DNA of 34,431 bases from Candidatus Desulfolinea nitratireducens (lineage in GTDB: Bacteria; Chloroflexota; Anaerolineae; Anaerolineales; Villigracilaceae), in the NCBI GenBank assembly GCA_014382535.1, contig JACNJN010000120.1, positions 1 to 34,431 on the forward strand, given 5' to 3'. The position numbers and the translations under genes were made by a program. This document shows positions 1 to 34,431 of this stretch, piece by piece. Under the pieces are notes generated by a model. That model made no database searches. It was not told the origin of the DNA and worked only from the letters and a program-made list of their open reading frames with translations. Position 1 is the first letter of the stretch; every line of letters begins with the position of its first letter.

Positions 1-56
1 TGCCCTTTTCTCCTGCTCCACCTTAGCTCAACTGCCCCTATTCCGGGAATTGCTGA

Positions 57-2927
57 TCAAATGTTGAGTAAGGGTGAATATCTATCCGCTCTCTTCTTAA
101 ATGCTCCTTCACCACCATCCAACTCTAAAAGTTTGTCTACTATTTTTAAATCATCTAAGGAGCCTTCACATTCAATTACTGAAAATTTCATGCCATCTTT
201 GATGTATTGTTGAATGTACACAACTTGTTCGCTGTCTCCAAGTACAGGTATATTTGCTACGTGCGTAACGAAAATTAACTGGCGAAGAGATTTAATTGCT
301 CTAACTTGCTCAACAAGTTCATGGGTAATGAGCGCAGGCCCTAATTCATCCTCTGGCTGATCGATTACTAGAGGCATCTCCTTAGGTATCATTGCTACAC
401 AAATAAGTGCTAGTGCCTGTTCCCCGCCAGATAAACCTTCATCAATCGCGGTAAAATTCTCATCTCCCTCTTTTTTAAATAGGATAATAAATTTATCGTT
501 TACAATGCACGTTTCTAATCTGTGTAGATTCCTTTCACCCATTGACATAAATATTCTCGCAGTATTATCAGTAACGCCTGAAGCGTCAATTAACCTATTT
601 GCATTATTTCCCCTGATTATTTCAACTAGTTGTAGTGGTTTAATGTTTTGAACAACCTTCTGAAGTTGCTGATTTTTATTCTGGATTTTATTATCTCTGC
701 TGGTGATATCTTTTGCTATGTCTTCTAATAATTGAAAATAGTCGGAATAATCGCCTTCTTCTATCAAATCAGCTGTAACATTTTCTGCCAAACCACCAGT
801 AATTAATTCAACAATCTCTCTTCTTCTGTTTGTGATTTCCCGGCGTATATCACCAAATTCTTCTATGAGTATGGATCGGGCTTTTTTTGCTTCTTCAATT
901 TCTGTTTGCCGCTTTTCTAAGTCCTCTTTTCTTTCGAGTAGGTAGGCTAGCTTTTCTTGCTTATTAGTAAATCTTTCTACCAGTACATCATGCACATCTT
1001 CTGCTTCGTCATCCGCAATTTCTCGAATATCAGATGCTGCTTGATCATACCTTTCTTGTCTTATTTTCTCCAGATCTATCAATTTTTCATTAATATTCTT
1101 TAATGCTTCAAATTTCTCATCTAAATCATTTGCGAATTGAATTAGGGCTTGTTGATAAACTGTTGTGATGTACTTTTCAAAGTCATCAATACTATCCTCG
1201 TTGGGGTTAAAATCCTTTGGCATTACTGAGTAAATTTCTGCACCATCTTCCATTTCAGTTAGAGTTTTTTCTTTGGTCGTTTCCGATAATTCAAGTATTT
1301 CGTTGAAAGATCTAATAAACGATTTGAGTTTTCCTTTGATATTTGCCCATCCTTTTAGTTCTTCGAAAACTTTAGCATCTATTAGTTTTTCAAGTTCTGC
1401 AATTTCATTTTCAAGATCTTCGATATCCCGAACATCTTCAATCAGTATTTCAATTCTTTCTGATAAAGTAAGAATTTTTTCTCCATTTCGAACGATTTTC
1501 CCTAAGAGCGTAGTTTCCCCATTGGTTTCTTCATTTTTTATTATAGAAATTACTTCATTAATTTTTCCTAATGCATCGATAATCCGCATTTGTTCTGAAA
1601 CTCTATCTTTAATTTTAACGACTTCTCCTTGGGGATAGGTTTCAATTCTAAAAACTTCTTCTAAAGCTAAATCGGTTTGTTTTTCAAACCGCTCATCTAT
1701 TAACATGAATACATCTGGGCGACCGTCTAGATTTCCATAGGTTGTTGATAAAACTCTAGATAAGGCAATAATTCGGTTGTCGAGGGGTTTGATGTAAATA
1801 TTGACGCAGCCGCCTTCAGTAAGAATACCAGTTAGTCTCTTCACTAATGTTACATGTTCATCTGTGTCAGTTGGTGGGATTTCATCTAATGCAAAACGGA
1901 TCATATCTACTATTGCAGATTTCCCTGCATAGTTTTTTCCGATTATTGAGTTTTGATGAGGACTAAATCGAACAATTTGACTGTCAAGATTTCCACCTCT
2001 TATTGTCATACCTATTATGTATGGATAATTGATTTGGGGAGGTTCAACAAAATGGAATTTTTCTTTATGCTCTACATCTTCATCTGAAAATTTTATCTCA
2101 TGACTCACTCGTAATTCCGGCTCATATGTGATTTGTTTTATCCCCTCAAGTGTAGGTTTCCCCATTTTCATCCATGTAGTATCTAATTCAAAATCTTCTA
2201 GCCGGTGACAATCCGATGTGTTAATAAAGGCAAAGGACTTCTTAATTTGATCGGTATCCATATTTTTATATAACAATCGAGTATTTCCACTTGGATCGGA
2301 TACCCTCTTTATTTCCCCACTGGGTGCAGCAAGAATATTGACATATTTGTGTAAAAGAACATCATATCGTCCTCTGAAATCTCGATGTCCCCACAACCCC
2401 ATTTTGTTATGAACATGAGGCGCAATGACGATGCCACCAAGACTTTCGATTTCTATAACAATATCTGATAATGTATATTCCTTTTTCCTATTTAATCCTA
2501 CCCTGTCATCTTGTTTTCCCTCCCCAGATAACCCAAAGCTAATTAGCATCGCATTGATTTCTTTTATTATTTGAATATCATCATTAAAAATTCCAATAAT
2601 GTGGGGGCCTTCGTATGATGTAATTTCTACACCGGGCAAAATATATAATTTGCTACGACCTTCTTCTCTGGCTTTCTGGGCCAAAGTCATTAAAGCTTCG
2701 CACCATGCAACCGTATTATGGTCAGTTATTGCTATTAAATCTAGTGATGTTGTATTTAATGCATCAAAAAATCTCTCTGGCGAGATTTCATCGGCCCGCG
2801 TTGTTTGATTTTCAAAGCTATTCCAGTCCCAGGGGGTAGCTGGAGTATGGATATGTAAGTTCGTGTGATAGAACTTCGCATCAGAACCATCAATGATCTT
2901 CAAATATTCATCATATGTGATTGCCAT
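57..2927 (-). CDS. PHP-domain / SMC-like ATPase fusion protein (TrlF-like)
   Basis: A 956-aa cytoplasmic protein that joins a metal-dependent PHP phosphoesterase domain to an SMC/ABC-type ATPase. The PHP part shows H25-x-H27, D69-H70, E101, H109, H171/H173 and a D239-C-H241 motif. The ATPase part has a Walker A at 330-337 (GKNYAGKS), a long charged probable coiled-coil middle (about 400-780), an ABC signature LSGGEQ from 832, Walker B ending in DQPEDE near 855 and a switch His (FVTH) near 888. Proteins of this architecture (NCBI TrlF-like family) are often found in accessory or defence regions; that role is family knowledge, not shown here. A clear AGGAAGGA Shine-Dalgarno lies just before the ATG. 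The gene is visibly AT-rich (bases 661-720 are 19/60 G+C), unlike its neighbours, which suggests transfer. It lies 51 bp downstream of the Fic gene on the same strand and may be co-transcribed. Nucleic-acid or nucleotide substrate unknown. Confidence 0.85.
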   Translation of the reverse strand: MAITYDEYLKIIDGSDAKFYHTNLHIHTPATPWDWNSFENQTTRADEISPERFFDALNTTSLDLIAITDHNTVAWCEALMTLAQKAREEGRSKLYILPGVEITSYEGPHIIGIFNDDIQIIKEINAMLISFGLSGEGKQDDRVGLNRKKEYTLSDIVIEIESLGGIVIAPHVHNKMGLWGHRDFRGRYDVLLHKYVNILAAPSGEIKRVSDPSGNTRLLYKNMDTDQIKKSFAFINTSDCHRLEDFELDTTWMKMGKPTLEGIKQITYEPELRVSHEIKFSDEDVEHKEKFHFVEPPQINYPYIIGMTIRGGNLDSQIVRFSPHQNSIIGKNYAGKSAIVDMIRFALDEIPPTDTDEHVTLVKRLTGILTEGGCVNIYIKPLDNRIIALSRVLSTTYGNLDGRPDVFMLIDERFEKQTDLALEEVFRIETYPQGEVVKIKDRVSEQMRIIDALGKINEVISIIKNEETNGETTLLGKIVRNGEKILTLSERIEILIEDVRDIEDLENEIAELEKLIDAKVFEELKGWANIKGKLKSFIRSFNEILELSETTKEKTLTEMEDGAEIYSVMPKDFNPNEDSIDDFEKYITTVYQQALIQFANDLDEKFEALKNINEKLIDLEKIRQERYDQAASDIREIADDEAEDVHDVLVERFTNKQEKLAYLLERKEDLEKRQTEIEEAKKARSILIEEFGDIRREITNRRREIVELITGGLAENVTADLIEEGDYSDYFQLLEDIAKDITSRDNKIQNKNQQLQKVVQNIKPLQLVEIIRGNNANRLIDASGVTDNTARIFMSMGERNLHRLETCIVNDKFIILFKKEGDENFTAIDEGLSGGEQALALICVAMIPKEMPLVIDQPEDELGPALITHELVEQVRAIKSLRQLIFVTHVANIPVLGDSEQVVYIQQYIKDGMKFSVIECEGSLDDLKIVDKLLELDGGEGAFKKRADRYSPLLNI

Positions 2928-2978
2928 TATTCCTTCCTAATAAATGGGTTGCATTAACATTTGGAGTGCACATTTTTT

Positions 2979-4052
2979 CTAAAGAAGTTGTTGATGGGTT
3001 TCTGAAAGCTCATATTTCCTTCCTCGCCTTGATGGATCAGCAATTTCAAGCCAACCCTGTTCCACCCATTCTATCAATAAATCTCTGGCCTGGCGGGTGG
3101 AGATGCCGAGGATGTTGGCTACATCCGAAGAACGGATGAATTCTTGCCCCGAAAACAATCCTAAAACCCGCCTGGAGCGGTGATCTAACTGGCGGAGCAG
3201 GTCACCCGCGCTGTCATCTATCGCTCCTCGGGTTTGGCTTTCTACTTCCTCAGCTACCTGCTCGAAAACTACCGCCACGCCCTTCAGAAAATAATCCAAC
3301 CAAGGGGTGATATCGGCCTCATTGCGCCCAAAATAATAATTGTGGTGTGGGTGAGTGACCAGGGCATCGTAATAGCCAGCAAAATCATCGGTATAGAATT
3401 CTTCTAGCGAGTAGAACTTCCCCAGATCGTACCCGCCTTGGTGTAATATCCATGTGGTCAATGTGCGGGCTGTGCGTCCATTTCCATCGTAAAAGGGGTG
3501 AATGGTGACGAACTGGTAATGGGCAATGCCAGCTACCATTGGAACAGGTATGTCCGGTTCAGATTGGTGAATCCAGCGAACCATTTCTGCCATCAGTCCC
3601 GGCACATCTTCGGCTTCTGGCGGCATATAGACAATCTCGCCACTGGCCTCCCGGACAACATTCTGCCCGTCCCGGTAGGGGGTAGGCTTGGCTCTTCGGC
3701 CAGCAATAAGTAACGCATGTAACTTCCTGATGCGGGCTTCGGTGATTTTTTGCTCCCCCTCTACCCATTTTTCCATCTGTTGCAGCGCCAGATAATAGCG
3801 TTCCACTTCCTGGACATCCCTTTCGCGGCCTGGAAATAACCTGCCTTGCTGGATAACCTGCTCCGTTTCCTTGAGCGTCAGGCGGTTGCCTTCGATGCGC
3901 GTGGAGTAATGCGTCGAGCGAATGTGCGCTCGAATGCGCAATTGTTCGGCGATCAACGGGGGCAAGATCGTCAGACGAACTAACTCCCGGACTCGCTCTA
4001 TGGATTGCAGGTATCGGACAATGGATGGGGTGAATGAAAACGAGTAGGTCAT
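2979..4052 (-). CDS. Fic-family AMP-transferase with C-terminal winged helix
   Basis: A 357-aa Fic protein, expected to transfer AMP (or another nucleotide part) from ATP to a protein hydroxyl group. The full catalytic motif HPFYDGNGRTAR lies at 185-196. The N-terminal half carries the self-inhibitory motif S50-x3-E54-G55 (STRIEG), which places it in the class with the inhibitory helix ahead of the Fic fold. Residues about 290-350 look like a winged helix-turn-helix (DVANILGISTRQARDLLIEW), common in this Fic subgroup and possibly used for autoregulation. There is no Shine-Dalgarno; instead a perfect TATAAT ends 6 nt before the ATG, so the mRNA may be leaderless. Four 11-bp tandem repeats lie directly upstream. 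The PHP-ATPase gene follows after 51 bp. Its target protein cannot be told from sequence. Confidence 0.9.
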   Translation of the reverse strand: MTYSFSFTPSIVRYLQSIERVRELVRLTILPPLIAEQLRIRAHIRSTHYSTRIEGNRLTLKETEQVIQQGRLFPGRERDVQEVERYYLALQQMEKWVEGEQKITEARIRKLHALLIAGRRAKPTPYRDGQNVVREASGEIVYMPPEAEDVPGLMAEMVRWIHQSEPDIPVPMVAGIAHYQFVTIHPFYDGNGRTARTLTTWILHQGGYDLGKFYSLEEFYTDDFAGYYDALVTHPHHNYYFGRNEADITPWLDYFLKGVAVVFEQVAEEVESQTRGAIDDSAGDLLRQLDHRSRRVLGLFSGQEFIRSSDVANILGISTRQARDLLIEWVEQGWLEIADPSRRGRKYELSETHQQLL

Positions 4053-4058
4053 TGAGTT

Positions 4059-4064
4059 ATTATA
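4059..4064 (-). promoter_or_regulatory. -10 box of the fic promoter, possibly leaderless
   Basis: TATAAT on the minus strand ends 6 nt before the fic ATG (4052). Transcription would then start at or next to the A of the start codon, which fits the absence of any Shine-Dalgarno sequence. No convincing -35 box is seen at 16-18 bp; that position is taken by tandem repeats, so an activator or regulator may replace it. Inference from spacing only. Confidence 0.5.
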
Positions 4065-4072
4065 CCATCACC

Positions 4073-4116
4073 GCCGATAAATCGCCGTTAAACTTCCGTT
4101 TAACTGCCGATAAATC
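4073..4116. repeat. Four tandem 11-bp repeats in the fic promoter
   Basis: Four head-to-tail units start at exactly 11-bp steps: 4073 GCCGATAAATC, 4084 GCCGTTAAACT, 4095 TCCGTTTAACT and 4106 GCCGATAAATC. The outer two are identical; the inner two also form an inverted repeat (GTTAAAC-TTCC-GTTTAAC). The period is close to one helical turn, so a protein bound to each unit would sit on one face of the DNA. They begin 9 bp upstream of the -10 box. This is the layout of an operator or activator array; the binding protein is unknown, the winged helix of the Fic protein being one candidate. Confidence 0.75.
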
Positions 4117-4138
4117 CTTGAACAAGGGGAGGAAAAAG

Positions 4139-4666
4139 CTATTCTTCAAAGTCATCGTTCGCCAGCCAGATCATCAATTGATCCATGTCTTCCATTTCGG
4201 CAAGAGCACCGTCATCGTCGGTCAGGTTGGCGAGCATTTCGAATAACCTGCCGCGCTCAGTTTGTGTATCCAATCTGACATCAGGCCAGTTTTCTTCTCG
4301 GTGGCCCTGAATTTTTGCTTGAGCCTCATCTTTCGGGATTTGCTCTCGTTGAAGATCGGGATTGCCCATGGCCTGATACCAGAACCATTCATCGGTGATC
4401 CAGCGTTCTCGATATTCATGGAAGCCCAACCCGTAAAAAGTGGCATACACCCGCCCCTGATCTCCAAAACGACTGATGGTGACAAATAAGAACTCCCCAT
4501 AATGATTCGATGATGGCTTGATCATATGGATGACGGTATCTCCAGCGTTGAGAATTTCATCAAATCTCTCTTGCTTGATACGCCCGGAAATTTGCTCTCG
4601 TTCGGTTAAGCCGAGAACTTCATAGGGCCATTGAGGTCGGGGTGGGGATAGGTGTTCATGTGGCAT
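4139..4666 (-). CDS. Hypothetical protein, 175 aa
   Basis: I do not recognise this family. The protein is soluble, rich in Trp, Tyr, Phe and acidic residues, with an aromatic segment YRERWITDEWFWYQAM in the middle (about 88-103) and a very acidic C-terminus (about 150-175, ending NDDFEE). No signal peptide, membrane segment or catalytic motif is evident. An AAAGGA Shine-Dalgarno lies 3 nt before the ATG, so it is probably expressed. It follows the 156-aa gene after 8 bp, so the two probably form a pair, and ends 86 bp before fic, with the 11-bp repeats in the gap. Membership of a functional set with fic is possible but unproven. Confidence 0.7.
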   Translation of the reverse strand: MPHEHLSPPRPQWPYEVLGLTEREQISGRIKQERFDEILNAGDTVIHMIKPSSNHYGEFLFVTISRFGDQGRVYATFYGLGFHEYRERWITDEWFWYQAMGNPDLQREQIPKDEAQAKIQGHREENWPDVRLDTQTERGRLFEMLANLTDDDGALAEMEDMDQLMIWLANDDFEE

Positions 4667-4674
4667 ACATCCTT

Positions 4675-5145
4675 TCAGTGCAACTTGCCACTTCCAGCGT
4701 GGAAAAACAAATAATCCAGTAAACCAGTGGAATAATACTCTGTGGGGGCTGATCCATCGAATTGATCTAACTCTAAAGGCTCGAAAACGGGTTTATTTTG
4801 CGCATCACGGCTGAAGGGTTGGATGGCGTAGACACTTTGTAATCCCGTAGAATTTCTTCCTACCAGAGAAATAGCTTCCTTGCGATTTGGATGCTGGCTG
4901 GGTGCAACTTCAAGGTGTGCATCTATTTCGGGTTTCCCCACATACCAGGATTCAGCAACAAGAATTGCTTCCTGAACTTGCCTGCCCAAATCCAGGATAG
5001 AAAAACCCAATAGCCCGAAATAGGCACATTTTTCTTCGTGTGTTCCAGGGATGGAAAGCGGAATAAGAACGCGGTCGCCATTGTCTAATAGCACGAAGAG
5101 CGTTGTGGGAAGCCCGCCAAATTTTCCTACGAGCTTAGATAGCAT
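4675..5145 (-). CDS. Hypothetical protein, 156 aa, possibly 5'-truncated
   Basis: No family recognised. The N-terminal part (GLPTTLFVLLDNGDRVLIPL) looks like beta strands, and the rest is a mixed alpha/beta soluble sequence without clear motifs. The start ATG has no Shine-Dalgarno and lies inside the last codons of the broken xylulokinase gene (11-bp overlap). That suggests a join between two unrelated sequences, so the true N-terminus may be lost. Spacing of 8 bp to the next gene (175 aa) suggests a two-gene unit. It could be expressed by read-through from the xylulokinase transcript. Confidence 0.55.
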   Translation of the reverse strand: MLSKLVGKFGGLPTTLFVLLDNGDRVLIPLSIPGTHEEKCAYFGLLGFSILDLGRQVQEAILVAESWYVGKPEIDAHLEVAPSQHPNRKEAISLVGRNSTGLQSVYAIQPFSRDAQNKPVFEPLELDQFDGSAPTEYYSTGLLDYLFFHAGSGKLH

Positions 5146-6004
5146 AGTGTAAGATCATGCCAAATAATGGGTGAAATCTTTCATCCCAAATTTCGGAAGT
5201 GGCGAATACTACCCCCGAGGTACCCAGACTCAACGAAACGAGGCCCTCTTTAACGGCGCCAGTACCAACGGCTGCGGCGGCTTGATCGCCACCACCCGCT
5301 ACGACCGGGATACCGGGGATTAGGCTGATTTCTGCGGCCGTATCAGGAGGAAGAAGAGCCGTCACCTGGACCCCTTCGAAAGTCGGAGGAAGGCAATCAG
5401 AAGGGATTTCCAGCGCGGTCAGAACCTCACTAGACCAGCTGCGTTTCTTGATATCAAAGAGAAGCGTACCCGAGCCTCCGGCGCGGTCGGTGGCAAATTC
5501 ACCCGTCAGCTTGTAGCGGACATAATCTTTCGGCAGCAGGATATGGCGTACCTGCGCCCAAATTTGGGGTTCGTTTTCCTGAACCCAAAGGATTTTGGGC
5601 GCAGTGAACCCGGTGAGAGCGTCATTGCCCGTGATCTGGATTAATCGCTCTACCCCGATGCGAGTGCGGATTTCATCACATTGTTGGCCGGTGCGTTGGT
5701 CGTTCCACAGGATTGCAGGGCGCAGGATCTGGCCGTGCTCATCTAACAATACCAGGCCATGCATTTGCCCGGTCAGGCCGATCCCTTTGACCTGGGAACC
5801 TTTAATAGCAGAATCAGCCATCACATGTCGGATGCTCTTCACCGTGGCAACCCACCACAAATCAGGGTCCTGTTCCGTCCACAATGGTTGAGGAATCTCG
5901 TAGGAATATTCGGAAGAAGCTACCGCGACGACATTTCCCGCTTCATCCATCAGCAATGCTTTTGTGGCGGTTGTTGAGATGTCGATGCCAATGAAGAAGG
6001 TCAT
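5135..6004 (-). pseudogene. xylB: Xylulokinase, 3'-truncated (FGGY sugar kinase)
   Basis: The 289-aa reading frame matches the N-terminal part of FGGY kinases of the xylulokinase type, which phosphorylate D-xylulose to D-xylulose 5-phosphate and are normally about 500 aa long. Visible are the phosphate-binding start GIDISTTATK (6-15), GQMHGLVLLD (79-88) and the catalytic-Asp region GGGDQAAAAVGTG with D240. The frame runs off into unrelated sequence after about residue 270 (GTSGVVFATSE) and stops at residue 289. The C-terminal lobe with the adenosine motif is missing, so activity is unlikely. An AAAAGGA Shine-Dalgarno precedes the ATG. It lies downstream of a GH1 gene, as expected for a xyloside/glucoside operon. 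The break coincides with the start of the unrelated 156-aa gene. Confidence 0.85.
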
Positions 6005-6162
6005 GTTTTCCTTTTGAGTAATTGTGTTCCTGTTAATGGAATCCCATTTAGTGTGATTGATCCAACGAGAAATCCCGAAGTTCAGGGGCTTATGGCGAGT
6101 GCCATGTTGCTGATCAGTGGCAGGTTTTCGAACCCTCGAATCACGCTCTGTTTCAAAGCATT
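6005..6162. other. Short non-coding gap between GH1 and xylB
   Basis: 158 bp without a convincing gene. It holds the xylB Shine-Dalgarno and no clear promoter or terminator hairpin. A 38-codon open stretch on the plus strand has no start signal and is not credible as a gene. Confidence 0.5.
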
Positions 6163-7518
6163 TTAGATGTTTACGTCTATACTATTCCGTTTGATTACTT
6201 TCCTATACCAACTGGCGCTGGATTTAAGAATACGCTCTTGGGTTTCATAATCTACATAAACAATGCCAAAGCGTTTGGAGTAACCAAATGCCCATTCGAA
6301 ATTGTCGAATAGCGACCAGACAAAGTATCCTTTTACAGGGACTCCAATTTGAATTGTTTCATTCACTTTTGCCAGATGCCGTTGGATATATGACAGCCGT
6401 GCAGTGTCATCAACTTGCCCTTCGGGGGTAATTATGTCAGGGAAAGAGGCGCCATTTTCAGTGATATATATGGCAGGGAACCCATAATCAAAATGCAACC
6501 GTCCAAGGATGTTGTAAAGCCCCATTGGGTAGACTTCCCAATCCATTTCGGTGATCTCGTCCCCGCGGAATACGGTGGGAGGAAGATTATCTACTTCAGG
6601 AACATCGTTTGAACGGGCTATGCCGCGGGTGTAATAATTGACTCCCAAAAAGTCGATTGGGACAGAAATCGCGTCTAAATCTCCAGGCAGCACGAATTCC
6701 ATGGTGTTTCCGAATCCGTCCACCATATCCTGGGGATAGCCGCGTCCAACTAACGCATCCAGGAACCAGCGATTGATATAACCATCCACCCAGTTGGCTT
6801 CTTTTCGGTCGGCGATACTGGGGGAGGCAGGTTCCTGAGGCGTCAGATTAAGGGTGATGCCAACGCTTGCACCTGGGCAGTTGGCACGGATAACAGGGAC
6901 AGCCTCTCCGTGAGAGAGCAATAGATGGTGAGCAGCAGCGATGGCTTCGTCAAGATCCGTGTGCCCAGGAGCGTGACGACCTTCGCGGTAGCCCACAAAC
7001 GCGCTGACCCAGGGTTCGTTCAAGGTGATCCAGTGCTTGACTCGATCTCCCAGAGCGCGGCTGAGGACATCTGAATATTCAACAAACGCATCTACGATCA
7101 TTCGTTCGGGCCAGCCGCCCAGATCTTGCATAGCCTGGGGGAGATCCCAATGATACAGTGTTACATAGGGTTCGATCCCTGCCTCTAATAGGGCATCCAC
7201 CAGGTTGCTGTAGAAATCTATCCCGATTTGGTTGATTTCACCCAGACCAGCAGGCAACACACGCGGCCAAGAGATGGAAAATCTATAGGCTTGTAAACCT
7301 AATTCCTTCATTATGGCCACATCGTCATGCCAACGATGATAATGGTCGCAGGCGATGTCACCAGAATCCCCATTTTGTGTTTTTCCTGGTGTGTGGCTAA
7401 AGCGGTCCCAGATGCTTTCGCCCTTGCCGTCTTCATCCCAGGCTCCCTCAATTTGATAGGATGCGGTCGCAGCACCCCAGATAAAACCATTTGGAAAACT
7501 CGAAATATTATTTTTCAT
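6163..7518 (-). CDS. bglA: GH1 beta-glucosidase
   Basis: A 451-aa cytoplasmic retaining beta-glycosidase of family GH1, the normal length for the family. The N-terminal signature FIWGAATASYQIEGAW (12-27) is complete. The acid/base Glu is E168 in TLNEPW and the nucleophile is E354 in YITENG. NYYTRG and the C-terminal WSLFDNFEWAFGYSKRFG loop that binds the glucose unit are also present. It probably releases glucose from cellobiose-like beta-glucosides; xylosides or galactosides cannot be excluded. I chose the ATG at 7518 rather than a TTG 12 bp upstream because GH1 proteins start close to this point and the ATG codon is stronger. The xylulokinase fragment follows on the same strand after 158 bp. 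Confidence 0.93.
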   Translation of the reverse strand: MKNNISSFPNGFIWGAATASYQIEGAWDEDGKGESIWDRFSHTPGKTQNGDSGDIACDHYHRWHDDVAIMKELGLQAYRFSISWPRVLPAGLGEINQIGIDFYSNLVDALLEAGIEPYVTLYHWDLPQAMQDLGGWPERMIVDAFVEYSDVLSRALGDRVKHWITLNEPWVSAFVGYREGRHAPGHTDLDEAIAAAHHLLLSHGEAVPVIRANCPGASVGITLNLTPQEPASPSIADRKEANWVDGYINRWFLDALVGRGYPQDMVDGFGNTMEFVLPGDLDAISVPIDFLGVNYYTRGIARSNDVPEVDNLPPTVFRGDEITEMDWEVYPMGLYNILGRLHFDYGFPAIYITENGASFPDIITPEGQVDDTARLSYIQRHLAKVNETIQIGVPVKGYFVWSLFDNFEWAFGYSKRFGIVYVDYETQERILKSSASWYRKVIKRNSIDVNI

Positions 7519-7670
7519 ATTGATATCCAATGTTTGCCCAAGCTGAACGGTGATTAGTTATCCGTTCTCCTCTAATTGCCGAATAACAATATTAGTTGAA
7601 CCATCTGGATTTGTGAAGGATGGTTCATGAGAAATGTCGATAGGACAGTGGATAATCTCCTGAATAAAGA

Positions 7671-7701
7671 AGCAGATCACCCTGTATAGGGGTGACCTGC
7701 T
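7671..7701 (-). terminator. Terminator of the bacterioferritin gene
   Basis: A 12-bp stem (AGCAGGTCACCC on the minus strand against GGGTGATCTGCT, one G-U pair) with a 7-nt loop, followed on the minus strand by TCTTTATT. It lies 31 bp after the bacterioferritin stop codon. The tail is only moderately U-rich. Confidence 0.65.
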
Positions 7702-7731
7702 TTTGCTTCTGGGGTCAAAATCAATGCTGAG

Positions 7732-8229
7732 TTATTCTTCCCCTGTCCCAGCAGCCACGTTTTTGCTGGACTCCATTGATTGCAGAGCCAAATAGCGATC
7801 GCCGAATTTATTGATTTTTTCCATCTCTGTATCATATTGATCGAAATGGCGTTCTTCATCATCGACGAGGCCTTCGAAAACTTTCCTTGAGGCTGAGTCG
7901 GCATTGGCAGAGCACTCGTTTGCCCAAATATTGTAATCTCGAGTGCTGTCCTCTTCCATCTTTCTGGCTAGAGCCAACATTTCCTTGACATCATGTATTT
8001 TCTGAACTTCCATCGATGCTGCCATTTCCACTTCTCCCCCGAGGAAAAGGATCCTCTCCGCGCAGCGCTCGATGTGATCCATCTCTTCAATAGCTGTTCG
8101 GATAAACAAACCTGCCAGAAGATCGTAACTTTGATCCTCGCAATGGAAATGGAAATACATATACTGATGCACCGCAGAAAGCTCATCTGCGACTGCTTTG
8201 TTAAATAATTCGATACTTTTTTCGTGCAT
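7732..8229 (-). CDS. bfr: Bacterioferritin
   Basis: A 165-aa ferritin-like four-helix protein that oxidises and stores iron as a 24-subunit shell. All di-iron ligands expected for bacterioferritin can be placed: E16, E49 and H52 (EEMDH), E92 or E93, E125 and H128 (DDEERH). M50 lines up with the haem-binding Met52 of the E. coli protein. The ERILFLGG segment after the second helix is also typical. The start is supported by a near-perfect AAAGGAGGT Shine-Dalgarno and by a promoter 37 bp upstream. It is a single-gene unit with its own terminator, read divergently from the LacI-type regulator; the IS has since been inserted between them. Confidence 0.92.
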   Translation of the reverse strand: MHEKSIELFNKAVADELSAVHQYMYFHFHCEDQSYDLLAGLFIRTAIEEMDHIERCAERILFLGGEVEMAASMEVQKIHDVKEMLALARKMEEDSTRDYNIWANECSANADSASRKVFEGLVDDEERHFDQYDTEMEKINKFGDRYLALQSMESSKNVAAGTGEE

Positions 8230-8265
8230 TTCTGACCTCCTTTATTGGTTTTGAGAACTATAAAA

Positions 8266-8294
8266 ATTATATTTATAGCAAAATCCCCTGGCAA
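8266..8294 (-). promoter_or_regulatory. bfr promoter
   Basis: On the minus strand, TTGCCA (8294-8289), a 17-bp spacer and TATAAT (8271-8266). The transcript would begin about 30 nt before the bfr ATG. The IS lies 50 bp further upstream and leaves this promoter intact. Confidence 0.75.
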
Positions 8295-8334
8295 ATACGA
8301 ATAGTACCCATTAGATTGGCGCAATGTCATATTA

Positions 8335-8344
8335 ACCATATTAC
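8335..8344. repeat. Left target-site duplication of the IS
   Basis: ACCATATTAC, identical to 10080-10089. It directly abuts the left inverted repeat, so it marks the insertion point. Confidence 0.9.
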
Positions 8345-8364
8345 CTTAAATTGCACCATAAGGA
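8345..8364. repeat. Left terminal inverted repeat of the IS
   Basis: CTTAAATTGCACCATAAGGA, the exact reverse complement of 10060-10079. It contains the transposase stop codon. Confidence 0.93.
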
Positions 8365-9989
8365 TTCTGTAAGCCGACCGAGGCGAATTGGCGGTAGATC
8401 TGGTCAGGGTCCACACGCCAGCAAATGTCCGGCGGTTTGCCAAGTAGAATGAATACAGTCTCAATATCAAAAACGGCGTAGAACTCACCAGCAAAGATGA
8501 TGAAGCGATGGGCACAATGCCAGGAACGGCGTTGACGGCGGATGCCACGTTTGGCCAAATCCTGGCCGACCTGGGTGCGGAAGGCGTTGGTAAGGTTGAA
8601 TACCAGGATGGTCAAGTAGACATGCCCGCGGACAGCATCGGCGGTTTTCTTGGGGAAAACGCCCAGGAACCAGCCTTGCTTGAGTTCGCGAAAGAGCGTG
8701 TTTTCGATCAAACTGCGCAGGTCATAGAGGTCGATGACGGCCAGGGGGTCACTCACCGGTAGACTGGTCAGGAAGACCTTGGCTTTGTCGTTGGTATAGA
8801 TATTGTGGTCAAACTTGGTGATGACAATGGCGTTGATGGGGTTGCCTTCGAAGTCAGTTCGATTGCTTAGCCGCTGATGATCTTCATCGCCGTATTGGTT
8901 ATAGGTGGTCAGGCTCTTGACCCCAATTAGCTTGATATGTCCGGTTTGTTTTTCGCCTTCTCCGGGACGTTCGGCGGCAAAGAGAAACCCGTCGTCCGGT
9001 TTCTGTTGCAAGAAGGCGCGGGCATCCGCAGTGACGTGCATATTGGATTTGACTGGAATGACGAAATCGATACCGTCTTGGTGCTTGATTTGCCATAAGG
9101 TCAAGCCATCCAAGAAACCCCGGTCGATCAGCAAAACTTGGATGATGCCTTCTCCCAAGTTTTCGATGCCTTGTTGCAGCAGTTGACGGGTGAATGGGCT
9201 ATCATGCTCCTGGATTTGCACCACTTTTACAGCCACCACCAGGCGTAAATGTACATCATACAGGGCCAGCAGCTTGAAACCATAGATGGTTTTCTCGATT
9301 TCGACTAGCTTCTTTTCCTTCCGAGACCAATGCCGCTCTGTGACCGTTTTCATGCCTGCGCCTTGATAACGAGCCGTCGTTTCCAGGTCAGAGCCATCCA
9401 AGGCGAAATGCCCACGGCTTTCAGCAAAGACACCTTTCTCTACTAACCGCTGGATGGAAGTATTCAGAATGTACTCCAATTCACTGGCTGTCAGTTTCTC
9501 AACCGCATCTGCCAACACGTTCTTGTGCATCGGTCTCTGCTTGTCTCCATAGCCTCGCTGACAGAAGCCTTCTTGCAATTGTTGGCTGGTGTACCCAATT
9601 AGCTTCAGCAAGGCGATATCACGAAACAACGTTGGCCCAACACAATTCATCCCTGCCAGCCCTAGCAAGACCTTCACTTCATATGTCAGGATCAACAAGC
9701 TTATCGCCATCATCTTACGTATAAACCGCTCTCCATCGATCTGGATCACTTCATAAAAACCAACATCTCCTAGAAATGCCAGAAACGGTTCTACAAAACT
9801 CCAGCCAGTTCCGCCTACCATGCTCACTTCTCCTGCTAACAGCCGCCGGGCAACTTCTTTCTGGTTGCGCGTCGGCCGCGGCCCGTGGGCTGTGCCTTTG
9901 CTCTTGCTTCGTTGTTTTTCTAACTTCTTCTGCCTGCGTCGTTCCTGTTCTTTGGCTTGCCGTTTCTTCTTTCTTGTTTTACACTGCAT
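8346..9989 (-). CDS. DDE transposase, IS4-like
   Basis: A 547-aa transposase. The first 45 residues are strongly basic (many Lys/Arg/Gln), as expected for DNA binding. The RNase-H-like core shows D198 (FALDGSDLETT), D289 (VLLIDRGFLDG) and E429 within YDLRSLIENTLFRELKQGW, the YREK-type C-terminal signature of IS4-like enzymes (one residue longer than the classic spacing between E and K). A large insert lies between the second D and the E (about 290-429), also typical of IS4 relatives. It cuts and joins the inverted repeats at the element ends. The frame is complete and appears active. The ATG at 9989 lies 70 bp inside the right repeat. Confidence 0.92.
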   Translation of the reverse strand: MQCKTRKKKRQAKEQERRRQKKLEKQRSKSKGTAHGPRPTRNQKEVARRLLAGEVSMVGGTGWSFVEPFLAFLGDVGFYEVIQIDGERFIRKMMAISLLILTYEVKVLLGLAGMNCVGPTLFRDIALLKLIGYTSQQLQEGFCQRGYGDKQRPMHKNVLADAVEKLTASELEYILNTSIQRLVEKGVFAESRGHFALDGSDLETTARYQGAGMKTVTERHWSRKEKKLVEIEKTIYGFKLLALYDVHLRLVVAVKVVQIQEHDSPFTRQLLQQGIENLGEGIIQVLLIDRGFLDGLTLWQIKHQDGIDFVIPVKSNMHVTADARAFLQQKPDDGFLFAAERPGEGEKQTGHIKLIGVKSLTTYNQYGDEDHQRLSNRTDFEGNPINAIVITKFDHNIYTNDKAKVFLTSLPVSDPLAVIDLYDLRSLIENTLFRELKQGWFLGVFPKKTADAVRGHVYLTILVFNLTNAFRTQVGQDLAKRGIRRQRRSWHCAHRFIIFAGEFYAVFDIETVFILLGKPPDICWRVDPDQIYRQFASVGLQNPYGAI

Positions 9990-10059
9990 GGGAGCCCTCC
10001 GGTTCTCTTGGTATTTGTCACCTCAAGAATAACCGGTCGGCTCTTTTTTCAAAACATCC

Positions 10060-10079
10060 TCCTTATGGTGCAATTTAAG
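10060..10079. repeat. Right terminal inverted repeat of the IS
   Basis: TCCTTATGGTGCAATTTAAG, the exact reverse complement of the left end. Confidence 0.93.
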
Positions 10080-10089
10080 ACCATATTAC
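10080..10089. repeat. Right target-site duplication of the IS
   Basis: ACCATATTAC, identical to 8335-8344. It ends 8 bp before the -35 box of the regulator promoter, so the insertion just missed that promoter. Confidence 0.9.
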
Positions 10090-10097
10090 AGAGCAAC

Positions 10098-10127
10098 TTG
10101 ACAAGCGAATGTATTTTAATGTAGAAT
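10098..10127 (+). promoter_or_regulatory. Promoter of the lacI-type regulator and probably of the sugar operon
   Basis: TTGACA (10098-10103), an 18-bp spacer and TAGAAT (10122-10127). This is close to the housekeeping sigma consensus. The operator palindromes begin right after the -10 box and cover the expected start point near 10134. Confidence 0.85.
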
Positions 10128-10152
10128 GAAAACGCTTTCGAAAGCGCTTTCA
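10128..10152. promoter_or_regulatory. Double overlapping LacI-family operator
   Basis: Two perfect palindromes overlap: CGCTTTCGAAAGCG (10133-10146) and GAAAGCGCTTTC (10140-10151). The second, with its central CG, is a classic LacI/CcpA-type site, and GAAAACGCTTTC at 10128-10139 is a near-copy of it. Two LacI-family sites therefore lie side by side, 12 bp apart, across the transcription start. A repressor bound here would block the promoter, so the regulator very likely controls itself and whatever is read through downstream. Confidence 0.85.
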
Positions 10153-10181
10153 TAGCATACATAGTGAAGGATGAGCGGTTA

Positions 10182-11216
10182 ATGGCTCCTCGGTCAGGAA
10201 CAAGACCATTTTCTCAGAAAACTATAACGGATGTAGCGCAACGGGCGGGTGTTTCAATATCCACTGTGAGCCGAGTTATTAACCAGTCAGCTCCTGTTTC
10301 CTCAAATTTAGAAAATAAAGTTAAGGCTGCCATTGCAGAACTGGACTATCGTCCACAAACTGCTGCGCGCGCATTAGCGGGACAGAAAACTCATACCATT
10401 GGGCTATTGCTGGCGGAGATTGGTACCGATTTTTATCCCCTGATGATCCGCGCCATCGAGGCAGAAGCGCGCAAAAATCACTTCAACTTGCTTATCAATG
10501 TTGCCGGAGATGATACTTCCATTGAGGGTGAAATCCCATATACTTTGGGGGAGTACAATTCAGACGGCGTATTGGTATTCCCCGCTAGTTTATCTGATGA
10601 TGAATTGTATCGCATGCACTTAAATAACTTCCCGGTTGTTCTGGTGCAGCGTAGACCCCCGGCCGGTCTAGAATTCCCTTGTATTACTATTGAAAACAAG
10701 TTGCCCGCCCGAAAAATGGTGGACCACCTTATTGAAGTGCATGGTTTCAGACGAATAGCGTTCCTGTCTGGCCTGGCAGACCATGAGGATGCCCGCCGAC
10801 GCGAACAAGGGTATCACGAATCTCTTGAATCGCATGGGATCCCTTATGATCCCACTATTGTTGCACAGGGATATTTTCAGAAACAAGCTTCCCAGGATGC
10901 AGTATGTGAATGGATTACAGCTGGGTTTGAATTTGATGCCATCTTTGCTTGCGATGATATTTCGGCCATTGGTGCCTTGAGCGCACTTAACCGAGCTGGC
11001 CTGAATGTCCCCAATGACGTAGCCGTAGTAGGTTTCGACGATATAGAAGTATCAAGGTTTTTATCTCCACCACTCACAACAGTTAAGGTGCCCATTCAGG
11101 AAATTGGGCGCGCAGCTATTCAACAATTATTGGCTTTCATGAATGGTGAAGTCCCAGATATGTGTACACATTTTGAAACTGAATTAGTTATCCGCCGCTC
11201 ATGTGGCTGTAGGTAG
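10182..11216 (+). CDS. LacI-family transcriptional regulator
   Basis: A 344-aa repressor. The N-terminal helix-turn-helix (TITDVAQRAGVSISTVSRVI) and the hinge region (YRPQTAARALAGQKT) are typical, followed by a periplasmic-binding-protein-like sensor domain to the C-terminus (DDISAIGALSALNRAGLNVP, VVGFDDIEVSRF). A frame extends 18 bp further to a GTG at 10164, but that has no Shine-Dalgarno, while GAAGGA lies about 10 nt before the ATG at 10182, which I prefer. The operator in front of the gene matches what a LacI-family protein binds. The ligand is likely a sugar or sugar phosphate from the pathway encoded downstream. The binding-protein gene follows after 274 bp. Confidence 0.93.
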   Translation: MAPRSGTRPFSQKTITDVAQRAGVSISTVSRVINQSAPVSSNLENKVKAAIAELDYRPQTAARALAGQKTHTIGLLLAEIGTDFYPLMIRAIEAEARKNHFNLLINVAGDDTSIEGEIPYTLGEYNSDGVLVFPASLSDDELYRMHLNNFPVVLVQRRPPAGLEFPCITIENKLPARKMVDHLIEVHGFRRIAFLSGLADHEDARRREQGYHESLESHGIPYDPTIVAQGYFQKQASQDAVCEWITAGFEFDAIFACDDISAIGALSALNRAGLNVPNDVAVVGFDDIEVSRFLSPPLTTVKVPIQEIGRAAIQQLLAFMNGEVPDMCTHFETELVIRRSCGCR

Positions 11217-11490
11217 TCCCCAAAGAAGCAAGGAGATTCCAGCGAACTTGCAAAGCAACAAGCAGGTATCTCCAGGGCAAATCACATTGCAATATACCTT
11301 CCAATGGGATCCCACGCTAAGTGGGTAAGTTTCAGAAATGCCTTGCCTCGCATAGCATTCATACGTCAGACAAGCATGACCGGCAAGATAGAAGCAATGA
11401 AAGGAGGTGGTTTATTAAAAAATATACCAAATAATAAATTCCTTTGAATAGAAACCACATTTTAATTCATAAATGAAGGAGAGAGGAACA
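11217..11490. other. Intergenic leader between regulator and binding-protein gene
   Basis: 274 bp without a gene. It contains a 10-bp palindrome TGGGATCCCA (11305-11314) that overlaps a small hairpin CCCAC-GCTAA-GTGGG (11311-11325); the two structures exclude each other. No T-run follows, so it is not a convincing terminator. No copy of the upstream operator and no clear -35/-10 pair is seen, although the last 80 bp are AT-rich and could hold a weak promoter. A strong AAGGAGAGAGG Shine-Dalgarno ends the region. Confidence 0.5.
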
Positions 11491-12921
11491 ATGAAAAAGA
11501 GTTTATTAATTTTGATCAGCTTATTGGTCATTGCAAGCATGTTGATGGCAGCTTGCGCACCAAAAGCGGAGCCTGTGGAAGAAGCAGCACCTGCTGAGGA
11601 AGCTGAACCGGTTGAAGAGGCCGAACCAGTTGAAGAGGCAGAACCGGCTGAAAAAGTGAAAATCCGATGGTTTGTTGGATTGGGCACTGGCGCTAATCCT
11701 GAGCATATTCCCGGGCAAGAAGAAGTTATCGCTCGCTTCAATGAGAGCCAAGACAAGATCGAGCTAGTCGTCGAATTCGTAGAAAACTCTCAAGCTCCCG
11801 ACCAATTGAAGACGCAAATTGCTGCTGGCGATCCGCCAGATATCATAGGTCCTGTTGGCCAGAGTGGCACCAATGAATTCTCCGGTCTCTTCCTTGATCT
11901 CGAGCCTTATTTGGGTGAGCTGGACTGGGATGATTTCGACGCCGATTCCATCGATGCGTATCGCTTGGAAGGCGAAGGTCTGCTGGGGCTTCCCTTTGCA
12001 GTATTCCCTTCAATGATCTACTATAATGCTGACCTATTTGATGAAGCTGGTTTGGCTTATCCGCCTCAGACTTATGGTGAAGCCTATGCTGATGGTGATC
12101 CTTGGACTGTTGATAAGATGGAAGAGCTTGCCATGCTCTTAACCGTTGATGCCAATGGTAATGATGCCACCAGCGAAGATTTCGATCCTGATAACATCGT
12201 CCAATTTGGTTATCACTCCCAGTGGACTGACCCCCGTGGTCAGGCTGCGGCCCTCTTTGGCGCTGATAATGTTGTTGACGCTGATGGCAACGCGGTTCTT
12301 TCCGAACGCTGGCGCACGGCATTCACCTGGTACTATGAAGGTATGCACGAAAAATCCTTCATGCCCAACACCACATACCAGGAGAGTGATCTGTTGGCAG
12401 CTGGCAACCCCTTTGACTCCGGCAATATCGCTATGGCGCACTGCCATCTGTGGTATACCTGCTGCCTCGGCAACGTCCCGAATTGGGATATGGCCGTTGT
12501 GCCTTCTTATAATGATGCTGGCGATGTGACCGTCAAACTGCATGCCGACACCTTCCGTATTTTCGCCTCTACTGAGCACCCCGAAGAAGCTGTTGAGGTT
12601 CTAACGTACCTGACCGGCGAAGCTGCTGGTGATCTGCTGCAGATTTACGGTGGTATGCCAGGGCGCAAGAGCTTGCAGGATGCGTTCTTTGTTGGCATGG
12701 ATGAGACCTTCACACAAGGGGTCAATTGGGATGTTGGCATTCAGGGATTGGCATATCCTGACGTTCCCAACCATGAGTCCAACCTGCCTAATTACGCAAA
12801 AGCTTACGATCGCATCGGTGCTTTCCAAACCCTGTACGAGTCCACACCCGATCTTGACATCAATGCCGAACTCGACCAGTTAGTGTCTGACTTGCAGGCG
12901 ATTTTCGACGAAGTTAAGTAA
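11491..12921 (+). CDS. ABC sugar-binding lipoprotein
   Basis: A 476-aa extracytoplasmic solute-binding protein of the carbohydrate (family 1, MalE-like) type. A lipoprotein signal (KKSLLILISLLVIASMLMAAC) ends with a Cys near residue 21 to which lipid would be attached. A Glu/Pro/Ala-rich spacer follows, then the bi-lobed binding domain (for example FNESQDKIELVVEF, AAGDPPDIIGP, MIYYNADLFDEAGL and a C-terminal EVLTYLTGEAAG). The start at 11491 is chosen because the upstream in-frame ATG at 11473 overlaps the Shine-Dalgarno AAGGAGAGAGG. It is the first structural gene of the operon and delivers the sugar to the two permeases that follow. Many aromatic residues fit an oligosaccharide ligand; its identity is inferred from the operon as chito-oligosaccharide or a related amino sugar. 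Confidence 0.93.
   Translation: MKKSLLILISLLVIASMLMAACAPKAEPVEEAAPAEEAEPVEEAEPVEEAEPAEKVKIRWFVGLGTGANPEHIPGQEEVIARFNESQDKIELVVEFVENSQAPDQLKTQIAAGDPPDIIGPVGQSGTNEFSGLFLDLEPYLGELDWDDFDADSIDAYRLEGEGLLGLPFAVFPSMIYYNADLFDEAGLAYPPQTYGEAYADGDPWTVDKMEELAMLLTVDANGNDATSEDFDPDNIVQFGYHSQWTDPRGQAAALFGADNVVDADGNAVLSERWRTAFTWYYEGMHEKSFMPNTTYQESDLLAAGNPFDSGNIAMAHCHLWYTCCLGNVPNWDMAVVPSYNDAGDVTVKLHADTFRIFASTEHPEEAVEVLTYLTGEAAGDLLQIYGGMPGRKSLQDAFFVGMDETFTQGVNWDVGIQGLAYPDVPNHESNLPNYAKAYDRIGAFQTLYESTPDLDINAELDQLVSDLQAIFDEVK
11605..11658 (+). repeat. Three 18-bp coding repeats in the binding-protein linker
   Basis: Units at 11605, 11623 and 11641 (GAACCGGTTGAAGAGGCC and variants) encode EPVEEA, EPVEEA and EPAEKV. 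They lengthen the acidic spacer between the lipid anchor and the binding domain. Copy number is likely to vary by slippage. Confidence 0.8.
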
Positions 12922-12963
12922 TTCGAAAATGCTGTTCGTCAAGATTGGTGTAACATTGCACTA

Positions 12964-13008
12964 AGGCATGTGGGGTCAGCCGATATACAGTGCTGGCCCC
13001 ACATGCTT
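12964..13008 (+). promoter_or_regulatory. Intercistronic mRNA hairpin after the binding-protein gene
   Basis: Left arm 12967-12980 (CATGTGGGGTCAGC) pairs with 12992-13005 (GCTGGCCCCACATG), with one G-U pair and an 11-nt loop. Flanking bases extend the stem to about 17 bp. No T-run follows, so it is probably not a full terminator. Its place between binding-protein and permease genes suggests an mRNA-stabilising or partial-termination element that keeps binding-protein levels higher, as known for malE-malF. Confidence 0.8.
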
Positions 13009-13022
13009 GAATGGAGCGACTC

Positions 13023-13982
13023 ATGTCAACAATGTTTTCAGAATTCACGCTTAAAAACCTCAAATTCACTCGAGAGAAGCTAAGTAAACTTGCTCGTCGT
13101 GAAGCAAATTGGGGTTTGGTCTTCTTATCACCATGGATAATAGGCTTTTTCCTTTGGAAATTCCTTCCTATGGTTGCTTCTCTGGTTTTTTCATTAACAT
13201 CGTTCAATCTTTTGCACAGAGAGGATATTCAGTGGGCCGGGCTGGAGAACTATCAACATTTCTTTAGCGATCCTTTGGTAGGTGTTGCAGTTAAAGTTTC
13301 GCTCACTTTTGCCCTTATTGCATTACCAATTGGAATTATTCAACCTATTTTAATGGCTGCCCTGCTCAACCAAAAAAACCTCAAGATGAAGCGCATTCTA
13401 ATTACATTGTTTTATATGCCTAAAATTGTGCCATTGGTATCAGCGGTCTATATATGGCAGGGTGTGTTGAATGCTCGAACAGGATGGGTCAATATTGCGC
13501 TCGAATCAATTGGAATACCAGGACCAGATTGGATCAACACCGTTACCTGGATCTACCCCGCCTTGGTTATGATCGGGTTATGGGGAGTAGGCGATATGCT
13601 GTTGTATACGTTAGCAACCATACAGGGTATTCCAACCGAACTTTATGAAGCCGCCCGTGTTGATGGTGCAGGAAGTTTTGCTACGTTTCGGCATATCACA
13701 ATACCTATGATCACGCCGATCATTTTTTATAACATGGTACTCTCATCAATAGGAATACTGATGTATTTTTTGGTGCCATTCGTACTCAAAGGACCAAATG
13801 GGGATCCTGGAAATGCAACCTGGTTTTATGGCATGTACCTTTATAAAGAAGCCTTTGCTTATTCAGATATGGGCATGGGCGCGACTATGGCGTGGATGCT
13901 GTTCTTATTCGCAATCCTTGTAACGGTAATTCTCTTTTCTACCCAAAAATATTGGGTGTATTACGCAGCGGAGGAGGCATAA
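13023..13982 (+). CDS. ABC sugar permease, MalF/UgpA type
   Basis: A 319-aa inner-membrane subunit with about six membrane helices, the first at about 40-60 (LSPWIIGFFLWKFLPMVASLVFSL). The EAA loop that contacts the ATPase is present (YEAARVDGAGSFATFRHITIPMITP). The ATG at 13023 is preferred over 13011 because GGAG lies 6 nt before it. It pairs with the next gene to form the transport channel. No ATPase gene is found in the operon, so a shared MsmX/UgpC-like ATPase elsewhere is expected, as is common for this transporter class. Confidence 0.92.
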   Translation: MSTMFSEFTLKNLKFTREKLSKLARREANWGLVFLSPWIIGFFLWKFLPMVASLVFSLTSFNLLHREDIQWAGLENYQHFFSDPLVGVAVKVSLTFALIALPIGIIQPILMAALLNQKNLKMKRILITLFYMPKIVPLVSAVYIWQGVLNARTGWVNIALESIGIPGPDWINTVTWIYPALVMIGLWGVGDMLLYTLATIQGIPTELYEAARVDGAGSFATFRHITIPMITPIIFYNMVLSSIGILMYFLVPFVLKGPNGDPGNATWFYGMYLYKEAFAYSDMGMGATMAWMLFLFAILVTVILFSTQKYWVYYAAEEA

Positions 13983-13984
13983 TA

Positions 13985-15052
13985 ATGACTGTTGGAACGA
14001 AACCTACTTCCCCTACGTTATCTAAACGCTTGCGGCCGATCATCGCCGGTGCTAGCCTCACCTTGTTCACCCTGCTCTTTTTAATGACGTATTTGTCGCC
14101 TTTTGGGTATATGACCGTTACGGCGATTAAAGATCGATCTATGATCGCCGATCCTGATGCACCAATTCTTCCTTCAAGGGAGGCTACCTTCACATATGAT
14201 GGTCAGGAAATGGCAATCTACTTGGTACCAACTGAGGATGGCGATTTTAATGAATGGGCCATGCTAAAAAAGGGTCGTGAGGAAAGTACATTCATCGATC
14301 CAAATAATCCTGAAGCTGGTCCAATTGAATGGGTTGGTAGATGGCGTACATTAGATAGAGTATGGAGTATCAGCCCAGTATGGGAGAACTTCTCTGAAGC
14401 CTGGACAGGGCTTAATATGACGCGTTTGTTGCGGAATACGATTGTGATTGCCGTAGCGGGGTCCATCGGCACATTAATTTCATGTACTGTGGTTGCCTAT
14501 GGATTCTCTCGCTTTCGTATACCTGGGAAAAATCTCCTCTTTATGGCGCTGATCTCTACGATCATACTCCCAGAATTTGTCACGATCGTTCCGACCTATG
14601 TAGTATTCGAACGCATAGGCTGGATAGGTACATGGCTGCCATTAATTGTGCCGCACTTCTTTGCCAATGCTTATAACGTGTTCTTGCTTCGTCAATTCTT
14701 TATGACCATCCCGAGAGAATTGGATGAAGCTGCTATGATTGACGGGGCTAGCCCTATACGCGTCCTTTTCTCTGTGATACTGCCCCAATCCATCCCTGCT
14801 CTTGTTGCGGTGGGAATGTTCCACTTCATGTTTGCCTGGAATGATTTTTTCGCACCCTTGTTATATCTCTCGACAGAACGGGAATTACAGCCAATCTCAA
14901 TTGGAATCCAGCTTTATAACGCGCGCTTTTTTGCCCAGCCGCATATGATCCAAGCCAGTTCCCTATTGGGGTTACTAGTGCCCGTCATCATCTTCTTCCT
15001 GGCACAACGTGTTTTCATGCAAGGCATCGTATTTACCGGAGTCGAAAAATAG
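13985..15052 (+). CDS. ABC sugar permease, MalG/UgpE type, with large external insert
   Basis: A 355-aa membrane subunit. The first membrane helix (about 24-46) is followed by an unusually long hydrophilic stretch (about 48-125, with VPTEDGDFNEWAMLKKGREE) before the second helix. Such an insert is familiar from MalG-like permeases of Chloroflexota and would lie outside the membrane. The EAA motif DEAAMIDGASPIRVLFSVILP is intact. The ATG at 13985 lies 2 bp after the stop of the partner permease and has a GGAGG Shine-Dalgarno; a longer frame starting inside the previous gene is not credible. It forms the channel with the previous gene product. Confidence 0.92.
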   Translation: MTVGTKPTSPTLSKRLRPIIAGASLTLFTLLFLMTYLSPFGYMTVTAIKDRSMIADPDAPILPSREATFTYDGQEMAIYLVPTEDGDFNEWAMLKKGREESTFIDPNNPEAGPIEWVGRWRTLDRVWSISPVWENFSEAWTGLNMTRLLRNTIVIAVAGSIGTLISCTVVAYGFSRFRIPGKNLLFMALISTIILPEFVTIVPTYVVFERIGWIGTWLPLIVPHFFANAYNVFLLRQFFMTIPRELDEAAMIDGASPIRVLFSVILPQSIPALVAVGMFHFMFAWNDFFAPLLYLSTERELQPISIGIQLYNARFFAQPHMIQASSLLGLLVPVIIFFLAQRVFMQGIVFTGVEK

Positions 15053-15055
15053 CAC

Positions 15056-16405
15056 ATGCTCAATCCAAAGACACGGATAAAATGGGTAGTCATCCTGTGT
15101 CTGCTATCTTGTTCGGCCTGCGGAGCAGAAGTAGATGTTGCCCTACCAACCTGGACGCCGATTCCGACACCAGTACCAGATGTATTGTATGTTGACGCTG
15201 GGCAAGATCTTGGCCCAATTAACCCCTATGTCTATGGTGCCAACTACGGTCCCTGGGTCATTGTTCCAGTAGACTTGATGCCCCAGGCTGAAACAGCTGG
15301 TGTGGGCTTTGTTCGCTTTCCCGGAGGGCAATGGGGAGATAAAAACGATCTAAAAGATTACCATATTGATCGTTTCATCGCGTTTTGCAATCAAATAAGT
15401 GCTGAGCCGCTAATCAATACGCGGTTACCTGGGGGCAGTCCAGAAGCAGCCTCCGAGTTAGTGCGCTATACCAATATTGAGAAGAACTATAACGTCCGCT
15501 ATTGGGCCATCGGCAATGAACCGTCCCTTTATGCTGGTTTTTATGATGAAAGCTATGACACCGAACGCTATAATGAGGAGTGGCGAGCGATTGCTGAGGC
15601 AATGTTGGCAGTCGATCCAGACATACTGCTCATCGGACCTGAAACTCATCAATTCACTGGTAACCCAAACACCGATCCGCGCGATGCCTCTGGGCGTGAC
15701 TGGATGCGCGAGTTTCTCATAAAAAATGGTGATTTAGTAGATATTGTCGCCATTCACCGCTATCCTTTTCCCACCAGCCTGAGCGCTCCGGCCAGAACCA
15801 TCGCTGATCTACGTGAGAACAGCAAAGAGTGGGATACCATCATCCCTAACCTGCGCAAATTGATTCGTGAAACCATTGGCAGAGATTTACCAATTGCGGT
15901 CTCTGAAATCAGTTCCGATTGGTCCCACGCAACTGGCGGGGAGGCTACACCCGACTCCTTTTATAACGCCATTTGGTGGGGGGATGTGCTCGGTCGGCTT
16001 ATTCAGCAGCAAGTCGATATTGTGGCTTATTTTTTGCTGCAAAGCCAATCCGGACAGGGAGGGTGGGGGTTGTTAGCGAGATTCGATGTACGGCCCACGT
16101 ATTATGTTTATCAAATGTACCAGCAGTTTGGAGATGAATTAATTTATGCATCTTCTGGCTTCTCTGAAATTTCTATTTACGCTGCCCGACGAAGCGACGG
16201 CGCGATGACTGCGATGATTATCAACTTGGGGCCGGATGACGTGCAAGTTCCACTGTATTTAGAAAACTTGGAGATTACTGATCCCGCTGAGGTCTGGCTG
16301 TTCGATGTTGACCACAAGGCAGAACATATAGGTATGCAATCCATTTCCAACGGATCCATACTGATGCTGCCAGGGCAGTCCATTTCCCTGTATGTGTTTC
16401 CGTGA
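15056..16405 (+). CDS. Lipoprotein glycoside hydrolase, clan GH-A-like
   Basis: A 449-aa secreted, lipid-anchored protein. The signal peptide carries a lipobox (LLSC, Cys19; Cys22 is an alternative), followed by a Pro/Thr linker (PTWTPIPTPVP). The body looks like a (beta/alpha)8 barrel of clan GH-A: acid/base Glu E155 in WAIGNEP and likely nucleophile E284 in VSEISSDW, with a His-Tyr pair (IHRYPFP) between them. A C-terminal beta domain (from about 370) follows. The pattern recalls GH39/GH51/GH44-type enzymes, but I cannot assign a family. It starts 3 bp after the permease gene, so it is co-translated with the importer and probably trims oligosaccharides at the cell surface before uptake. Confidence 0.75.
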   Translation: MLNPKTRIKWVVILCLLSCSACGAEVDVALPTWTPIPTPVPDVLYVDAGQDLGPINPYVYGANYGPWVIVPVDLMPQAETAGVGFVRFPGGQWGDKNDLKDYHIDRFIAFCNQISAEPLINTRLPGGSPEAASELVRYTNIEKNYNVRYWAIGNEPSLYAGFYDESYDTERYNEEWRAIAEAMLAVDPDILLIGPETHQFTGNPNTDPRDASGRDWMREFLIKNGDLVDIVAIHRYPFPTSLSAPARTIADLRENSKEWDTIIPNLRKLIRETIGRDLPIAVSEISSDWSHATGGEATPDSFYNAIWWGDVLGRLIQQQVDIVAYFLLQSQSGQGGWGLLARFDVRPTYYVYQMYQQFGDELIYASSGFSEISIYAARRSDGAMTAMIINLGPDDVQVPLYLENLEITDPAEVWLFDVDHKAEHIGMQSISNGSILMLPGQSISLYVFP

Positions 16406-16480
16406 ATTGAAATAAATTTATAGCATCTGCTCAAATTGTTTTTAGCAAGAAATAAGAAAGATAAATAGAGGCATCAAACT

Positions 16481-17767
16481 ATGAAAGTTACTGTTATCGG
16501 CGGAGGCTCAACATACACGCCCGAACTCGTAAATGGTTTTTTGGAGCGCATTGCATCCTTCCCATTAACTGAATTGTGCCTGATGGACATCAATAAGGCG
16601 CGGCTTGATATCGTTGGCGGCTTTGCTCAACGAATGGTGGAAGCCAAGGGTGCGCCCTTCACAGTCAGCCTTTCAACGGACCAACGCCAGGCAATCCAGA
16701 ATTCATCCTACGTGATCACCCAATTACGTGTGGGTATGATGGAAGCAAGGCGCAGTGATGAGTATCTGGGGAAACGATACGGCATCCTTGGGCAGGAAAC
16801 CACGGGTATAGGCGGCATGGCAAAGGCATTGCGCACTATTCCAGTAATCTTGGATATTGCCAAGGATATACGCGAAGTAGCCCCTGGTGGGACCCTGGTC
16901 AATTTTACAAATCCCGCTGGCTTAGTCACTGAGGCATTATCACGTTATGCCGCCGATGTTCAGTCGGTGGGTGTTTGCAATGTGCCCATAACTACCAAGA
17001 TGAACATACTCGAAGATTTGGAACAAAGTTTGGGAACCAGCATCCCACCCGAAACGGCGCAACTGGATACATTAGGATTGAATCACCTCTCCTGGCATAG
17101 GGGATTCACCGTCAATGGGGAGGACGTTTGGTCCCAGGTTATCCAGGGGATGATTACCGATTTGGAAGCCAGTCAAGAACCCGAATGGGATATCCGTGCG
17201 ATTGAATCCCTGAAAATGATCCCCAACTATTATCTGCAATACTTTTACCATACCGACCGCAAACTTGCTGCCCAAGAGAAGTGGCCGCCCTCACGTGCCG
17301 AGGAAGTCATCGAGATCGAAAAAGGCTTGCTGAACCAATATGCCGATCCGACACTTTCCGAGCCACCTGAAGACTTGATGAAACGCGGCGGTGCTTATTA
17401 TTCGACGTTGGCAACTCAACTGCTCAACGCGCATTATAACGACCTGAGTGAGACCCATATAGTTAATGTGCCACATGGTGGTGCGGTTAAAGGTTGGCCC
17501 GAGGACTGGGTTTTGGAGATGCCGTGTCGAGTTTCGAGTGACGGTTTTCACCCTCTTCCAACGGAACCTCTTCCGCCTGTCTGTTATGGATTGATTGCCC
17601 AGATAAAAACATTTGAAATCCTCACGGTTGAGGCTGCTGTCCATGGGGATAAAGATGCTGCATTCCAGGCTATTCTCGCTCATCCACTATGCCCGCCTGC
17701 TGACAAGGTTCAGCAAATCCTTGATGAGTTGTTGGACACCAACCGCGAATATTTACCTCAGTTTTAG
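16481..17767 (+). CDS. GH4 6-phospho-beta-glucosidase-like enzyme
   Basis: A 428-aa NAD- and metal-dependent glycosidase of family GH4. The dinucleotide-binding start VIGGGSTYTPEL (5-16) is followed by GQETTGIGGMAKALRTIP (104-121), NFTNPAG (141-147) and C166-N-V-P169, the motif variant linked to 6-phospho-beta-glucosidases. The reaction goes through oxidation at C3 and beta-elimination. In E. coli the GH4 enzyme ChbF cleaves mono-deacetylated chitobiose 6-phosphate, and a ChbG-type deacetylase lies further along this operon. Here there is no PTS, so the source of a phosphorylated disaccharide is unclear: either a kinase acts on it or this enzyme accepts unphosphorylated substrate. A 75-bp gap precedes it; no clear hairpin seen there. 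Confidence 0.88.
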   Translation: MKVTVIGGGSTYTPELVNGFLERIASFPLTELCLMDINKARLDIVGGFAQRMVEAKGAPFTVSLSTDQRQAIQNSSYVITQLRVGMMEARRSDEYLGKRYGILGQETTGIGGMAKALRTIPVILDIAKDIREVAPGGTLVNFTNPAGLVTEALSRYAADVQSVGVCNVPITTKMNILEDLEQSLGTSIPPETAQLDTLGLNHLSWHRGFTVNGEDVWSQVIQGMITDLEASQEPEWDIRAIESLKMIPNYYLQYFYHTDRKLAAQEKWPPSRAEEVIEIEKGLLNQYADPTLSEPPEDLMKRGGAYYSTLATQLLNAHYNDLSETHIVNVPHGGAVKGWPEDWVLEMPCRVSSDGFHPLPTEPLPPVCYGLIAQIKTFEILTVEAAVHGDKDAAFQAILAHPLCPPADKVQQILDELLDTNREYLPQF

Positions 17768-17804
17768 GTTTGTTATTGACAGGATATATTGTGGAGTGAT
17801 CTAT

Positions 17805-19472
17805 ATGCGTAAATTCCCGAAACTAGATTTGAATTCCGATTGGGTTGAAAAGACCCTTGGCGAAATGACGCTCGATCAAAAAATCGGTCAGCTGCTGCAC
17901 CCGTGTATTCAACCTTCAAGCTCTGTTGAACACCGTACAGAAGCTTTAGGTAGCGTAGAACCTGGGGGCTTGTTCTTGTTCTCAGGTAGCAGACAGGAAT
18001 TTTTAGAGATTACACGCTGGTTTCAGGATCGATCTCCAATTCCGTTGCTCATATCAGCGGACCTCGAGAACGGTGCCGGCAATATAGTTGAAGATGCCAC
18101 GCGCTTTCCCAGTTTGATGGGGCTTGCCGCAACTGACAACGCGCAATTGGCTTATGAGATGGGCCGTGCTGCGGCGGTAGAAGGCCGATCTTGCGGGGTG
18201 CATTGGTCCTTTGGCCCGGTTGTGGATCTCTGCGTCAATCCCCACAACCCCGATAGTAATACCCGTAGCATGGGTGATAACCCAGATCGGGTGGCGAGCC
18301 TCTCTCAAGCCATGATCCGGGGTATGCAGGAAAACGGTTTATGCGCCACAGTAAAACACTTCCCCGGTGCCGGATTTGATGATCGGGATCAACATCTCAC
18401 CAATACCATCAATCCTCTTCGGATGGATCAATGGTTTGAATCCAGTGGGCGGATGTTTCAAGAGGCCTTCGAGTTGGGTGTGTGGAGCGTCATGATAGGG
18501 CATTTGTCTTTACCCGCCTGGGATCCAGGAGTGGGCGAGCACATTCAATATTCACCCCCTGCGACCCTATCCCGCAGAATTGTCACTGACTTGCTGCGTG
18601 AGCGAATGGGGTTCGATGGTGTGATTATCACGGATGCACTGGATATGGCCGGGGTGACCGCCTGGGGGGTGTTCGATGAGATCATCCCCCGGGTGATTGA
18701 GGCGGGGTCTGATATGATCCTCTTTTCTGAAGCAAAACGAGATTTTGATATTCTACGGCGGGCGGTAGATGATGGTAGATTATCTGAAGAACGTATCGAG
18801 GAATCCGCTCGTCGGATTTTGGCGTTGAAAGAAACACTCAATCTCCAAGGGGATTCTGGCTCGACGCCGGTATCAGATGAAGAAGGTGAATTTTTTCAAC
18901 AAACCAGCGTCAGTATCGCTGAGAAATCCATCACTTTAGTAAAGGATAACCATAATGCCCTGCCCCTTAAATTTGAGAAAGGTGTGCGCGTATTGAGTTA
19001 TCACCTGCGCGGCGATCCTGAGGACAACGTGGATACCTTTGATGATCTGTTGCGTCAGAAGGGTGCAGAAGTCGTTCGTTTCACTGAAGAAGATATCAAC
19101 AGCATCCCTCGGGGACATGACTTCGCTGACTATGATGTCGTGCTGCTCAACATCGTACTCAAACCATCCTGGGGAACCAACCGTATCAGGCCAGCTGGAA
19201 ATTTCATGCGAGATGTTTGGGCGTTGATCACATGTCACCACCCCCGCCTGGTTATGATCTCATATGGTTCTCCATACATGAGTTACGAAATGCCCTTTGT
19301 GCCCCTGGTAATTAATGCATATTCGAATGACCTCAATACCCAGAAAGCCGTGTTGCGAGTTTTAAGTGGTGAGATCCAAGCCAAAGGGATCAGCCCTGTT
19401 GATCTTGATAGTCCCTATTTTACAAAATCATTGGATGGCTTCCGCGCTAACCTTCGAGATAATGAAAAATGA
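17805..19472 (+). CDS. GH3 beta-N-acetylhexosaminidase (NagZ-like)
   Basis: A 555-aa family GH3 enzyme. It carries the beta-N-acetylglucosaminidase signature: KHFPGAG (184-190) followed by D195-Q-H197, the Asp-His pair that acts as acid/base in NagZ-type enzymes, and the nucleophile D277 in VIITDALDMAG. The second domain (about 360-555) is reduced compared with beta-glucosidases. No signal peptide is seen, so it acts in the cytoplasm. It should release GlcNAc from beta-linked chains such as chito-oligosaccharides or peptidoglycan fragments. The ATG at 17805 with GGAG upstream is chosen; the open frame reaching back into the GH4 gene has no start support. Its last bases overlap the next gene by 4 bp (ATGA). 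Confidence 0.9.
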   Translation: MRKFPKLDLNSDWVEKTLGEMTLDQKIGQLLHPCIQPSSSVEHRTEALGSVEPGGLFLFSGSRQEFLEITRWFQDRSPIPLLISADLENGAGNIVEDATRFPSLMGLAATDNAQLAYEMGRAAAVEGRSCGVHWSFGPVVDLCVNPHNPDSNTRSMGDNPDRVASLSQAMIRGMQENGLCATVKHFPGAGFDDRDQHLTNTINPLRMDQWFESSGRMFQEAFELGVWSVMIGHLSLPAWDPGVGEHIQYSPPATLSRRIVTDLLRERMGFDGVIITDALDMAGVTAWGVFDEIIPRVIEAGSDMILFSEAKRDFDILRRAVDDGRLSEERIEESARRILALKETLNLQGDSGSTPVSDEEGEFFQQTSVSIAEKSITLVKDNHNALPLKFEKGVRVLSYHLRGDPEDNVDTFDDLLRQKGAEVVRFTEEDINSIPRGHDFADYDVVLLNIVLKPSWGTNRIRPAGNFMRDVWALITCHHPRLVMISYGSPYMSYEMPFVPLVINAYSNDLNTQKAVLRVLSGEIQAKGISPVDLDSPYFTKSLDGFRANLRDNEK

Positions 19473-20596
19473 GCGCATTCAAAATTGGCGTAAAAGTTTA
19501 TGACAATGATTGGTTTCTGAAGTACGGGTTGTCCTACCAGGAAGCTGCCCAGGTGCTTATGGATTGGGGTGTATCTTATGTGCTGGCCCAGAGTAAATAT
19601 CTACCAATGCCGGATAGTGCTGTGGAAAGCGAGGTATCCCAGGAGTACTCTGGACGTTATGCTCAGTTAGATGATCGGAAATTTAGGGATGCGCTCGCTG
19701 AAGAAGGCATTGAATATTGGGCGACGGTGTGTACATTTTTCGATCCTCCAGCGATTGAAGAGAATCCGGAATGGAGACCGATTGGCTCAGACGGGCGACC
19801 AATGAACCAGGTTGACTGGTATGTTGGGATTGCGCCATCAATGATGGAGTACGTCAACCAGAAGATAGCTGCCATCGCTAATGCCGTGGATAAACTCGAG
19901 CCAGATGGTGTGTTCCTGTCCTTTACCCGTTGGCCGGGGTTTTGGGAATTATGGACCCCAAAATATCAGCGGGGCGATTTCCCTGAATATAGCTACGATC
20001 CCATTACCCTGAGACAGTTCAATCAAGATACTGGGGCGGAAGTGCCTGAGGGTAACCCAAGCGCTGCTGCGGAATGGATCGACGAAAACGTCCGTGAACT
20101 TTGGACAGCGTGGAAATGCCAGAAGGTCGTTGACGTCATCTGCATGGCCGGGGAAGCTGCCAGAAATCGAAAACCAAACACCAAGATCATGTTGAATACG
20201 CTCCCCTTTGGAGATGATTTCGAGGGGGCGCAGGCCGAGGTGTTTGGACAAAACGTGGGAATGTTGGCTGAGATGGTGGATGTTTTTGAAGTAATGACCT
20301 ACCATCAAATTCTCAAGCGCCCCATCCAATGGATTCCTCAAGTTGGGAATATCGTGAAGCAGCGTACGGGTAAAGAAACAGTGTGCACGTTGCAGGCAAC
20401 GCCATTATATTTGGAAGGGATCCACACGAAAGAAAAGCGCTCACCTGCCTTGGATGTCCAAGAATTTGCCAAAGCAGTAAAACTTACCAAAGATGCAGGG
20501 CTGGATGGGGTGGTGGTATTCGTGTGGTCAGATTTGTTGGAGAGGGTTTTTAAGGATAGGGATTTACGTTGGATAGAAGCCCTCCAAGGAAAATGA
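19469..20596 (+). CDS. Unrecognised protein, 375 aa, probable TIM-barrel sugar enzyme
   Basis: I do not recognise a named family. Alternating strand and helix patterns, a C-terminal strand VVVFVWSDLLERVF and many aromatic residues (SFTRWPGFWELWTP near 155-168) suggest a (beta/alpha)8 barrel that binds carbohydrate. Candidate acidic catalytic residues exist (for example D148 region PDGVFLSF and E273-type FEVMTY) but the motif does not match a family I know. There is no signal peptide, so it is cytoplasmic. It is coupled by 4-bp ATGA overlaps to the GH3 gene before it and the kinase gene after it, so it is almost certainly part of the same pathway. Confidence 0.72.
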   Translation: MSAFKIGVKVYDNDWFLKYGLSYQEAAQVLMDWGVSYVLAQSKYLPMPDSAVESEVSQEYSGRYAQLDDRKFRDALAEEGIEYWATVCTFFDPPAIEENPEWRPIGSDGRPMNQVDWYVGIAPSMMEYVNQKIAAIANAVDKLEPDGVFLSFTRWPGFWELWTPKYQRGDFPEYSYDPITLRQFNQDTGAEVPEGNPSAAAEWIDENVRELWTAWKCQKVVDVICMAGEAARNRKPNTKIMLNTLPFGDDFEGAQAEVFGQNVGMLAEMVDVFEVMTYHQILKRPIQWIPQVGNIVKQRTGKETVCTLQATPLYLEGIHTKEKRSPALDVQEFAKAVKLTKDAGLDGVVVFVWSDLLERVFKDRDLRWIEALQGK

Positions 20597-21594
20597 TGGA
20601 TTCGAATGGGGTAGTGGGAAGTATGGAGAGATATTTTTTAGGAGTCGACATCGGAAGTACAAAAAGCCATGCGTTAATTGCTGACGATAGCGGGCGGGCG
20701 ATCGGGTTTGGCAAGGCTGGCCCTGGGAATTGGGAGACCGTTGGTTGGGAAAATACCCGTCAGGTGCTGCAAACGATTGTTGATCAGGCAATTGAATCGA
20801 GTAATATCGCTCGGGCTCAAATTGCTGGCGCGGGGTTCGGAATTGCTGGATATGATTGGGAAGAAGATCTGCAGCCCCATCAGGAGATCGTCGATTCCTT
20901 GAGGTTGAACGCCCCTTACCAGATCGTCAATGACAGTATCATCGGTCTGGTAGCCGGGGGTATGAAAGGATGGGGTGTCGTGATCTCGGCGGGCACCAGT
21001 AATAACTGTCGTGGCCGAGGCCAGAATGGGGAGGAAGGCAGGATTGTTGGAGACGGCATTCGATTTGGTGAATTTGGGGGCGCTTACGAGATTGTTTGGA
21101 AGGCGATTCACGCAGTGGCCGCAGCCTGGACACAGCGGTCTTCTCCCACGAAACTGACGGAAAAATTTATAGACATAACTGGGGCAGCCGATATTTCTGA
21201 TTTGATCTCTGGCATAGTGCGCGATCAATACAGCTTGTCAGCGAAACATGCACCCCAAATATTTCGCATTGCGGAAGAGGGGGATGAGGTTGCCCAGGAG
21301 ATCATCCGCTGGGCAGGCCGAGAATTAGGTGATCTGGCCATTGGTGTAATTCGACAGCTGAATTTTCAGAATACTGAATTTGAAGTAATTTTAGCCGGGA
21401 GCCTCTTCAAGGGAAGTAATTTGTTATCAGCCTCGTTAAAGAAAAGAGTGCTCGTTGAAGCGCCAAAAGCAACCTTCGTGCGATTGAAGGAGCCCCCGGT
21501 AGTTGGGGGCGTATTATTGGGGATGGAAACTGCCGGCGTTGAGATCTATCGCTACCGCGAGCGCCTGCTTGAATCATCTTTAGATTTATTATGA
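20593..21594 (+). CDS. BadF/BadG-type ATPase, likely N-acetylglucosamine kinase
   Basis: A 333-aa ASKHA-fold kinase. The phosphate-1 loop GVDIGSTKSHALIAD lies near 17-31, the phosphate-2 loop SAGTSNNCRGR in the middle, and an adenosine-binding VILAGSLFKG near the C-terminus. Family members include eukaryotic and bacterial GlcNAc kinases. It would phosphorylate GlcNAc or GlcN at O6 after hydrolysis. I chose the ATG at 20593: it gives the ATGA overlap with the preceding gene and has AAGGA close upstream. An ATG at 20623 (MERYFLGVDIG) is a possible later start. The creatininase and SIS genes follow, which together suggest a three-step route from GlcNAc to fructose 6-phosphate. Confidence 0.87.
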   Translation: MMDSNGVVGSMERYFLGVDIGSTKSHALIADDSGRAIGFGKAGPGNWETVGWENTRQVLQTIVDQAIESSNIARAQIAGAGFGIAGYDWEEDLQPHQEIVDSLRLNAPYQIVNDSIIGLVAGGMKGWGVVISAGTSNNCRGRGQNGEEGRIVGDGIRFGEFGGAYEIVWKAIHAVAAAWTQRSSPTKLTEKFIDITGAADISDLISGIVRDQYSLSAKHAPQIFRIAEEGDEVAQEIIRWAGRELGDLAIGVIRQLNFQNTEFEVILAGSLFKGSNLLSASLKKRVLVEAPKATFVRLKEPPVVGGVLLGMETAGVEIYRYRERLLESSLDLL

Positions 21595-21651
21595 TAAATA
21601 AACCCGATAATTCCTTACCGGAAAAGCAAATTATTTTTTGGGAGAATATCG

Positions 21652-22479
21652 ATGAAATGGGAAAACCTTACATCTTTAGATTTTGAAAACCAGGCCAAGC
21701 AGTGTGGTGGTGTTGGGATTATTCCAGTTGGGGTTCTCGAAGCCCACGCTTCCCATCTTCCCTTAGGTACAGATCTGTTTGTCGCCTATTCGTCTGCCTG
21801 CCGTGCTGCTGAGATCGAAACAGCAATCGTCTTTCCGGCTTATCCTTACGGCATCAATATCGAGACAGCACACCTGCCTGGGGGTGTTGTGATTAAACGA
21901 GAGCTGGTTTTTGCGTTGTTGGAGAATATCTGCGATGAGATGTATCGCAATGGGCTGAACAAAATTATTTTGCACAGTGGGCATGGGGGTAACCGTTATT
22001 ACCTGCCGCTGTTCGTGCAGACACTTCCTGAGAAGGACAAGTCCTATACAGTCTATTACGCAAACCTGGAATTTTTCCCCGGTGCTGAAGATATATTAGA
22101 AACAACGGAATACGGTCATGCTGGTGAGGCCGAAACCAGCATGCTATTGCACATTGACCCGGATCTGGTCAAAATGGATCAGGTGCCCCCCATGCCGTTC
22201 ACCAGCTTGAAGCGGAACGCTGAACTAAAAGAAGTGGGTGCATATACTCAGGTCGATTGGTATTCAATGTATCCGCATATGTATGTTGGTGACGCCAGTA
22301 AATCCACTGCAGAGAAGGGGAAGACCATGTTTGATCACGAAGTAGATGCGCTGGTGACCCTCATTCAGGCTGTCAAAGCGGATCGCGTCACCCCAGGCTT
22401 CGTGGAGGAATTCAACCAGCGCAAGAGCAATCCAACCACACCCGATTTTTGGACCTCTCCCGGCGAGGGTGAAAAATAG
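21652..22479 (+). CDS. Creatininase-family metal amidohydrolase
   Basis: A 275-aa protein of the creatininase superfamily. The metal ligands are seen as E30-x-H32 and D41 in GVLEAHASHLPLGTD, with HSGHGGN (108-114) and EYGHAGEAETS further on. The HGGN form is that of family members other than creatininase itself, such as the formamide hydrolase ArfB and the peptidase MftE, so hydrolysis of an amide bond is likely but creatinine is not. In this operon, between a GlcNAc-kinase-like gene and a SIS-domain gene, the attractive substrate is the N-acetyl group of GlcNAc or GlcNAc 6-phosphate, replacing NagA. That is inference. A TTGGGAGAA Shine-Dalgarno supports the start. Confidence 0.87.
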   Translation: MKWENLTSLDFENQAKQCGGVGIIPVGVLEAHASHLPLGTDLFVAYSSACRAAEIETAIVFPAYPYGINIETAHLPGGVVIKRELVFALLENICDEMYRNGLNKIILHSGHGGNRYYLPLFVQTLPEKDKSYTVYYANLEFFPGAEDILETTEYGHAGEAETSMLLHIDPDLVKMDQVPPMPFTSLKRNAELKEVGAYTQVDWYSMYPHMYVGDASKSTAEKGKTMFDHEVDALVTLIQAVKADRVTPGFVEEFNQRKSNPTTPDFWTSPGEGEK

Positions 22480-22480
22480 T

Positions 22481-23518
22481 ATGGGGCTCCATGAAGAAAT
22501 CTATGAGCAGCCACTTGTCTTGGGACGGTTGTTAGAAAGCCAACTCGATACCGTTCAGCGAATTGCCGCGGCCATCAAGAAAGCGGATATTGATTATATA
22601 TTTCTAACAGCACGCGGCACTTCCGATCATGCTGGGTTGTATGCCAAATATCTATGGGGGATGGTAAACCAGTTGCCCGTTGCCTTAGCTGCGCCATCTC
22701 ATTTCAGCGTTTATAAGCAGCCGCCTCGCCTGAACCGAGCTGCGGTCGTCGGCATATCCCAATCGGGGCAGTCTCCAGATATTGTCAGCGTACTGGCAGA
22801 AGGCAGGCGGCAAGGCGCGCTGACAGTGGCAATTACCAACGCCCCGGATTCTCCGTTGGCAGAGAACGCTGATCATGTATTAGATATTAGTGCGGGACCA
22901 GAAAAAGCAGTCGCTGCCACGAAAACCTATACCGCACAGCTGATGGCCATTGGTATGTTGTCAGCTGCCCTTTGTGAGAACAATCAGATGTTTGAGCGAT
23001 TGCAGCAGGTGCCTGCCCAGGTGCAGGAAATGCTGGCATTGGACGCATCTATTCGACAGATCACTGAACGATATCGCTATATGACCCATTGTGTTGTGCT
23101 GGGACGTGGCTACAACTATGCCACTGCCTTCGAGTGGTCGTTGAAGTTGAAGGAATTGACCTATGTGGTGGCAAATCCTTATTCCCCAGCCGATTTCCAA
23201 CATGGACCCATCGCCATTGTAGAGGAGGGTTTCCCCGTGTTGGCGGTAGCTCCCCAGGGAGCAGTCCGCGAGAACTTGCAAGCACTATTACAGCGCCTGA
23301 AGGATGAGCTCCGGGCTGAGCTGCTGATCCTGTCGAATGATGAGGCCACATTAGATCTGGCTCATACGCCCCTGAAATTGCCAAAGGAGATGCCAGAATG
23401 GGTCAGCCCCTTGGTGAGCATCATACCTGCCCAACTCTACTGCTATCACTTGACCCTCGCAAAGGGATGGGATGCGGAGGCCCCGCGTGGTTTGAAAAAA
23501 GTGACTGAGACAAAATAG
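22481..23518 (+). CDS. Double SIS-domain protein, GlmS-isomerase-like (NagB-II-type candidate)
   Basis: A 345-aa protein equivalent to the isomerase half of GlmS without the glutaminase half. The first SIS domain has ARGTSDHA (44-51), SQSGQSPD and PEKAVAATKTYT; the second has KLKELTY with the catalytic-type Glu, FQHGPIAIVEE with the catalytic-type His, and the C-terminal DAEAPRGLKKVT with Lys. Stand-alone forms include GlcN-6-P deaminases (NagB-II), fructosamine deglycases and related enzymes. Here it probably converts GlcN-6-P to fructose 6-phosphate and ammonia. The ATG at 22481 is 1 bp after the creatininase stop; a GTG at 22469 is less likely because MGLHEEIYEQP matches the usual family start. 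Confidence 0.88.
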   Translation: MGLHEEIYEQPLVLGRLLESQLDTVQRIAAAIKKADIDYIFLTARGTSDHAGLYAKYLWGMVNQLPVALAAPSHFSVYKQPPRLNRAAVVGISQSGQSPDIVSVLAEGRRQGALTVAITNAPDSPLAENADHVLDISAGPEKAVAATKTYTAQLMAIGMLSAALCENNQMFERLQQVPAQVQEMLALDASIRQITERYRYMTHCVVLGRGYNYATAFEWSLKLKELTYVVANPYSPADFQHGPIAIVEEGFPVLAVAPQGAVRENLQALLQRLKDELRAELLILSNDEATLDLAHTPLKLPKEMPEWVSPLVSIIPAQLYCYHLTLAKGWDAEAPRGLKKVTETK

Positions 23519-23535
23519 AAAGGATCAAAATTTCC

Positions 23536-24756
23536 ATGAACGCCAAGCAAAAAATCATCCTTCTCTGGCTGTTTTGGGCCATCATTCTGATTGGCTTTCA
23601 AGCTACAGTACAGGCACGCTATGAGCCAAAGCGCCCTGATAAAGTATTACAGTGGACAGCCAACGAAACTACGCGTGTATTCAATAAGGATCAACCCTAT
23701 CTCATCGACCCTTTTATGAATAATCAGGTGGCCTGGGATTCCGAATTCTATATTTCGATTTCCCTGGCAGGATATGATGATCCAGTTTTAAGATCCATCG
23801 GCGATTTTGAATGGAGTCGGACCCCGGAAGGGGACTTTTCCCTGAATTACGCCTTCCTGCCTTTTTACCCTTTTGTGATGCGTTTGCTTTATTACCCGCT
23901 CTCAATACTTGGATTAACCGATGTAGCAACAGCGACCCTGGCAGGTGTATTGGTTTCCCTACTAGGTACTTTAGGCGCCATGCTGGCACTCTACGGTCTG
24001 GTGGAACCCCATCTGGAAGATTCCGGGGGGATGAGGGCTGTTTTTTATCTTGTGATTTTCCCAACGGGCTTTTTTCTGGCACAAGTTTATACGGAAGGCT
24101 TGTTCGTCGGGTTGGCGTTTGGTTCATTAGCATTGTTAAAGAGAAAGAAATTATTGTGGGCAGCAGTCCTGGCAGTATTCGCCACCTGGACCAGGGCCGT
24201 TGGGGGCGCCTTGCTCATTGCTCTGCTCTGGTTTTGGGTAAAGGAAACGGATTGGCAGAATTTCCAGTGGCGCGATCTTGGCCGCGGAATGATCGCCTTA
24301 CTCCCCCTGGGGGCCTTTTTGGCCTGGAAGTTCTCACCATGGGGGAGGGCATTTAGCATCGTTGAAGATCAATTTTTCGGCCGGGGGATTTTCTTGATAA
24401 GAAGTTCGCTCTCTAATTGGGCTTTGGGTTATCGTTCGATTTTTGCTAACAACCTGCAAACCCGCGTCTTTTACCTGATCGAGTTTGCCGCGACGTTGTT
24501 GGGTTTGGTAGCCTGTTTCGCCACGCTGCGCCGCTATCCAGCGGAGGCTTTGTTTGGTTTAGCCGTTATCGGGATTTCCTTTTTCAGTGGACAAGCGCAA
24601 GGAATGCCACGATATGTAATCGCGGTACCTTCTGTGTTCATCTTTTTGGCCACTCTTGGTAAGAATGAGATTTTTGACCGTGCCTGGACCGTGGGCAGCG
24701 TACTATTGATGGGTATGTTAGCTGCCCTTTATGCGTTCAATTTTTGGGTCGCATAA
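23536..24756 (+). CDS. Multi-spanning membrane glycosyltransferase (Gpi18/mannosyltransferase-like)
   Basis: A 406-aa integral membrane protein with about ten hydrophobic helices, the first at 7-24. After helix 1 comes an outer loop with an acidic motif (AWDSEFYISISLAGYDDP, about 67-83; D68 and E70), as in GT-C enzymes of the Gpi18/PIG-V mannosyltransferase group that use lipid-linked sugar donors. Other motifs are FLPFYPFVMRLLYYP and FATWTRAVGGALL. Its job in a sugar-uptake operon is not obvious; it might glycosylate a lipid or surface protein, or it may be a passenger. An AAAGGA lies about 10 nt before the ATG and 17 bp separate it from the SIS gene. Confidence 0.75.
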   Translation: MNAKQKIILLWLFWAIILIGFQATVQARYEPKRPDKVLQWTANETTRVFNKDQPYLIDPFMNNQVAWDSEFYISISLAGYDDPVLRSIGDFEWSRTPEGDFSLNYAFLPFYPFVMRLLYYPLSILGLTDVATATLAGVLVSLLGTLGAMLALYGLVEPHLEDSGGMRAVFYLVIFPTGFFLAQVYTEGLFVGLAFGSLALLKRKKLLWAAVLAVFATWTRAVGGALLIALLWFWVKETDWQNFQWRDLGRGMIALLPLGAFLAWKFSPWGRAFSIVEDQFFGRGIFLIRSSLSNWALGYRSIFANNLQTRVFYLIEFAATLLGLVACFATLRRYPAEALFGLAVIGISFFSGQAQGMPRYVIAVPSVFIFLATLGKNEIFDRAWTVGSVLLMGMLAALYAFNFWVA

Positions 24757-24771
24757 GCCTGGAATCTTGAT

Positions 24772-25725
24772 ATGCACCGGTATATCCATGTAGTGGTCAT
24801 ATTGTCATTTGCCTTGTGCTCATGCAAACAGGTACAGTTGCCCCAGGAGACAGAGATTATGTCCATACCTACCTCATCATTTCGCGTGATCGCGTATGCT
24901 ACCGAGGCGATTATCGTAGATCTGATCCCTTTTGAGCGGATTACGCACATCAACTATGCCTTCCTGATCCCCAATGAAGACGGCAGCTTTGCTGATTTGC
25001 ACAACCCCTGGAAATTAAAACAGATTGTTGAAGGGGCACATGCCCAGGGGGTCAAGGTTTTCATCTCGGTTGGGGGTTGGGGTTGGGATCAACAATTCGA
25101 GCAGATGGCAGCCCAAAAGGAGTCTCGATCAGCCTTCGTGCGCAATCTGGTGAATTTTGTTGATGAGTATAATCTGGATGGCGCCGATGTCGATTGGGAA
25201 TATCCCAACCCTGATCAGTCAGAGGAATTTCTGTCCTTGATGAGCGAACTGCGCGAGGCCCTGCCAGCCGACATAATGCTTACCGCGGCGGTAATTGCCT
25301 ATGGCGATGAGCACGGCCTGGGCATCACACCAGAAGCCTTCCAGTTGATGGATTTTGTCAATATCATGACCTATGATGGCCCCGACCATGGCACAATGGC
25401 GCAGTTTGAAAAGGGGTTGGCCTATTGGGCGGACAGAGGTCTTCCACCCGAAAAGATGGTGCTGGGCGTGCCATTCTATGCCCGCCCTGATGGCACCCCT
25501 TATTCCCGGTTGGTCGCGGCTGATCCAGCCGCTGCCCAAGTTGATACCTTTGAACTCTACGGCGTGCAGTTGCACTACAACGGCATCCCCACCATCCAGG
25601 CCAAGACACGCCTGGCTCTGGAACAAGTAGGGGGCATCATGTTCTGGGCCTTGGATCACGACAGCCAGGACGAGCACTCTTTGCTTCTCGCTATGGATCA
25701 AGTCGTATTTGGCGAAATAAAGTAA
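24772..25725 (+). CDS. GH18-family lipoprotein (chitinase-like)
   Basis: A 317-aa exported protein. A short signal ends with a lipobox-like LCSC (Cys16 or Cys18). The GH18 signature DxxDxDxE is complete: D136-G-A-D139-V-D141-W-E143, with E143 as catalytic acid. SVGGW (99-103) and the C-terminal GGIMFWALDHD also fit. At 317 aa with no insertion domain it resembles small GH18 enzymes such as endo-beta-N-acetylglucosaminidases, chitinases or spore-hydrolase relatives. It probably cuts GlcNAc-containing polymers at the surface, supplying oligosaccharides to the ABC importer. It lies 15 bp after the membrane glycosyltransferase gene and 44 bp before the ChbG-like gene. Confidence 0.9.
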   Translation: MHRYIHVVVILSFALCSCKQVQLPQETEIMSIPTSSFRVIAYATEAIIVDLIPFERITHINYAFLIPNEDGSFADLHNPWKLKQIVEGAHAQGVKVFISVGGWGWDQQFEQMAAQKESRSAFVRNLVNFVDEYNLDGADVDWEYPNPDQSEEFLSLMSELREALPADIMLTAAVIAYGDEHGLGITPEAFQLMDFVNIMTYDGPDHGTMAQFEKGLAYWADRGLPPEKMVLGVPFYARPDGTPYSRLVAADPAAAQVDTFELYGVQLHYNGIPTIQAKTRLALEQVGGIMFWALDHDSQDEHSLLLAMDQVVFGEIK

Positions 25726-25769
25726 GATTGATTCATGAACAGTATACTACCTCGAAGTGACCCTGAAAT

Positions 25770-26603
25770 ATGACCAGATCAATTCGACTAATCGTGAATG
25801 CCGACGATTATGGGCGTACTGTTGAAGTTTCAATTGGTATCCGACAGGCCCACCTTAACGGCATCATCACTTCGACAACCTGTATGATGAATATGCCTAC
25901 CATCTTCGAGGATATTAAACTTGCCTTAGAGGAGGCCCCTGATCTGGGATTGGGCGTGCATCTGGTGCTGACGGCAGGCAGGCCGCTCTCTCCCCCCGAT
26001 GACATGGGCACATTGACCGACTCCCAGGGTGGGTTCTTGAAACCCGATGAGCTTTTATCTCGCCTCGGACAGATTGACCCCACGCAAGCACAGGCGGAAT
26101 GGCGCGCCCAGATCGAGGCTTTTATCACTGCGTCAGGCAGGCAACCCACCCACCTGGATTCTCACCATCACTCATCCTACTTCAGTGAACCCTTGATGCG
26201 CGCCATGCTCGAACTGGCATGTGATTACGATTGCGCAATCCGCCAACCGCGCGCATTTCGACCCGATGGTCTCCCGGATGGCCTGCCTGAGCAGGTTCAA
26301 GAGCCAATCCAAGAATATGGTCCGCGCCTGATAGCCGAGTTCGAGTCGCGCTGCCCGGATGTATTCTATGCCAGCTTCTACGATGATCTTGCAACTCGAC
26401 AGGAGTTGCTTCGCATTCTGGATGACCTCAGCATGGGTACATCCGAGATCATGTGCCATCCTGGATATGCCAGCCCTGAGCTGATCGCCTCATCCTACTA
26501 TTCGAACCAACGTGAGATTGAATTGCAAATTCTCACCGATCCCACTGTAAAGGAGATCGTCGAGCAGAAAGGTATTGAATTGATAACTTTCGCTGAATTT
26601 TAG
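25770..26603 (+). CDS. chbG: ChbG/HpnK (YdjC)-family carbohydrate deacetylase
   Basis: A 277-aa metal-dependent deacetylase. The family start IVNADDYGRT (8-17) carries the Asp ligand and the catalytic Asp; H64 (GVHLVLT) and the THLDSHHHS cluster (127-135) give the remaining metal-binding histidines, with CHPGY near the end. In E. coli ChbG removes one acetyl group from chitobiose or chitobiose 6-phosphate, which is needed before the GH4 enzyme ChbF can cut it. Presence of both a GH4 enzyme and this gene in one operon strongly supports an amino-sugar oligosaccharide substrate. The protein has no signal peptide and acts in the cytoplasm. Other YdjC proteins act on different substrates, so the exact sugar is uncertain. 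Confidence 0.88.
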   Translation: MTRSIRLIVNADDYGRTVEVSIGIRQAHLNGIITSTTCMMNMPTIFEDIKLALEEAPDLGLGVHLVLTAGRPLSPPDDMGTLTDSQGGFLKPDELLSRLGQIDPTQAQAEWRAQIEAFITASGRQPTHLDSHHHSSYFSEPLMRAMLELACDYDCAIRQPRAFRPDGLPDGLPEQVQEPIQEYGPRLIAEFESRCPDVFYASFYDDLATRQELLRILDDLSMGTSEIMCHPGYASPELIASSYYSNQREIELQILTDPTVKEIVEQKGIELITFAEF

Positions 26604-26642
26604 ATTCATTAGGAAATAATTCTTTAGGTGCTAATAACGAAA

Positions 26643-28460
26643 ATGAATGAACCAACCCTAACTTACAAAGATCCTTCCCAATCCATTGACCTACGTGTCG
26701 ATGACTTGCTAGCCCGTATGACTATGGAAGAAAAAATCGGTCAGATGACTCAGGTCGAGAAAAACAGCGTCAAACTGGAAGAAATCGGCAAATTTTTTGT
26801 TGGCTCTGTGCTCAGCGGAGGGGGTGGATCGCCTCCTGAAAACACAGTTGAAGGCTGGGCCGAGATGGTCGATTCATTCCAACGGGCCGCCCTCGGAACT
26901 CGCCTGGGGATTCCCATCATCTATGGGGTCGATGCTGTCCACGGACACACCAACCTTAGAGGGGCTACCGTTTTTCCTCACAACATTGGCCTGGGCGCAG
27001 CAAATGACCCTGATCTAATGTTCGCCATCGGTCAGGCTACGGCGGTGGAAATGCTGGCGACTGGAATCCCCTGGAATTTTGCTCCAGCAGTCTCTATCCC
27101 CCAGGATATTCGTTGGGGCCGCACATTCGAGGGGTATGGTGAAGATACCGATCTGGTCACGCGCTTGGCAATCCCTTACCTTCAGGGTTTGCAAACCCCT
27201 CCCGAAGGGTGGCCGAAGGATGAGATTTTGGTTCTTGGCACGCCCAAACATTACCTTGGCGATGGTGGCACAGTTTTCGGCTCATCGACGACGGTTATCG
27301 AACAGCAACGTTATCTTCTTGACCAGGGGGATACACGCATGGGGGAGGAGACATTGCGAACCCTCTTCCTGCCGCCCTACGAGGCAGCGATAGAAGCCGG
27401 AGCACTCAGCATTATGGCATCATTCAATAGTTGGCATGGGGAAAAATTGCATGCCCATCCCTATCTGCTGACAGAAGTGCTCAAGGGTGAGTTAGGTTTC
27501 GGTGGTTTCATAATTTCCGATTGGGAGGCGGTCAATCAAGTCTCGGACGATTACTACACTGCCGTGGTAGAGTCAATCAATGCCGGCATAGATATGGTGA
27601 TGACACCCTACGACTACCAGGCCTTTATTGTGGCGCTCACCCGAGGAGTGGAAGAAGGCCGTGTATCGACCTTACGCATCGACGATGCTGTACGGCGAAT
27701 TTTGAAAGCTAAATTCTCTGTTGGGTTATTCGAGAGTCCACTCTCCAATCCAACCCTGAAGGAGGTTGTGGGCTCTAAAGATCATCGTGAACTGGCGCGC
27801 CAGGCTGTGCGTAAATCATTGGTGTTGTTAAAGAACGAAAATCAGACAATCCCCATTGAAAAGGAAACGCCATTGATCATTGTTGCTGGGGAGGGTGCTG
27901 ACAATATTGGCCTGCAATCTGGAGGGTGGACAATCGAGTGGATGGGAAAATCTGGACCGATTACTCCAGGAACAACCATCTTGGAAGGAATCCGGACGGC
28001 AGTATCACCCGATGCGATTGTGAACTACGAAAGCTCTGGTCGTTTCGAAAGAAATGTTGGTGAAAATGGAAAACCGATGATCGCCGATGTTGGTATCGTG
28101 GTGATCAGTGAAGAGCCGTATGTTGAAGGTTTTGGTGACCGGGCAAACCTGACCCTATCTGGTGAAGATGTCGATCTGATCGCCCGCGTTCGCAAACACT
28201 GCCAGAAATTGATCGTTATCATAATCTCAGGGCGGCCGTTGGTGCTCACGGATCAACTTCCACTGATGGATGCCCTGGTAGCTGCCTGGCTGCCTGGCAG
28301 CGAAGGTGCTGGTGTAGCTGATATGCTCTTCGGTGATTATCCTTTCAATGGCAGGCTGCCTTTTACGTGGCTGCGGACTAACGATCAACTTCCATTGAAT
28401 ATAAATAATTCAAAATCTGATCAGTCGCTCTTCTCCTTTGGGTTTGGGCTAGAAACGTGA
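26643..28460 (+). CDS. GH3 beta-glucosidase / exo-glucanase
   Basis: A 605-aa two-domain GH3 enzyme. The N-terminal barrel shows YGVDAVHGH (94-102), GRTFEGYGED (159-168), PKHYLGDG (201-208) and the nucleophile D293 in ISDWEAV. The C-terminal alpha/beta domain contains SLVLLKNENQTIPI and ends with a usual SFGFGLET. It lacks the NagZ Asp-His motif, so unlike the first GH3 of the operon it should act on glucosides. It resembles plant-type and bacterial exo-1,3/1,4-beta-glucanases. No signal peptide is apparent. ATG at 26643 is preferred; a GTG start 15 bp upstream is possible. It follows the deacetylase gene after 39 bp. Confidence 0.92.
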   Translation: MNEPTLTYKDPSQSIDLRVDDLLARMTMEEKIGQMTQVEKNSVKLEEIGKFFVGSVLSGGGGSPPENTVEGWAEMVDSFQRAALGTRLGIPIIYGVDAVHGHTNLRGATVFPHNIGLGAANDPDLMFAIGQATAVEMLATGIPWNFAPAVSIPQDIRWGRTFEGYGEDTDLVTRLAIPYLQGLQTPPEGWPKDEILVLGTPKHYLGDGGTVFGSSTTVIEQQRYLLDQGDTRMGEETLRTLFLPPYEAAIEAGALSIMASFNSWHGEKLHAHPYLLTEVLKGELGFGGFIISDWEAVNQVSDDYYTAVVESINAGIDMVMTPYDYQAFIVALTRGVEEGRVSTLRIDDAVRRILKAKFSVGLFESPLSNPTLKEVVGSKDHRELARQAVRKSLVLLKNENQTIPIEKETPLIIVAGEGADNIGLQSGGWTIEWMGKSGPITPGTTILEGIRTAVSPDAIVNYESSGRFERNVGENGKPMIADVGIVVISEEPYVEGFGDRANLTLSGEDVDLIARVRKHCQKLIVIIISGRPLVLTDQLPLMDALVAAWLPGSEGAGVADMLFGDYPFNGRLPFTWLRTNDQLPLNINNSKSDQSLFSFGFGLET

Positions 28461-28509
28461 TGCTGGAAGAATAAACGACCAATACCAGTGAAACCTGGTT
28501 TAGATGCTC

Positions 28510-28526
28510 ACACTGCCAGTGTTTTT
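28510..28526 (+). terminator. Weak terminator-like hairpin before the MFS gene
   Basis: ACACT-GCC-AGTGT followed by TTTTG. The stem has only 5 bp, so if it works at all it would give partial termination between the second GH3 gene and the MFS gene. Confidence 0.3.
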
Positions 28527-28545
28527 GATTGGGCCATAACCACGG

Positions 28546-29694
28546 ATGCGTGCAAATACCTCATCTTCGATAATTTACTTTCTATATTTTGCAGCGATAG
28601 CCGCAGTAATTCCCTTTCTGGCATTATATTATCGATCCATGGGCCTCTCTGGTAGCCAAGTTGGGTTGTTGCTGGGCATTTCACCCTTGCTAACCCTATT
28701 CGCCTCACCTTTTTGGACTGGGCTGGCAGATGCTAGGCAGCGGCATAGAGTCGTATTGACGATCACACTAGTTGCAGCTGTAGCAATCATGTCGATGGTT
28801 CCAGCAATTACCAATTTTGGTCTGCTCCTCGTCGCAATCATTCTGTTTTCCTTCTTCTCTGCTCCCATCATGTCCCTAGTGGATAGTGCAACTTTATCTT
28901 CCCTAGGCAACCAGCGCGAAATGTATGGTCGCATCCGGTTATGGGGGACGATTGGATGGGGGTTATCTGCGGCGATGCTGGGAATGATATTCCAACGGTA
29001 TGGTCTACGATGGATGTTCTGGTCATATGCGATCTTTATGGCTCTGATCCTGATTCCTAACACTCGGGTGAAGTATCCTAGCGTAGCTTCAGAGACGCCC
29101 TTCTGGTCTGGTGTGAGGTCGTTACTGGTAAACCGACGCTGGGTGTTGTTTTTGGTGATGATCTTTGTGGCCGCGATTGGTATGGCAGCACACACAAATT
29201 ACATGTCGATATTGATGGACGAAATCGGTGGCAGTAAGACATTGATAGGTATTGCCTTCATGATTTCGACCGTCTTCGAACTACCGGTCATGTTCTTTTC
29301 CTACATCCTGTTGCGCAAGCTTAATACTAAGGGCGTGCTCATTCTGGCTATCGTCATCACCGGCCTGCGCTGTGTGTTGTATGCTTTTGCGAGAAGCCCT
29401 TGGGTTGTCATGGCTATTCAAGGGTTGCATGGTTTTACTTTCCCGGCTTTGTGGATCGCTGCAGCTACCTACGCCTCAGAGAACGCGCCGGAAGGGTTAT
29501 CCGCCACAGCCCAAGGTCTGTTGGGAAGTGTCTTGCTGGGCTTCGGTGCTTCCACGGGAGGATTGCTGGGCGGTGTGTTGCTTGAGAGATTGGGAGTGCA
29601 GGGGATGTTTGGGGCTATCGGTGCCCTTGTGTTTATTGGATTGATTGGCATTCTGACCATTGAGCGTTTGGTGGAGATCAGACCGGCAACTTAA
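28546..29694 (+). CDS. MFS transporter, LacY/nucleoside-symporter-like
   Basis: A 382-aa membrane protein with about 12 helices, starting with YFLYFAAIAAVIPFLALYY. The loop between helices 2 and 3 has GLADARQRHR, the usual MFS motif-A place. The lack of a long central loop and the overall pattern recall the MFS_1-like (LacY/NupG-type) group. It could export or import a mono- or disaccharide produced by the operon. It is the last gene of the run, 85 bp after the GH3 gene, with no clear Shine-Dalgarno. It might be read from the operon or separately. The metY promoter begins 11 bp after its stop. Confidence 0.85.
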   Translation: MRANTSSSIIYFLYFAAIAAVIPFLALYYRSMGLSGSQVGLLLGISPLLTLFASPFWTGLADARQRHRVVLTITLVAAVAIMSMVPAITNFGLLLVAIILFSFFSAPIMSLVDSATLSSLGNQREMYGRIRLWGTIGWGLSAAMLGMIFQRYGLRWMFWSYAIFMALILIPNTRVKYPSVASETPFWSGVRSLLVNRRWVLFLVMIFVAAIGMAAHTNYMSILMDEIGGSKTLIGIAFMISTVFELPVMFFSYILLRKLNTKGVLILAIVITGLRCVLYAFARSPWVVMAIQGLHGFTFPALWIAAATYASENAPEGLSATAQGLLGSVLLGFGASTGGLLGGVLLERLGVQGMFGAIGALVFIGLIGILTIERLVEIRPAT

Positions 29695-29704
29695 CGGATT
29701 TCCC

Positions 29705-29733
29705 TTGACAAATAAAGCTAGTGCACATAAGAT
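29705..29733 (+). promoter_or_regulatory. metY promoter
   Basis: TTGACA (29705-29710), a 17-bp spacer and TAAGAT (29728-29733). It lies directly after the MFS stop codon and would start a leader of about 230 nt before metY. Confidence 0.85.
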
Positions 29734-29739
29734 TGCCCC

Positions 29740-29972
29740 AATGTCAAAAATCAAGCTTTTCGACACGTTATATCTTTCAAGTATGGTCATGCCCTGGCGG
29801 GGGCTGCAGCACTGCCTGGGCAAGGAGTTGAACGGATAGGTTTCAACATATAACCCTATAGGGTTGATATTGCCAGGCGGCGGACAGCTTCCCGCAAATT
29901 CCCAGTGAATTTCGAGATGGCTGTCCGCCGCTACGATTTTAAAAGACTTAATTGTATGAGGAGAAAATTATC
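29740..29972 (+). ncRNA. Structured 5' leader of metY-metA, possible attenuator or riboswitch
   Basis: Four hairpins can be drawn in order: A 29791-29798 with 29814-29821 (GCCCTGGC / GCCTGGGC, one U-U mismatch); B GTTGAA 29827-29832 with TTCAAC 29842-29847; C the palindrome AACCCTATAGGGTT (29852-29865); D a 12-bp perfect stem GCGGCGGACAGC (29877-29888) with 29920-29931, enclosing an inner AAATTC/GAATTT hairpin. CTGGC in hairpin A can also pair with GCCAG at 29872-29876, so alternative folds exist. The leader ends with a GAGGAG Shine-Dalgarno. It does not match the SAM-I, SAM-II or SAH riboswitch cores as I know them. A methionine- or SAM-linked regulatory role is inference from position. Confidence 0.5.
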
Positions 29973-31265
29973 ATGGTAACAAGCTCAATCGATCGCCAGT
30001 TCGGTTTCAATACTCGCCAATTGCACGCTGGCCAGCAGCCGGACCCCACTACTGGCTCCAGCGTGGCTCCGATTTATCAGACGACATCCTATGTCTTCGA
30101 GAGTACTGATTACGCGGCGCGCTTATTTTCGTTGGAAGAGCAGGGCAATATCTACACCCGCATCATGAACCCCACCAGCGATGTCTTCGAGCAGCGCATG
30201 ACGGACCTCGAGGGTGGTTCCGGCGCCCTGGCAGCCAGCTCGGGGCATGCCGCCCAGGCCATGGCGGTGCTGACTCTCTGCCAGGCGGGCGATCATATCG
30301 TCTCGGCATCGACGCTGTATGGCGGCACTGTCAGCCAGTTTCATCACTCCTTTCCACGCATAGGGATCGAGACTACCTTCGTTGATCCCAGCGATCCGGA
30401 GAACTTTCGTCAGGCCATCCAACCCAACACCAAATTGATTTGGGGTGAGACCTTAGGGAATCCGCGTATCAATGTGTTTCCTTTCGAAGAAGTATCGGCG
30501 ATAGCTCGGGAGGCGGGAGTCCCATTGGTGATTGATAACACCTTCGCCACGCCCTATCTGTGCCGACCCTTTGAGTGGGGTGCTGATATCGTGGTGCATT
30601 CCACCACTAAATTCATCGGTGGGCATGGCACCACCATCGGAGGCGTAGTCGTCGACGGCGGAAAATTCGATTGGGCTGCCAGCGGGCGCTTCCCAAATTT
30701 CACCACGCCGGATCCCGGGTATCATGGGCTGGTGTATGCGGATTTGGGCGAACTGGCTTTTATCAGCAAGGCCCGCGCTCAAATTTTACGAGATTACGGG
30801 GCTTGCCAGGCTCCTTTCAACTCCTGGCTGCTACTCCAGGGACTGGAAACCCTTAGTCTTCGCATGGATCGCCATGGGCAGAACGCCCAACGGGTAGCCG
30901 AATTCCTTGAGGCTCATCCCAAAGTCGCGTGGGTTACTTATCCGGGGTTGCAGAGTCATCCAGATTATGAGAAAGCCTGCATATATCTCCCCAAAGGGTC
31001 CGGGGGAATCTTGGGGTTTGGCGTTCAGGGCGGTAAGGAAGCCGGGGCGCGCTTCATTGATAATCTCAAGCTCGTTACCCACCTGGCCAACATCGGGGAC
31101 AGCCGCAGCCTTGCCATCCATCCGGCCAGCACAACCCACAGCCAGCTCTCCGAAGAGCAGCTCGCCAGTGCCGGGGTCTCCCCAGACTTCATCCGGTTGA
31201 GCGTTGGCACCGAAGATATCGACGATATCCTATGGGATTTGGATCAAGCCCTGGGACAAGGATAA
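29973..31265 (+). CDS. metY: O-acetylhomoserine sulfhydrylase
   Basis: A 430-aa PLP enzyme of the Cys/Met metabolism family that makes homocysteine (or methionine) from O-acetyl-L-homoserine and sulfide (or methanethiol). The start [31 protein letters not shown], the PLP Asp region VIDNTFATP (D188) and the lysine that forms the internal aldimine, K213 in [12 protein letters not shown], are all present. The long insert around [16 protein letters not shown] is typical of the MetY branch rather than cystathionine synthases. The ATG at 29973 has GAGGAG 9 nt upstream; an upstream TTG overlaps that Shine-Dalgarno. metA follows after 4 bp, giving the complete direct-sulfhydrylation route. Confidence 0.95.
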
Positions 31266-31269
31266 TCTC

Positions 31270-32211
31270 ATGCCTGTCATCATTCCTCAAACACTACCAG
31301 CCAAATCCACTCTGGAAAGCGAAAATATCTTTGTGATGAAGGAAAGGCGCGCCCTGGCCCAGGATATCCGCGCTTTGAAGATCGCCATCCTGAATCTGAT
31401 GCCCACCAAGGTCACCACCGAAACCCAGATCCTGCGCCTGTTGTCGAATACGGCGCTGCAAATCGAAGTAACGTTGCTGCATACCTGCTCTCACCAGGCT
31501 AAGAATACATCCGCTGAACACTTGTTCGACCACTACTGTACTCTCGAAGAGATCAAGGATGAAAAATTCGATGGCATGGTGGTCACGGGAGCGCCCGTGG
31601 AACATCTCGATTTCGAAGATATTGATTATTGGGAAGAACTGGGCGCTTTCTTTGATTGGTCAGAGACCAATGTCTTTTCAACACTGCACATTTGTTGGGC
31701 TGCCCAGGCTGGCCTGTATCACCGCTATGGCATTCCAAAGTACGATATCACCAATAAGGTATCAGGCGTTTTTCAACATCGCGTTATCCGGCAGCACACC
31801 ATGCTGCTGCGGGGTTTTGATGATCAATATTACGCGCCTCATTCTCGCTATACCGAAGTCCGCCGGCGTGATATTGAGAGAATCTCGGACCTGGATATCT
31901 TATCCGAATCCGACGATGCTGGGATCTATATCATTTGCTCCAAGAACCGCAGGCAAGTTTATGTCACCGGTCACTCGGAGTATGATCCCCTGACGCTGAA
32001 GTTAGAATATGAGCGGGATATTGGGCAAGGGATACCTATCGACCCGCCGCGCAACTACTTTCCCGATGATGATCCCAGCCAACCACCGCTGGTGCAGTGG
32101 CGCGGCCACGCCCATTTGCTGTTCTCGAACTGGCTGAATTATTATGTCTATCAGCGCACGCCCTTTGATATCGAACGCATACCCTTGAATGGGTCCGGAC
32201 CGACTTACTAA
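31270..32211 (+). CDS. metAA: Homoserine O-acetyltransferase (MetA type)
   Basis: A 313-aa enzyme of the homoserine trans-succinylase fold. The catalytic Cys is C142 in [11 protein letters not shown], and the His/Glu pair is H235 and E237 in VTGHSEYD, at the same numbers as in E. coli MetA. Residue 111 is Glu (TGAPVEHL); in this family Glu111 is known to select acetyl-CoA, while Gly111 selects succinyl-CoA. The product is therefore O-acetyl-L-homoserine, exactly what the adjacent MetY uses. The gene starts 4 bp after metY, so they are translated together. The longer open frame that runs back into metY has no support. Confidence 0.95.
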
Positions 32212-32216
32212 AACTT

Positions 32217-32356
32217 ACCGCAGAGACGCTGAGAGCCCTTCGATAAACTCAGGGCAAGCGCAGAGAATTATTTAAGGTTTGAGATGCATGCGCTAATGGG
32301 ACATAATGCCCATTCTCTCATCCATAATTTCTCTGTGTACTCTGTGTCTCCGTGGT
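32217..32356. repeat. Large imperfect inverted repeat with a nested palindrome
   Basis: The right arm (32324-32356, read in reverse as ACCACGGAGACACAGAG then TACACAGAGAAATTAT) matches the left arm (ACCGCAGAGACGCTGAG at 32217-32233 and CGCAGAGAATTAT at 32259-32271). A block of about 25 bp (AGCCCTTCGATAAACTCAGG..., 32234-32258), itself a palindromic motif (GCCCT/AGGGC), splits the left arm. The loop holds AATGGG/CCCATT. Both motifs resemble widely scattered intergenic repeats of environmental bacteria. It also separates metA from the convergent GH94 fragment and could end both transcripts. Confidence 0.75.
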
Positions 32357-32372
32357 GATACGCGAGGGATAA

Positions 32373-33153
32373 CTACGTCAGGGTGACCTCAACCTTTATC
32401 TCTTCCTTCCCGCTTTCAGGGAACGGCACGACATCTCCAGGGTGGGGTTGGCCATCTATCCTGAGGGTTACCTTGTTCCCGGGCCCCTTCCGCCTAACTT
32501 CGATGTTGTAGGTGGCACCGCGAAATACCCTCTTAGCCCTGAAGCCATCCCAATCTGTCGGGATCACGGGGGCGATCTTCAAACCCTCGAAGGTCGGACG
32601 CACCCCCAAGATCCATTGGGTGATAGCGACATAATTCCAGGCAGCGGTGCCAGTCAGCCATGAGTTCTTGGCCTCGCCATGGGTGGGGGCATCCCGCCCG
32701 GCGATCATTTGTGCATAGATATAAGGCTCACAGCGGTGGATTTCACTGATCTCCTCCCGAGCGGAGGGGTTGATGCGCAGGTAATAATCCATAGCCAGAT
32801 CCCCCCTTCCCAGAATGGTCTCAGCAATCATCACCCAGGGGTTGTTGTGACAAAAGATCCCGGCGTTTTCTTTATAACCTGGTGGATAGGTGGAGATTTC
32901 ACCCAGGTTGAGATAGTAGCGCGTGTAAGCGGGTTGATGGAGCACGATCCCATGGGGGGTTGCCAGCCGATCCCGGACAGAATCCAGGGCCCGGGCAGCG
33001 TAGCCATTTTCCAGCCCAATGCCCGCCATCACATTTATGCCCTGAGGTTCGATGAAGATCTGGCCTTCTTCGCAGGTGTGGGAACCGACTACTTCCCCCG
33101 AATCATCGTAGGCGCGGGTGAACCACTCCCCATCCCAGCCGTGTTCCAGTGCC
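32373..33153 (-). pseudogene. C-terminal fragment of a GH94 disaccharide phosphorylase
   Basis: About 260 codons of the C-terminal part of a family GH94 protein (cellobiose/chitobiose-phosphorylase type, normally about 800 aa or more). Typical segments are [49 protein letters not shown] (shown here only in part by position, about residues 190-225 of the open frame) and [10 protein letters not shown]. The reading frame is open across the IS1 end to 33230, but the first 26 codons there are IS sequence. The N-terminal domain, the barrel start and probably the catalytic acid are lost. The missing part is not found on the other side of the IS1 element. Not expected to be functional. Confidence 0.85.
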
Positions 33154-33196
33154 GGGGAGTGGCTAAACTCGTGGGTATTTGTGAGATAATAAGCGA

Positions 33197-33547
33197 ATGA
33201 TGAAATGTCCAAGTTGTGGAGCACAAACACGCCAGCACAAGATAGGGTTTACGAAGGCAAAAAGCCAAAGATACAAGTGCCAATATTGCGAGAAAAAGTA
33301 CACTCCAGAGCCTAAACCACGTGGCTATCCAGATAGCCTTCGCAAGCAAGCAATAAAGATGTATCTTGATGGTATCAACTTTCGGCGCATCGGTCGTTTA
33401 TTGAACATTCATCACCAAAGCGTGATCAATTGGGTCAATGCTTATGCGGAGGAACTCCCAGATGCATCTCTGCCAGAAGAAGTAGATGATGTGGAAATGG
33501 ATGAGCTTTATACCTTTATAGGTTCAAAAAAAACAGAATCTATGTAA
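33197..33547 (+). CDS. insA: IS1 InsA-like protein (zinc finger and helix-turn-helix)
   Basis: A 116-aa protein. The N-terminal zinc finger has CPSC (4-7) and CQYC (about 28-31), followed by a helix-turn-helix ([31 protein letters not shown], positions about 50-80). It binds the IS ends; the longer frameshifted product is the transposase. The frame ends with [17 protein letters not shown] just after an 8-A run. The MDEL Asp is the first residue of the DDE triad and is thus encoded here, before the shift. Confidence 0.88.
33526..33534 (+). other. A8C slippery site between InsA and InsB frames
   Basis: Eight A residues followed by C. A -1 shift here converts GSKKTESM-stop into [18 protein letters not shown], which runs on without a break into the InsB frame. 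IS1 elements are known to use an A6C heptamer for programmed -1 shifting, so this is probably functional rather than a mutation. Confidence 0.8.
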
Positions 33548-33945
33548 TTCTCTTCGTAGATCGTGCAACCAGATGTATTCTTGGTTGGCGAGTGGGCTTT
33601 TATCGTAATGGTACTGTCATGCAGGATATTCTTTATGAGACAGTGCAAGGGAGTTCTTATTACAGTGATTTGCATACTGGGTATCAGACAGTGCTCTACT
33701 GGCCAGCCATTCACTATCCGATGCCTGACAAAAGTGAAACCTATTCCGTCGAAGGAGATAATGCAGAATTACGACATTATCTGGCTCGTTTAGTTAGAAA
33801 ATCACGTTGTTTCTCTCGATGTGAAAAAGCTCTTAGCAAAGCGGTCAAGATTTTTGTCTTTTCTTTCAATAAACGCCAATTGTACAAACAACAATATCCG
33901 AAATATCCGACCCATCTAATTGACTTCCTTTACTCACCAACTTAG
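33535..33945 (+). CDS. insB: IS1 InsB-like transposase part, expressed by -1 frameshift
   Basis: The catalytic half of the IS1 transposase, read after a -1 shift from InsA to give a product of about 249 aa. From the shift it reads [14 protein letters not shown], then a second Asp in SDLHTGYQ and the region EGDNAELRHYLARLVRKSRCFSR, which carries the catalytic Glu and the following basic residues. The first free ATG is at 33592, but the conserved sequence begins before it, so the protein depends on the shift. The gene ends 9 bp before the right inverted repeat boundary. Confidence 0.85.
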   Translation, partial: RIYVILFVDRATRCILGWRVGFYRNGTVMQDILYETVQGSSYYSDLHTGYQTVLYWPAIHYPMPDKSETYSVEGDNAELRHYLARLVRKSRCFSRCEKALSKAVKIFVFSFNKRQLYKQQYPKYPTHLIDFLYSPT

Positions 33946-33954
33946 CCACTCCCC

Positions 33955-34041
33955 AAATTTCTACATGACAAGATATTTAATTGGATATGGTAAAATGACA
34001 CGAAATAACCACGTACCTAAAATCTCACCGATTTGTAGACC
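33955..34041. other. Short AT-rich stretch between IS1 and the tRNA-like remnant
   Basis: No gene, promoter pair or hairpin of note is seen here. It is the sequence joined to IS1 after the presumed deletion. Confidence 0.4.
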
Positions 34042-34141
34042 GTCGGGTTAGCTCACAGCACAAGTTTTTCGGTTTTTGATACCTTCTACCGGACTGGAAC
34101 TCATAATCCAAAGGTCCCAGGTTCGAGTCCCGGATCATGCG
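34042..34141 (+). pseudogene. Degraded tRNA-Met(CAU)-like sequence
   Basis: The 3' half is tRNA-like: an anticodon region ACTCATAATCC (34109-34119) with CAT anticodon, then a variable region AAAGGTC and the T arm GGTTCGAGTCC (34130-34140 region, stem CCAGG/CCCGG with one mismatch), and a 3' acceptor ATCATGC. The anticodon loop has an extra base and the matching 5' acceptor (GCATGAT) is absent. A TTAGCTCA block at 34048-34055 resembles a D arm, but its partner strand is missing and the total of about 100 nt is too long for tRNA-Met. It is most likely a broken tRNA gene or an attachment-site-like copy of a tRNA 3' end. Confidence 0.5.
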
Positions 34142-34153
34142 AATAAAAAAAAT

Positions 34154-34190
34154 CCCCACAACTTGAACTATTCTTGTGGGGTTTTTTTTT
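34154..34190. terminator. Bidirectional intrinsic terminator
   Basis: CCCCACAA (34154-34161) pairs with TTGTGGGG (34174-34181) over a 12-nt loop. A run of 9 T follows on the right and a run of 8 A precedes on the left, so it can stop transcription from either side: the tRNA-like region from the left and the edge ORF from the right. Confidence 0.85.
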
Positions 34191-34226
34191 ACTACTTTTT
34201 AGCAAAGCTGTAAATCGCAAATCAGG

Positions 34227-34430
34227 TTAATATTTTTCCATTCTGCGAGCAAATTGCGAGCATACCCAGTAGAAAGTATGGGCAGTAATAGACAGAATGG
34301 ACAATTTCTTGCCATTTTTGCTGATTCTATGGACAAAATAGGCAGCTAAATTGGGTATGGACACAACACCAATCAGCTTCGAATTATGCGTTGCCCCCAT
34401 GCCTGTCGGCAGTACCTCAGGAAATATCAT
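34227..34430 (-). CDS. Unassigned ORF at the window edge, possibly 5'-partial
   Basis: A 67-codon open frame ending 37 bp before the bidirectional terminator, which supports it as a real transcript end. The sequence (GMGATHNSKLIGVVSIPNLA..., basic C-terminus QFARRMEKY) matches no family I recognise. The ATG is the second base from the window end, so the gene may begin outside. A direct repeat GCGAGCA-AATT-GCGAGCA lies within it (about 34246-34261). Could be a gene remnant. Confidence 0.35.
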   Translation of the reverse strand: MIFPEVLPTGMGATHNSKLIGVVSIPNLAAYFVHRISKNGKKLSILSITAHTFYWVCSQFARRMEKY

Positions 34431-34431
34431 C

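Follow-up and report, generated by a model that had tools for sequence, protein, structure and literature searches.

The chb system of E. coli imports its substrate through a PTS, which adds the 6-phosphate, and relies on the deacetylase ChbG and the GH4 enzyme ChbF, while the Shewanella pathway employs the kinase NagK (SO3507) together with NagB-II (SO3506). According to an excerpt of PMC12791066, which cites Walter 2021, the E. coli GH4 requires earlier deacetylation by ChbG, and the same excerpt has ChbG taking off one acetyl group. An excerpt of PMC6277806 describes a lineage of Anaerolineae that has a GlcNAc transporter. The locus described here lies in the window, by which we mean the whole stretch of 34,431 nt analysed (Candidatus Desulfolinea nitratireducens, GCA_014382535.1, contig JACNJN010000120.1, positions 1–34,431, forward strand), and comprises the following genes.

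10164..11216, + strand: LacI-family regulator (Pfam LacI 65 bits, Peripla_BP_3 133 bits)
11473..12921, + strand: ABC solute-binding protein (Pfam SBP_bac_1 88 bits)
13011..13982, + strand: ABC sugar permease 1 (Pfam BPD_transp_1)
13892..15052, + strand: ABC sugar permease 2 (Pfam BPD_transp_1)
15056..16405, + strand: GH39-like glycosidase (Pfam Glyco_hydro_39 29 bits, cut-off 26)
16481..17767, + strand: GH4, 6-phospho-beta-glucosidase type (Pfam GH4 189 + 161 bits)
17613..19472, + strand: GH3, NagZ-like N-terminal domain (Pfam GH3 237 bits)
19469..20596, + strand: 375-aa protein, no family assignment
20623..21594, + strand: BadF/NagK-type amino-sugar kinase (Pfam BcrAD_BadFG 90 bits)
21652..22479, + strand: creatininase-family metal hydrolase, 275 aa (Pfam Creatininase PF02633 176 bits)
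22481..23518, + strand: SIS protein, NagB-II-type glucosamine-6-phosphate deaminase by resemblance (Pfam SIS PF01380 121 bits)
23536..24756, + strand: membrane protein, PIG-V mannosyltransferase-like (Pfam Mannosyl_trans2 26 bits, cut-off 22)
24772..25725, + strand: GH18 glycosidase (Pfam GH18 152 bits)
25770..26603, + strand: YdjC/ChbG-family deacetylase, 277 aa (Pfam YdjC 210 bits)
26628..28460, + strand: GH3 glycosidase (GH3-type NCBIfam models, highest score 322 bits, none over cut-off)
28546..29694, + strand: MFS transporter (Pfam MFS_1_like 240 bits), probably the final gene of the run

We consider it moderately likely that this locus encodes a PTS-free chb-type pathway whose substrate is chitobiose or a similar beta-GlcNAc oligosaccharide, and in which the YdjC protein deacetylates and the creatininase-family protein is an accessory. 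Short oligosaccharides released by the GH18 and GH3 enzymes would be imported by the ABC transporter, and the BadF/NagK-type kinase would put on the 6-phosphate in place of the E. coli PTS. The YdjC/ChbG protein would then strip one acetyl group, GH4 would cleave the 6-phospho-disaccharide once deacetylated, and the SIS protein would convert glucosamine-6-phosphate to fructose-6-phosphate and ammonia; the creatininase would act on a side substrate, on which the pathway does not depend. Like the E. coli system, the window joins a YdjC/ChbG-family deacetylase and a 6-phospho-beta-glucosidase-type GH4 in a single run. Contrasting with it, the window has an ABC transporter and a kinase but no PTS, a SIS-type deaminase, an extra creatininase-family gene and no NagA. 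A GH4–YdjC–kinase unit could swap the PTS for a kinase, and among the literature matches listed we recognised, from titles and the openings of abstracts, no report of such an operon type.

The substrates that we assign to GH4 and the kinase are those of their relatives, the top solved structures for GH4 being the 6-phospho-beta-glucosidases 5c3m and 1s6y (337 bits). Several of the accompanying genes recur beside GH4 elsewhere: a homologue of the LacI-family regulator is found near GH4 in L008, L110, L138, L158, L161 and L163, one of the GH39-like glycosidase adjoins GH4 in L157, L158 and L197, and a counterpart 76% identical to the solute-binding protein adjoins GH4–YdjC–kinase in G133 (L163). 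The NagZ-like GH3 protein reaches 130 bits with the NCBIfam beta-N-acetylhexosaminidase model (cut-off 207), and GH18 scores 66.8 bits with ChiD and 30.9 bits with endoglycosidase H, both well under the cut-offs. The 375-aa protein finds no match in Pfam or NCBIfam, and its single-sequence structure model is unusably poor (pLDDT 46). The second permease probably starts downstream of the ORF start at 13892.

The sequence-only reading had held that one step, removal of the acetyl group, was missing from this set of genes. Yet the same run carries, at 25770–26603 and 2.25 kb downstream of the SIS gene, a YdjC/ChbG-family deacetylase gene whose product passes Pfam YdjC (210.3 bits against a gathering cut-off of 29.7), comes near to but stays under the NCBIfam chitin disaccharide deacetylase model NF002559 (196.6 bits, cut-off 227) and aligns with the ChbG structure 7vi8 at 91 bits. 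Its catalytic residues are intact: an excerpt of PMC9402603 gives those of kpChbG as D10, D11, H61, H125, H206 and R223, and set against that excerpt the counterparts in the window's protein are D12-D13 (NADD), H64, a His of DSHHH at 130–134, H230 and R248. The window's YdjC shares only 37–46 bits with the YdjC adjoining GH4–kinase elsewhere and so represents a different subtype. Since ChbG removes a single acetyl, the second acetyl group would still need an enzyme in the host pathway. Both the subtype difference and this remaining acetyl group count against the chb-type reading.

The adjacency of the kinase, creatininase and SIS genes was described correctly from the start: the three ORFs, their order and their common strand are all borne out. 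With starts likely at ATG 20623 for the kinase (323 aa) and ATG 22481 for the SIS protein (345 aa), the kinase–creatininase gap is 57 bp and the creatininase–SIS gap 1 bp, and the creatininase gene is probably cotranscribed with the run. Like the Shewanella NagK–NagB-II pair, the window combines a BadF/NagK-type kinase, for which NagK_SO3507 is the sole NCBIfam match (74 bits), with a SIS-type NagB-II candidate; unlike that pair, both fall under the equivalog cut-offs (370 and 430), and NagA is missing. For the SIS protein the top NCBIfam models are GlmS (252 bits) and NagB-II (242 bits), all below cut-off; it misses the NagB-II equivalog NF046059 (NagB_SO3506) at 242.3 bits against 430, and GlmS models score alike. 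A NagB-II role is favoured because nagA adjoins the SIS homologue in 6 of the best 30 SIS loci.

The kinase could instead act after cleavage on free GlcNAc or MurNAc, with the cluster serving peptidoglycan or glycoprotein salvage and GH4 working on another substrate. Its closest solved structure, the MurNAc/GlcNAc kinase 8zo3 (95 bits), and the NagZ-like GH3 within the run are consistent with this. We nevertheless regard it as quite unlikely, given that GH4 best matches 6-phospho-beta-glucosidases and would require a source of phosphate, that 23 of the best 30 kinase loci have GH4 no more than 1.5 kb from the kinase, and that the SIS protein attains the cut-off of no NCBIfam model for a MurQ-type etherase.

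Related loci, in which neighbouring genes were located by tblastn and are in some cases overlapped by longer ORFs (the creatininase in L111, YdjC in L138), underscore the recurrence of the core proposed for the chb-type pathway. The same-family genome G164, which has no nagA, holds a cluster with SIS (60% identity), YdjC (53%), GH18 (59%), kinase (46%) and GH4 (72%) genes along with permeases, a binding protein and LacI. G133, also without nagA, has SIS (54%), LacI, GH4 (66%), YdjC, kinase (53%) and binding-protein (76%) genes, and G192 shows the order GH4–YdjC–kinase–SIS with nagA elsewhere in the genome. In none of these three loci does a creatininase gene adjoin the cluster.

The creatininase-family protein itself passes PF02633 (176.2 bits against a gathering cut-off of 31.3). 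It shares this domain, the fold and conserved residues with the family that includes creatininase, MftE, IolN and BrbF. In a sequence comparison covering the first three, it falls under every NCBIfam equivalog cut-off and carries Gly113 at the site of creatininase Glu122. Identity as a true creatininase (TIGR04448, 81.8 bits against 235), as MftE (TIGR03964, 92.6 against 172) or as IolN (NF041098, 62.4 against 245) was each rejected. All metal ligands had been said to be in place. This stands for E30, H32, D41, H111, H156 and E161, which are invariant across 30 family sequences including the window's, and fails at the Glu122 site, where creatininase has GHYEN and the window's protein GHGGN; a full metal-ligand set would need a glutamate of the HAGEAET motif as a substitute. 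A structure model of moderate confidence (pLDDT 66.9, built from six sequences) retrieved 26 matches at E<=0.001, all of them creatininase-family chains, and thus the fold gives no clue to the substrate.

We suggest that this protein is probably an accessory: a metal-dependent amide hydrolase with a side substrate, and an optional extra because the YdjC/ChbG deacetylase of the same run covers acetyl removal. Its position beside the SIS gene hints at deacetylation and counts against the chb-type reading, since a deacetylase family occurs within 1.5 kb in 11 of the best 30 SIS loci (NagA 6, PIG-L 4, YdjC 1). YdjC and PIG-L are other deacetylase families near kinase and NagB-II-type genes in the loci read. 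A role as N-acetyl amino-sugar deacetylase, clearing the acetyl left by YdjC (on GlcNAc or GlcNAc-6-P) or replacing YdjC on chitobiose-6-phosphate as in G094 and G383, strikes us as unlikely. If true, the family would gain an activity for which the literature searched gives no precedent, and a further unrelated deacetylase stand-in would join NagA, YdjC and PIG-L. That literature contained no paper pairing creatininase with N-acetylglucosamine deacetylation and none on non-orthologous replacement of nagA.

Genomes G094 and G383 carry GH4–kinase–creatininase, with the creatininase directly after the kinase, nagA beside SIS and no YdjC match anywhere in the genome, an arrangement that counts against the chb-type reading with its accessory creatininase. 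It would fit a creatininase standing in for ChbG/YdjC on chitobiose or its phosphate before GH4 cleavage, rather than acting on GlcNAc-6-P, as would the best 30 kinase loci, where YdjC is adjacent to the kinase in 11, the creatininase in 2 and both in none. We hold such a stand-in to be very doubtful: the window carries YdjC as well as the creatininase; G234, G363, G084, G174 and G317 have both, with the creatininase far from the kinase; and G254 and G259 have GH4–kinase, no YdjC match in the genome and a distant creatininase. The linked cases, moreover, are only three of 11 genomes (the window's, G094 and G383), and a common origin of their kinases has a p-AU of 0.44.

That NagA is absent proved right, both for the window and for the 97.9%-complete host genome (top TIGR00221 match 23.3 bits against a cut-off of 225.65), and an amino-sugar route in a NagA-less genome is supported. 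Its replacement by the creatininase is unsupported, given the YdjC gene in the run, the orthologue genomes and the creatininase-free nagA-less relatives. Among the genomes sampled, only the window's combines a close creatininase orthologue with absence of nagA: the other 10 of 10 sampled genomes with a 61–68%-identical creatininase match nagA, one via a contig-edge fragment, in a count that leaves out the named contig L012 (74% over 125 residues; the contig ends within the creatininase gene), and in 8 of these 10 nagA adjoins the SIS gene. That the creatininase is a GlcNAc-6-phosphate deacetylase in place of NagA is therefore very improbable, even though it lies tightly between kinase and SIS genes in a nagA-less genome, deacetylases occur near SIS genes elsewhere and, per an excerpt of PMC9478397, the formamidase BrbF, also of the creatininase family, removes a formyl group from a ribosyl-phosphate substrate, because 17 of 20 same-family genomes also lack nagA while none of the 20 has this creatininase, and because the host has four PIG-L matches besides its own YdjC. 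Our analysis corrects a tempting functional guess on the creatininase and narrows the question to a few substrates.

Loss of nagA is widespread, 103 of 298 genomes class-wide having no match at E<=1e-20, and some nagA-less genomes keep the kinase and a NagB-II-type gene (e.g. G111, G164 and G280). YdjC was considered, and rejected, as a class-wide compensator. Among the best 30 kinase genomes it is present somewhere in 25, including 11 of the 11 without nagA (one-sided Fisher p 0.08), but 30 further kinase genomes, partly picked for nagA absence, did not bear out this pattern (8 of 19 nagA-less, 11 of 11 with nagA). Over all 60, YdjC occurs in 19 of 30 nagA-less and 25 of 30 nagA-bearing genomes (two-sided Fisher p 0.14, ignoring relatedness), and 11 nagA-less kinase genomes are also without YdjC. 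YdjC does not follow nagA loss, and the pattern thus favours neither side.

A single neighbourhood rule for the close creatininase orthologues was likewise rejected, as the 11 genomes show several different settings. The gene stands in a birA–prmC setting in G254, G234 and G363 (by Pfam on L177 only, by neighbour likeness in the other two), directly downstream of a sulfatase in G259 and G174, 7.6 kb (G311) and 4.8 kb (G317) downstream of one, and downstream of an AGE-family epimerase in G084. More distant relatives, at 47–52% identity, adjoin a PfkB kinase, a Zn-alcohol dehydrogenase and a DeoC/LacD aldolase in four of five loci, and the one scanned among them also scores under the IolN cut-off.

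The kinase, creatininase-family and SIS genes, described as adjacent and tightly spaced in the sequence-only reading, are indeed separated by gaps of only 57 and 1 bp, and lie within a longer + strand run with short intergenic gaps and two approximate gene starts. A LacI regulator lies upstream of this run, and the source genome is a 3.65 Mb draft, 97.9% complete.

11473-29694, + strand: the run, in order ABC transporter, GH39-like, GH4, GH3, 375-aa protein, kinase, creatininase-family, SIS, PIG-V-like membrane protein, GH18, YdjC, GH3, MFS transporter
19469-20596, + strand: 375-aa protein directly 5' of the kinase, without Pfam or NCBIfam matches or a relative in the compared neighbourhoods
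20623-21594, + strand: BadF/NagK-type kinase
21652-22479, + strand: creatininase-family protein
22481-23518, + strand: NagB-II-type SIS protein
25770-26603, + strand: YdjC/ChbG-family deacetylase (YdjC)
57-4052 and 8346-9989, - strand: genes upstream of the cluster for an AAA_21 ATPase, a Fic-domain protein and a DDE transposase
32373-33230, - strand: 285-aa ORF, perhaps a truncated GH94 gene, which the GH94 catalytic model matches over its final part alone (240-420 of 420)

On balance, the cluster most likely encodes a chb-like pathway, with a kinase in place of the PTS, deacetylation by YdjC and an accessory creatininase-family protein. The kinase would fill the role of the PTS, deacetylation would fall to YdjC, and the SIS protein would then deaminate glucosamine-6-phosphate; we infer this kinase-first order, and all of the substrates. 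The creatininase-family protein itself is best called a predicted accessory amide hydrolase.

The earlier claim that NagA is lacking holds genome-wide, since the TIGR00221 profile reaches at most 23 bits in the window's genome, whereas 7 of the 14 genomes used as controls score above its cut-off. The deacetylation step, by contrast, has a candidate enzyme, contrary to what had been supposed: YdjC sits in the same run, matching Pfam YdjC at 210 bits, the NCBIfam chitin disaccharide deacetylase model at 197 bits (under the cut-off of 227) and the Klebsiella ChbG structure 7vi8 at 91 bits. Residues of kpChbG named in PMC9402603 (D10, D11, H61, H125, H206 and R223) have counterparts in it. As PMC12791066 relates, citing Walter 2021, E. 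coli GH4 is active only once ChbG has taken off one acetyl group; a GH4 of this type is present in the window too, its closest solved structures being 6-phospho-beta-glucosidases (337 bits).

Three relatives share the window's plan, with the creatininase gene not beside them. The nagA-less same-family genome G164 carries SIS, YdjC, GH18, kinase, GH4, permeases, binding protein and LacI inside 13 kb, its creatininase (39% identical) being on a different contig; nagA-less G133 has PIG-V-like, SIS, LacI, GH4, YdjC, kinase and a binding protein 76% identical to the window's; and G192, with nagA elsewhere, has GH4-YdjC-kinase-SIS. Among the best 30 kinase matches in 298 genomes of the class (the window's own included, read up to 1.5 kb each side), GH4 is in view at 23 loci, YdjC adjoins the kinase at 11, creatininase at two (the window and G094), and both at none; 25 of these 30 genomes have YdjC somewhere. 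That YdjC tracks nagA loss was suggested by these genomes (11/11 without nagA versus 14/19 with it; one-sided Fisher p 0.08) and not upheld in 30 further kinase genomes, chosen partly for lack of nagA (8/19 versus 11/11). Since the recount of all 60 shows no such tie (19/30 versus 25/30; two-sided p 0.14, relatedness ignored), it is the GH4-kinase system, and not nagA loss, that YdjC accompanies. The recount makes the favoured pathway slightly less likely. In G198, where neither a nagA nor a YdjC match was found, a 286-aa protein without a Pfam family (L155:2746-3606, - strand) lies between GH4 and kinase, YdjC's place in other genomes.

The sequence-only reading had the creatininase-family protein replace NagA, and the survey of relatives speaks against this. 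Besides the window's genome, 10 of 396 have an orthologue at 61-68% identity, and all 10, in a tally that leaves out contig L012, have a nagA match: over the cut-off in G254, G234, G094, G084, G174, G317, G363 and G383, where it also lies beside the SIS gene, at E 3.6e-71 in G259, and in G311 as a fragment of 125.7 bits on the edge of a contig. Among the 20 same-family genomes listed (further members may exist), none has the orthologue and three have nagA. Gain of this creatininase does not accompany nagA loss.

Any role in amino-sugar deacetylation is unlikely for the creatininase-family protein, albeit with several observations in favour of the sequence-only idea. Of the 30 best SIS loci, 11 have a gene of a deacetylase family no more than 1.5 kb from SIS (NagA 6, PIG-L 4, YdjC 1), a place that creatininase occupies in the window; G094 and G383 have GH4-kinase-creatininase and no YdjC match in the genome; and creatininase-family BrbF, as described in PMC9478397, removes a formyl group from a nitrogen adjoining a sugar phosphate. 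Moreover, ChbG removes only one acetyl group, and therefore the second needs other handling in a nagA-less cell, candidates being YdjC itself, creatininase or one of the genome's four PIG-L proteins.

PIG-L is possibly a further stand-in for NagA in this class. Its four occurrences near NagB-II-type SIS genes are at L089, L091, L105 and L106, and PIG-L-ABC transporter-SIS clusters occur at L132, L136 and L143; contig L012 has creatininase where these end in SIS. The setting of the close creatininase orthologues varies: three genomes have the gene behind the kinase, three have it flanked by birA and prmC, two have it behind a sulfatase, and the rest differ again. More distant relatives (47-52% identity; L114-L117) belong to an inositol-like catabolic module together with genes for PfkB kinase, zinc alcohol dehydrogenase and DeoC/LacD aldolase, and the single one scanned fell under the IolN cut-off. 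A second creatininase-family gene in the window's genome (L007 and L180, G000:C178) adjoins a CAP-domain protein gene in an unrelated context.
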